This document shows, in pieces, positions 1 to 64,000 of a stretch of 64,000 bases of DNA. The DNA comes from Crossaster papposus (Eukaryota > Echinodermata > Asteroidea > Velatida > Solasteridae), in the NCBI GenBank assembly GCA_037893245.1, contig JBAIAA010000543.1, positions 868,001 to 932,000 on the forward strand. Reading direction: 5' to 3'. The notes under the pieces are model-generated. The model did no database searches, had not been told where the DNA came from, and was given only the letters and a program-made list of their open reading frames with translations. Both the position numbers and the translations under genes were made by a program. How positions within the stretch are numbered: position 1 is the stretch's first letter; each line of letters begins with the position of its first letter.

Positions 1-3000
1 ATCTTGCCAATTTTCTTTCAGAAACATATGGGGGTGGTGTTCTAAGTGTATGCCAAGTTTCAAGTCGGTCGGATTTACTGAAGTGCCAAAGTCAATAGTC
101 TGAATAAAAACGTGTACAAAACCTATGGGGAAATGTTCACCTTTAACGTGAGGTCACGTGACCTTGAATGACGTAATCGCAACGAATTTCTTCTTGGACC
201 GTTCTTGGGTGGTTGTCTAAATGTATGCTAAGTCTCAAGTCGATCGAATTTACCAAAGTGTCAAAGTGCCCTGTCTGAACAAACGTGTGCAAATCCTATA
301 GAGAAAAGTCTGAAAAAGGAGAAAAAACAAAACAAAAAAAACTAGACATGTGTTTGTGGACAAACACAGAGCTGTTTCGAGTGTCTAAACTTACTTTTAA
401 TATGTGTGTGGTGGTCTTTTGTGTGTGCCAAGTCTCAAGTCGATCAGATTTACTAAAGTGTCAAAGGCAATAGTCTAAAGAAAAACGTGTACAAAACCTA
501 TGGAAAAAAATGAAACTTTAACATGACGCCCCGTGACCTTGAATGACGTAATTGTGCCGAATTTCTCCTAGGGCCGTGTGTGGATGGTGGTCTAAGTGTG
601 TGTCAAGTCTCAAGTCGTTCGGATTTACTAAAGTGTCAAAGTCAATAGTCTAAAGAAAAACGTGTACAAAACAAATGGGAGAAAAATGTGAACCTTTAAT
701 GTGACGTCACGTGACCTTGAATGACGCAATCGTGCCAATTTTCTTTCAGAAACATATGGGGGTGGTGTTCTAAGTGTATACCAAGTTTCAAGTCGGTCGG
801 ATTTACTGAAGTGCCAAAGTCAATAGTCTGAATAAAAACGTGTACAAAACCTATGGGGAAATTTTCACCTTTAACGTGAGGTCACGTGACCTTGAATGAC
901 GTAATCGCAACGACTTTCTTCTAGGACCGTCCTTGGGTGGTTGTCTAAATGTATGCTAAGTCTCAAGTCGATCGAATTTACCAAAGTGTCAAAGTGCCCT
1001 GTCTGAACAAACGTGTGCAAATCCTATAGAGAAAAGTCTGAAAAAGGAGAAAAAAAAAACAAAAAAAAAATAGACATGTGTTTGTGGACAAACACAGAGC
1101 TGTTTCGAGTGTCTAAACTTACTTTTAATATGTGTGTGGTGGTCTTTTGTGTGTGCCAAGTCTCAAGTCGATCAGATTTACTAAAGTGTCAAGGGCAATA
1201 GTCTAAAGAAAAACGTGTACAAAATCTATGGGGAAAAATGAAACTTTAACGTGACGCCCCGTGACCTTGAATGGCGTAATCGTGCCAAATTTCTTTTAGG
1301 GCCGTCTGTGGATGGTGGTCTAAGTGTGTGCCAAGTCTCAAGTCGATCGGATTCACTAAAGTGTCAAAGTCAACAGTCTAAACAAAAACGTGTACAAAAC
1401 CAATGGGAGAAAAATGTGCACCTTTAATGTGACGTCACGTGAACTTGAATGACGCAATCGTGCCGAATTTCTTTCAGAAACATCTAGGGGTGGTGTTCTA
1501 AGTGTATGCCAAGTTTCAAGTCGATCGGATCTCCCAAAGTGTCAAAGTGTATTGTCTGAACAAACGTGTACAAATCCTATGGAGAACAAAAGGCAAAGAA
1601 AAACAAAAAAAAACTAGACATGTGTTTGTGGACAAACACAGAGCTGTTTCGAGTGTCTTTCAATATGTGTTAGATGGTCTTTTGTGTGTGCCAAGTCTCA
1701 AGTCGTTCAGATTTACTAGTGTCAAAGTCAATAGTCTTAAGAAAAACGTGTACAAAACCTATGGGGGAAAATTGAACATTTAACGTGACGCCCCGTGACC
1801 TTGAATTACCTAATCGTTCCGAATTTCTTCTAGGGCCGCCTGTGGATGGTGGTCTCAGTGTGTGTCAAGTCTCAAGTCGATCGGATTTACTAAAGTGTCA
1901 AAGTCAATAGTCTAAAGAAAAACGTGTACAAAACCAATGGGAGAAAAATGTTAACCTTTAATGTGACGTCACGTCACCCTGAAAGACGAAATCGTGCCGA
2001 ATTTCTTTCAGAAACACCTGGGGTGGTGTTCTAAGTGTATGCCAAGTTTCAAGTCGGTCGGATTTACCAAAGTGTCAAAGTCAATAGTTTAAAGAAAAAC
2101 GTGTACAAAACCTATGGGAAAAATTTCACCTTTAACGCGAAGTCACGTGACCTTGAGTGACGTAATCGCAACGAATTTCTTCTAGGACCGTCCTTGGATG
2201 GTTGTCTAAATGTATGCCAAGTCTGAAGTCGATCGGATTTACTAAAGTACCTAAGTGACCTGTCCGAACAAACGTGTACAAATCCTATGGAGAAAAGTCT
2301 GAAAAAGGAGAAAAAAACCAAAAAAATAGACATGTGTTTGTGGACAAACACAGAGCTGTTTCGCATGTCTAAAATGACTTTCAATATTGGGGTGGTCTAA
2401 GTGTGTTCCAAGTCTAAAGTCGATCGAATAAACCAAAGTGCCAAAGATATATTGGTTGAAACAAAACCGTGTACAAATCGTATGGGAAGAATGTGACCTT
2501 TAATGTGACGTCACATGACCCCCGATGATGTCATCATGACGATTTTCCTCTTGACCCTCCTTTCAATATTGGGGTGGTCTAAGTGTGTTCCAAGTCTAAA
2601 GTCGATCGAATAAACCAAAGTGCCAAAGATATATTGGTTGAAAACAAAACGTGTACAAATCGTATGGGAAGAATTTGACCTTTAATTTGACGTCACATGA
2701 CACCCACGATGACATCATCATGATGTCATTTTATTTTTCGTCTATAACACACACTGGAATACTTGCATACCATGTTTGACCCCAATCGGACCTGTACTTC
2801 CAGAGATAGAGGGTCCTAAAAATTGAACCTTTAATATGACGTCCCATGACCCCGGATGACGTCATCATGACAATTTTCCCCTTGGGCCTCCTGGAGATGG
2901 TGGTCGAGGTGTGTGCTCAGTCTCAAGTCGATCAAATTTACGAAAGTATTAAAATCAATAGTCTGACGAAAAACGTGTACAAACCCTATGGGGAAAGAAT

Positions 3001-3355
3001 TTGCACCTTTAACGTCACGTCACGTGACCTTGAAAGACGCAATCGTGCCGAATTTCTTTCAGGGACATCTGGGAGTGGGCTTCTAAGTGTATGCCAAGTT
3101 TCAAGTCGGTCGGATTGAACAAAGTGTCAAAGTCAATAGTCTGAAGAAAAACGTGTACAAAACCTATGGGAAAAATGGTACCTTTAAAATGACGTCACGT
3201 GACCTTGAATGACGTAATCGCGACAAATTTCTTCTAGGACCGTCCTTGGGTGGTTGTCTAAATGTATTCCAAGTCTCAAGTAGATCGGATTTACCAAAGT
3301 GTCAAAGTGCTATGCCAGAGAAAACGTGTACAAATCCTATGGGAAAAAGTCTGAA
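1..3355. repeat. Tandem array of ~182-bp units with a 728-bp higher-order repeat
   Basis: Units of about 182 bp recur from the first base. Each carries a block like AAGTCTCAAGTCGATCGG, then AAACGTGTACAAAACC, then a GTGACGTCACGTGACC-like block. In the left part the units form a higher-order repeat: the stretch at 285-473 recurs at 1013-1201, a spacing of 728 bp (four units). One unit per higher-order repeat is distinct, with an A-rich insert and the motif AGACATGTGTTTGTGG. Units from about 2380 to 3350 are more diverged. Short open frames inside are repeat shadows with no recognisable domain. The array continues off the left edge. Confidence 0.85.
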
Positions 3356-3380
3356 GAAAAAAAAAAAAAAAAAAAAAAAT
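3356..3380. repeat. Poly-A tract at the end of the array
   Basis: A run of about 22 A ends the repeat array, just before the two hairpins. It could be the tail of a retroposed unit or simple slippage. Confidence 0.6.
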
Positions 3381-3394
3381 TTAACGAAAACAAA

Positions 3395-3423
3395 AGCTGT
3401 TTCGGTGAAAAACCGAAACAGCT
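3395..3423. repeat. Perfect stem-loop, 11-bp stem
   Basis: AGCTGTTTCGG and its exact complement CCGAAACAGCT are separated by a 7-base loop. The flanks are A/T-rich and partly complementary (TTTAAC... and ...GTTAAA), so the fold may be longer. A partial copy of the motif (AGCTGTTTCG) occurs in the adjacent array near 370. Confidence 0.75.
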
Positions 3424-3463
3424 AAAACAAAAAGTTAAAATAAAACACTTTAACAAAAACAAT

Positions 3464-3493
3464 AGCTGTTTCGGCTGAATTGCCGAAACAGCT
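3464..3493. repeat. Second perfect stem-loop, 12-bp stem
   Basis: AGCTGTTTCGGC pairs exactly with GCCGAAACAGCT around the loop TGAATT. It has the same stem as the hairpin at 3395-3423 but a different loop. The spacing between hairpin starts is 69 bp. The stem is kept while the loop differs. Confidence 0.75.
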
Positions 3494-3756
3494 AATAAAG
3501 TTGACGAGGATCTTAAACATTATGAAGTGAATAACTCCGAACCCTATTTTAAAAAGCATACATTTTAGTATTCGCCAAATAAAAAAACATTAACGAATAA
3601 AGACTAAGGGCCAAAGTCATAAACGATGATGATCACCGGATTATTTTAGTCATGTACAACTATTGTACGGTGGCTAAAACAGAGAATTGTGCGTGTGGAT
3701 AAACTCCTGAGATCATCGCAATTCAGTAAGAAATCCAGCCGTGTACAAGCTCCTGC
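3494..3756. other. Intergenic, no gene seen
   Basis: Mixed-composition DNA between the hairpins and the Harbinger left end. I see no domain-bearing frame or repeat here. Confidence 0.5.
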
Positions 3757-3759
3757 TAA

Positions 3760-3817
3760 AGGCGCTGTCACACTGTTGCGTATGGCACCAGCGTATGAGT
3801 TGCGTATTAAAATATCA
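3760..3817 (+). repeat. Harbinger left terminal inverted repeat
   Basis: Matches the complement of 12809-12866 over about 58 bases with few mismatches. Confidence 0.8.
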
Positions 3818-4305
3818 CTCATACGCAGACCTACGCTGACATACGGTAGGGGTACGATAGGGATAGGTTGTATACGTTACAAGCACGGTGGCATACGCTG
3901 ATATACGCTGGGATACGCCGAGGCCGAACTAATTTTGTAAGCATGGTTAAAAATTGTGTGCGTATGTCTGCGTATGGTTCATACGCTAAGCATACGCTAG
4001 GCATACGCTATGCATACGCTGAATACGCCAGAGGTACGCCAGAGGTAGGTTACGCATAGGTCGAGTACGCTGGACATCAGTTGCCATAGGTTGGCATGAA
4101 GGTTTACCATACAGCTAGCGTATTGATAGCGCATTGATAGCGTATGAGTAACGTACTTGTAACGTATGTCTGACGTATCTGCAACGTATATAGACATATT
4201 GGCGTATGCCTGACGATTGAGTAACGTATTTAGCGTACAACTAGCGTATTATTGGCGTATGGCCAGCGTATAACCCAGCGTATTGCCAGCGTTTTGAGAA
4301 AGTAT

Positions 4306-4320
4306 ATATATATATAGGCT
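4306..4320 (+). promoter_or_regulatory. Putative transposase TATA box, copy 1
   Basis: A TATATATA run lies about 180 bp upstream of the transposase-coding frame and is followed by GGCTCCTATTTCTAGC. The same arrangement recurs in copies 2 and 3 (near 5085 and 5872). The role is inferred from position and composition only. Confidence 0.4.
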
Positions 4321-4486
4321 CCTATTTCTAGCTCTTCTTCAGTTCTTCTTTGACCTTAGACCAGAGAGGATGGAGCTAGCTCTTCTCCAGCACTAGCATG
4401 ATCTGATCGATTTTGCAGTTCACCAGATCCAACAGAACATAATCTGAAGGAGGAGGAGGAGAAGAAGAAGAAGACGTGAAGTTTGG

Positions 4487-4690
4487 GTGAGACCATGGAT
4501 CGGCAGGCGACGGCAGTTTGACCTATACGACAAGTTTTTGGTGGAGCTCCGAAACGAAGACCAAAGACCATTCAAGAACTTCATGCGGATGCCCCCCCCC
4601 TTGATGTTCGATGAGCTGCTAGCCAGAGTGGGCCCAGGATCACAAAAAAAACACCTGGTACAGGGATCCCCTGGAGCCTGGCCTGAAGCT
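4487..4690 (+). pseudogene. Harbinger transposase N-terminal fragment, copy 1
   Basis: Translates as the N-terminal region of a PIF/Harbinger (HARBI1-type) transposase. An arginine-rich start is followed by LVELRNEDQRPFKNFMRM and FDELLARVGP, the helical region ahead of the DDE core. After about 65 residues the frame runs into the start of tandem copy 2 (subterminal AGCGTATG DNA) and codes nonsense. A C-run makes proline codons at the position following the FMRM motif. It cannot encode a working enzyme. Confidence 0.7.
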
Positions 4691-5265
4691 GGGATTCGCC
4701 GAGGCCGAACTAATTTTGTAAGCATGGTTAAAAATTGTGTGCGTATGCCTGCGTATGGTTCATACGCTAAGCATACGCTAGGCATACGCTATGCATACGC
4801 TGAATACGCCAGAGGTACGCCAGAGGTAGGTTACGCATAGGTCGAGTACGCTGGACATCAGTTGCCATAGGTTGGCATGAAGGTTTACCATACAGCTAGC
4901 GTATTGATAGCGCATTGATAGCGTATGAGTAACGTACTTGTAACGTATGTCTGACGTATCTGCAACGTATATAGACATATTGGCGTATGCCTGACGATTG
5001 AGTAACGTATTTAGCGTACAACTAGCGTATTATTGGCGTATGGCCAGCGTATAACCCAGCGTATTGCCAGCGTTTTGAGAAAGTATATATATATAGGCTC
5101 CTATTTCTAGCTCTTCTTCAGTTCTTCTTTGACCTTAGACCAGAGAGGATGGAGCTAGCTCTTCTCCAGCACTAGCATGATCTGATCGATTTTGCAATTC
5201 ACCAGATCCAACATAACATAATCTGAAGGAGGAGGAGGAGAAGAAGAAGAAGACGTGAAGTTTGG

Positions 5266-5476
5266 GTGAGACCATGGATCGGCAGGCGACGGCAGTTTGA
5301 CCTATACGACAAGTTTTTGGTGGAGCTCCGAAACGAAGACCAAAGACCATTCAAGAACTTCATGCGGATGCCCCCCCCCCCCCCCCTTGATGTTCGATGA
5401 GCTGCTAGCCAGAGTGGGCCCAGGATCACCAAAAAAAACACCTGGTACAGGGATCCCCTGGAGCCTGGCCTGAAGC
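5266..5476 (+). pseudogene. Harbinger transposase N-terminal fragment, copy 2
   Basis: Second copy of the fragment at 4487-4690, about 780 bp downstream. The poly-C tract near 5371 is much longer than in copy 1 and shifts the reading frame. The fragment stops at the copy 2/copy 3 junction. Confidence 0.65.
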
Positions 5477-6051
5477 TGGGATACGCCGAGGCCGAACTAA
5501 TTTTGTAAGCATGGTTAAAAATTGTGTGCGTATGCCTGCGTATGGTTCATACGCTAAGCATATGCTAGGCATACGCTATGCATACGCTGAATACGCCAGA
5601 GGTACGCCAGAGGTAGGTTACGCATAGGTCGAGTACGCTGGACATCAGTTGCCATAGGTTTGCATGAAGGTTTACCATACAGCTAGCGTATTGATAGCGC
5701 ATTGATAGCGTATGAGTAACGTACTTGTAACGTATGTCTGACGTATCTGCAACGTATATAGACATATTGGCGTATGCCTGACGATTGAGTAACGTATTTA
5801 GCGTACAACTAGCGTATTATTGGCGTATGGCCAGCGTATAACCCAGCGTATTGCCAGCGTTTTGAGAAAGTATATATATATAGGCTCCTATTTCTAGCTC
5901 TTCTTCAGTTCTTCTTTGACCTTAGACCAGAGAGGATGGAGCTAGCTCTTCTCCAGCACTAGCATGATCTGATCGATTTTGCAATTCACCAGATCCAACA
6001 GAACATAATCTGAAGGAGGAGGAGGAGAAGAAGAAGAAGACGTGAAGTTTG

Positions 6052-6720
6052 GGTGAGACCATGGATCGGCAGGCGACGGCAGTTTGACCTATACGACAAG
6101 TTTTTGGTGGAGCTCCGAAACGAAGACCAAAGACCATTCAAGAACTTCATGCGGATGCCCCCCCCCCCCCCCCCCCTTGATGTTCGATGAGCTGCTAACC
6201 AGAGTGGGCCCAGGATCACCACAAAAACACCTGGTACAGGGATCCCCTGGAGCCTGGCCTGAAGCTTGCACTGACTTTGTGCCACCTTGCCTCTGGGAGC
6301 AAGTACTCAAGCATGCAGTACGGGTGGAGGGTCCCCCACAACAACAACAACAACATCCCCTCTACTATCAAGGTCATCGTGAAAGTCTGCATTGTCCTTC
6401 ACAATCTGGTGAGGATACGTTACCCTGGACTCCAGAACCAGCAGCTCGACCGCGCAGTGAACATGAACCGTGACTTCATCCTTGGAGCATTGAGGAAGGA
6501 GAGCAACTTGTAGGACACACATATAGTTGCTGGCAGTAACACCTCCACCAAGAAAGGAAAAATGCAGAGGAACCCCCTGAAGCACTGGGCCAACTCTCCA
6601 GCAGATGCAGTTCGTTCCATGGCAAGACAAGACGATTTAGAGGATTTGGCTGTGGTGACTGTTGTTGTGGTGACTCTTGTTGTAGTGAATGACAACACTG
6701 TTGTTGTAGTAACTGTTAAT
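6052..6720 (+). pseudogene. Harbinger transposase, copy 3, with the catalytic core deleted
   Basis: This is the only copy that continues past the N-terminal segment. After a poly-C frameshift near 6158, a later frame (6277-6513) reads HLASGSKYSSMQYGWRVPHN, a conserved Harbinger block. It then jumps through a CAA-rich stretch to VCIVLHNLVRIRYP and LQNQQLD, which belong to the extreme C-terminal part of the family. The roughly 200 residues between these blocks, which carry the DDE nuclease residues, are absent. A (GTTGTTGTG)-like microsatellite follows at 6650-6720. The gene is non-autonomous; any movement would need a transposase from elsewhere. Confidence 0.75.
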
Positions 6721-6868
6721 GTTGGGAGTTCCCCATCCTGAGAACCGAGGTCAAGAGGAGAATCCAGGTAGCCACTAAGTCCTTAGATGTTGGACAGACC
6801 GAAAATGTTCGGGAAGCTGGTCTGTAAGGCTGTACCTGAACTGGGCTGGGTTGGACTGGGCTGGTTCC

Positions 6869-7354
6869 TCAGTACCTGGGCAGCAGAACCCAAGGAGGCA
6901 GACACTGTGGTGGTGGTGGGGTGCGCTGTTGCTGCTGCTGCTGTTGAGTTTGCTGAGAAGGTTGCTGAGGAGAAGGCATCATCTGATGTAGAGAAGGATG
7001 TGGAGGCATCTGCTGATGTGAATTATGTAAGGGTTGCTGGTGGTTACTGCTCATTGTACTCCATAGATTGTGAACCTCACACTGATGATGCTGGAGGCAC
7101 GTTTCTCCACATGTGGGGAGCTGGCTGATACTGCTCGGAGGTTGATGGTGCTGAGGAGCTGTACGAGCCAAAGGACGGTGCTGAACTGGGCCGCAGTTAG
7201 TGAGGTGTTTGAGAGTGGCGGGTTTGCGGGGTTTCTTGGATGGGGGAGCTCCCATGGCACTTGGAATGTCATCATCACTGTCCTCATCCATCAGGTCAGA
7301 CAGCAATCTGTTGGTGGTGGACCTTGTCTTCTTGTACTTCATCATCATCATCAT
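6869..7354 (-). pseudogene. Harbinger second gene, C-terminal part (Q/P-rich), cut off by the LINE
   Basis: A minus-strand frame of 161 residues. It reads KYKKTRSTTNRLLSDLMDED, a basic stretch next to an acidic one, then a long tail rich in H, P and Q with a run of seven glutamines. Its apparent start is a run of ATG codons that is the LINE's 3' microsatellite, so the true start lies across the LINE. The matching N-terminal part is at 12224-12556. Harbinger elements normally carry a second, DNA-binding (Myb/SANT or MADF type) gene divergent from the transposase. Position and orientation fit that role, but the fold is not clear from this fragment. Confidence 0.55.
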
Positions 7355-7632
7355 GTTACTTTATTTCCACACAACAATATTATATTATATTATGAAATAT
7401 TTAAACCACTGCAGAATAAGTGTGGATGGGGGCCCCCAAAAAGCAAGCTTGTCGAGTGGGGGCTCCCACTAACAAATAAGAGCTAATTACATATACATGT
7501 TGGACAAATAACAAACAAAAACACGATATACAATTATTGTAGTAGCATATTAGAGAGAAACAAAAAACACTTATAACCTGTACTTATAACCTGTTGCCTG
7601 TAACCCCGTGAAGCAGAGACATATTTTTATCA

Positions 7633-9084
7633 TCAGTTTGAATATTTATATAATAATTTAATTTTGTACTTGCGTTTAAAAGTACGTAGGCTGGATATAG
7701 CTTTGATAGAGGGGTCAATAGAACCCCACAGCTTGGGGCCTTCATGTTTCACTGTAGCTTTAGCAAGCTTAGTACGAGCATAAGAACGATGAAATTCCTT
7801 GCATTGTCTTGTGGAGTAAGAATGAACTTGTTGATTTGTTGTGAATAGCGAGCAAATGGAGTTTGGTAATTTAGTGTTACTAAGTTGGTGCATGAAGGAG
7901 CCAAGCTGGAGACCGTAAATATCAAAGACTTTCAATGTATTACAATTATAAAAAAGGAGATTACTATGGTCATTGAAATTAACATTGTTAATTATACGTA
8001 AAGCCTTCTTCTGTAATTTAAGTATTCTATTAATTTGACCTATACCACTATTTCCCCATTCTAGAATGCCATATGAAATGTAAGGCAAGATAAGGGTATT
8101 ATAAAGAACCATTACAATATCACGGGGAAAAAATTGTTTTAATTTACAAAGAATACCTACATTTCTTGAAATAACTGTACATATGTAATTGACATGCCGT
8201 TTCCATGTGAGACTGTCGTCGATCATTATGCCCAAAAATTTAATGCAATTGGTTTTTATAATTCTAGTATTGTCAATGATAATTTCAGGAATTTGATATT
8301 GCTTTTTGGTAAATAACATATAATTAGTTTTTTTAACATTAAGGGATAACTTGTTTGCTTTTATCCAAGACGATATTTTTTCCATTTCACAATTAATTAT
8401 GTCAAAAAGTACATTCATATCACTATGGCTATAAAATAAATTACTGTCATCAGCAAATAAGATAAAAGAAAGTACATCAGAGAATTGGTCAAAATCATTA
8501 ATGTAGATTGAAAATAAAAGGGGGCCCAAAATAGAGCCCTGGGGGACACCACAAGAAATATTACAAAAAGTAGATTGAATACCAGAAATCGATACAAATT
8601 GCTGACGATTAGAAAGGTAACTCCTGAACCAATCCAAGGCAACTCCTCTTATTCCATAGTGTTTAAGCTTAAATAGTAGTATTTCATGATCAACTGTATC
8701 GAAGGCCTTGGAGAGGTCCAGGAAAATTCCAATCGTAGAAGTAGATGCATCTAGATCAGTTGTTATTTTGTCAATTAATTTAATTATAGCATGTATAGTT
8801 GAATGGTTTTCCCGAAATCCATACTGATTATTAGATATACTGTTGTGTTTGTTTAAAAATTGTAAGGTTTGTTTATAAATAACTCTTTCCATAATTTTGG
8901 AAAAAGATGTCAGAACAGAAATAGGTCGATAATTGTTAACAGATTTGGGATTTCCATTTTTAAAAACTGGAGTGATCCTGGCAATCTTCATTTTGTCAGG
9001 TACTTCACCTGATAAAATGGAAAGATTAATAATATATGCAAAGGTTTGGATATTGCCTGGATCACTAGTTTGAGCAATGAACAA
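7633..9084 (-). CDS. LINE ORF2, reverse transcriptase part
   Basis: 483 residues carrying the RT fingers, palm and thumb of a CR1/Jockey-type LINE. Visible motifs are NYRPISVL (residues 51-58), [10 protein letters not shown] (121-130, first catalytic Asp), [10 protein letters not shown] (179-188) and FADDSNLF (210-217, catalytic Asp pair). The C-terminal part has a WKRHVNYIC thumb block. It would copy LINE RNA at a nicked target. The frame is open to the end, but the N-terminal link to the upstream endonuclease frame is broken near 9060, so the listed start is not the true start. The preceding frame (8988-10109) carries the immediately upstream RT residues. Confidence 0.9.
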
Positions 9085-10109
9085 CTAATCTGATCGAAGC
9101 CTGCACTAGTTTTATTAGGTAAATTGCGTACAATATCAGTAACTTCTTCCTCAGAAACTGGAGAAAGAAAAATAGAATTAGGATTTGAGTTGACTAAGTA
9201 ATCATCGAAACTAGGGTCTTTACTGCTATAAGATAGTGTACTGGAAAGGTTTTTTCCGACGTTAATAAAATAACTATTAAAATGATCTGCAATAAAGTGA
9301 GGATTACTAATATTTATACCATCAATATCAATTGAACTAATTTTTGATTGTAGTCTATTTTGGAGCACACTATTAATTATTTTCCAAGTATTTTTAATAT
9401 TACCTTTTTCTTTCTCAAACTGCTTAGTGTAATAAGCCTGCTTTGAATTACGAAGGACTTTAGTAAGTATATTTTTAAAACGCACGTACTCAGAGCGATT
9501 AGTATCTGTAGGCCTGGCAATATACCTATGATAAAGCTTATTTTTGTGACATATTGATTTGCATAAACTAACTGTAACCCATGGACATTTAGAAGTTAAT
9601 TTGCGTGATTTAGATTTATTTTGCTTAACTGGAATATGGTTATTTTGACAAGCGTCGAAAATATCGTTAAAATTAACAAAAGCAGAATTAACATCACTAG
9701 CATTTAAAACCGATTCCCAATTGTGGGTAAGAAATTCATGTTTAAAATTATCAAGGTTATCACATGTGTAATCCCGAGTAAAAATATGTTGGGGGTTATG
9801 TTGATTTAAATTAAGTGGAAAAGAGGTAAATATTGGAAAATGATCAGACAGATCAGTAACAATAATGCCCGAAGGCGGAATTGGTAATACATTTGAAAAA
9901 ATGTTGTCAATAAGGGTGGCTGAAGTATTTGTAACCCTTGTTGGTCTAAGAATTAATGGTAAACATGAAGAGGAATAGACTGTATCTAAATATTCTTGTG
10001 GGTGGCCATTACAATCAGAAGTAAGCAAATTCAAATTAAAATCACCAGTTACAAGGACAAATTTGTTCTCGTTAGACACATGATGAAACAATGCTTGAGA
10101 ACATATCAA
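8988..10109 (-). CDS. LINE ORF2, endonuclease C-terminal half and linker to RT
   Basis: 373 residues. The first 95 are the second half of an apurinic/apyrimidinic-like endonuclease: TGDFNLNLL (21-29), LIDNIF (66-71) and DLSDHFPIF (86-94, with the catalytic SDH). The rest is the linker to the RT, including ...[11 protein letters not shown] near the end, a typical start of the RT region. The frame is lost after that, near 9060. The listed start is only the first ATG after a frameshift near 10106; the upstream endonuclease half is in the next entry. Confidence 0.85.
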
Positions 10110-10810
10110 AATATTCTCAAATTTGCGTCCGGGGGTTTATATACAACTCCGACAATAATGTTTTTTGTGTTATTCGAGATAATAATCTCGGAAAATTTAC
10201 ACTCAAAAGAATCATTACCAATGTCATTTAAATCTGGTCTAGGAATATATTGTAAGTCATCCGATATGTAGAGAGCAACCCCACCACCAGCTCTGGCGTC
10301 TCTACTTTTCGTCGTTAATGTGTAGCCCGGTATATTATATTGATTTATACAAGAATTTAAAGATAGCCAAGTTTCAGTTAATCCAATAACAGAAAAACCA
10401 TGACTTAAAGAACAAAGGAAAGATTTTAGGTCATCAAAATGTTTAGGTAAGCTTCTAATATTAACGTGTAGTAATGACAAATTCTCTATGGGATCATGTT
10501 TGAAAAAATCAGTAAAATTATCCAAAGAGTAGTAGGACGAGTTTCGAGTGACATGTTGGGGATTGTCTGGATCGATAAAGGTTGGCAATGCAAGAGAGTC
10601 TAAGTTAAGATTAGTTAAAATATTAAAAATGGAGGAATGGTTAAGACTAAGATTTGAATCCGAGAACACCGTATCAAATTCAATAGGGTCAAGCCCATGA
10701 AACGGAAAGGCGGAACTAATACATTGCGGACATAACCAAGTACTATCATTATTAGCCAAGTTATAATAATCAATAAGATTAAGACCAGTACATGAGTCCA
10801 AAATTGACAA
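10106..10810 (-). CDS. LINE ORF2, PHD finger C-terminal half and endonuclease N-terminal half
   Basis: 234 residues. Residues 1-30 hold the second half of a PHD-like zinc finger ending WLCPQC. Residues 112-230 hold the first half of the endonuclease: LLHVNIRSLPKHFDDL (113-128) and GLTETWL (143-149, catalytic Glu). It ends GVVYKPPDA where the frame breaks near 10106. The first half of the zinc finger is in another frame at 10615-10905. Together the three breaks make ORF2 non-functional as written. Confidence 0.8.
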   Translation of the reverse strand: MSILDSCTGLNLIDYYNLANNDSTWLCPQCISSAFPFHGLDPIEFDTVFSDSNLSLNHSSIFNILTNLNLDSLALPTFIDPDNPQHVTRNSSYYSLDNFTDFFKHDPIENLSLLHVNIRSLPKHFDDLKSFLCSLSHGFSVIGLTETWLSLNSCINQYNIPGYTLTTKSRDARAGGGVALYISDDLQYIPRPDLNDIGNDSFECKFSEIIISNNTKNIIVGVVYKPPDANLRIF

Positions 10811-10905
10811 TAATCACAAAATATACCATTTTGGTTCGTTTTCACGGGGTTACAGCAACTACTACATGGAAATTTAACAGGCATAAGTAAGACGCAACAA
10901 AGCAA
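10615..10905 (-). pseudogene. LINE ORF2 start with PHD finger N-terminal half
   Basis: The first about 35 residues, with FPCSSCCNPVKTNQNG and FCDYCQFWTH, supply the first Cys pairs and the His of a PHD-type zinc finger. The remaining ligands are in the overlapping frame that follows, so a frameshift lies near 10805. After residue 35 this frame is out of phase. PHD fingers ahead of the endonuclease are known in some CR1-group LINEs. Confidence 0.65.
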
Positions 10906-11311
10906 TATGAATTAAAGAATAAAATAAAATAAAGTAACAGACAAAACAGACAAACAGAGGACAGAACAGAGACAAGGGGGCAGGTAAAGTACATTCACAA
11001 GGTGTGTAGATGTTAACAACTAAATGAGTAACAAGTACACAACAATGCATATAATTGTGGAATAGACTACACCTGTATGATGTTCCAATGGATCAAAAAA
11101 AAAATACAAGATACACCAAATACATTTAAAAATACACATGAGAAATTTACACAGCAAGTTAGCACATTGCAAGACATTTCATCAGATGGCGGAAGATGTC
11201 CAGCAGTCACTCACGCCTGGAAGTGGGGCTGGAAATGGGCAGCGGAGCGCAGTATTTCTGGCCATTAATGAAGAGATGACCATTCCGGAATACTGGTTTC
11301 CGACCAGCTTT
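10906..11311 (-). other. LINE inter-ORF spacer and ORF1 tail
   Basis: On the minus strand, about 25 codons after the ORF1 stop still read like ORF1 (RKPVFRNGHLFINGQKY), so the stop at 11312-11314 is premature. The rest is A/C-rich spacer without a gene. Confidence 0.6.
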
Positions 11312-12043
11312 TTATGCCTTGTGCATAACCTCCCTTAGACTATTCTTTGTTTTAACATCAGCAGCTGGGAGGTCTTGGACAATGTAGATGCCGAGCTTGG
11401 CCAAAGTAGATTTTGCCCGGAGTAGAACTGCTTGGCGTTCTGGTCTATAGATAAACTTTGACAGAATATGTCGTGGTTTGTTGCTAGGAGATCCCGATGG
11501 CCTTCCAGAGCGGTGGGCATTTTCGATCGAAGGTGTAAGGTCACATTTTTCAGATAAAATCTCATTAATCTTCTCATATGGGTAGGCAGGAGACTCATTT
11601 GGAGTTTCGGGAATTCCGCCGAATCGTAAGTTAAAGCTTCTTGAATAGCGCTCAAGACTGAGATTAGAAGCCTCTAGCTGAGCGATCTTCCCCTCAGCTT
11701 GATCCAGACGAGCTGCCGTCTTCTCAGTCTTAGATTGCAGATTTGTAGTTTCCTGTTGTAATTCCTCCATGACTTCAGAAGTATGGGAAACAGATTTTTC
11801 TATTTTTTTGTGGCGAGCCTCAATGGCATCCATCCTTTTCAGGAGAGACTGCTGGTTTGTAAGAACCTGGTCGAATTTATCTTGAATACCAGTTTTCAGA
11901 TCATGAAGCTCTCGGCGAAGTACTAACAATAATGTGTTGTCAGTGCTCGTGACACTTGTTTCATCACACGGGGTTGAAGCGCCATTTTGTGAACAGGTTG
12001 GTTCAGATGAAACCGCATGTTTTTTGTCCTTTCTTGGAGGCAT
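11312..12043 (-). CDS. LINE ORF1, coiled-coil RNA-binding protein
   Basis: 243 residues with an ATG start, MPPRKDKKHA. Residues about 35-130 form a heptad-rich coiled coil (LKRMDAIEARHKKIEKS, LDQAEGKIAQLEASNLSLE). Residues about 131-243 resemble the RRM plus C-terminal domain of L1/Tx1-type ORF1 proteins (NLRFGGIPE, then a basic RPERQAVLL region). Such proteins coat LINE RNA as trimers. The frame ends at HKA-stop, but RKPVFRNGHLFINGQKY follows in frame, so about 25 residues were lost to a nonsense change or indel. It lies upstream of ORF2 on the same strand. Confidence 0.8.
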   Translation of the reverse strand: MPPRKDKKHAVSSEPTCSQNGASTPCDETSVTSTDNTLLLVLRRELHDLKTGIQDKFDQVLTNQQSLLKRMDAIEARHKKIEKSVSHTSEVMEELQQETTNLQSKTEKTAARLDQAEGKIAQLEASNLSLERYSRSFNLRFGGIPETPNESPAYPYEKINEILSEKCDLTPSIENAHRSGRPSGSPSNKPRHILSKFIYRPERQAVLLRAKSTLAKLGIYIVQDLPAADVKTKNSLREVMHKA

Positions 12044-12223
12044 TTTGTCACAAGAAGTCAGTAATTGTGAGAAGCTTACCGTGAAAGTTCATCAGCTTGT
12101 AGGATGCCTGTTAAAATTGAAGATTAATGAGGATTTATTTGGTGAAAGTGTTGGTAACGGGATGGAACAACAAATAGCGTGTCTACTCCATGAAGGGCGC
12201 CCTCTCCTTGGCCTTGGACATGG

Positions 12224-12556
12224 TCAGCAGGCTGTCTCGAACGTAGTTGGCAAAGGCTGTTCGGGCTGTGATGGGCTGCTTCTGGGCTTTGGAGAGGTCC
12301 TTGAGGATGGTGCGTGACTCAGCAACTCTCTTCTGTAGGGACTCAAGGAGGGCGCCTTCCGGGTCCTGAGGTCACTTGCGTGAGGCTGAAGGGGGGATGA
12401 AGGGGTAGGGGTGAGCTCATCCAGGCCATTTTCCAGGTCAGCGCAGGCATTCTCGGCAGCATAAAGATATCTTGCAATGTGGAAATACCGCCGCTTATAG
12501 CCACTTGTCACGTGATAGGCGGCACGCTGGGCATGCGCTGTGAATACGCTACTCAT
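12224..12556 (-). pseudogene. Harbinger second gene, N-terminal part, cut off by the LINE
   Basis: A minus-strand frame. Its first half reads HVTSGYKRRYFHIARYLYAA and ENACADLENGLDEL, then Pro/Ser-rich. After a frameshift near 12360 another frame reads SLQKRVAESRTILKDLSKAQ and FANYVRDSLLTMSK, an amphipathic region. This stops at the LINE 5' end near 12204, and the same gene resumes at 7354 with KYKKTRSTTNRLL. It is the likely DNA-binding accessory protein of the Harbinger element; no domain is identified with certainty. Confidence 0.5.
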
Positions 12557-12810
12557 ACGCTACTAATATGCTATCCATACGCATAGTACGCTGGCCATAC
12601 GCAGCCCATACGCTGGTTATACGCTGACATACGCTGCTCATACGCTGGCAGACGCTGACATTTGCTGACATTCGCTGGTCATACGCATGCTATACACAGG
12701 CTATACGCTGGCCGTACGCTACTCATACGCTACAAATAGGTTCAATACGGTAAGTACACGCACAATTCTGTATTTTCAAGGGCTTGTTGTGCGTATGCAA
12801 AATATTTTTT
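12540..12810. repeat. CATACGCT-rich subterminal array
   Basis: At least fifteen copies of TACGCTGG/TACGCTAC-type words occur in 270 bp. The mirror-image AGCGTATG words lie near the left end (3780-4300) and in the three tandem copies. Clustered short words near the ends are typical of transposase or accessory-protein binding DNA in Harbinger elements. Confidence 0.7.
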
Positions 12811-12866
12811 GAATTTTAATACGCAAATCATACGCTGGTGCCATACGCAACAGTGCGACAGCGCCT
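12809..12866 (-). repeat. Harbinger right terminal inverted repeat
   Basis: Complement of the left end at 3760-3817. It is preceded by a run of CATACGCTGG-type words from about 12540. Confidence 0.8.
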
Positions 12867-12922
12867 TTAGTCGATGTTTACGCTAGGTTCCCACTGTTGT
12901 GCGATCCGTTACAAACGCCACG

Positions 12923-13187
12923 ATCCTAAAATTAAACGAGTCTAATTTATTAGGCGAAGTTTGATTGAGATTCTACCGATCCATTATGACGAACGAAAGA
13001 GATTACGTGAGATAGCGCTTACCAGCCAGCTACAATCATTCAAAAGGTTCGACAATGACGAAAAAGGGAGGTCATTATAACTTTAAGAAGAAAGGGTGGG
13101 CACGTAATCTCTTTTGTTTGTCATAATGGTTCGGTAGAATCTCAATCAAACTTCGCCTAATAAATTAGATTCGTTTAATTTTAGGAT
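12923..13187. repeat. Long hairpin with ~83-bp arms, likely DIRS terminal/complementary region
   Basis: The left arm from 12923 (ATCCTAAAATTAAACGAGTC...) pairs with the right arm ending at 13187 (...TCGTTTAATTTTAGGAT) over about 83 bases with few mismatches. The block ATTCTACC...CCATTATGACG occurs at 12972, inverted near 13112, and again directly at 13187-13210. Three related copies at the 3' end of a DIRS element suggest the right terminal repeat plus internal complementary region. An independent MITE is the alternative. Confidence 0.6.
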
Positions 13188-13393
13188 TCTACCTCACCAT
13201 TATGACGTCACTCCAGAGACCACGTGAGATGTTTAGAGCAAGAACATTTTGACTTGTTAAACATAAAGTAAGGACTCCCAAGAAAGGAGTACCAAGTGAA
13301 CAATACTTACGTCTGGTTCAACTATTTTAATGTAACTCATAGAAAATTAAACCTCCTTACTAACATAAGAAGTGAACATAGGTTACATGACAG

Positions 13394-13552
13394 TTACTTC
13401 TTGTTTATAATTGAAGTAGAAAATGCAGGGTTTTTAACTATAGGTTTATTATAAAACTTTGCGAATTCTTTTCGCCGGACCATCCTGCAGTCTTCAAGAT
13501 AACCTGTATTGGGACTCCTGCAGTTGCAGCTGCTGAAGTGGAGGCTGCTCGA
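13394..13552 (-). pseudogene. DIRS tyrosine recombinase, C-terminal part with catalytic Tyr
   Basis: On the minus strand the frame reads RAASTSAAATAGVPIQVILK then TAGWSG. After a frameshift near 13450 it reads FAKFYNKPIV, where the Tyr is the expected nucleophile. A TAA lies at 13394-13396. The Arg at the very start is the second half of the His-x-x-Arg box; the His is on the other side of the inserted element, at about 14690. Too short for the usual start; it continues from 14683. Confidence 0.75.
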
Positions 13553-13555
13553 TAA

Positions 13556-14682
13556 TGGCCCTGTCACACCAGAGCATTTTAGGCAAACGCGTGAGAAACG
13601 TGTTGTAATTTAGGCAACACGCTGGCAAACGCTGACCAACGCTAGGCCAGCGTTAGCAACACGCTGAGCGCGTTACTCACACGCTGGGACACGATGTCAC
13701 ATGCTGAGGAAAACATATTTTTTTCAACATACCTACAATTTCCAGCGTTTGCCAGCGTCTGGATGCACACGCTGGCGAACACGCTATACGATCGTTATCA
13801 ACCCGCTACTCACACGCTGGCGTACGCTGGCGTACGCGGGCGACACGCTGGTTATGGCCCTGTCACAACTGAACATTTTAGGCCAATGCATGAGTAGCGC
13901 GTTAAAAATAGTTGATACGCTGGCAATCGCTGAACTTTCACAGAAAAAGTCAAATGGAACCGTGATTTCAGCGTGTCCATAAAAGTTGATAACGGGTTCA
14001 TAGCGTATGCCAGTAGCGTGTGAGGAACGCGCTCAGCGTGTGAGGAACGCATCACTGATTTATAGTAAAAATACGACAGCGGGTCCCCAGCGTGTGAGTA
14101 GTGGGTTGGTCACGATCGTGTAGCGCGTTCGACGCGTGAGTAACGACCTTCATGCGCGCCGCCAGCATGTGCAGTCACACGCTGGCAAACGCTGAAAATT
14201 TTAGGTATGTTGAAAAATGTATTTTTGCCTGAGCGTGTGACAGCGTGTTTCAGCGTGTGGGTAACGCGCTCAGCGTGTTGCAAACGCTGGCCTAGCGTTG
14301 GTCAACGTTTAACCGCGTGTTACCGAAATTTCAACATGTTACTCACGCGTTGGCCTAAAACGTTCTGGTGTGACAGGGCCATTACTGTAGTAGCGCGTCG
14401 GCTTTTCACACAACTAATCATGTGGTCGTTGCAGTACGCTGGCGCACGTTGGAACGCGCTACTTACGCGCTGGGCAGTCGTTCATCAGTCGTCGAGCGCG
14501 TTACTAACGTGTTACTCACGCGCTGGTGAACGCTATGAACCCGTTATCAACGCGTTATGGACACGCTGAAATCACGGTTCCACTTGACTTTTTCTGTGGA
14601 AGTTCAGCGTTTGCCAACGTATCAACTATTTGTAACGCGCTACTCACGCGTTGACCTAAAACGTTCTGGTGTGACAGGGCCA
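13556..14682. mobile_element. Harbinger-type non-autonomous element (outer copy)
   Basis: The left end TGGCCCTGTCACACC and right end GGTGTGACAGGGCCA are flanked by direct TAA on both sides (13553-13555 and 14683-14685). Without the inner copy it is about 597 bp. It is filled with ACGCGTGAG/AACGCTGG-type words and has no coding capacity. It lies inside the DIRS recombinase gene. Confidence 0.8.
13855..14381. mobile_element. Same Harbinger-type family, inner copy in opposite orientation
   Basis: Ends TGGCCCTGTCAC and GTGACAGGGCCA, flanked by TTA on both sides (13852-13854 and 14382-14384); 527 bp. Its left subterminal sequence matches the complement of the outer right end, and its right matches the complement of the outer left end. 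It is therefore the same family inserted into itself in reverse. Confidence 0.8.
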
Positions 14683-15305
14683 TAACAGTGTGCTGTAAAT
14701 ACACTTGTGCCAATTCCTGCCGCCTTTAGCATATCTCTAATTCATCTGCTTATATTGTCTGTAGATAAAGCCTTAAACGGCTTTTGACAACTTACAAACA
14801 AACGTTTCTCATCACCACGAACATTCTTTGTTCGTTTTAAATATTCTGATAAATTGGTAACAACGCAAAGATCAGGATTTTATGATAGAATGGGTAAAAC
14901 AAAATCGGCTTGATGTACTCCTGGTCTACTTTGTTTTAATAAATTTCCCGCTGTAATACGACACTCTGTGTCAGATATTGATATATCATCAATGCATATG
15001 AGGTGCAGTGTTTGGGTTCGTTGGGCTGTAACTAGAGCCAACAACGTAACTACTTTCTTACTGAGCACCTTTAAAGAAAGTTCATTTGTATTACCTAACG
15101 ACTTCAGGAAATTAAACAAAATACCAACATCCCATATAGTTTTATATCTTGGGAACGATAGTCTAGAATTAAAAACTCCCTTCATAAATCTTGTGGTCAG
15201 GACATGACTACCAAAAGTAACACCATCCATGGGCAAAGTAATTGGCAAAGTAATTGACGAAATTGCCGACCTGGCACAGTTAATGGAACTATAACTGAGT
15301 CCTTC
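14683..15305 (-). pseudogene. DIRS tyrosine recombinase, central part with catalytic Arg and His
   Basis: Minus strand. RFMKGVFNSRLSFPRY and LKSLGNTNELSLKVL are followed by TAQRTQTLHL, whose Arg is the first catalytic residue of the family. Past a stop near 14880 the similarity resumes in another frame (KNVRGDEKRLFVSCQKPFKA) and runs to VFTAHC at about 14690, where the His starts the His-x-x-Arg box. The insertion at 14682 cuts the gene there. The enzyme would recombine circular DIRS cDNA into the genome. Confidence 0.8.
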
Positions 15306-15306
15306 A

Positions 15307-15513
15307 TCAAATAATTATGTTAAAAATTGTAACGCAATGCCTATATTTGGCTTGATAGGGTTTGTGCTGCATGTGTCTGCAGCAAAACGATTCCCATCTT
15401 CTGATATACGAAGCATACTGTTTTTGTGTGGAGTTTCTCCACGAAGCCACAATTATTTCAGTTGTCCGAACTGAGATACCTGTTCTTGCAAGTCGCTCCC
15501 GGATACATGGCAT
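15307..15513 (-). pseudogene. DIRS tyrosine recombinase, N-terminal SAM-like part
   Basis: 68 residues: RERLARTGISVRTTEIIVAS then WRNSTQKQYASYIRRWESFC. This is the core-binding start of DIRS-type recombinases. It loses frame near 15310, just before the central part. It overlaps the end of the RNase H frame, as is usual for adjacent DIRS genes. Confidence 0.75.
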
Positions 15514-16400
15514 GCCAGTAGTGACAGCTTCGATTGAAGTGGGTGCACCGCTGATATATTCTGCGGTAGCTGTAATGGGTGCAGAGATGCCGAGATGAGT
15601 ATTGGCTCTGCTTTCAGCATATGTATCAATTTCGGATACCAGAACTGGGTTGGCCAGTTTGGAACAACCAGAAGTCCCTCTGCCTTGTCGTTGTGTATAT
15701 TTTGAAGAACTCTGCTGATAAGGCTAAAAGGTGGGAAAGCATAAAAACTGTAATTGTTCCAAGACAACGTGAATGCATCTATCTCTCATCTATCTCCTCT
15801 GGGTCATGTTTCCACGACACATACGGCTTGACCTGATAGTTTAATCTAGAAGCAAATAGATCAATATTCGGTTCTATAAACCTAGCACTTATTTGGCCAA
15901 AAATGTGTGGCTTAAGCATCCATTACCCATCGACATTCTTTCTTCTTGATTCAATGTCTGCCATTACGTTTTGTTTGCCTGGAATGTGAGCTGCACTATT
16001 AAAGCCAAATATTGTTGGCTTTAGCCCATTGCCACACCTGTCGTGTGACTCTGTCACACTCTATCGATTGTATTCCATCCACATGATCCCAGCTAACAGA
16101 CTGCAGTGATTCCACTTAGATTCAAGAGGTGCGCCAAGGAAATTGATTTCTGAGCACATTTTGCAGCCATGCCCTGTGGTCTAAGCACTGCGTTGAGGAT
16201 AACAAAGTCTGTCCCTAACATAAGCCAACAAACGGACATAGTTATTTCTGTGTACCAGCCATCCTCTACGAATTACTCTCTTTTCTTGGTCACTCATTAC
16301 AAAGCGACCCCTTGCAACTGCTCTGTCTGCCATCGTGGCGATACACTCAAAGTTATCTGGCTTGTGAAAGATTAAAAGGAATAGACGCGGTGAAAACCAT
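15453..16400 (-). pseudogene. DIRS RNase H region
   Basis: Minus strand, in several frames. Around 16160-16210 a frame contains TDFVILNAVLRPQG. Around 15950-15990 it reads HIPGKQNVMADIESR, a strongly conserved RNase H C-terminal block of DIRS elements. Near 15830-15900 it reads NIDLFASRLNYQVKPYVSW, and at 15453-15767 FYAFPPFSLISRVLQ with LLVVPNWPTQFWYPKL. Stops and indels (for example near 15785) break it. The upstream RT is missing or unrecognisable. Confidence 0.75.
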
Positions 16401-16599
16401 TTCCAGTGATAACAATGATGAAGCTATCCTACCGTACACTATCACAAGGGTATTATTATGGACATTTCCAGGTGGCTAGCGAGAGTTGGGGGCCTCTCTA
16501 TCTTTATTTTCTTCTTTTGTCTCATTATGGTAATTGCCAAGCGCTCCTACTTGTCAAAGGCTGGACCATCACTGGCCAATTGCATACTCGGATACGCTA

Positions 16600-17275
16600 C
16601 CGATAGCTAATAATTATTCATTACAGTGATTTTGGAAGGATACGTAGTTCTGTAGGTCATTTACGTATCCGTCCGTAATAGTTTTGCAATCGCCCTAGTA
16701 CGCCGGATAGTTTTGGGCAAGCACAAAACTACGCAGCGTACGCTGTTACACAGGTCATAAGTTATAAATACGCAGCGCATCGGTCCCGCATTGGTCGAGC
16801 GCGGTACAAATACGCTATGTGTTCGTGGGGGATAAGCGGTTCATACGCGGTAATACGCTGATGTTCACGCTATGGAATCTGCACTGGTACTGACAACAGC
16901 GGGAAGCCGCCGCCTTTTTATAACGCGTGGCGAGCGGCGGACATGCGACGGAAATACGCTCGGCATTCGTCGGAAGTGCGTCAGGCATGCGGTCGGGATA
17001 AGTAGGGTGCGTCTGGAATACGCTCGGCATGCGCACTGCATACGCAGCTATTCGCAGCAGTAAAATAGTGTTGCGCACTGCATACGCAACTCATACGCAC
17101 CTCATACGCCATGGATGCGCTGAATTCGTTACTTATACGCTAGGTGTGCGTCGCATATAAGTCAAAGTAATCGAAACATTTTAAAATTTTGAGCGTACGG
17201 CTGCGTATTGACATTTTTTAATAAGGAACTCATAAGTACTTGATATACGCAAAGGTGTGACAGGGCCTTTAATGC
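16600..17275. mobile_element. Decayed Harbinger-type element, right end only
   Basis: ATACGC/GCGTA words run from about 16590 to 17240. The segment ends CAAAGGTGTGACAGGGCC at about 17270, a Harbinger terminal sequence, followed by TTTAATG. No matching left end (GGCCCTGTCACACCTTTG) is visible upstream. A block at about 16660-16705 (TACGTATCCGTCCGTA...) recurs at 37335-37375. Confidence 0.55.
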
Positions 17276-18534
17276 CGCATCGCTGCTACGTCATGGAATT
17301 CTCCGTTCGATCGTGTACAACATATGTTTTTTTGCCCTATCAGATACAGGGCTGTGCCATTCTTATATTGTAGGTTGGATATTGCTATTGGTATTCCTAT
17401 GTACTATAATTATGTATTTATGTTGCATCTCATATTTCATTTTTGAATTATGATATTATCTATTTCATATACGTTCCATTATTTGTGAACTATATTTATG
17501 TACTATATTGGTATTATACATGCAACTTATGCATATCAATTATTATAATATACACAACATACATCCCGTTGTTACATTCGTTTATTTTAATACCCTACTG
17601 CGTACTGTAAAAATCACATTAAAAACCCATACATACGAAATGGTACTCTCTTTTATTTATTTATTTGCATTTACGCGAGCCCCTCACACCCGTAACACCC
17701 CCACAGCAAATGGTAGATTCCCGTTCCTTATTTTATGCTAATGAGGGTCACGTGGGGGCAAATGCTGCATTATGATTGGCTGGGTGCCCGTCAAATTTGG
17801 ACGAAATCGACAGGTTAGACGTACTTCAATACTGAGGAGGCACCTGAAGCACCACTCTCGGCGGCACCGGAAGCACCAACGACACCACACGCTCAAAGGG
17901 AGAGGGAGGGAGGGAGGGAGGGAGGGAGGGTGCACCACTGGCATCACTAGCATCCACCTTCGGAGGGTGTACCACCAAGCGTGATCCAAACAGCTTCTAT
18001 ATACTACTAGAATGACTCAAAATGGGTTGTTCAAATCCTAGCTGTTGAATGTTTAGCTCAGTACGAATGTTACCATTTTCGAGAAAACATTATTTGTTTA
18101 AGCCATGAGCGAAGTTGTTACTTTTAGTGGATAAAGCCAATATAGAATGTAATGTATCATCTTTCAAACATTTGAAATATAGGGAATGTCTCAGTATTTT
18201 TGTAAAGGTGTTGTGCTATGTGAGAAAGTTAAAATACGTAATACCCTTGGAATTACTTATATCTTTGCAGTTTACTATCTTTTAAATACTGTCAATTTCC
18301 AAATTATGTACAAGTAATAATATTGCGTGAGGGTACCAGAACTGATATATTTGTGACATCAGCGAAATAGAGCATGTTTGCGAAGTGAAAATGTTTGAGG
18401 CCTGCCAAAAAAAAGAAGGTATTTCGCGTTGCAAAACAAATCAATTGTATTAACTCTTTCCTTACGAAAAGTAAGTTGTTATAGAATATAACGAATCCCC
18501 CCCAAGACATTTGTAAAACATTGTTGTTCTACAG
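17276..18534. other. A/T-rich non-coding DNA, probable intron or 5' flank of the nicotinamidase gene
   Basis: No domain-bearing frame. It has a (GGGA)n microsatellite at about 17897-17930. I looked for the missing upstream nicotinamidase exons (catalytic Asp, metal-binding His residues) and did not find them. Confidence 0.5.
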
Positions 18535-18846
18535 ATAGCAGAAAACCATCTGATTCACCCGAAGGGTACTGATCCTAAAATAGAGAGCTATTCCATATTT
18601 AAGGATGAAAACAAGCGCCTCAACACGGCATTAATGTCTGACATGACGAAGCGAGACATCACCGACGTTTACGTCTGTGGTGTGGCTTACGACTTCTGCG
18701 TAGGCAAGACAGCTCTGGATGCTCAGAGTCTGGGTTTTCGGACGATAGTGATTGAGGATGCTATCAGAGGCTCTGATTTAGAGAAGATCGCCGATATGAA
18801 ACAGGAATTGCTACAAGCTGGTTGCGTCTTAGGCAAAGCACACGAG
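18535..18846 (+). CDS. Nicotinamidase, internal exon with catalytic Lys and Cys
   Basis: The exon is bounded by ...TTCTACAG upstream and GTACGG downstream and is open in phase 0 for 104 codons. It reads HPKGTDPKIESYSIF (the Lys of the amidase triad), then VYVCGVAYDFCVGKTALDAQ, where the Cys of DFCV is the nucleophile, then FRTIVIEDAIRGSDLEKI. This matches animal nicotinamidases (Drosophila Naam, C. elegans PNC-1), cysteine hydrolases that turn nicotinamide into nicotinic acid for NAD+ salvage. The catalytic Asp and metal ligands belong to upstream exons not seen here. I chose the splice sites over the internal ATG at 18634 because the conserved Lys block lies upstream of that ATG. The downstream exon joins in frame. 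Confidence 0.85.
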
Positions 18847-19132
18847 GTACGGTATCACAACCACCCCCACCCAAACTCGATAATCGAGTTGTCTGGTGTA
18901 TATTCCCATATTTATCAATGGGTTTCTTTGTCGAATAAAATAAACCTTTCTCATTTAGACTGCCATTTGCCTACGATATAGACAGCGCGGGCCCTTATAC
19001 ATCTTATTTTGCAGCGACTTCAGTGCATTGATTTCCCGTTTCAATACATGCCTGGTTGTTTCTTTCTCTTTTACAATTTTTTGGAAATACTCCCAGATGA
19101 TTTTAACAGTGAATATCTTATCTTTTAAACAG
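18847..19132 (+). other. Nicotinamidase intron, 286 bp
   Basis: GT...AG intron. The donor GAG/GTACGG and acceptor TTTTAAACAG/GTT leave both exons in phase 0. It contains in-frame stops and AATAAAATAAA near 18936. Confidence 0.75.
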
Positions 19133-19324
19133 GTTGACGCGATGCTTTGTAAGCAGACCAGACATCCACAGTTGGGCTTGGTAGCAGCGCGTAACTCGGC
19201 CCAATGTAGAATGAAGCAGTCAGAACATCAAGCTGGAGTCAGAAAACAAAACAAAAACCCTGACATACATTTAAACATCATTGGTGCCTTACACGAAGAG
19301 GACCATGAACTCATCACATATTGA
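19133..19324 (+). CDS. Nicotinamidase, terminal exon
   Basis: Starts at GTT after the acceptor, in phase with the previous exon, and runs 63 codons to TGA at 19322-19324. VDAMLCKQTRHPQLGLVAAR aligns with the C-terminal region of insect nicotinamidase after the last beta strand. The remaining about 40 residues are polar and unlike the family, as expected for a variable tail. A candidate AATAAA lies at 19570-19575, 246 bp past the stop. Confidence 0.75.
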   Translation, partial: VDAMLCKQTRHPQLGLVAARNSAQCRMKQSEHQAGVRKQNKNPDIHLNIIGALHEEDHELITY

Positions 19325-20130
19325 TTGACGTCTGGTTTTTAGAACTTTTCAATAGTTTGCGGATATATATATAGCGTAAACCCTAAATTGATAATGAACC
19401 ATTTTTGGAACAATAACCCCAGTGGCGGCGCCAACCATAACAATTTCCGTCCGTGAGAAAGATTGGGGGTGGGGTGTATAGGTATGGACACCATTTGACG
19501 CTTGGGGCGCTATTCCTTATAATTATGTATGAACAGGTGGTCGTTTTTTAGGGCCGTTTCCAATAAGGGAATAAATATGTGCCGACTGGTCTAAAACAAG
19601 TATTTTAAGGCCCCCAAAAAACAACAATCGTGCGTATGTATTAGCCGCCAATCGCGGTCATAAGACAAAAGAACTGGGTACGTCCACGATTGACAAAACG
19701 TCCACGATTCAAAATCGTGTACAAATTCTATGGAGGTCATCCGAAAACGTTTGTGTATAAACAAAAGAAGGGAAGACGGTCGGACAATGCCCCGTCCACG
19801 ATTGGCGGTGTTTACCAACCTTCGTGTTCTGGTTGGCGCGCGCGTCGATTTAAACCATGCGCGTCAATCTTGTTTTTTTCTTCCACAATAGTTTAAAAAA
19901 ATCATCACCAGTTTTGTAGGATTTTTCAGGATTAAGGTTACATGGAGTTTTAACACTTTAGAACTGCAGACATTTGGCAGGAATCAGGTTATGTGTACGA
20001 AAAATATAACAGGGAGTTAGGTTTAAGGATTAACTCATCTTACCTTTGGTTGTTTATAGGGGCATCGTCAACCATCCCCACAGAATGAAAAATGCAAGTT
20101 TGTGTAAAACAGGATGTGTGAGGAATTGTA
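19325..20130. other. 3' flank of the nicotinamidase gene, no further gene seen
   Basis: Non-coding. A block at 19827-19910 (TTCTGGTTGGCGCGCGCG...) recurs in the same orientation at 23411-23500, so at least part is a dispersed repeat. Confidence 0.5.
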
Positions 20131-20133
20131 TTA

Positions 20134-20441
20134 ACCAGTTCGCGCTATGATTTTTTTTTTTTATTGACCAGGTGCGGGGTGGTTTTTTCATGAACTGGTT
20201 AACCATATCAGTTTGCGCCGGGATTATTGTAACATCACTAACCGAGGCGCAAGATTATTTTTAACGAAACTCAATCTGAGGCGGGTTCAGGCCGATAGTA
20301 TCGGGAAGCACACCCGTGCATTTCCGGCCTTGCTCGCTGTTGAAAGACATTTCCGGTCTTGCCCTTGACGTGTTTATGCGTCATCCGTTTTGAATGTTTG
20401 AAAAACTTTGCGTGTATATACGTCCTCCCGTGCGAACTGGT
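20134..20441. mobile_element. Short Harbinger-type MITE (308 bp)
   Basis: Left end ACCAGTTCGCGC and right end GTGCGAACTGGT are inverted repeats (11 of 12). They are flanked by TTA at 20131-20133 and 20442-20444, the trinucleotide target of PIF/Harbinger. An additional internal GAACTGGTTAA occurs near 20194. No coding capacity. Confidence 0.6.
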
Positions 20442-20444
20442 TTA

Positions 20445-20950
20445 GGGTTGCTATAGTACATACATGTACATGTGTATGTACGTTTAACAATGCACATGTG
20501 TAAAAGTGCACTCACCTCTGTCTTTTGTGTGACGAACTTTATCGGCAATATGCCTGTCGCTGAAGCCTCTCAAATTTGGCATCTGTGATTGTATGTATCT
20601 TGCCTGCATTCAAGAAATATTGTTTAGATCGGTACTGGACACACATCTACACCCACATTGAAACACACTCTTACAGTATGTAAACATATTTTTCGGAAGG
20701 CCTTCCACGCTGAATGTTTTGTACACTGTTTTTGCAGAAGCTATGTGGGCGTGCCTTATAATCCAAATATGTTCCAAAACGATCGCCTCCAACATGTAAA
20801 GTCTATTTTACTTGGTTTCGTTGGAACTGTAAAGCAATGTCCAAACTGTTCAATCGCATAATCGGTTCTTTGCACTCCCTTATTATTAAGCGTCACAATA
20901 ACGACTCTGGTGGGGAACACTTACAGCATTTGTTGAATCGCTGTCACGCA
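20445..20950. other. Non-coding spacer
   Basis: No gene seen. It has a TACATGTACATGTGTATGTA-like stretch near 20460-20480. Confidence 0.4.
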
Positions 20951-23187
20951 TAGTCCTGCAGATTACTACAATAATATTACATTTAGTGATAGAAGCACCA
21001 AAATTGGCACACATGCTCATTTTGGGTCACTTTACACAAAAACCCCGTTAGCCAAATTAAAATCCAAGATGGCCGCCATTTTTGAAAATGGACGCCAATG
21101 AAGGCCAATTATCACCGAAATAACTATGTACGGATGGAAAGAATGGCAATGCAAGCACAAAACTTGGCATTTAACATCTGTTTGGTCTCCCTGTTGTTGG
21201 CATATCCAAAACAGTATATAAGGCACTTGAACATTCAAGATGGCCGCCATTTTTCAAAATGGTCGCCACTGAATGGCTAGTAGTAGTGTTACCAAGGATC
21301 AAACAGTAATACAAGGACCAAAATGGGCATTTAATCTCCATTTGAATCCAATATTATGCTAAAATTGTCAACCACTTGGTAATTCAAGATGGCTACCATT
21401 TTTAAAGATGGCCGCCACAAGATGACTCAGCCTATATGTTACAAAAAGTGACACATAAATCGTAACATATCTGGTACAAAGACATACAACACACTCTAAA
21501 AACAGATTGGTTGAAAATAACCAATATATTGGTCTATTTCAACCAATCCAGTTGGTAGATATGTGGATAACCAAAATATTGGTTAAAATAACCAATCTGA
21601 TATTGGTTACCGGTACCTAGTCAATCCATATTGGTTATAACACCAACCAATGCAATGTTGGTTAATTTAACCAATCCACAATGGACTCCGACCAAATTGT
21701 ATTGGTAATTTGTATTGGTTATAGCACTAACCAATACACAATAGTAGGGCTGCATATTCATATTGGTTAACACGCAACCAATTTGCATAACACCAACCAA
21801 ACAATTTGCACAACACCAACCATATTAATTCAAAGGTTCCCACGCAACCAATTACATATCGTGGACAAATTACGTAATTAAATAATACCTTATTACTTAT
21901 TACACATTGCAATTATGTATACATACAATAATAACCTATTCATATTAGATATTAGCTACTGACCACTTACTACACACTTAGCTACTGCCTTTGTTAGTTT
22001 TATAGTTTGCTTTTTTGTCCACGACGAAGTCACAGCTATTTTTGTATGAATAATGTCAACAGTTGAATACGGATGAAATTTAATGTAAATGTTTCACTAT
22101 GTTAGCACAAACATCTAAATTCAAACATGGAATCGTTTGAATAATTATATATTATGGTCAAAAAAGTGCATTTTGGACTAAATACCACAATTTAACACCG
22201 ACTATTGTCCCCAAACAAATGCTCACTTCTGATTGGTCAGTTGCTGTGGGTACATTTCCTACATTTTGAATAACCAATAGATTGGTTAATACCTTGGTTA
22301 CAAGCTCAACCAATATGACTGGTTGAAGGACAACCAACATTGGTTATGAATGACTAATATATTGGTTGTGACTTTGGTTGCAAGCTCAACCAATATAACT
22401 AGTTGGAGGATAACCAATATATTGGTTACTAATAACCAATAGATTGTTTAATACCTTGGCTACAAGCTCAACCAGGACTGATGAGATTGATTTGCTCTAT
22501 GCATGGGATGTTAAAACACAGACTGTAAGCATCAAAGGCACGCTAAGTATGCCTTTACATGTTCAGTAACGCAAATACAAAATAAAGAGTTAATCTTGGA
22601 AAGTAATTACAACAGTAATGGTAAGAATCTGAAGTCAGGTCGCAATTCTTGTAACCATTTTCTTCTTTACTGACACCCGCTATTGTTATAAATTGGTATT
22701 GTACGTACGTGTTGGCAGCCATTTTGAAAAATGGCGGCCATCTTTGATTTCCAGTGATTTATGATTTGTTAATTATAAATGACCAACGAAAGGTAAATTG
22801 CAGCTTTATTGTATGACCATTTGGTTTCTTTTGTAAAATAACCAATGTATGTCATTCAATGAAAGCAATCTTGAAAAACATGGCCGCCATCTTGAAAAAA
22901 TGGCCGCCATCTTGAATGTTTAAGTTGTTTCTATTTTTGAATTGATAAGGGGTACATTTGGTGGATAGTTGCAAATGTTGGTGCTTGTATGACCAATTAA
23001 TCCAATGTAACATTAAGTGTTACCATTTAGTGGCGGCCATCTTGAAAAAAAATGGCCGCCATATTGGATTTTAATTTGGCTAACGGGTTTTTTGTGTACA
23101 GTGACCCCAAAAGAGTAGTTATGCCAATTTTGGTGCTTGTATCATCAAATGCAATATTGTGGTGAAAAATATTAATCTGCAGGACTA
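20951..23187. mobile_element. TAGTC-ended inverted-repeat element with YY1-like motif arrays
   Basis: The left end (TAGTCCTGCAGATTA at 20951) matches the complement of the right end (...CTGCAGGACTA ending 23187). Similarity continues inward for about 140 bp (AAGCACCAAAATTGGCA, then CCGTTAGCCAAATTAAAATC). The 3-bp direct flank is GCA on both sides. Subterminal repeat units of about 150-175 bp each carry AAGATGGCCGCCAT or its complement. The core is rich in ATTGGTT/AACCAAT. There is no transposase; 2237 bp, non-autonomous. I cannot assign a superfamily. Confidence 0.7.
21500..22460. repeat. ATTGGTT/AACCAAT interspersed palindromic cluster
   Basis: Dozens of ATTGGTT and AACCAA(T) words in both orientations are separated by 8-30 bp, often as AACCAATATATTGGTT palindromes. 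They occur in two blocks (about 21500-21850 and 22260-22460) with plain A/T-rich DNA between. The word contains CCAAT. It forms the core of the TAGTC element. Confidence 0.75.
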
Positions 23188-25305
23188 GCAGGGAAAGTAT
23201 CACTCTTTGACATACTAAAAATCGAATGTCCCTCATGAGTGGAAAAGTGATTTGTATTCACTTTTTCGCAATGTTTTTATCATACAACAACAGCAGGTAA
23301 AGAGGGAGTGTCGTTTATATTTTGCGTCTGTTAACCGTCATAATTCGTTCACATCACGCATGCGACACCGCAAAACTAGGCTTTTCAGGCCAAAACAAAA
23401 ACGCTTCTGGTTCTGGTCGGCGCGCGCGTAGATTTAAACTATTCGCGTCAATTTTTTTTTTCTTCAAAAATTGTTAACAAAAATAAAAATCATCGGTTGC
23501 TACAACCAATGATAACATGCTACAACACTGCTGAACTACAAAACGTTCAAACCAACACTGGCCGTTTTCCAAATCCCTGCTTGGGCTTCGTCTCTGCGCC
23601 CATTCCCATTGGCAAACTACACGAATACAGCCTGCATGAAGACGAAGCCAGGGTTTGACAACGGCTGGAATAGGTTATATCACCCTCGTTCCAGTGTGGT
23701 AAACACGCGGGGACGTACGCTAACGTGATGTGATTAACTTTGTTTCGATACTACACACAAGTCATAACAGCGTGAAATATGCCACTTTCTTTCGGTGTCC
23801 GTTGTTTGCGGAGTAAAAACTATAACACCGTTTGGTATTGTGTCATGTGACGGCTCGGTAACTCTTCTATGTGTGTACGAATCTGTGTGCAACGGGACTC
23901 CGCCTAGTGGCGAGAGCTTTTTTGCTAGACGGCAAACTAGGCACAAAGGCAAATGATTAAGAACACCAAAGTATATTCGATTGAAGTCAACATTTATTTC
24001 CATATTGCAACAACAAAAGCAACAGAAATGTGATTGTAAGATAATTAATGATAAACATACCAGTCATTGAACAATACACAGTGAAGTAAGTACAGTACAA
24101 TGTATATGACACACACAAAAGCAAAACAGTACTTACCTTGTCTGTACAAGCCAACTTTAAAGGAAGAAAATAAACGCGTCGTCGAATCGATTCTGGAACT
24201 TTGGTCCGACCAAAGTTTTGTTTAGTCTAAAAGACCGGTGGACTTGTCTGTGCCCGAGCCAAAGGCTTTCCCATTTCTTTGTTTGCTTGTTTGTTTTTTC
24301 TCCTGTTTATTTATTTATTTATTAATTTATACAAATAGGCACTTGGGGAGACAAATTAGCGTTTTTAGGTAATAAGGAGACAGTGGCACTTAGGGAGACC
24401 TTTCAGTGGATCCCTAAGTGTCTAGCTGCCCTAACAAAACAATATTTGGGAGTTAGTTTTGTCTTAGAACGACAGATTGTGGTCTAAATAGCATAAATCT
24501 CGAAGATCTTAGAGAAAAGGGTTAGGGTAAACAAGTTAGGACTGTTTTAAGTTTGTGTACATCTCTATGGGATTGTCTCCTAAGTGCCCATTTGGAGGAA
24601 ATAAAATTATTATTATCATTATTATTATTACATTTTTAATTGTTTATTATCATTAATTATTATCTCGATTGGGCAATTTGTTTTCTAAACGTCCGCATCG
24701 GCACGATTGCCGAACGGCGATCGCGAAAAAAACCATTTTCATTGTCATGAGGAATACTACCTAATGAGCGACAGTTCGAACCATCCGGCGCAATTGCGAC
24801 CTTCAAGATATCTTAAATATACATGTACATTTGTCATGCTCAACGTTGCCAAGGAGCGTCGATGACGGGCATATTATTTCGGGGTCTCGTGTCGTCACTC
24901 CTCGCTTAGAACTCCGCCCTCGCTTTCGGGAACATCTCGTCAGACTTGCAGACACCCAACAAGTACGGGAAGCAAAACAGCGCGGAACTGGAAAATGTAT
25001 ACTTTACACGCAGTCAACACTAATGTAACCTAACCCATCCCCCTTGAAACCTAAAAGGAATTCCTGAGATTCCGGGAACACAATGGTTAACACAAAAGAG
25101 TGGGGGAGGGGGGATTTCTCAGCCACCTATCGTGCTTCATAATATGGGGAAATGCGTCCTGAATAAACCTACAAGACCGCCCCATGCCTTAAATGCTGTT
25201 TATTTAGATGATAAATTAATTTTGCAGATGAGCTTTACAAGTCCGCAAATATGCGCAGAACAAAAAACTGCTGCGTGTGGGACTTATCTCGTCGCTGAGT
25301 TGCAT
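23188..25305. other. Non-coding A/T-rich DNA before the Gypsy element
   Basis: No gene recognised. It holds the second copy of the dispersed block (23411-23500), an imperfect inverted repeat at about 23560-23665 (GGCTTCGTC and GACGAAGCC), a (TTTA)n stretch near 24306-24330 and (ATT)n near 24606-24632. An 89-codon minus-strand frame at 23734-24003 has no recognisable domain. Confidence 0.5.
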
Positions 25306-26119
25306 TGTTACGTATGGAAACCCCAAGCCGTTTAAAGCTCGGGATGTCACACACGGCAGCAAGGAAATGAAAATAAAAGGAAGGAACCAACGAGCAAAAG
25401 AAGGGGAACAATCAACAACCAGCAATTAATAAGACGGGAAACTATATGCTTGTAATTTATGAGAAATTAATGTGCATACTTTTAATTATATTCAGATCAA
25501 AAATACAAAGTGGAATAAAGTACGTTATTTATGACAATACAAAATTATACAATTATAAAGGAAAAGATTGGCCAATCCTTACGAGAAATGAAGACCCGGT
25601 GAAAATAGGAGTAAACAGTGGCCGGGTGCTCTGTTAGCCGGAAACGGGTTGCAGCTTGTCGATGGGATTTGCGGTCCGGTCCGAGTCCGACGAGGGGCGT
25701 AGACTGAAAGGGGCGGAGACTGGAAAGGTCGCAGGTTTGGCTGATGACGGAGCTATGTATACTACACGGGTATGATGGTATACCCGTGAAGAGCCTTGAG
25801 TCTTGAGTCTTGAGTCTTGATTCTGAAGTCTGAAGCCGTGAAGACTAAGCGGCCACGCCCATGAAGTCCCGTCAGGGTGGCTGGACCAACTGGGCAGTCA
25901 GCGGCCTGCCTGCCCGTCGTGGTTTGACTAACAGAAAGTTCGGCCCGGCAATGTCTACCCATTTTATAGTAGGTCGGTACATACCTATTACTTACACACA
26001 CATTGTAAAGTATAATGGCTAACATATTTTAGGGGATTCGGACACCGAGGATTAAGAAGTTTATCCTCTACTGGGTGGCCCACCTGGAAATGTGGAATGT
26101 TAATTCCCGACTGTAACAG
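25306..26119 (-). repeat. Gypsy 3' LTR
   Basis: 814 bp, TG...CA with TGTTAC/GTAACA ends. It contains a short (TCTTGAG)n run near 25797-25820 and differs from the other LTR at about ten positions. Confidence 0.9.
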
Positions 26120-26136
26120 TCTTCCCCCCTTAAGAA
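26120..26136 (-). promoter_or_regulatory. Gypsy polypurine tract
   Basis: On the minus strand CTTAAGGGGGGAAGAC directly precedes the 3' LTR, in the position of the plus-strand primer. Confidence 0.7.
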
Positions 26137-27039
26137 AGGTTTTAACATATGGAGAAAACCCTTTTTTTTTTAACTCCCAATTTTGATAATACGTACACTT
26201 TCTTTTGTATTACTTGTATCCCCTTAATAATATAGTTTATAATAAACCTTAACATACTAAGTAAATACATCTTTACAATCGTAATAGTGATAAAGTGCAT
26301 AATATCAATTTGATAACCATTAGTCAGGTCAATATACGGTAAAAAACACCCCAACCCCAAACAAATTGCAACAAAAGGTTTTTCAACGGTTTCTAGTAGT
26401 ATTCGACCTCAGGAATAACATACTAAAAGTCGACCAAAATCGGAGTTTCAGAAAGCCGTTATTTTCAAGATGGCGTCCAAGATGGCCGCCGATACCTAAA
26501 AATGGCAATAAATCACTTATTATCAATCCTAGAGACATAATTTGGGTGTCTATCTCATGGTTTTCGGGGCGAAAATACATTGAAATGAGTTAAAATGTTC
26601 ATTGGTGGCCTAGGAAACCCCCAAATTTAAGGTGCCTCACCCCCCTCCCCCTGACAAAATGTAGTTTTCTTGTACTATTGAAGCATATAACCTAAGTAAC
26701 AGGTTAAATGTGTTTATTGGGAAGCAGCGTAATCATACATGTCACTCAAGGTTTTTTTAATTTTTAGGGCGATTCTCGGTCACATGGGAAGGACATTAAC
26801 GTGAAGGACGTGTAATACTGGGTTTTGTGGAATTTTCTTTCTTTTTCTGTGAGGCTATTAGGTTTTTTAATTCTAATGGAGTGCTTTTGCAAGAAGGTAT
26901 AGCACAGAGAAACCGGTTTATGCAGGCATACTTCAAGGAATGATCAGTTTATTTGTTTGTGTTTTTTGATCAATTCTAGAGTTAGCTGCAGTGAATCAAA
27001 ACTCATTCTATGTGGGAAGGGGAGGGTGTTTATGGAAGT

Positions 27040-27640
27040 CAGAACTTTTTCTCATCGTTTTCGTTATTTTTTTTGGAGATGCTGAAGCACGGTTCTGCTG
27101 CGTAAGGTATCATTGGATTTTAGGTAGTGGCTGGTCTACAGAGATAAATCTGCATAATTTATTGTGTGCTGGTATGCCAGCAGAGTGGTTGCGTAACTAT
27201 CCCGCCCAGAGCGTAATTCCTAATTTAATTTTTTGTTCTAGTGATATACGCTTCATGGGAGGTCAGTTCAGGCCACTTTTTGTTCTGCGAGATTGCAGTC
27301 TGTAGGAATGGGGGGGGGGGGGGGGGGGGGGGGGGGGTGTTTCGTGTTTCGTGTACAAGTTTCAACAGAACCCCTCCGTGCTTTTCGTTATTTTTTTTGA
27401 GACGCGGAAAAGGTTCTGCTGACAAGTATCATATGGATTGTATTTGTGACTGTTCTGCCGAAGATAAATCTGTAATTGTACGTTAACTAGTGGGTATGCT
27501 AGAAAGTGGCTGTTTGACTGGTCTCTCCAGAGCGTGATTTTTAACTCTTTTTTTCCTCTTTTTTCCGTAAGACACGCATCTGGGGATCAGTTTTAGCCAC
27601 ATTATCTCTGCTAGATGACAGTCCGTGGTTGGAGTTCGTG
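27040..27640. repeat. Diverged ~320-bp direct duplication split by a G28 run
   Basis: Segment 27095-27300 (GGTTCTGCTGCGTAAGG..., AGATAAATCTG) resembles 27400-27610 (GGTTCTGCTGACAAG..., AGATAAATCTG). A run of 28 G lies between at 27310-27337. This is likely the 3' untranslated region of the Penelope-like element on the minus strand. Confidence 0.5.
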
Positions 27641-27996
27641 GACGGGCAAATACATAAAACGTCTGCAGGTCAATTGGGTTAGACATTCCCTAAAAGCGGG
27701 AGTTTCAAACCCTGTCTCTGGTTTTGGCGATGCGATGACTGGTTTGTGTATTGCCACAGTGGTCCCTTTGTTTTTAGTTCACACAGTGATTGATTATTAC
27801 CGGTGATAATATGCCGTCCCCTCTTTTTTTTCCTTTTTTGTAAGGGGAGCAGGGCATATTTTCTGTGCTATATCATGCACTTCATCAGCCACCCTCTTAT
27901 ATAATTCATTTTGCTTTCCTTGTTTTTATTTGTGTGTCGGTTTGTATGACGCATGGCAAGGACAGGGGGGGGGGGGTTTGACTTATTTATTTTGTT

Positions 27997-28962
27997 TTAG
28001 TCTTGAGATCCATTTCTTTGATCATTGTTTTGTTCTTTCAATACTTCCAATAGAATTTGCAGATTCTCCTCATCAAGATTTTGTTCCTCTTGGTTGGATT
28101 GTGGAGATGCTTTAGTCCTAGATCGAACAAGTTCATCTTTTATGTTTTTGTGCCGTTTGTAAGCCAGGATGGGTTGGGTATCAAATAGCCTATTCAGATA
28201 TTCGTTTTCGCTAATCAAGGGCCAGTGTTTGAGGATAGCCCGTTTCAGGGCTGGGTGCGCGACATGTGGGTAGTATGGTAGGACGAACACCAGTGGGATA
28301 TTGTTTTTGTTTTTTTCACGCTTAGGGTCCGCGGGAGTCTTTCCCCTTTGAGAAAGGAGAGCTAGGTCTTCGTTTGTGTATCCGCGCTTTTGAAGTTTGT
28401 CTTTGAAGAATTCAACCCTCTCCTCAAAGTCTTTTGAATGGGTACATATACATTTGTATCTGGTCACTTCGCCCTTGATTAATCCGCCAAATACCGACTT
28501 AGGGTGTGCTGAATCTCGAGCTAGGTACTGAAATGTATCAGTTTGTTTGGTAGCGACTCGAGTATCCAATATCCCTTCATGTATGAATCGTTCGCCTTTG
28601 TAGATAATAAGGTCGAGAAAAGTGACTTGGCGATGCGAGATCTCAGACGTGAACTTATTAAGTGATTGCACTAGGTCAGCAGCCTGCTTTTCATTTCCGT
28701 TAAAGATTATAAGAACATCGTCTCTATATCTCATGTAACTCACAATTGAGGGATTGTGAGGGAGGATTTTGTCTTGTTCGTATTTGAATAGAGTTATGTC
28801 ACAAATCTCCGGACTGCATTCGCTGCCCATGGCCACGCCAATTTTTTGTCTGAAAAACTTGCCATTAAATTCAAACGTGTTTCGACGCATAATGAGTTCA
28901 AGGAGACGTCGCGCGTGGTCTGTCGTGGGCTTGGGTATTTCGTATAGTCTGTTGTCGGCCAT
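27997..28962 (-). CDS. Penelope-like reverse transcriptase, palm/thumb part
   Basis: 321 residues. Motifs: FFRQKIGVAMGSECSPE (36-52), MRYRDDVLIIF (77-87, catalytic Asp pair preceded by Arg), VTFLDLIIY (about 113-121), then a thumb-like region ending LAYKRHKNIKDELVRSRTK. This is the pattern of Penelope-like elements, whose RTs are related to telomerase. It ends in an acidic/Gln-rich tail, and no GIY-YIG nuclease is visible here or downstream. A frameshift near 29010 separates it from the N-terminal part at 29009-30022; only a few codons are affected. ATG 28962 is therefore not the true start. Confidence 0.85.
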   Translation of the reverse strand: MADNRLYEIPKPTTDHARRLLELIMRRNTFEFNGKFFRQKIGVAMGSECSPEICDITLFKYEQDKILPHNPSIVSYMRYRDDVLIIFNGNEKQAADLVQSLNKFTSEISHRQVTFLDLIIYKGERFIHEGILDTRVATKQTDTFQYLARDSAHPKSVFGGLIKGEVTRYKCICTHSKDFEERVEFFKDKLQKRGYTNEDLALLSQRGKTPADPKREKNKNNIPLVFVLPYYPHVAHPALKRAILKHWPLISENEYLNRLFDTQPILAYKRHKNIKDELVRSRTKASPQSNQEEQNLDEENLQILLEVLKEQNNDQRNGSQD

Positions 28963-29008
28963 TGCAAGTGCGTCACAAACTGATTCAATTGCCTCATCTT
29001 GTGGGCAG

Positions 29009-30022
29009 TTAGTGTACTATATCCAGTGTTATCAATAAGTTATCTTGCTCCAATGCCAGGTTATTTAGTTTTTCAAGCACATGCCCAGAATCGCGTGTGT
29101 ATGTTCTTTGCTGTTTGACAATTGGGAGCAAGAAATAGTCTATGTATTTGGATATGGATTGAGTCGGTCCTCCGCAACCACTAATGATTGGCCTCCCCAC
29201 GAACCGTGTTCCTTCTGGTACTTTTTTGTGAACTTTCGGTAGGAGGTAAAGGCAAGGTGTTTTAATGTCGTGGTTGCGGGGGTTAAGAAACTCCGATATG
29301 TCTTTCGATATGAGTCCGTCCACGTAGAGTTGGCGTATGGCTTGAGAGACTAATTCCGCGGTTTCATCGGTCAAGTCCCTGTTAATTAATTTCTTCATAG
29401 TGCAGTGGGGGCCTGTTAATTGTCGTGTCCCTTCACGTATGTAGTCTTGTTTGTTAAGGACGCACACACCGCGGCCTTTATCGAATTGTTTGATGATAAT
29501 ATCCTGTCTTTTCTTAAGGCCAGATAGCGCAACACGTTCTGCTTTTGTTATATTTAGTTTGACATTTTGAATTTTCAGTCTGGATAGTTCCTCCAGAGTG
29601 CCTTCAATTATGACTCTAGGTTTAGATTGAAGGTAGGTTGGGGAGTCCAAGTTGAAGGTAGTTTGAACGGGTGTGAGCTTATAGGTCTGACTCTCCCTCA
29701 CCATTCTTAACCGTAATCTCATCTTTCTGAAGAAGGATCGGGAATGGCGAAGGATGGTCGACCTTTTTGGTTTTTGGGGGGTCGGGATGAAGTTAAGGCC
29801 CCTGCCCAATGCTACCAGTTCAATGTTGGAGAGTTGAGCGTCTGATAGATTTTTCACATAAGGCATACTTTTCTTGGCCCTCATTTCGAGAGTGATCGTT
29901 CTCGTCTGTTTGTTTTGCTTTTTACTTATTTTGCGAGACTCGAACAATCTTTCTCTTGCTTTTTTAGTTGTGTGATTTTTTGGCTTTTGTTGATTCTCCT
30001 TGCCCTTCTCAAGCACACTCAA
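29009..30022 (-). CDS. Penelope-like reverse transcriptase, N-terminal/fingers part
   Basis: 337 residues. The N-terminus is basic (KKARERLFESRKISKKQNKQ). Then come NLSDAQLSNIELVALGRGL, IIKQFDKGRGVCVLNKQDY (the finger block resembling the usual ADKG motif) and LYLLPKVHKKVPEGTRF with RPIISGCGGPTQSISKYID, both Penelope hallmarks. It ends LLITLDIVH-stop where the next residues should reach the first catalytic block. The protein resumes in another frame at 28962. Upstream (30019-30240) a ~125-bp stretch is duplicated in tandem. Confidence 0.85.
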   Translation of the reverse strand: MSVLEKGKENQQKPKNHTTKKARERLFESRKISKKQNKQTRTITLEMRAKKSMPYVKNLSDAQLSNIELVALGRGLNFIPTPQKPKRSTILRHSRSFFRKMRLRLRMVRESQTYKLTPVQTTFNLDSPTYLQSKPRVIIEGTLEELSRLKIQNVKLNITKAERVALSGLKKRQDIIIKQFDKGRGVCVLNKQDYIREGTRQLTGPHCTMKKLINRDLTDETAELVSQAIRQLYVDGLISKDISEFLNPRNHDIKTPCLYLLPKVHKKVPEGTRFVGRPIISGCGGPTQSISKYIDYFLLPIVKQQRTYTRDSGHVLEKLNNLALEQDNLLITLDIVH

Positions 30023-30204
30023 TGTTTTCTTTCGGTCAGGTTTTTGTTCAGTGAGGTGTGCAGGAGAACGGGGAAAATATTTTTAGTTTTGTGATTTTTT
30101 GGGGGCTTTTGTTGATTCTCCTTGCCATTCTCAAGCACACTCAATGTTTTCTTTCGGTCAGGTTTTTGTTCAGTGAGGTGTTCTCTTACTTGTCTCAATG
30201 GATT
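30019..30204 (-). repeat. ~125-bp tandem duplication at the Penelope 5' end
   Basis: TGTTTTCTTTCGGTCAGG followed by TTTTTGTTCAGTGAGGTG occurs at 30022 and again at 30147, along with its flanks. It duplicates the first codons of the RT frame. Confidence 0.7.
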
Positions 30205-30880
30205 CTCTGACCCCCGAAACCATGGGATAGACACCAAAATTATGTTTCTATGATAGATAATAAGTGATTTATGGTCATTTGTATGAATCGGCGGCCATCT
30301 TGGACGCCATTTTGAAAATAACAGCTTTCCGAACCTTCAATTTTAACTCATTTCAATGTATTTTCGCCCCGAAAACCATGAGATAGACACCCAAATTATG
30401 TCTCTAGGATGGATAATAAGTGATTTATGGCCATTTTTAGGTATCGGCGGCCATCTTGGACGCCATCTTGGATATTGCGGGTTTCCTAGACCATCTACAA
30501 ACATTCTAACTTGTCTAAATGGATTCTCTGACCCCCGAAACCATGGGATAGACACCAAAATTATGTCTCTAGGATGGATAATAAGTGATTTGTGGCCATG
30601 TTTAGGTATCGGCGGCCATCTTGGACGCCATCTTGGATTTTGGGGGTTTCCTAGACCATCTACAAACATTCTAACTTGTCTAAATGGATTCTCTGACCCC
30701 CGAAACCATGGGATAGACACCAAAATTATGTCTCTAGGATGGATAATAAGTGATTTATGGCCATTTTTAGGTATCGGCGGCCATCTTGGACGCCATCTTG
30801 AAAATAACGGCTTTCTGAAACTCCGATTTTGGTCGACTTTTAGTATGTTATTCCTGAGGTCGAATACTACTAGAAACCGT
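30205..30880. repeat. Four tandem ~155-175 bp units with paired YY1-like sites
   Basis: The block CGAAAACCATG(A/G)GATAGACACC starts units near 30213, 30368, 30534 and 30709. Each unit then has ATAATAAGTGATTTATGGCC and the pair GCGGCCATCTTG / GACGCCAT(C/T)TTG. The left arm of the same element (26400-26596) has one unit only. Confidence 0.85.
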
Positions 30881-31041
30881 TGAAAAACCTTTTGTTGCAA
30901 TTTTGTTGGGGTCAAACCATATCTTGACCTGACTACATAGCCATTTTACACTTATTAACTAGCTGAAATTATATTAATTAATTCCCCTTACTTTGATACA
31001 TTTCATAGATGGAATTATACATACATGTAATAATATAGTAT

Positions 31042-32799
31042 TTAATAACATCTAGACAATGCATCAGCTATTAAGTTATCTCTGCCCTTGATGTGTCTTA
31101 TCACAAGATCAAACTCTTGAAGGGTCAAACTTCAACGTAGTAACCTTTGATTTTTGTTTTTCATTTTATGCACAAACGCCGAAGGATTGTGATCACTGTA
31201 CACTACAATGGGTCTGGGTGCAGCATAGAGATAAACTTCAAAGTGTTGTAACGCAAGAATGACTACCAGTGCCTCTTTCTCGATAGTTGAATAATTTCGC
31301 TGATGAGGGTTCAATTTCTTCGAGAAAAAACAAACTGGATGAGATATTTCAAGATCGTCTTCTTGGAATAACACTGACCCAACTCCAACATCACTAGCAT
31401 CAACTTCCAACATAAATGGTTTCGTGAAGTCGGGTGCTGAAAGAATTGGCGCGTGGACCAGCATGGATTTAACCATCTGGAAAGCTTGGGTGCATCTTTC
31501 GGTCCAGACAAACTTAGTGTTTTTACTAAGCAAATTAGTCAGTGGAGAAACCACGTCCGAAAAGTTGCGGCAAAATTTCCGGTAATAACCGGCCATGCCC
31601 AGAAATCGCATCAATTCTTTCTTGGTTCTAGGTTGGGGAAAACCAATAATTGCCTCCACTTTGGCATGGACAGGCTGAACTTCACCTTGTCCAATGACAT
31701 GACCCAGAAACGTGACCTTCGCTTTACCAATTTGACTTTTAGCTAAATTTACAGTCAGTTTAGCTTCAGCGAGTCTATTATACAAATCACGAGTATTCTG
31801 TAAGTGTTCATCCCATGTGTTACTGTACACAATAATATCATCAATGTATACTTCAGTATTCGGCAAACCTGATATGACTTCGTTCATTAATCTTTGAAAC
31901 GTTGCAGGGGCATTTTTCATGCCGAAGGGAAGTACCTTATATTGGTATAATCCTTGTGGCGTTACAAAAGCTGATATTTGTTTAGCCCTAGATGTAAGGG
32001 GTACTTGCCAGTAACCTTTGAGTAGATCGTAAGTGCTGACAAACTTAGCATTCCCAACCTTATCAATACAGTCATCAATTCTAGGCAATGGGTAAGTATC
32101 CGACTTTGTTACTGAATTTACTTTTCTAAAATCGGTACAAAAACGAAAAGATAAATCCGGCTTAGGAACTAAAATACAAGGTGAGCTCCATGAACTATTG
32201 CTATCTTCAATGATGTCGTTTTCTTTCATGTACCTGATTTCTTCATTGAACTGAGCCTGTTTAAGTGGACCGCACCTATAAGGGTGTTGCTTAATTGGAA
32301 CTGCACAGCCCACATATACATCGTGACATGCTACATCTGTTTTCCCAGGTACATCAGGACATAAATGACCATATTCAGTTAGCAAATTTGACACGTCAGA
32401 CTGCTGTTCCTTTGTCAAATGATGTAACTTATCAGGAAGATTAGCAATAATCCGTGAATTACTTAGTTTAAGGTTACACCCTGGTGTATAGATGATGTTT
32501 GATAAATCATCAACATATTTTTCATCAGTTACAGAAGCTACAGATTCGTGTTTTACTTCTACATCCATTTTTCTTATGTTATATGACTTAAGCATGTTAA
32601 CATGACAAAGTTGTTTAGCCTTACGCCTATCAGGAGTACGAACGACATAATCTAGGTCACTCACTTTGCGATCTATCACATATGGTCCACTGTATCGTGC
32701 TTGCAATGACTGACCCACAACAGGTAACAATACAAGAACCTGATCACCTACATTGAAACTACGCTCTCTAGCTTTTCTATCATACCAAGTCTTCATGTC
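31042..32799 (-). pseudogene. Gypsy pol: integrase C-terminal module, RT and RNase H
   Basis: The first 75 residues carry the end of integrase including SGPYVI (36-41, GPY/F module). RT follows: FRFCTDFRKVN (218-227), LPFGMKNAPATFQ (289-301) and VYIDDIIVYS (316-325, catalytic Asp pair). RNase H begins about residue 440 (LEVDASDVGVGSVL, later VVYSDHNP). A TGA at 31132-31134 interrupts RNase H; the same frame continues with GRDNLIADALSRCY to TAA at 31042-31044. The frame is continuous with the upstream integrase segment through a TGA at 32800-32802. Having RT after integrase is unlike ordinary Gypsy elements. Confidence 0.85.
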
Positions 32800-34557
32800 T
32801 CAAGTTGTTTTCAGGCGTTCTTTCAAGCGCGTGACATAAGTCAAGACACTATCCTTAGCATGATTATCTACTATGCACTTTTCCTTAATTAGTGCTAAAG
32901 GTCCTCTTACACTACGGCCAAACACAAGTTCGAACGGACTGTAACCCAGAGACTCATTTACTACTTCGCGGATAGCAAAAAGTAGCATAGGAAGTCCCTC
33001 ATTCCAATCCCTCATGTGGTCAAAGCAATACATCCTGATCATTGATTTTAGGGTTTGGTGAAACCTTTCAAGTGCTCCCTGGCTCTGAGGATGGTAAGCA
33101 CTCGAAGTGACTAGTGTGATACCTAATGCACCGAGTTGTTCACGGAACTCTTTTGAAGTAAAATTGGTACCCTGGTCACTCTGAACAATTTTGGGCAAAC
33201 CAAAACGGGTGAAGAACAGAATAAAAGCCTCCCCCACTGGTTTAGCCTTTATGGAACGCAAGGGAATTGCCTCGGCGTACCTGGTAGATGAACACATGAT
33301 GGTAAGTATGTATTCGTGTCCCGAACTTGTTTTTGGCAGTGGTCCTACACAATCTATGACCACTTTACTAAAAGGTTCGTCAAAGACAGGAATAGGTTTC
33401 AAGGGTGCCTTAGGTGGGTGTTGGTTAGGTTTTCCAACTACTTGACAAACATGGCAGGTTCTACAATACTCAGCAACAGATTGCCTAAGGTTCGGCCAAT
33501 AAAAGTGCTGAAGTATACGGTCACAGGTTTTACCTACACCTAGATGCCCTGCCAAAGGTGCATCATGAGCTACACTCATAATATGCATACGATAAGATTT
33601 AGGCACCACCACTTGATGTATAACCTCCCAGTCATGATCAGCTGGGACATCTGATGGACGCCACTTACGCATAAGTAAACTATTTTTCATAAAATAACAT
33701 ACGGGTACTTTATGTGATTCTTCTTCACTAAGCGCCTTTGTACCTATGCTAACTAACTCAGGGTCCCTCCCTTGTTCTAGAATTACATCCTCTTTATTTA
33801 GAAAGGTATCACTAGCTACACCAAACTGTGTAGGTGAAGGTTCAACCTGAGAAGTAAGAGAGGACTTTGCCTCACTAGGAAGATAATTGGGCAAACTTGT
33901 CATAAATGAATCGCCTAAATCTATATCAGACGGAGATTCTGTCAAGTCCTCAGAAGCCTTATCTTTCCTATTCATAGCTCGAGTAGTCACACACGAAGGA
34001 AAAATATCCGGAAACTCTTTCTCTAGTTTTTCTGTGTGATTTACACTACTTGGCCTATCAGTTAAACATGGCTCAACTACAACTCGTTTACCTGCAACAT
34101 CGTTGCCTAAAAGAAGGGTTATACCTTCTAATCCCTGAGGTAATGTGGGGGTTACCCTTATAGTCACAGGCCCTGTAACTAAGTCTGACATCAAAGTTAC
34201 TTGATGGATAGGTACACTGAAAACATCACTACCAACACCAGTAATGAGCATGCTTGCTCCAAGGGAGGACTTCTCAGTTAAAGGAACTGCACCCTTGAGA
34301 ATCAAGGATTGTGAAGCCCCTGTATCCCTTAATATTACTACTTGGTAACGTGGTGAATCCTCACTATCATCAAGTGAAATGTAACCCTCACTAGTAAAAG
34401 GTAAAAAGTCCTCTCTTACTTCAGACATGGAACCTTCAACTAAAACCTCATCGAGCTGTGAGCCTACGGATCTAGGAACAGAGGTGGTAAAAGCCACTGG
34501 CTTAGAAGCACTAACTTGCAATTTCTTGTAAATGAAACAGTTTGATTTTACGTGCCC
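32800..34557 (-). pseudogene. Gypsy pol: protease and integrase
   Basis: After the zinc-knuckle remainder, the protease motif ILRDTGASQSLI appears (DTG at residues 66-68 counted from 34521). A spacer follows, then integrase: zinc ligands H319, H326, C356 and C359, and catalytic D390 (VIDCVGP), D449 (QSDQGTNF) and E485 (GALERFHQ). So the DD-E triad and HHCC finger are present. The segment ends at an in-frame TGA (32800-32802); integrase's GPY/F module continues after it. It is in the same frame as gag and RT. Confidence 0.85.
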
Positions 34558-35220
34558 TCACTGCCCTATCTTTTTACAGTGCGAACAAATCAAACTGGAC
34601 CTGTTAGAATAGCTAGGCTTAATACTTGTTCCTGAACCTTCTGGTTTAGAGTCGGTTATGGGCTTAACACGTTCGTCTGCAGACTTTGAATTATGTGAAA
34701 AATTACTCCCAAACCTTCTCTTGGCGGGAAAGTCATTTCCCATAAAATTACTCTTATGTGTCAACACATAATCGTCGGCCATAACGGCTGCTTGGTGTAG
34801 TTCCTTAACCTGTTGTTCTTCTAAATGAGCTCTTACATTGTCGGGAACACAACTTTTGAACTCTTCCAAAAGCATAATTTGCCTAAGCTTAGCAAAATCT
34901 TTACCGACATTACAGCAACTACACCATTTATCAAACAGAATTTCCTTATCATGGGCAAATTCAATGAAAGATTGCCTATCCTGTTTGTTCTTGTTCCTAA
35001 ATTTCTGTCTGTATGCCTCGGGCACTTGTTCATAAGCTTTGAGAATGGCGGCCTTTACCACTTTATAATCGGAACTCTGTTCTTCTGGAATTGCAGCAAA
35101 AACTTCTTGAGCCTTACCGGTTAGAACGCTCTGTAATAACAAAGTGCGCATATCAGAGGGCCAGTTAAGCCTATCTGCGACTTTTTCAAAGTGAGCAAAG
35201 TATTTTTCTAGATCCTTATC
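34558..35220 (-). pseudogene. Gypsy gag: capsid-like and zinc-knuckle part
   Basis: Starts after a TAG, with KDLEKYFAHFEKVADRL, a retrotransposon/SCAN-like capsid region, and continues VLTGKAQEVFAAIPEEQ and AYRQKFRNKNKQDRQSFIEF. The C-terminus has CSHCKKIGQ, then TGA (34558-34560), then GHVKSNC. The stop thus falls inside a CCHC zinc knuckle. It would form the particle and bind RNA. The frame is continuous with the neighbours. Confidence 0.8.
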
Positions 35221-35619
35221 CTAAAACGGGGGGACAAATCTAATGTGCTTGTTAGGATCGAAACTAGCCTGGCTATAAGTTCCCGATGGCGACTGAAATT
35301 GTCTAAGCCTAGCTAACTCAACTTCAGCTTCGGTCTTCTGACGTTGTTCTCGCTGAATTTGTAGCTCTAACTCCTTAAGTTTAAGTGCAGTTGCTTCGGT
35401 TTGACTAAGTTCTACAGCTGGAACTTGCAACAACTCTTCATCTACACAAAACTCAACTAATACATCTCTAAGATCAGCTTTTTTCATACTACTAGTTACC
35501 GTTACTTTATAGTACTTGGCGATATCAATTAGTTCGGACCTTTTTAACGAGTTGATTTTAGTCTCTGAAGGAGTGGTTTCAAAATTTCGAACAAACTCAT
35601 CAATGTCAAATTTAGCCAT
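35221..35619 (-). pseudogene. Gypsy gag: N-terminal SAP-like and coiled-coil part
   Basis: 132 residues from a good ATG at 35619. MAKFDIDEFVRNFETTPSET is followed by KINSLKRSELIDIAKYYKV, a SAP-like helix pair. Next is a Glu/Gln/Lys-rich coiled coil (LKELELQIQREQRQKTEAEV). It ends at a TAG (35221-35223), and the frame continues as gag. It lies about 80 bp inside the primer site. Confidence 0.8.
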
Positions 35620-35700
35620 ATTGTTAATTGCTGGTTATATAATATTGACGCAAATCGTCAGTTAAAAAAATCCCAAAGTTTTGTATCTTGTTTAAATTCA

Positions 35701-35718
35701 TTCCCGGACAAGCCCCCA
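35701..35718 (-). promoter_or_regulatory. Gypsy primer-binding site, tRNA-Pro type
   Basis: On the minus strand TGGGGGCTTGTCCGGGAA lies four bases inside the 5' LTR. It closely resembles the primer site complementary to the 3' end of tRNA-Pro. Confidence 0.75.
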
Positions 35719-35722
35719 ATTC

Positions 35723-36549
35723 TGTTACGTATGAAAACCCCAAGCCGTTTAAAGCTCGGGATGTCACACACGGCAGCAAGGAAATGAAAATAAAAGGAAG
35801 GAACCAACGAGCAAAAGAAGGGGAACAATCAACAACCAGCAATTAATAAGACGGGAAACTATATGCTTGTAATTTATAAGAAATTAATGTGCATACTTTT
35901 AATTATATTCAGATCAAAAATACAAAGTGGAATAAAGTACGTTATTTATGACAATACAAAATTATACAATTATAAAGGAAAAGATTGGCCAATCCTTACG
36001 AGAAATGAAGACCCGATGAAAATAGGAGTAAACAGTGGCCGGGTGCTCTGTTAGCCGGAAACGGGTTGCAGCTTGTCGATGGGATTTGCGGTCCGGTCCG
36101 AATCCGACGAGGGGCGTAGACTGAAAGGGGCGGAGACTGGAAAGGTCGCAGGCTTGGCTGATGACGGAGCTATGTATACTACACGGGTATGATGGTATAC
36201 CCGTGAAAAGCCTTGAGTCTTGAGTCTTGAGTCTTGAGTCTTGAGTCTTGAGTCTGAAGTCTGAAGCCGTGAAGACTAAGCGGCCACGCCCATGAAGTCC
36301 CGTCAGGGTGGCTGGACCAACTGGGCAGTCAGCGGCCTGCCTGCCCGTCGTGGTTTGACTAACAGAAATATCGGCCCGGCAATGTCTACCCATTTTATAG
36401 TAGGTCGGTACATACCTATTACTTACACACACATTGTAAAGTATAATGGCTAACATATTTTAGGGGATTCGGACACCGAGGATTAAGAAGTTAATCCTCT
36501 ACTGGGTGGCCCACCTGGAAATGTGGAATGTTAATTCCCGACTGTAACA
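35723..36549 (-). repeat. Gypsy 5' LTR
   Basis: 827 bp, TG...CA. It is near-identical to 25306-26119. The (TCTTGAG)n run near 36214-36252 is about two units longer than in the 3' LTR. Confidence 0.9.
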
Positions 36550-37440
36550 TGCATACATAAAGCGCCTCGTTTCCTCAAATTTCACCCTGTGGACCAATGC
36601 CTATACCATAACCGTATATAGTTATTATCTATTTTATTGTTATTATTGCCATTACCACTTTACTCAGGCACTTTTTTACACATAAACATATAACAATAAA
36701 AAGAAAGGGTTGTTTCATTCTCAGGAAGACCATGTGACGTTAATTTACTATAGGGATACAGGCCCCCACAATGTCCATTTATGTTTAATTGGATTCATCT
36801 ATACGTTGGAAACGGGCAGTTTTGCAGAACGGCTGCACCGATGGACAGTTGCTGACCCGCGGATGACACGCAATTTTCGCCAGGTTCAATGGCGACCGTG
36901 GAAACAACAACACAGCTTTTCACCATCGAAATGGTTCTTATGATCTGTTCTTTCAATTGTTGGCTGTGTAAATACCAGTTCGTTAAACGTTGGCGGTACA
37001 ATGGGCACCATGGGTAAGCCCACTCCCAAGATTGAGTATAATTCAACGATTTCAGTTTCGAATTGTCCACAATATGGCGGCGGCAAAGTACTCATTTCGG
37101 CCGTACAAACAGCAGCAACTTTTCGCAGCATGTCCATTTTGCAACAAATGCAGTCAACAGCAGCGATTAATTGTCGGAGGACGTTGTCTGTAATGCTGTG
37201 GAATGGAAAGGGCGTTTAACAAGTAAGACACACCCACACACGCACACACGTATATAAACCCTTTGTTAGAGCCCAGTAAGCGCCATCCAATCAGCATGCA
37301 CATTGTGATACCTTATCGGGTACGTAACCTACGTATCCGTCCGTAGTAGTTTTGCAATCTCCCTACTAGAGCGTTCCAACGGACGGAATAACTTAGTATT
37401 TTTGGATTAGATTAACTTACGCCGCCGTCTGAACGTACCC
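36550..37440. other. Non-coding or badly decayed DNA
   Basis: Minus-strand frames at 36795-37137 show a fragment (YPWCPLYRQRLTNWYLHSQQ) faintly like a Harbinger transposase start, but nothing decisive. A block at 37335-37375 (TACGTATCCGTCCGTAGTAG...) recurs at 16660-16705. Confidence 0.4.
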
Positions 37441-38340
37441 TTATCCTCTGATGTTATCCATGTAAGATAAACATTCATCACGCAGGGCCCGTCCACTGCG
37501 TAACTTATATTTTCTCTTATCCTCTGATGTTATCCATGTAAGATAAACATTCATCACGCAGGGCCCGTCCCCTGCGTAACTTCTATTTTCTCTTATCCTC
37601 TGATGTTATTCATGTAAGATAAACATTCATCACGCAGGGCCCGTCCCTCTTAACCTCTGATCTTAACAATGTTAGATTTAAATTCAACACACGGGGCCCA
37701 TCCTCTGCGTAACTTCTATTCTCTCTTATTCTTTGATCTTAACATTGTTAGATTTAAATTTATCACACAGGGCCCATCCACTGCGCAACTTCTAATTCCT
37801 CTTATTCTATAATCTTAACAATGTTAGATTTAAATTCAACACGCAGGGCCCATCCACTGCGCAACTTTTATTTCCTCTTATTCTATAATCTTAACAATGT
37901 TAGATTTAAATTCAACACGCAGGGCCCATCCACTGCGCAACTTCTAATTCCTCTTATTCTATAATCTTAACAATGTTAGATTTAAATTCAACACGCATGC
38001 ATGGCCCATTCACTGCGTTACTTCGATTATATCTTATCCTTTGATCTTAACCATTGCTAGATTTAAATTCAACACACAGGGCCTGTCCACTGCGTAACTT
38101 ATATTCTCTCTTATCGTCTGATCTTAACAATGTTAGATTTAAATTCAGCAGACAGGGCGCCTCCGCTGCGTAACTTATAACTATCTCTCATCCTCTGATC
38201 TGAACTACATTAGTTTAAAAACCAAAACGCAGGGCCCGTCCACTGCAAAACTCATTATCTTAACCATGTTGGATTACAATTGAACACACAGGGCCCATCC
38301 ACTGTTCTCTCTTATGCAGAGGCCCGTCCTCTGATCTTAA
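37441..38340. repeat. Tandem repeat, 76-90 bp unit, about eleven copies
   Basis: Units start CTTATCCTCTGAT(G/C)TTA and carry CACGCAGGGCCCGTCCACTG, then CGTAACTT. The first spacing is 76 bp (37441, 37517, 37592). Units diverge and lengthen to the right, with TTAGATTTAAATTCAACACG variants in the middle. Confidence 0.85.
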
Positions 38341-39391
38341 CCACGCTAGTCTAGAGTAAAATTTAGCATTTTAGTACAACTCGACAGACAGAATTTGGTC
38401 ACGCCTTTCTGCATTATACGCGCCACCCAAAAAAGGCCACGAACGTGTAACTGGGAGTAGCTGTCCTCCGACTGATGAACTTGATGCTAAACAGCAATGC
38501 GCATCATTTCCGCGCGTAAATGCGTTCAAATGACTGCACTCATAAGCCTGCCAGCACTAAGAAACGTGCCGCGAGGCTGCCATCCGCCTAAGTTACAGGC
38601 ACACGCTGCTCAAGGCGCTAAAACTCATTTGAGGGTCCACTCCCCGTTTTGTTTGAATTTCAAGGCCCCTTTTTTTGTTGAGGCCCATCCTAAAACACGA
38701 ATGCTGCCAACAAGAATGCAAGAGATCTGCACTATATGGACAATCATGATTAGATCTAATACGCCGCGCTAATAGGGCGCGATTGACAAACTGATATTTT
38801 AAAAACCAATAACGCTACCAACATCTACGAGCCGTAACTCACTCTTTAGCCCCCAAACCAAAGAGGAGAATTTCAGATGGTACAAAACAAAACCCTCCGC
38901 GCTTAACATATTGCGAGGTGAAAAACCTTTTCCTGGGGAAGGATCTTAAGGGTGCAAAACAATTACAGTTGTTTAAACCCATGCTGGTTAGAGTGTTGCT
39001 GGACTTGTTGACATACTCATACTATTTGCTTGGAGTCCCGAGGTCTGACCGGAGATATGGAGCACTTGCCAAGGCGTTCTCCGACAACGCACCTGGATCG
39101 CTTTTCAATTAAACCAAAAGAACCGTACTTCTATTAAAACCACCCTCGCATTCAAACTCCCATTGTTTCTATTTCGCTCCACAACGAGAGAAAAGCCTCT
39201 TCACTAATTGTCAGCGTGTGCATGTGCGACAAAGATGGTACGTGACACATGGATGTCTTCCCCTGATGTTTTATTACTCGGCCCATTTAAGGGCAGGTGA
39301 AACTGAAAATTACATACACAAAAATACATTAAATTATATTAGAAAATACAATCACATCAATAACACAATTTAAACAATAAATCTACAACAC
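38341..39391. other. Non-coding spacer with an unassigned short frame
   Basis: No clear gene. A plus-strand frame at 38918-39112 (64 codons, LLDLLTYSYYLLGVPRSDRR) has protein-like composition but no recognised family and no convincing splice context. It could be a fragment of a decayed gene. Confidence 0.4.
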
Positions 39392-40192
39392 TGGCAAATC
39401 ATTTACAATAAACAATGGGCATCTTCGATTCACTTATACAGGCATAATATCTCCATTTTATAAATACAATTCAATTCATCTCAATTTGCAACTCACAAAT
39501 CGTATGCGGGGTTGACATCCGTCAATACACACACTGGGTGTTCCACAGGTCTTCCAATACTACAGACAGTTTACCGGGGTATACAGGGGGTATTCTGAGT
39601 TATCAGCGGCATTCTGATGCTGTAAATTACAAGCACGAGTTAACAGATAATTAATTACCGTAAGCCCATATCGTAACTGGTAAAGGTGGTAAAAGTACGC
39701 GAGCAAAATACTCGCGTACGAGCACCCCTAAATACACATACATACACTGATACAATATCATATTAACCAAGATTCACAGACGGGCACAAAGACCCTGATA
39801 AATGTATGTCCCAAATTATACAAATATAAACCAAACTAAGTAAAGTAGGAAAGAAACTTACAGTCTTCGCAGCTTTCGGCGGCGTGACGAAGACTAATTC
39901 ACGCGCTGTGAACGTCATTCCTAAATACCCGATGTTTTCACGCGATGTCGCATTCTGCAATGCTATTGGATAAATAACGCCCCATGACCCGGCGATCCAT
40001 GTAAATTAAGCGATCATGAATAATAATATATTGGGCGGTTAAAGAAACACCTGACTGAAATACTGTACACATTAAACAAGGATGAATGCATTGATCTTCA
40101 TTATGATGAATATTAAAGCCCATGGCAGACATTTTATATAAATTTAAGCAGTCCGATAGACGACAACAAAAAACTTATCGTCGGCGATAACA
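39392..40192 (-). repeat. BEL 3' LTR
   Basis: 801 bp, uninterrupted copy. It gives the empty site for the insertion in the other LTR (GCTATTGG near 39960). Confidence 0.8.
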
Positions 40193-40557
40193 CTCCCCCC
40201 TTGAATGCTTATTCAAATCAAAACAATGGAATAATTAATCTAATTTATAACCCAAACTATTTCACACGGCCAGTATTTCACAAATGCCTTTTATACAATA
40301 CAACTGCAGACGTACAATCACTACCACCTTTAACATGAGACCCATCGCAAATATTTCAATAAATTCAACACTAAACTTAACCAAGGGTAGCACATTTTTT
40401 GCAACATCAAAATCACATTAATTTCATGTCATAGTCACACACAAAATCCATACAGTATCCGACCAAAATTTTCTTTGGATCTAATTACTTTCCAATGCAA
40501 TCATTCTATATTAATCAATTCTTTATATATAATCCCTTCATAAAAAGGTTTCTTTCA

Positions 40558-41345
40558 TTAATGTGTGGTAATTATAACTGTAATTAATACACATGGAACA
40601 TTCAACCTTCCGTTGAAGAACGGCCTGAACCTTCCAATAAAATGACTTTGGTGATTGGACGAAACAAGTTCTGTGGCTCTAGTTTTTAATTTGACTGATC
40701 TGACCAGACCACCTCGTCCACAAATGACATTCTTAACAAGTGCAAGTGGCCACAAGTTCCTAGGAGTCATTTCATCTGCAATTAATACAAGATCACCGAT
40801 GGCAAGATTATCAACTGGATTTACCCACTTAGATCGTATCTGTAACTCTGGTAAGTAAAACTTAAGCCACTTTCGCCAGAATTGATTAGCCAAATGTTGA
40901 ACATGCCTCCACCGACTACGTAAATGCTCATGACTAAACCTACCAGGAGGATGGCTGGAACTGTTTCTCAAAAGCAATAAGTGGTTAGGTGTGATAGGCG
41001 TAGGGTCACTAGGATCGTCATTTAACTTAGTCAATGGACGTCCATTTACAATGGCTTCTACTTCACAAAATACAGTTTCCAAAATTTCATCAGTTAATCT
41101 TACTGTTCTAGGCAGGACAGCAACCATAACTCGTTTAACTACACCGATCAAACGCTCCCAAACTCCCCCCATGTGGGATGCTTTAGGTGGAATGAAGCGC
41201 TACACAACACTTTGTTTGACGGCATAATCACCGATTATCTTCTGAGAAAACTGCTTCATACTAGTTTTTAACTCGGATACACCACCAACAAAATTAGTAC
41301 CGTTATCTGAATAAATAATCTCTGGGTAACCCCGACGGGCTATGA
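40558..41345 (-). pseudogene. BEL/Pao integrase, catalytic and C-terminal part
   Basis: After a frameshift near 41345 the minus strand reads GYPEIIYSDNGTNFVGG (second catalytic Asp). A TAG near 41207 (where the family usually has Trp) is followed by FIPPKASHMGGVWERLIGVV (about 41200-41145, catalytic Glu region). Then come EAIVNGRPLTKL and a C-terminal domain with LAIGDLVLIADEMTPRNLWP. It ends at 40558. Integrase inserts the cDNA; this copy cannot make an intact one. Confidence 0.8.
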
Positions 41346-42608
41346 AACGTCGGAGACATTCAGAAAAGATTCTGTATCTAACGCATCTAATTTTTCAATA
41401 TGAATTGCTCTAGTTCCAAAACAAGTAAACAAACAACCACAGCGTTTGATTTCTGATCTACCATACTTCACATAAAATGGTCCAAACGCATCAATACCAA
41501 CATATGAAAATGGTGGTTTACCAGCCTCAATACGTTCCTTGGGTAAATCAGCCATGAGTTGTTGACATGGTTTGGAATAGAGACGTTTACATGTTACACA
41601 GCCCCTGATGGTTTTCTTGATCAGAGGTCTAGCTCTAAGAATCCAGAATTCTTTCCTAACCATAATCAACACCCATTCTACACTTACATGAGCAATACCA
41701 TGTACATCAGTTACAATTGCTGTTGCAATTACATGATTTCCCGAAACAATAAGGGGACTTTTATCCCTCTTGTCTTCGTTTAAACGACCACTTATTCTGA
41801 GCAAACCTCGATTGTCAAGATAGGGATTAAGTGTTCTAAGGGGACTAGATGTCTTAACAAAATGCCCTTTCTGCAATCTACTAATCTCTGAGGCAAATGA
41901 TTGTGATTGAGCCTTGTGGATGAGAATTTCTCCAGCATGTTTAATCTCCCTTACAGATAGTCGACCTGTCGATTTACGCTTTCCAATATACTCAACAAAT
42001 CTCAACCACCATGCCAAGGCTCGCTTCATTCGATACCAAGATGAGTAGTAATGCATTATCTGATCTAAAGGGTCATTCTCGACAAACTGGTTATGCTCAG
42101 TGGTAACGACGCCGAAAGCTGCAATTGAAGTCTTACGGACTTCTGGATCATCATCTGCCAAGTCAACTGATCTTGTATCAGACACGCCCCAATCATGTTT
42201 ATACCGATGCAGAATATCTGGACCATGAAACCATTTATCATCAGAATTTAAGTACAATTGAGGTCTGGTCACAAGATCAGCTGGGTTACTTTTACTTCCA
42301 ATATGGTGCCACTGTTCCGGATCAGTTGACTCTCTGATGAGACTAACTCTATTTCCAACAAAAACATGAAATCTCCTGCTCTTGTTGTTTATGTATTTCA
42401 AAACAATTTCTGAATCTGTCCAGAAATATGAATAAGTGATGTCTAGATCTAACTCGCATCTCAACAACGCATCAACCTTTGTTGCTAAAACGGCAGCTTG
42501 TAATTCCAAACGTGGTATGGTGCATTGCTTTAACGGTGCAACCTTGTGTTTACTAATGATCAACTGAACATGCACCAGCCCATGTTTGTTAACACATCTG
42601 ATATAACT
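41340..42608 (-). pseudogene. BEL/Pao RNase H and integrase N-terminal part
   Basis: Follows an in-frame TGA at 42609. TIPRLELQAAVLATKVDALL and YFWTDSEIVLKYINNKSRRF are the Pao-type RNase H. WHHIGSKSNPADLVTRP closes it. Further on, an integrase zinc-finger-like region (GIAHVSVEWVLIMVRKEFWI, then CVTCKRLYSKP) leads to FSYVGIDAFGPFYVKYGRSE with the first catalytic Asp. The frame is lost at 41345. Confidence 0.85.
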
Positions 42609-43964
42609 TCAGCAACCGTAAGCCTTGGAGCTTGCATCTGAAAAATGATGAAGTTTCACCAAAGCATCATCGAATTCACATGGTTTAATACAACGAGGAA
42701 TCTTCAGCAGCTTCATGTCATAACACGACTTCACCCAGGTGCGCCAGGCATTTTCAAGCTGTCGTGGAACAGCTTCATCCCAAGACAATTTGTCAGCTGT
42801 AGCCTTTTGGAACAAAAGTTTACCAGCAAGCACAACATGACCCAACATGCCAAGAGGATCAAATATGGAAGACACAACACTCAGCATTTTTCTTCTGGTT
42901 AAAGGACCATCTTTGTCATGCCCAACTTCGAAGAAGAACTCGTCTGTGGAAATCTTCCATTTTGTACCCAAAGCTCTACTCTCACATAGAGGACCCAATG
43001 CACGAACTTCATCAGCTACATAATCTTGAGATACTTCACTCAACAATTCTTCATCGTTGACGACAAACTTCTTCAAACAGAATCCCCCTTTACTCAAAAC
43101 CTTAGGAGTTTCTCTGATTATGATTTTTGCATCTTCCTTAGACGAGACTGAACTCAGACAATCGTCGACGTAAAATGACTTCTCAACAGTATACTTGATT
43201 AAAGGAGAGACTTCAGGGGCATCGATAATTGTGCGACTGAGTGCATAGGTTGAACTTGAAGCACACCAAACACCACCAAACAAATGGGAAGTCATTCTAT
43301 AATATGCTAGCTGACCATCTACATACCACAGAAACCTAAGTGCATCTCGATCCTTTGGAGGTATTTTTACCTGATTGTACATAGCTTCGATATCTGCCTG
43401 AATAGCTAAACTATGTTGTCTGAAGCGCAACACAATGGGCAACAACTTGTTAATAAGATCAGGACCTTGTAGACAACGCCCATTGAGTGACTTTCCTCTG
43501 AATTTACATGCACAATCAAAGACAACTCTAAGTTTATCTGGCTTCTTCGTAGTAATGACTGCATGATGTGGGAGATACCATATTCTATCACTTGTAGTAA
43601 CCTGACGAGAGGGAACCCTCTCTGCATAACCCTTATCCAATAACTTAGTGATTTCCGCATCATACCTGGGATACAATTTGCCTTCGCCCAATCTTTTATA
43701 CAGAGAATCTAACCTTGACTTGGCCACAATGAAGTTGTTAGGTAACGACTCTGACCTATCTCTCCAGGGTATGGGAAGTTTGTAGTGCCCATCTATCTTC
43801 AGACATTCTTGGTCCCACAGCTCTATCACCGCCTTATCTTCTTGCGACCATGCAGAAGACTCCAAGCCATCATTCTCAATCCTCCACAGCTTAGATACAT
43901 CATCAATGGGTTGACAAGACACAAAATTTGAAACTACCTTATGACTGACTCTGTCGACAGGTGA
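42609..43964 (-). pseudogene. BEL/Pao reverse transcriptase
   Basis: In frame with gag/protease after a TGA at 43965-43967. WYLPHHAVITTKKPDKLRVV and GPDLINKLLPIVLRFRQHSL lead to AIQADIEAMYNQVKIP (first Asp). FYVDDCLSS holds the catalytic Asp pair. The C-terminal part, GMLGHVVLAGKLLFQKA and VKLHHFSDASSKAYG, enters RNase H. It ends at a TGA (42609-42611) inside RNase H; the frame continues beyond. Confidence 0.85.
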
Positions 43965-45500
43965 TCACCTGTTCACACACCATCCAAACAATGTACGAAT
44001 TGCGAAGGGTTGTCCGGGACTGCCACGTCTGACTTCCAATGGTACGAGAGCTTCTGCATTATCCTGACCAATAAGTAAATCAACAATCACATTATCACAT
44101 TCATAAGCAGGCATAGGACCAATGTCATTAAAATGAACATAGAGTGAAACATTTACAGATGTACTTTTTACAGGTATGCTGTCAATAACACAAACATCAT
44201 TCATCTGCAAGGTCTCTCCAGTTTCTGATCCGAGTGACAAATCAACAATTCGAGATTGATGAACACCAGAATTAGTTAAGGTGCTAGGTTGGAATTGTGA
44301 CGGTCTTCCACGCAAACCCAATTTGTCTACCAAACGCCGATAACAAAATGAATTACTTGAACCACTGTCCAATAAGGCAAACACACTGTGTGAATTGTTG
44401 ACAACTACTTGTACAATGGGCATGTGGGTTTCCCTATCAGCAAAGAAATTTGCATTAGAAACATTTGACTGGATTGGAGCAGTATCAGGGCAGTGAATGT
44501 ACATAGTATGTTTTCTGCCACAACCCTGCACACCACAAACTGAACGTTTACCACAATTATCGGTGTTGTGGGAGGCAAGAAGACAATTATGACAAAGTCT
44601 GTGAACAATTACAATATTCAATCTCTCCTTAGGACTCATTTGTTTAAACCTATCGCAATGCCACAAACGATGAGGTTGACTACATAACACGCATGGTGGT
44701 TCAGGTTTAGCGTACGATCTAACGTTCGTGGACAGACCCAACTTTGGATTATACCCGGATTGATGGAACTGAGTTAACATCGAGGAATTATTCGAGGTTC
44801 CCTGATTGGTATTTTTCAATTTATCAAAACGCTTGGGCTGCATGTTACCGTAAACAGGATCATTTACTTCACATGCAATGTCATCCATGAAGCTTACCAA
44901 CTCCTTAAATTCAGGGTATGACTCTTTGGCCTTCTTTGATTTTAACGCATACTTTTTCCACTTCATCTGAACATAATTTGGCAATTTACTCACGATTTCA
45001 AGGATAACCGACTGTGCATTAACCTCATTCAAGGTGTTTAGCTGACTAAGTGTGAGCAAAGATGTTTTCATGTCATCTGCCAACTGCTGGATTTCTTGGG
45101 GAGATCTTAATTGTTTACCAAATTTAAGTGCCTTCACATGACGTTCAGTAACAAGATATCTATTACCAAAACGACTCTCTAAAATTGAGCGTGCCTGGGC
45201 ATAACCACTAGATCCCCCAATCAACTGACAACCTATAATAGCTTCCTTAGCAGGACCAGATGTATACTGAATGAGCCTAGCTAATTTGAGGTCATTGTCT
45301 TCACACACCTTATCGACATTGACTTCAAATGATCTTAGGAATTGATAAAAATACAATGGATTTCCATCAAATACCTGTAACTCAACCTTCGGTAAATTTA
45401 GTAAACCCAGAAATTCGCTATAAGTACTAGATGTATGTGTACTTGAAGCCCCAACTTCGGCCTTAATATCTTTGGAAATACCAACACTCTTAATTGGACA
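43965..45500 (-). pseudogene. BEL/Pao gag and protease
   Basis: The frame is open from near the LTR edge but no ATG start is visible. The family's usual N-terminal stretch and leader appear to be missing. Capsid-like: FYQFLRSFEVNVDKVCEDND and GGSSGYAQARSILESRFGN. Cys/His clusters: CVLCSQPHRLWHCDRF and LCHNCLLASHNTDNCG. Protease: FALLDSGSSNSFCYRRL. It ends LFGWCVNR-stop at 43965. Confidence 0.8.
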
Positions 45501-46035
45501 CTGGCAAATATAATATCTCCATTTTATAAATACAATTCAATTCATCTCAATTTGCAAAGTTCTCACAAATCGTATGCGTGGTTGACATCCGTCAATACAC
45601 ACACTGGGTGTTCCACAGGTCTTCCAATACTACAGACAGTTTACCGGGGTATACAGGGGGTATTCTGGGTTATCAGCGGCATTCTGATGCTGTAAATTAC
45701 AAGCACGAGTTAACAGATAATTAATTACCGTAAGCCCATATCGTAACTGGTAAAGGTGGTAAAAGTACGCGAGCAAAATACTCGCGTACGAGCACCCCTA
45801 AATACACATACATACACTGATACAATATCATATTAACCAAGATTCACAGATGGGCACAAAGACCCTGATAAATGTATGTCCCAAATTATACAAATATAAA
45901 CCAAACTAAGTAAAGTAGGAAAGAAACTTACAGGCTTCGCAGCTTTCGGCGGCGTGACGAAGACTAATTCACGCGCTGTGAACGTCATTCTTAAACACCC
46001 GATGTTTTCACGCGATGTCGCATTCTGCAATGCTA

Positions 46036-47034
46036 AGGGAATAAATGTGTGTTCGAGAGGTTTTAATCACTCTGTTTAATACCGCTTGGAGTCTGGGTGC
46101 TGATAATTACCCGAGCCGAAGGCGAGGGTAGTTATCAGCTCCCAGACTCCAAGCGGTATTAAACAGAGTGATTAATACCGACCGAACACACATTTATTCC
46201 CATTCATAAATACCTTTTTTGTAAAATTCAGCAAAAAAACACCAAAATCACGGAAATTGTCGCAAGTAAATTTCGGTGTTTCGCCATTCTGTGTGTTTTC
46301 CCCTATCCATGTTCACGGGCCACTGTCAAATGACAGACTAAAATGGCCATTACTGCATTGGCAACCTCGTTTCCAGAGTGTCGAGCTGTACTCTATTTTC
46401 ACATGAACTTTTCAGGCTCGGTCAAGAGGTTTGCATTGCTTTTTTTTCAATGGTTTAAAATTACAATTTATTTAAAAATAGTTTTAAATATAATTATTTT
46501 CTCATCCCAGACTTCCTGATTTCCGAAACCCACCTTTTTTGGGGGGAAAACTATTTATCTTCTTTCCCAAAAGTAAATAACTCTAGAAACTATGACATCA
46601 CAACAAAAATAGCGCCGAGAAAGCAGACGATATTTTTACATCAACTTTTCAGGCTTTGCCAAGAAGATTATATTTATTAATCCATCTTTTATGGATTTAA
46701 ATTACAACTCATTAAAAAAGGGTTTAAACATAATAATTCTCTTTACCCTAAATTTTCCTGAGCTTTATAACCCACCCACTTTTGGGGCAACAATTTAGCT
46801 TCTTTGAATAAAATAAATATTTATCGAAAATGTGACGTCACTCCAAATACGAAATGTTGCGCAACCAGTCGCGCAACGCCGAGATAGGAATAATGTTGTC
46901 CATGTGCGGAGGCCACTTTTGTTGCCAACTGGGTTTAAACACTTCCAGCCATATCTTTATCGTCCGTTTAATACCGGCCACGTGACGGGCTCTCGACCAA
47001 TAGGAATGCCTAAACTGTCCCAGGTATTTATGAA
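46036..47034. mobile_element. 999-bp insertion in the BEL LTR, TA duplication
   Basis: Comparison with the intact LTR defines the insertion exactly, flanked by TA on both sides (46034-46035, 47035-47036). It starts with a long hairpin (46037-46201). After the hairpin, ATTCATAAATACCT at 46202 is the complement of AGGTATTTATGAAT at its right end. A ~240-bp direct duplication lies at about 46395-46830. There is no coding sequence; the family is unassigned. Confidence 0.75.
46037..46201. repeat. Long hairpin with ~76-bp arms
   Basis: The left arm 46037-46112 (GGGAATAAATGTGTGTTC...) pairs with 46126-46201 (...GAACACACATTTATTCCC) with few mismatches. The loop is 13 bases. Confidence 0.85.
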
Positions 47035-47263
47035 TATTGGATAAATAACGCCCCATGACCCGGCGATCCATGTAAATTAAGCGATCATGAATAATAATAT
47101 ATTGGGCGGATAAAGAAACACCTGACTGAAATACTATACAAATTAAACAAAGATGAATGCATTGATCTTCATTATGATGAATATTAAAGCCCATGGCAGA
47201 CATTTTATATAAATTTAAGCAGTCCGATAGACGACAACAAAAAACTTATCGTCGGCGATAACA

Positions 47264-49342
47264 CTAATTGTTCATCTCTCTCTAGCCCGAGCCGTCTGTT
47301 GCCATGCAATGCCATTTTGTGTTCTTAGTTTGCCTCTCCGTTTTCTGCTTTGTCTCTTCTTTTTTGGGGGTATTCCATACACCGTCGTTGTCACCCTTAG
47401 TTACCCATATTTATATACAGTATTACCCAGGTGAAAGCGATAAAACCCAAATAAGACCATTGTTACAATTTAAACCTTTTTTACCACTGACCTTAAATTA
47501 CTTTTGACCTCAACACCTCATCTTTGACACGATCACACATGCCACATTTGATTGAAATCCGGACTCCAAGTTTTCAAAGGAAAAACGGTTTTAAACTTAT
47601 CCGGCCTGTTTTAAAACTTTACCACAAATGGCCTTAGACCTCAGAAGTTGAACTTGAAAACCACTCTCGTACCGTGAGATAACGGTATATATCATCTCCG
47701 ACCGAAACGAGATTGGAAATGAAAAGCGAGGTAATGACAGCCATCAATTATCGGGGTTATATTATATATAACAGCGGTGACCAAACAGCAGTGGCCAAAC
47801 TGTCAATCGATCAAATAATCAAATTAGCCTTGGTCCTCAAAGAAGTTAATTGCCAACAATAATTCTTCTCTTTTATCGAAGATCCATAATAAGGCTAACA
47901 ATTTCGGTACTGACACTAAATATTGTTATAGGCTGCTCACAAGCTACACGGTTCATATCCTATACTGATCCGGGTACCCCGAGACGATCGAGACCCCTTT
48001 TAAAACGTACAATTTTCGCGGATTCCATATACTTGACTTCAATGGAGAACTTCTTTGTAATTGGAACGTGTAAGGTTTGCCCAGAGCGGGCCTGATCCCT
48101 CTTACTATGCAAAATTGGCACTGTCCTGGGACGGACAATGGCGATTACGCATGCTGGCTTTTCCGTGTCTTAGGTCACAATAATATTGTGCGGAATGACC
48201 TGAAACAAACCATGCCCCTTGGCTGTTTCTCCCGGGTTAAACCCCTATAAGCAAGGCTTGAATAATGTTCTGCTTAAATAGCGCTTAAATTGGCTTCCTC
48301 CCAAAAATTTGAAAACGGTTGCATCGCATTATTATGTACAATCATATTTGACACATGGGTTCAATTTTACATATGATTGAAATGCATCTGTCGAAGGAAG
48401 CACTTAGCAAGTGAACACATGCTGACATAACCGGCAGTGTTCTTGGACTATAATAATACTAAAAGCTTCAATTTCAAAACGGTTGGTTTTGGTGTTTTTT
48501 TAACGACGATTGTTTGCGACAAATGGGCTAAAAACACTAGTATCGTCTTATTGTTTAGAGAGACTTTTCAAGTTTCCATCAGCAATTGTTTTATTTTTGT
48601 CTTAAACAGGGACAGAACTATGACTGTTGAGTCTGATTTTATGGTCGGTAAAAATACCATTTCTCCTTACTAAACAAAGTTGTGCAGAATACTGTGCCGG
48701 TTTGGTGACACGATATGTGATTTAGTACCTATCTTCAAAATGTGTTGTTCTTTTTTAGTTACCTAAAACAATTAGGAACACTCAAAATGTCGTCTATTCC
48801 GAAAGCAGGCTCACAGAAATAATGCCGCGCAAAAAGCACATAAATGCCTCATTAAAAGTGTACTGACCTCAAAAGCCAAAACGATCTAACCCCCGACCAA
48901 ACATGCGTTGCTATAGTAAACTCAAAGGCAATTTGCATGTCAAAACCCCTGCTCCATACCAGAGCAAAGGCGCCCGACCAGAACTTGTGACACTCTGACT
49001 ATCGAAAACAAACATCACATGCAAAACGTCCGCATAAAGCAAAGTTATGTAACAACAGGTACGTGTATGCATTACAATTTACGTGAATTATGTCATTTTA
49101 AAACAGACACTTTAAGATTCAATTTTGTTATTTTGTTTTCCCTTCAAAATATCCCGAAACGGTCAGAGTCACCGTGTTGGCACAACACTACTGCCAACAA
49201 GAACATTACTATTCTACGGGGCACTCCTCCGTGCACACAAAACCTCGTAATTTTGTCCGGCTGCGAAGCCGTCAACCCGCTCAAGACTTCGCTGCGTACC
49301 TCATTAATGACTACGCTGCAATCTGACTGGCTATATACAATG
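47264..49342. other. Non-coding DNA between BEL and the satellite
   Basis: I see no domain-bearing frame, repeat or RNA gene in this 2.1 kb. Confidence 0.5.
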
Positions 49343-51547
49343 CGAGAGCACCCACAAACTGTTTTCGGTTGTTTTCACCGTCAGAACACGAAATGAACAT
49401 CCAACCCTCCCAAATGGTCTATAGAGCCCATTGAGCCTAACAAACACTTTTCGGTTGTTTTTACCGTCAGAACACGAAATGAACTACCAACACTCCCAAA
49501 TGACCTATAGAGCCCATTGAGCCTAACAAACATTTTTCAGTTTTGTTCACCGTCGGAACACAAAATGAACTACCAACACTCCCAAATGGTCTATGGAGCC
49601 CATTGAGCCTAACAAACACTTTTCGGTTGTTTACACCGTCAGAACACGAAATGAACTACCAACACTCCCAAATGGTCTATATAGCCCATTGAGCCTAACA
49701 AACTGTTTTCGGTTGTTTTAACCGTCGGAACACGAAATGAACTACCAACACTCCCAAATGGTCTATAGAGCCCATTGAGCCTAACAAAAACTTTTCGGTT
49801 GTTTTCACCGTCAGAACACGAAATGAACGTCCAACCCTCCCAAATGGTCTATAGCGCCCATTGAGCCTAACAAATCGTTTTCACCGTCAGAACACGAAAT
49901 GAACTACCAACACTCCCAGATGGTCTATAGAGCCCATTGAGCCTAACAAACACTTTTCGGTTGTTTTCACCGTCTGAACACGAAATGAACATCCAACCCT
50001 CCCAAATGGTCTATATAGCCCATTGAGCCTAACAAACACTTTTCGCTTGTTTTCACCGTCGGAACACGAAATGAACTACCAACACTCCCAAATGGTCTAT
50101 AGAGCCCATTGAGCCTAATAAACACTTTTCGGTTGTTTTCACCGTCAGAACACGAAATGAACATCCAACCCTCCCAAATGGTCTATAGCGCCGATTGAGC
50201 CTAACAAATCGTTTTCGGTTGTTTTCACCGTCAGAACACGAAATGAACTACCAACACTCCCAAATGGTCTATAGAGCCCATTGAGCCTAACAAACACTTT
50301 TCGGTTGTTTTCACCGTCGGAACACGAAATGAACTACCAACACTCCCAAATGGTCTACAGAGCCCACTGAGCCTAACAAACTGTTTTCGGTTGTTTTCAC
50401 CGTCATAACACGAAATGAACTACCAACACTCCCAAATGGTCTGTAGAGCCCATTGAGCCTAACAAACACTTTTCGGTTGTTTTCACAGTCAGAACACGAA
50501 ATGAACATCCAACCCTCCCAAATGGTCTATAGCGCCCATTGAGACTAAAAAACTGTTTTCGGTTGTTTTCACCGTCAGAACACGAAATGAACTACCAACA
50601 CTCCCAAATGGTCTACAGAGCCCACTGAGCCTAACAAACACTTTTCGGTTGTTTTCACTCTCAGAACACGAAATGAACTACCAACACTCCCAAAAGGTCT
50701 ATAGAGCCCACTGAGCCTAACAAACACTTTTCGGTTGTTTTCACTGTCAGAACACGAAATGAACATCCAACCCTCCCAAATAGTCTATAGCGCCCATTGA
50801 GCCTAACAAACACTTTTCGGTTGTTTTCACCGTCAGATCACAAAATGAACATCCAACCCTCCCAAATGGTCTATAGCGCCCATTGAGCCTAAAAAACTGT
50901 TTTCGGTTGTTTTCACCGTCAGAACACGAAATGAACTACCAACACTCCCAAATGGTCTATAGAGCCCATGGAGCCTAACAAACACTTTTCGCTTGTTTTT
51001 ACCGTCGGAACACGAAATGAACTACCAACACTCCCAAATGGTCTATAGAGCCCATTGAGCCTAACAAACACTTTTCGGTTGTTTTCACCGTCTGAACACG
51101 AAATGAACATTTAACCCTCCCAAATGGTCTATATAGCCCATTGAGCCTAACAAACACTTTTCGCTTGTTTTCACCGTCGGAACACGAAATGAACTACCAA
51201 CACTCCCAAATGGTCTATAGAGCCCATTGAGCCTAACAAACACTTTTCGGTTGTTTTCACCGTCAGAACACGAAATGAACATCCAACTCTCCCAAATGGT
51301 CTATAGCGCCCATTGAGCCTAACAAATCGTTTTCGGTTGTTTTCACCGTCAGAACACGAAATGAACTACCAACACTCCCAAATGGTCTATAGCGCCCATT
51401 GAGCCTAACAAACACTTTTCGGTTGTTTTCACCGTCGGAACACGAAATGAACTACCAACACTCCCAAATGGTCTACAGAGCCCATTGAGCCTAACAAACT
51501 GTTTTCGGTTGTTTTCACCGTCATAACACGAAATGAACTACCAACAC
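49343..51547 (-). repeat. 86-bp satellite, reverse-orientation block (~25 copies)
   Basis: Units contain CACTCCCAAATGGTCTATAG, CCCATTGAGCCTAACAAACA, CTTTTCGGTTGTTTTCACCG and CACGAAATGAACTACC. The spacing is 86 bp. The complement is a diverged sister of the units to the right, differing mainly in the CGGTTGTTTTCACCG part. Short frames inside are repeat shadows. Confidence 0.9.
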
Positions 51548-54500
51548 AGCATTTGGGAGTGTTGTTAGTCAATTTCGTGATCTGAAGGTAAATAGTTCCG
51601 AAAAGTGTTTGTTAGGCTCAGTGCGCGCTATAGAGCATTTGGGAGTGTTGTAAGTCCATTTCGTGATCTGACGGTCAATGTGCCGAAAAGTGTTTGTTAG
51701 GCTCAATGTGCGCTATAGAGCATTTGGGAGTGTTGTTAGTCCATTTCGTGATCTGAAGGTAAATAATGCCGAAAAGTGTTTGTTAGGCTCAATGGGCGCC
51801 ATAGAGCATTGGGGAGTGGTGGAAGTTCATTTCGTGATCTGAAGGTAAAATAGTGCCAAAAAGTGTTTGTTAGGCTCAATGGGCGCTATAGACCATTTGG
51901 GAGTGTTGTAAGTCCATTTCGTGATCTGAAGGTAATTAGTGCCGAAAAGTGTTTGTTAGGCTCAATGAGCGCTATAGACCATTTGGGAGTGTTGTAAGTC
52001 CATTCCGTGATCTGAAGGTAAATAGTGCCGAAAAGTGTTTGTTTGGCTCAATGGGCGCTATAGACCATTTGGAAGTGTTGGAAGTCCATTTCGTGATCTG
52101 AAGTTAAATAGGGCCAAACAGTGTTTGTTAAGCTCAATGTGCGCTATAGACCATTTGGGAGTTTGGAAGTCCATTTCGTGATCTGAAGTTAAATAGTGCC
52201 AAAAAGTGTTTGTTAGGCTCAATGGGCGCTATAGACCATTTGGGAGTGTTGTAAGTCCATTTCGTGATCTGAAGGTAAATAGTGCCGAAAAGTGTTTGTA
52301 AGGCTCAATGGGCGCTATAGAGCATTTGGTAGTGTTGTAAGTCCATTTCGTGATCTGAAGTTAAATAGTGCCAACAAGTGTTTGTTAGGCTCAATGTGCG
52401 GTATAGAGCATTTGGGAGTGTTGTTAGTCAATTTGGTGATCTGAAGGTAAATAGTGCCGAAAAGTGTTTGTTAGGCTCAATGGGCGCTATAGAGCATTTG
52501 GGAGTGTTGTTAGTCAATTTTGTGATCTGAGGGTAAATAGTGCCGATAAGTGTTTGTTTATGCTAAATGGGCGCTATGGAGCATTTGGGAGTGTTGTAAG
52601 TCCATTTCGTGATCTGACGGTCAATGTGCCGAAAAGTGTTTGTTAGGCTCAATGGGCGCTATAGAGCATTTGGGAGTGTTGTTAGTCAATTTTGTGATCT
52701 GAAGATAAATAGTGCCAAAAAGTGTTTCTTAGGCTCAATGAGCGCTATAGACCATTTTGGAGTGTTGTAAGTCCATTTCGTGATCTGAAGGTAAATAGTG
52801 CCAACAAGTGTTTGTTAGGCTCAATGGGCGCTATAGACCATTTGGGAGTGTTGTAAGTCAATTTCGTGATCTGAAGGTAAATAGTGCCGAAAAGTGTTTG
52901 TAAGGCTCAATGGGCGCTATAGAGCATTTGGGAGTGTTGTAAGTCCATTTCGTGATCTGAAGTTAAATAGTGCCAACAAGTGTTTGTTAGGCTCAATGTG
53001 CGCTATAGACCATTTGGGAGTTTGGAAGTCCATTTCGTGATCTGAAGTTAAATAGTGCCAACAAGTGTTTGTAAGGCTCAATGGGCGCTATAGAGCATTT
53101 GGGAGTGTTGTTAGTCAATTTGGTGATCTGAAGGTAAATAGTGCCGAAAAGTGTTTGTTTGGCTCAATGGGCGCTATAGAGCACTTGGGAGTGTTGTTAG
53201 TCAATTTCGTGATCTGAAGGTAAATAGTGCCGAAAAGTGTTTGTTAGGCTCAATGTGCGCTAAAGAGCATTTGGGAGTTTGGAAGTCCATTTCGTGATCT
53301 GAAGGTAAATAGTGCCGAAAAGTGTTTGTAAGGCTCAATGGGAGCTATAGAGCATTTGGGAGTGTTGTTAGTCAATTTCGTGATCTGAAGGTAAATAGTG
53401 CCGAAAAGTGTTTGTTTGGCTCAATGGGCGCTATAGACCATTTGAAAGTGTTGGAAGTCCATTTCGTGATCTGAAGGTAAATAGTGCCAAAAAGTGTTTG
53501 TTAGGCTCAATGTGCGCTATAGACCATTTGGGAGTTTGGAAGTCCATTTCGTGATCTGAAGGTAAATAGTGCCGAAAAGTGTTTGTTTGGCTCAATGGGC
53601 GCTATAGACCATTTGGAAGTGTTGGAAGTCCATTTCGTGATCTGAAGGTAAATAGTGCCGAAAAGTGTTTGTTAGGCTCAATGGGCGCTATAGAGCATTT
53701 GGGAGTGTTGTTAGTCAATTTTGTGATCTGAAGATAAATAGTGCCAAAAAGTGTTTCTTAGGCTCAATGAGCGCTATAGACCATTTTGGAGTGTTGTAAG
53801 TCCATTTCGTGATCTGAAGGTAAATAGTGCCAACAAGTGTTTGTTAGGCTCAATGGGCGCTATAGACCATTTGGGAGTGTTGTAAGTCAATTTCGTGATC
53901 TGAAGGTAAATAGTGCCGAAAAGTGTTTGTAAGGCTCAATGGGCGCTATAGAGCATTTGGGAGTGTTGTAAGTCCATTTCGTGATCTGAAGTTAAATAGT
54001 GCCAACAAGTGTTTGTTAGGCTCAATGTGCGCTATAGACCATTTGGGAGTTTGGAAGTCCATTTCGTGATCTGAAGTTAAATAGTGCCAACAAGTGTTTG
54101 TAAGGCTCAATGGGCGCTATAGAGCATTTGGGAGTGTTGTTAGTCAATTTGGTGATCTGAAGGTAAATAGTGCCGAAAAGTGTTTGTTAGGCTCAATGGG
54201 CGCTATAGAGCATTTGGGAGTGTTGTTGGTAAATTTCGTGATCTGAAGGTAAATAGTGCCGAAAAGTGTTTGTTAGGCTCAATGTGCGCTAAAGAGCATT
54301 TGGGAGTTTGGAAGTCCATTTCGTGATCTGAAGGTAAATAGTGCCGAAAAGTTTTTGTTAGGCTCAATGGGCGCTATAGAGCATTTGGGAGTGTTGTTAG
54401 TCAATTTCGTGATCTGAAGGTAAATAGTGCCGAAAAGTGTTTGTTTGGCTCAATGGGCGCTATAGAGCACTTGGGAGTGTTGTTAGTCAATTTCGTGATC

Positions 54501-57500
54501 TGAAGGTAAATAGTGCCGAAAAGTGTTTGTTAGGCTCAATGTGCGCTAAAGAGCATTTGGGAGTTTGGAAGTCCATTTCGTGATCTGAAGGTAAATAGTG
54601 CCGAAAAGTGTTTGTAAGGCTCAATGGGAGCTATAGAGCATTTGGGAGTGTTGTTAGTCAATTTCGTGATCTGAAGGTAAATAGTGCCGAAAAGTGTTTG
54701 TTTGGCTCAATGGGCGCTATAGACCATTTGAAAGTGTTGGAAGTCCATTTCGTGATCTGAAGGTAAATAGTGCCAAAAAGTGTTTGTTAGGCTCAATGTG
54801 CGCTATAGACCATTTGGGAGTTTGGAAGTCCATTTCGTGATCTGAAGGTAAATAGTGCCGAAAAGTGTTTGTTTGGCTCAATGGGCGCTATAGACCATTT
54901 GGAAGTGTTGGAAGTCCATTTCGTGATCTGAAGGTAAATAGTGCCAAAAAGTGTTTGTTAGGCTCAATGTGCGCTATAGAGCATTTGGGAGTTGGAAGTC
55001 CATTTCGTGATCTGAAGGTAAATAGTGCCGAAAAGTGTTTGTAAGGCTCAATGGGAGCTATAGAACACTTGGGAGTGTTGTTAGTCAATTTCGTGATCTG
55101 AAGGTAAATAGTGCCGAAAAGTGTTTGTTTGGCTCAATAGGCGCTATGGAGCACTTGGGAGTGTTGTTAGTCAATTTCGTGATCTGAAGGTAAATAGTGC
55201 CGAAAAGTGTTTGTTAGGCTCAATGTGCGCTATAGAGCATTTGGGAGTTTGGAAGTCCATTTCGTGATCTGAAGGTAAATAGTGCCGAAAAGTGTTTGTA
55301 AGGCTCAATGGGAGCTATAGAGCACTTGGGAGTGTTGTTAGTCAATTTCGTGATCTGAAGGTAAATAGTGCCGAAAAGTGTTTGTTTGGCTCAATGGGCG
55401 CTATAGAGCACTTGGGAGTGTTGTTAGTCAATTTCGTGATCTTAAGGTAAATAGTGCCGAAAAGTGTTTGTTAGGCTCAATGGGCGCTATAGAGCATTTG
55501 GGAGTGTTGTTAGTCAATTTCGTGATCTGAGGGTAAATAGTGCCGAAAAGTGTTTGATTATGCTAAATGGGCGCTATGGAGCATTTGGGAGTGTTGTAAG
55601 TCCATTTCGTGATCTGACGGTCAATGTGCCGAAAAGTGTTTGTTCGGCTCAATGGGCGCTATAGAGCATTTGGGAGTTATGTTAGTCAATTTCGTGATCT
55701 GACGGTAAAACGTGCTGAAAAGTGTTTGTTAGGCTCAATGGGCGCTACAGACCATTTGGGAGTGTTGGAAGTCAATTTCGTGATCTGAAGGTAAATAGTG
55801 CCGAAAAGTGTTTGTAAGGCTCAATGGTCGCTATACAGCATTTGGGAGTGTTATTAGTCAATTTCGTGATCTGACGGTGAAAAGTGCCGAAAAGTGTTTG
55901 TTAGGCTCAATGGGCGGTATAGAGCATTTGGGAGTGGTGGAAGTCCATTTCGTGATCTGAAGGTAAATAGTGCCAAAAAGTGTTTCTTAGGCTCAACGCG
56001 CGCTATATACCATTTTGAAGTGTTGTAAGTCCATTTCGTGATCTGAAGGTAAATAGTGCTAAAAAGTGTTTGTTAGGCTCAATGGGCGCTATAGAGCATT
56101 TAGGAGTGTTGGAAGTCCATTTTGTGATCTGAAGGTAAATAGTGCCAAAAAGTGTTTCTTAGGCTCAATGGGCGCTATAGACCATTTGGGAGTGTTGGAA
56201 GTCCATTTCGTGATCTGAAGGTAAATAGTGCCGAAAAGTGTTTGTTAGGCTCAATGTGCGCTATAGAGCATTTGGGAGTTTGGAAGTCCATTTCGTGATC
56301 TGAAGGTAAATAGTGCCGAAAAGTGTTTGTAAGGCTAAATGGGAGCTATAGAGCACTTGGGAGTGTTGTTAGTCAATTTCGTGATCTGAAGGTAAATAGT
56401 GCCGAAAAGTGTTTGTTCGGCTCAATGGGCGCTATAGAGCATTTGGGAGTTATGTTAGTCAATTTCGTGATCTGACGGTAAAACGTGCTGAAAAGTGTTT
56501 GTTAGGCTCAATGGGCGCTACAGACCATTTGGGAGTGTTGGAAGTCAATTTTGTGATCTGAAGGTAAATAGTGCCGAAGTGTGTTTGTAAGGCTCAATGG
56601 TCGCTATACAGCATTTGGGAGTGTTATTAGTCAATTTCGTGATCTGACGGTGAAAAGTGCCGAAAAGTGTTTGTTAGGCTCAATGGGCGGTATAGAGCAT
56701 TTGGGAGTGGTGGAAGTCCATTTCGTGATCTGAAGGTAAATAGTGCCAAAAAGTGTTTCTTAGGCTCAACGCGCGCTATATACCATTTTGAAGTGTTGTA
56801 AGTCCATTTCGTGATCTGAAGGTAAATAGTGCTAAAAAGTGTTTGTTAGGCTCAATGGGCGCTATAGAGCATTTGGGAGTGATGGAAGTCCATTTTGTGA
56901 TCTGAAGGTAAATAGTGCCAAAAAGTGTTTCTTAGGCTCAATGGGCGCTATAGACCATTTGGGAGTGTTGGAAGTCCATTTCGTGATCTGAAGGTAAATA
57001 GTGCCGAAAAGTGTTTGTTAGGCTCAATGTGCGCTATAGAGCATTTGGGAGTTTGGAAGTCCATTTCGTGATCTGAAGGTAAATAGTGCCGAAAAGTGTT
57101 TGTAAGGCTCAATGGGAGCTATAGAGCACTTGGGAGTGTTGTTAGTCAATTTCGTGATCTGAAGGTAAATAGTGCCGAAAAGTGTTTGTTTGGCTCAATG
57201 GGCGCTATAGAGCACTTGGGAGTGTTGTTAGTCAATTTCGTGATCTGAAGGTAAATAGTGCCGAAAAGTGTTTGTAAGGCTCAATGGTCGCTATACAGCA
57301 TTTGGGAGTGTTATTAGTCAATTTCGTGATCTGACGGTGAAAAGTGCCGAAAAGTGTTTGTTAGGCTCAATGGGCGGTATAGAGCATTTGGGAGTGGTGG
57401 AAGTCCATTTCGTGATCTGAAGGTAAATAGTGCCAAAAAGTGTTTCTTAGGCTCAACGCGCGCTATATACCATTTTGAAGTGTTGTAAGTCCATTTCGTG

Positions 57501-60500
57501 ATCTGAAGGTAAATAGTGCTAAAAAGTGTTTGTTAGGCTCAATGGGCGCTATAGAGCATTTGGGAGTGTTGGAAGTCCATTTTGTGATCTGAAGGTAAAT
57601 AGTGCCAAAAAGTGTTTCTTAGGCTCAATGGGCGCTATAGACCATTTGGGAGTGTTGGAAGTCCATTTCGTGATCTGAAGGTAAATAGTGCCGAAAAGTG
57701 TTTGTTAGGCTCAATGTGCGCTATAGAGCATTTGGGAGTTTGGAAGTCCATTTCGTGATCTGAAGGTAAATAGTGCCGAAAAGTGTTTGTAAGGCTAAAT
57801 GGGAGCTATAGAGCACTTGGGAGTGTTGTTAGTCAATTTCGTGATCTGAAGGTAAATAGTGCCGAAAAGTGTTTGTTCGGCTCAATGGGCGCTATAGAGC
57901 ATTTGGGAGTTATGTTAGTCAATTTCGTGATCTGACGGTAAAACGTGCTGAAAAGTGTTTGTTAGGCTCAATGGGCGCTACAGACCATTTGGGAGTGTTG
58001 GAAGTCAATTTTGTGATCTGAAGGTAAATAGTGCCGAAGAGTGTTTGTAAGGCTCAATGGTCGCTATACAGCATTTGGGAGTGTTATTAGTCAATTTCGT
58101 GATCTGACGGTGAAAAGTGCCGAAAAGTGTTTGTTAGGCTCAATGGGCGGTATAGAGCATTTGGGAGTGGTGGAAGTCTATTTCGTGATCTGAAGGTAAA
58201 TAGTGCCAAAAAGTGTTTCTTAGGCTCAACGCGCGCTATATACCATTTTGAAGTGTTGTAAGTCCATTTCGTGATCTGAAGGTAAATAGTGCCGAAAAGT
58301 GTTTGTTAGGCTCAATGTGCGCTATAGAGCATTTGGGAGTTTGGAAGTCCATTTCGTGATCTGAAGGTAAATAGTGCCGAAAAGTGTTTGTAAGGCTCAA
58401 TGGGAGCTATAGAGCACTTGGGAGTGTTGTTAGTCAATTTCGTGATCTGAAGGTAAATAGTGCCGAAAAGTGTTTGTTTGGCTCAATGGGCGCTATAGAG
58501 CACTTGGGAGTGTTGTTAGTCAATTTCGTGATCTGAAGGTAAATAGTGCCGAAAAGTGTTTGTAAGGCTCAATGGTCGCTATACAGCATTTGGGAGTGTT
58601 ATTAGTCAATTTCGTGATCTGACGGTGAAAAGTGCCGAAAAGTGTTTGTTAGGCTCAATGGGCGGTATAGAGCATTTGGGAGTGGTGGAAGTCCATTTCG
58701 TGATCTGAAGGTAAATAGTGCCAAAAAGTGTTTCTTAGGCTCAACGCGCGCTATATACCATTTTGAAGTGTTGTAAGTCCATTTCGTGATCTGAAGGTAA
58801 ATAGTGCTAAAAAGTGTTTCTTAGGCTCAATGGGCGCTATAGACCATTTGGGAGTGTTGGAAGTCCATTTCGTGATCTGAAGGTAAATAGTGCCGAAAAG
58901 TGTTTGTTAGGCTCAATGTGCGCTATAGAGCATTTGGGAGTTTGGAAGTCCATTTCGTGATCTGAAGGTAAATAGTGCCGAAAAGTGTTTGTAAGGCTAA
59001 ATGGGAGCTATAGAGCACTTGGGAGTGTTGTTAGTCAATTTCGTGATCTGAAGGTAAATAGTGCCGAAAAGTGTTTGTTCGGCTCAATGGGCGCTATAGA
59101 GTATTTGGGAGTTATGTTAGTCAATTTCGTGATCTGACGGTAAAACGTGCTGAAAAGTGTTTGTTAGGCTCAATGGGCGCTACAGACCATTTGGGAGTGT
59201 TGGAAGTCAATTTCGTGATCTGAAGGTAAATAGTGCCGAAAAGTGTTTGTAAGGCTCAATGGTCGCTATACAGCATTTGGGAGTGTTATTAGTCAATTTC
59301 GTGATCTGACGGTGAAAAGTGCCGAAAAGTGTTTGTTAGGCTCAATGGGCGGTATAGAGCATTTGGGAGTGGTGGAAGTCCATTTCGTGATCTGAAGGTA
59401 AATAGTGCCAAAAAGTGTTTCTTAGGCTCAACGCGCGCTATATACCATTTTGAAGTGTTGTAAGTCCATTTCGTGATCTGAAGGTAAATAGTGCTAAAAA
59501 GTGTTTGTTAGGCTCAATGGGCGCTATAGAGCATTTGGGAGTGTTGGAAGTCCATTTTGTGATCTGAAGGTAAATAGTGCCAAAAAGTGTTTCTTAGGCT
59601 CAATGGGCGCTATAGACCATTTGGGAGTGTTGGAAGTCCATTTCGTGATCTGAAGGTAAATAGTGCCGAAAAGTGTTTGTTAGGCTCAATGTGCGCTATA
59701 GAGCATTTGGGAGTTTGGAAGTTCATTTCGTGATCTGAAGGTAAATAGTGCCGAAAAGTGTTTGTAAGGCTCAATGGGAGCTATAGAGCACTTGGGAGTG
59801 TTGTTAGTCAATTTCGTGATCTGAAGGTAAATAGTGCCGAAAAGTGTTTGTTTGGCTCAATGGGCGCTATAGAGCACTTGGGAGTGTTGTTAGTCAATTT
59901 CGTGATCTGAAGGTAAATAGTGCCGAAAAGTGTTTGTTAGGCTCAATGGGCGCTATAGAGCATTTGGGAGTGTTGTTAGTCAATTTTGTGATCTGACGGT
60001 GAAAAGTGCCGAAAAGTGTTTGTTAGGCTCAATGGGCACTATAGAGCATTTGGGAGTTATGTTAGTCAATTTCGTGATCTGACGGTAAAACGTGCTAAAA
60101 AGTGTTTGTTAGGCTCAATGGGCGCTATAGACCATTTGGGAGTGTTGGAAGTCCATTTCGTGATCTGAAGGTAAATAGTGCCGAAAAGTGTTTGTTAGGC
60201 TCAATGTGCGCTATAGAGCATTTGGGAGTTTGGAAGTCTATTTCGTGATCTGAAGGTAAATAGTGCCGAAAAGTGTTTGTAAGGCTAAATGGGAGCTATA
60301 GAGCACTTGGGAGTGTTGTTAGTCAATTTCGTGATCTGAAGGTAAATAGTGCCGAAAAGTGTTTGTTCGGCTCAATGGGCGCTATAGAGCATTTGGGAGT
60401 TATGTTAGTCAATTTCGTGATCTGACGGTAAAACGTGCTGAAAAGTGTTTGTTAGGCTCAATGGGCGCTACAGACCATTTGGGAGTGTTGGAAGTCAATT

Positions 60501-63500
60501 TTGTGATCTGAAGGTAAATAGTGCCGAAGAGTGTTTGTAAGGCTCAATGGTCGCTATACAGCATTTGGGAGTGTTATTAGTCAATTTCGTGATCTGACGG
60601 TAAAAAGTGCCGAAAAGTGTTTGTTAGGCTCAATGGGCGGTATAGAGCATTTGGGAGTGGTGGAAGTCCATTTCGTGATCTGAAGGTAAATAGTGCCAAA
60701 AAGTGTTTCTTAGGCTCAACGCGCGCTATATACCATTTTGAAGTGTTGTAAGTCCATTTCGTGATCTGAAGGTAAATAGTGCTAAAAAGTGTTTGTTAGG
60801 CTCAATGGGCGCTATAGAGCATTTGGGAGTGTTGGAAGTCCATTTTGTGATCTGAAGGTAAATAGTGCCAAAAAGTGTTTCTTAGGATCAATGGGCGCTA
60901 TAGACCATTTGGGAGTGTTGGAAGTCCATTTCGTGATCTGAAGGTAAATAGTGCCGAAAAGTGTTTGTTAGGCTCAATGTGCGCTATAGAGCATTTGGGA
61001 GTTTGGAAGTTCATTTCGTGATCTGAAGGTAAATAGTGCCGAAAAGTGTTTGTAAGGCTCAATGGGAGCTATAGAGCACTTGGGAGTGTTGTTAGTCAAT
61101 TTCGTGATCTGAAGGTAAATAGTGCCGAAAAGTGTTTGTTTGGCTCAATGGGCGCTATAGAGCACTTGGGAGTGTTGTTAGTCAATTTCGTGATCTGAAG
61201 GTAAATAGTGCCGAAAAGTGTTTGTTAGGCTCAATGGGCGCTATAGAGCATTTGGGAGTGTTGTTAGTCAATTTTGTGATCTGACGGTGAAAAGTGCCGA
61301 AAAGTGTTTGTTAGGCTCAATGGGCGCTATAGACCATTTGGGAGTGTTGGAAGTCCATTTCGTGATCTGAAGGTAAATAGTGCCGAAAAGTGTTTGTTAG
61401 GCTCAATGTGCGCTATAGAGCATTTGGGAGTTTGGAAGTTCATTTCGTGATCTGAAGGTAAATAGTGCCGAAAAGTGTTTGTAAGGCTCAATGGGAGCTA
61501 TAGAGCACTTGGGAGTGTTGTTAGTCAATTTCGTGATCTGAAGGTAAATAGTGCCGAAAAGTGTTTGTTTGGCTCAATGGGCGCTATAGAGCACTTGGGA
61601 GTGTTGTTAGTCAATTTCGTGATCTGAAGGTAAATAGTGCCGAAAAGTGTTTGTTAGGCTCAATGGGCGCTATAGAGCATTTGGGAGTGTTGTTAGTCAA
61701 TTTTGTGATCTGACGGTGAAAAGTGCCGAAAAGTGTTTGTTAGGCTCAATGGGCACTATAGAGCATTTGGGAGTTATGTTAGTCAATTTCGTGATCTGAC
61801 GGTAAAACGTGCTAAAAAGTGTTTGTTAGGCTCAATGGGCGCTATAGACCATTTGGGAGTGTTGGAAGTCCATTTCGTGATCTGAAGGTAAATAGTGCCG
61901 AAAAGTGTTTGTTAGGCTCAATGTGCGCTATAGAGCATTTGGGAGTTTGGAAGTCCATTTCGTGATCTGAAGGTAAATAGTGCCGAAAAGTGTTTGTAAG
62001 GCTAAATGGGAGCTATAGAGCACTTGGGAGTGTTGTTAGTCAATTTCGTGATCTGAAGGTAAATAGTGCCGAAAAGTGTTTGTTCGGCTCAATGGGCGCT
62101 ATAGAGCATTTGGGAGTTATGTTAGTCAATTTCGTGATCTGACGGTAAAACGTGCTGAAAAGTGTTTGTTAGGCTCAATGGGCGCTACAGACCATTTGGG
62201 AGTGTTGGAAGTCAATTTTGTGATCTGAAGGTAAATAGTGCCGAAGAGTGTTTGTAAGGCTCAATGGTCGCTATACAGCATTTGGGAGTGTTATTAGTCA
62301 ATTTCGTGATCTGACGGTGAAAAGTGCCGAAAAGTGTTTGTTAGGCTCAATGGGCGGTATAGAGCATTTGGGAGTGGTGGAAGTCCATTTCGTGATCTGA
62401 AGGTAAATAGTGCCAAAAAGTGTTTCTTAGGCTCAACGCGCGCTATATACCATTTTGAAGTGTTGTAAGTCCATTTCGTGATCTGAAGGTAAATAGTGCT
62501 AAAAAGTGTTTGTTAGGCTCAATGGGCGCTATAGAGCATTTGGGAGTGTTGGAAGTCCATTTTGTGATCTGAAGGTAAATAGTGCCAAAAAGTGTTTCTT
62601 AGGCTCAATGGGCGCTATAGACCATTTGGGAGTGTTGGAAGTCCATTTCGTGATCTGAAGGTAAATAGTGCCGAAAAGTGTTTGTTAGGCTCAATGTGCG
62701 CTATAGAGCATTTGGGAGTTTGGAAGTCCATTTCGTGATCTGAAGGTAAATAGTGCCGAAAAGTGTTTGTAAGGCTAAATGGGAGCTATAGAGCACTTGG
62801 GAGTGTTGTTAGTCAATTTCGTGATCTGAAGGTAAATAGTGCCGAAAAGTGTTTGTTCGGCTCAATGGGCGCTATAGAGTATTTGGGAGTTATGTTAGTC
62901 AATTTCGTGATCTGACGGTAAAACGTGCTGAAAAGTGTTTGTTAGGCTCAATGGGCGCTACAGACCATTTGGGAGTGTTGGAAGTCAATTTCGTGATCTG
63001 AAGGTAAATAGTGCCGAAAAGTGTTTGTAAGGCTCAATGGTCGCTATACAGCATTTGGGAGTGTTATTAGTCAATTTCGTGATCTGACGGTGAAAAGTGC
63101 CGAAAAGTGTTTGTTCGGCTCAATGGGCGCTATAGAGTATTTGGGAGTTATGTTAGTCAATTTCGTGATCTGACGGTAAAACGTGCTGAAAAGTGTTTGT
63201 TAGGCTCAATGGGCGCTACAGACCATTTGGGAGTGTTGGAAGTCAATTTCGTGATCTGAAGGTAAATAGTGCCGAAAAGTGTTTGTAAGGCTCAATGGTC
63301 GCTATACAGCATTTGGGAGTGTTATTAGTCAATTTCGTGATCTGACGGTGAAAAGTGCCGAAAAGTGTTTGTTAGGCTCAATGGGCGGTATAGAGCATTT
63401 GGGAGTGGTGGAAGTCCATTTCGTGATCTGAAGGTAAATAGTGCCAAAAAGTGTTTCTTAGGCTCAACGCGCGCTATATACCATTTTGAAGTGTTGTAAG

Positions 63501-64000
63501 TCCATTTCGTGATCTGAAGGTAAATAGTGCTAAAAAGTGTTTGTTAGGCTCAATGGGCGCTATAGAGCATTTGGGAGTGTTGGAAGTCCATTTTGTGATC
63601 TGAAGGTAAATAGTGCCAAAAAGTGTTTCTTAGGATCAATGGGCGCTATAGACCATTTGGGAGTGTTGGAAGTCCATTTCGTGATCTGTATGTAAATAGT
63701 GCCAAAAAGTGTTTGTTAGGCTCAATGTGCGCTATAGAGCATTTGGGAGTTTGGAAGTTCATTTCGTGATCTGAAGGTAAATAGTGCCGAAAAGTGTTTG
63801 TAAGGCTCAATGGGAGCTATAGAGCACTTGGGAGTGTTGTTAGTCAATTTCGTGATCTGAAGGTAAATAGTGCCGAAAAGTGTTTGTTTGGCTCAATGGG
63901 CGCTATAGAGCACTTGGGAGTGTTGTTAGTCAATTTCGTGATCTGAAGGTAAATAGTGCCGAAAAGTGTTTGTTAGGCTCAATGGGCGCTATAGAGCATT
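51548..64000 (+). repeat. 86-bp satellite, forward-orientation block (~145 copies), continues off window
   Basis: Units contain GCATTTGGGAGTGTTG, CAATTTCGTGATCTGAAGG, TAAATAGTGCCGAAAAGTGT and TTGTTAGGCTCAATGGGCGC, with spacing 86 bp. From about 55,600 rightward, variant units repeat in blocks. The GCTCAACGCGCGCTATATACC variant recurs at about 55996, 56767, 57451, 58221, 58741, 59427, 60716, 62431 and 63460. These spacings are mostly near multiples of 86 (6 to 20 units), so higher-order blocks have been copied repeatedly. Confidence 0.95.

Follow-up and report, generated by a model that had tools for sequence, protein, structure and literature searches.

Two terminal inverted repeat (TIR) elements, here called Elements 1 and 2, lie in the 64-kb window (the whole stretch of DNA that was analyzed; Table 1). 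Direct reading of their boundaries bears out the proposal of the earlier note that both run from TAGTC to GACTA between identical 3 bp flanks, GCA in Element 1 (CACGCA/TAGTC...GACTA/GCAGGG, where slashes mark the junctions) and CAT in Element 2 (AACCAT/TAGTC...GACTA/CATAGC), and on either side the inverted repeat match goes no further than the T of TAGTC. Identical 3 bp flanks are uninformative by themselves, since 3 of 183 TAGTC...GACTA pairs that lie 100–10,000 bp apart have them, about the chance rate of 1/64. Only two of these 183 pairs (17/20 and 18/20) match at 14 or more of their 20 tip bases, and in each of them the 3 bp flanks are identical. Elements 1 and 2 both have matching TIRs bordered by identical 3 bp flanks, the arrangement expected of class II TIR elements with a 3 bp duplication. 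For each element, an identical 3 bp flank would arise by chance once in 64 cases, and a TA duplication with GTC tips is a less likely reading of the boundaries.

The two Element 1 arms align over 157 columns (identity in Table 1), and those of Element 2 are 96% identical over 216 bp. Element 2 interrupts a Gypsy-type element whose LTRs are both still present, 97.1% identical and flanked by the 5 bp sequence TGCAT; this nesting was absent from the earlier note. A search with the joined flanks of Element 2, representing its empty site, gave no second copy in 31201–48000. The palindrome-rich interior of Element 1 includes an 80-bp tandem repeat (22267–22474), and three sub-threshold miRNA matches to its palindromes in an RNA-family search were judged to be chance.

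Table 1. Positions in the window of the two elements, their parts and the surrounding Gypsy-type element
Feature	Position	Strand	Remarks
Element 1	20951..23187	.	TIR element lacking a long ORF
Target site duplication GCA, left of Element 1	20948..20950	.	
Target site duplication GCA, right of Element 1	23188..23190	.	
Element 1 left TIR	20951..21097	+	80.9% identical to 23031–23187
Element 1 left subterminal array	21050..21431	+	three units; inward AAGATGGC at 21066, 21237, 21386, 21405
Element 1 interior	21501..22474	.	many short AACCAAT/ATTGGTT palindromes
Element 1 right subterminal array	22712..23072	-	inward AAGATGGC at 22737, 22886, 22906, 23036; AATATGGC at 23058
Element 1 right TIR	23031..23187	-	
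Gypsy-type LTR element hosting Element 2	25306..36549	-	LTRs 25306–26118, 35723–36549
Element 2	26321..30935	.	TIR element with reverse transcriptase ORF
Target site duplication CAT, left of Element 2	26318..26320	.	
Target site duplication CAT, right of Element 2	30936..30938	.	
Element 2 left arm	26321..26625	+	one unit with an inward AAGATGGC pair at 26467, 26479
Reverse transcriptase ORF, C-terminal piece	27997..29016	-	339 aa; YRDD motif
Reverse transcriptase ORF, N-terminal piece	29009..30082	-	357 aa; no significant family match alone
122-bp tandem duplication at reverse transcriptase ORF start	29961..30181	-	adjoins right array
Element 2 right array	30184..30800	-	about four units of 156–165 bp; paired inward sites
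Element 2 right terminal arm	30639..30935	-	

The subterminal regions of both elements contain arrays of a short motif. All 15 exact copies of CAAGATGGC in the window fall within the two elements (100 shuffles gave a mean of 0.40 and a maximum of 3), as do all 17 copies of AAGATGGC, and every copy of either word points inward; because the units are repeats, these 17 sites are not independent events. A looser pattern finds outward sites as well, 6 of 16 in Element 1, where each is the second half of an inverted pair, and none of 13 in Element 2. The nearest site lies 115–146 bp from each of the four tips, and clusters then follow every 150–170 bp. Distances of the sites from the tip are 115/134, 286/305 and 435/454 bp on the left of Element 1, 122/144, 274/294 and 443 bp on its right, 146/158 bp on the left of Element 2, and 136/148/168, 301/313/333, 466/478/498 and 622/634 bp on its right. 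The regular spacing of subterminal units claimed earlier for both elements holds at 149–171 bp (171 and 149 bp on the left of Element 1; 149 and 152 bp on its right, plus one site 20 bp from its neighbor; 156, 165 and 165 bp in Element 2). So does the claim that Element 2 has four paired sites on one side and one pair on the other: its right pairs are at 30294/30306, 30450/30462, 30615/30627 and 30780/30792, three units having two exact AAGATGGC and the fourth one exact copy and one AAAATGGC (at 30306). A double-motif DNA pattern matched one viral contig, L001, which was rejected as unrelated (by eye it is phage-like with a 12-bp coding repeat).

Comparisons of tips, arms and site distances agree with the earlier observation that ends, duplication length and motif architecture are alike in elements whose bodies differ. 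When the left Element 1 arm is aligned uncut with the two Element 2 arms, the scores are 21 and 24, values that in either case one shuffle in 300 attains; once the motif is removed the scores fall to shuffle level (reached by 26 and 48 of 300), so the similarity between the arms is carried by the motif, and beyond it the two elements display no similarity above that of shuffles. Past their outer 160 bp the left and right arms of Element 1 are 54% identical, and in a window scan, which chooses no sites beforehand, the best 14 windows of 15 columns there all fall on motif clusters. Motif identity is 0.88 vs 0.33, a comparison that is partly circular in that the sites were chosen by the motif, and in the Element 2 units a further stretch 31–34 bp downstream is equally invariant. 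The word CACCAAAATT, common to both elements, was dropped as a chance match; by eye, the two elements differ in how it is oriented toward the motif. Chance convergence of two unrelated elements, their tips being meaningless, might be argued from the fact that they have five tip bases in common, that two copies are known and that the 3 bp flank match occurs at the chance rate among all TAGTC pairs, but the four ends correspond in the number of motifs, their distance and their spacing, and we consider such convergence very improbable.

Element 2 contains a reverse transcriptase ORF that was not in the earlier note, its frame broken once between the N- and C-terminal pieces. The C-terminal piece (P0001) matches Pfam RVT_1 with an E value of 6.4e-6 (26.5 bits, below the cut-off of 29.6), and the match to a group II reverse transcriptase model (E 9.2e-6) is far under its cut-off; judging by its motifs, the enzyme may be Penelope-like. 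The ORF stops 40 residues past an LVRS motif. AlphaFold models of the two pieces, made with no alignment, have mean pLDDT values of 37.4 and 32.3, too low for use. Among viral contigs, pattern matches gave 11 and 6 stretches for P0001 and P0002, and among genome contigs 90 stretches for P0001, none of them confirmed by tblastn; P0001 had no match among plasmid sequences, and its sole match among PDB sequences (E 0.59) is meaningless. The seven Element 2 ORFs of at least 100 aa include no transposase by Pfam, which found the reverse transcriptase only, other matches being to unrelated families and below the cut-off. The earlier suggestion that the elements are non-autonomous thus fits Element 1, in which there is no ORF of at least 100 aa (15 frames of at least 50 aa overlap it, the longest stop-to-stop frame being 76 aa), and needs qualification for Element 2, which has the reverse transcriptase ORF.

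The presence of this ORF raises the question of what moves Element 2. It might be a Penelope-like retroelement (PLE) with inverted pseudo-LTRs (pLTRs) that moved itself, Element 1 being a relative moved in trans, as a reverse transcriptase with Penelope-like motifs occupies much of Element 2. According to the available text of PMC3846280, PLEs may have inverted pLTRs as their boundaries and are able to mobilize unrelated DNA between pLTRs. However, the duplications stated there for Adineta vaga PLE insertions are 8–10 bp (some cases have none), not the 3 bp found here, the tips are precise transposon-like TIRs, the arms of Elements 1 and 2 are unlike beyond the motif, and neither a GIY-YIG domain (Pfam, E up to 0.1, in the ORF; by eye in the six frames of 26600–28060) nor a hammerhead ribozyme (Rfam, E up to 1, in 20500–31500) was found in the stretches searched; this origin seems quite improbable. 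A separate, later insertion of the reverse transcriptase into an ordinary TIR element, unrelated to the array, is unlikely on balance. In its favor, the ORF is interrupted and Element 1 has the same architecture with no reverse transcriptase. On the other side, the Element 2 repeat search found no recognizable inner inverted or direct repeats around the whole ORF, and the four-unit right array adjoins the ORF start in the same sense.

Subterminal repeats serve as transposase binding sites in hAT and CACTA elements. The main rival to a role for YY1 is that the motif is the binding site of the superfamily's own transposase and its resemblance to a YY1 site coincidental; the arrays are indeed subterminal, roughly symmetric and common to elements with the same 5 bp tip. 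We regard this as a real but rather unlikely alternative, as the 9-mer is the same as the YY1 consensus in the literature, GCCATCTTG, and an exact copy of it occurs in ProtoRAG in spite of that element's other tips. ProtoRAG is the lancelet RAG transposon, and the available text of PMC7481187 and PMC8289069 describes YY1 binding to its TIR 9-mer GCCATCTTG (TR5), the importance of this 9-mer for transcription and efficient recombination, and bidirectional transcriptional activity of its full-length TIRs. The 15 exact matches to GCCATCTTG in Elements 1 and 2 occur on both sides of both elements, and because this 9-mer is identical to the YY1-bound TR5, the proposed YY1 link is plausible on sequence grounds. 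A plain activator role would have no precedent in ProtoRAG, because YY1 represses transcription there and yet transcription also drops when the motif is lost (PMC7481187, available text).

The reading we prefer, with about as much doubt as confidence, is that Elements 1 and 2 are non-autonomous class II elements of one superfamily (TAGTC tips, 3 bp duplications) with YY1-type ends, and that the Element 2 reverse transcriptase is a passenger. They would be cut-and-paste elements moved in trans by a transposase encoded elsewhere. A host YY1-like protein would bind the subterminal clusters, one per 150–170 bp, where it could regulate inward transcription and might help end pairing or precise cleavage, as in ProtoRAG. 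The longer array of Element 2, upstream of and in sense with the reverse transcriptase ORF, is probably part of its promoter, and the enzyme itself would most likely have been captured rather than drive movement. A bolder proposal, in which the superfamily has phased arrays for host YY1, one per nucleosome-sized interval, and one family is a class I/class II chimera whose endonuclease-less Penelope-type reverse transcriptase is expressed from the array while the element is moved by transposase, seems to us unlikely. If true, it would extend the link between YY1 and TIRs beyond ProtoRAG, where that link bears on how V(D)J recombination originated, and a reverse transcriptase within a transposase-type element would be an unusual mixture of class I and class II. 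If phased arrays of this 9-mer are present in elements whose tips differ from those of ProtoRAG, YY1 recruitment would be a recurrent strategy in DNA transposons and not a peculiarity of RAG.

Among known systems, CACTA/EnSpm (CMC) elements resemble Elements 1 and 2 in their 3 bp duplication and motif-rich subterminal repeats, but their tips are CACTA...TAGTG, and membership was rejected on the TAGTC...GACTA tips. PIF/Harbinger was likewise rejected, its target duplication being TWA and those here GCA and CAT. In LINE-1 elements, as in Element 2, the site and the ORF of the reverse transcriptase point the same way. The mammalian LINE-1 5′ UTR has a promoter-proximal YY1 site (PMC11602158, available text), comparable to the YY1-type array of Element 2, but LINE-1 belongs to the non-LTR elements and lacks TIRs. 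The reverse transcriptase of Element 2 has PLE-like motifs. PLEs resemble Element 2 in their inverted terminal repeats (available parts of PMC3846280 and PMC11167929), and hammerhead ribozymes have been reported for them; Element 2 differs in its 3 bp duplication and precise TIR tips, and no GIY-YIG domain, hammerhead or pLTR was found in it. A mariner paper in which YY1 is mentioned often (PMC4777549, available text) deals with a silencer within the transposase gene. Among the listed titles and abstract openings of CC-licensed papers, YY1 binding at DNA transposon ends is described for ProtoRAG only, and neither YY1 arrays in TAGTC elements nor a Penelope reverse transcriptase inside a TIR element is described; the available part of PMC9587614 contains nothing on YY1. 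According to the available descriptions, ProtoRAG differs in encoding RAG1L and RAG2L; its tips are CACTATG rather than TAGTC, and its TR5 occurs once per TIR, 27–31 bp after TR1, whereas the arrays here lie 115–640 bp in. RAG-like membership was rejected on the tips and on the first site, which is at least 115 bp inward. Like Elements 1 and 2, ProtoRAG is nevertheless flanked by TIRs, and close to each of its ends it has the same 9-mer, GCCATCTTG, which in ProtoRAG is bound by YY1.

The two terminal inverted repeat elements of the window, Elements 1 and 2, have inverted matches that on either side extend no further than the T of TAGTC, and the TAGTC...GACTA ends and identical 3-bp flanks claimed in the earlier note can be read in both. 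Among the 183 TAGTC...GACTA pairs spaced 100-10000 bp in the window, equal 3-bp flanks occur in three, the chance expectation; a tip match of 14 or more bases in 20 is found in just two pairs, and both of these have equal flanks. A scan made independently of TAGTC (inverted 20-mers, at least 17 of 20 matching, 300-6000 bp apart, positions 1-49000) gave 1187 overlapping matches, eight of which combine identical 3-bp flanks with pairing of the first base: Elements 1 and 2, three positions within Element 1 and three in a separate structure at about 13.5-14.7 kb. Since the inner Element 1 matches and those of the separate structure pass this filter, equal flanks also arise by chance, and the case depends on tips, flanks and arrays agreeing.

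Features of the elements and their neighbors in the window
Feature	Coordinates	Strand	Details
Element 1	20951-23187		2237 bp; start TAGTC, end GACTA; flanks GCA/GCA
Element 2	26321-30935		4615 bp; start TAGTC, end GACTA; flanks CAT/CAT
RT ORF, first piece	30082-29009	minus	in Element 2
RT ORF, second piece	29016-27997	minus	in Element 2
122-bp tandem duplication	29961-30181		at RT ORF start, adjoining array at 30184
Array frame	30343-30945	minus	through Element 2 array; 200 aa
Array frame	30347-30883	plus	in Element 2; 178 aa
Gypsy-type element	25306-36549	minus	contains Element 2
Its LTRs	25306-26118 and 35723-36549	minus	97.1% identity; 5-bp flanks TGCAT
Its integrase ORF	34557-32800	minus	H2C2 zinc finger and rve
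Its reverse transcriptase/RNase H ORF	32799-31132	minus	
Intermingled inverted repeats	13553-14686		two structures; ATGGCCCTGTCACACCAGA ends common to both
Non-LTR retrotransposon ORF set	7633-10813	minus	by eye
BEL/Pao-like pol	40558-45536	minus	by eye
Isochorismatase-domain ORF	18517-18981	plus	E 3.7e-11
86-bp satellite	49354-64000		final 14.6 kb

Aligned over 157 columns, the two arms of Element 1 share 80.9% identity; those of Element 2 show 96% complementarity along 216 bp, except that they differ in length by 10 bp close to the tip. Between the elements, local alignment scores are 21 (both left arms), 24 (left Element 1, right Element 2) and 18 (right Element 1, left Element 2), reached by 1, 1 and 20 of 300 shuffles, respectively; a reverse-complement control scores 14 (89 of 300). 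With the YY1-type 9-mer that is repeated in the subterminal arrays (the motif) removed, the same four alignments score 17, 17, 15 and 14, reached by 26, 48, 119 and 103 of 300 shuffles. This drop towards shuffle level indicates that, besides TAGTC, the resemblance is carried by the motif, and that the remaining sequence differs, as had been claimed.

The words AAGATGGC and CAAGATGGC occur 17 and 15 times in the window, always inside the two elements and always pointing inward from the tip; the expectation for CAAGATGGC is 0.40 and none of 100 shuffles reached 15, but because the units are tandem copies the independent events are far fewer than these counts. A looser pattern is inward at 10 of 16 Element 1 sites, the six outward ones being second halves of inverted pairs, and at all 13 in Element 2. 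Inward sites lie 115, 134, 286, 305, 435 (from exact-word positions rather than the looser pattern) and 454 bp from the left tip of Element 1, and 122, 144, 274, 294 and 443 bp from its right tip; in Element 2 the distances are 146 and 158 bp (left) and 136, 148, 168, 301, 313, 333, 466, 478, 498, 622 and 634 bp (right). Thus the shared subterminal architecture described earlier is borne out by clusters at about 115-170, 275-335 and 435-500 bp in four arms of two dissimilar sequences, arm length permitting. Such spacing may be nucleosome-like. That the agreement is coincidence seems very improbable. A double-motif match on another contig (L001:4239-4495) was rejected; that contig is phage-like, and its 12-bp coding repeats contain the double motif incidentally.

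Mean pairwise identity is 0.88 within the motif versus 0.33 outside it for seven aligned Element 1 sites (excluding 21405 and 22906, each the second site of its unit) and 1.00 versus 0.70 for the five Element 2 units, figures that are partly circular because the motif was used to choose the sites. The Element 2 units share a further invariant stretch 31-34 bp downstream, and, as young copies, they are the weaker evidence of conservation. A choice-free scan took 15-column windows of the Element 1 arm alignment past its outermost 160 bp, a portion with 54% identity; the best 14 windows listed all fall on the clusters of the motif, near 282-299 and 435-466 bp, which fits selection or convergence on the motif. 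That the motif is instead a binding site of the transposase itself is less likely, but a serious alternative.

The claim that the elements are non-autonomous holds for Element 1, which has no ORF of at least 100 aa, but Element 2 has a putative reverse transcriptase ORF (RT ORF) in two pieces. The second piece matches RVT_1 in Pfam (E 6.4e-6; 26.5 bits, under the cut-off of 29.6) and a group II intron RT model (E 9.2e-6, far under its cut-off); the first has no significant family match in the Pfam and RT model searches, and neither the other five Element 2 ORFs of at least 100 aa nor the two long array frames have a Pfam match above cut-off. In the array, the spacings between units (165 and 156) are each divisible by three. 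The RT ORF contains DKG, LPKVHK, YRDD and KNIKDELVRS, which we take to be Penelope-like element motifs. A GIY-YIG domain was found neither in the ORF (Pfam) nor, by eye, in the region behind it, nor was a hammerhead found by Rfam in the Element 1-Element 2 region, and a Penelope element is improbable. The array motifs have the same sense as the RT ORF, which suggests that the array may be used as its promoter. Accidental insertion of the reverse transcriptase, compatible with a transposase-binding motif, is doubtful though a serious contender. In the Element 1 interior, AACCAAT/ATTGGTT palindromes (21498-21555, 22339-22440) give sub-threshold mir-133 and MIR5649 matches, probably mere hairpins.

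In the minus-strand Gypsy-type element, Element 2 has the pol ORFs on one side and the 3' LTR on the other, so its insertion is probably no older than that element, barring Gypsy having copied it along. The integrase-first order of this Gypsy-type element is that of Gmr1-like elements. By eye, the repeat content of the window looks animal-like. Elsewhere, the intermingled inverted repeats are probably one TIR family inserted beside or into itself, and the isochorismatase ORF is the only host-gene-like piece noticed among the part of the window's ORFs scanned. The satellite consensus before 51547 is the reverse complement of that after 51548, where GC skew flips; this is either a true inversion or an assembly join.

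The reading we favor, at about even confidence, is that both elements are non-autonomous and mobilized by a transposase, with YY1-type arrays that would control inward transcription and perhaps help end pairing, and with the Element 2 reverse transcriptase as a passenger; it and its alternatives overlap, and our estimates for them do not add up to one. In the parts of two reports drawn on here, the lancelet RAG transposon ProtoRAG has in its TIRs a 9-mer, TR5 (5'-GCCATCTTG-3'), bound by lancelet and human YY1; the full-length TIRs are transcriptionally active in reporters, transcription is repressed by YY1 yet also reduced by mutating YY1 sites, and YY1 depletion reduces TIR-dependent recombination (PMC7481187). 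Mutation of TR5 strongly reduces recombination ex vivo and little affects cleavage in vitro (PMC8289069). On Elements 1 and 2, YY1 might act as either activator or repressor. TR5 is the motif letter for letter, and ProtoRAG is the nearest precedent for the arrays, which makes YY1 the best single candidate for their binder.
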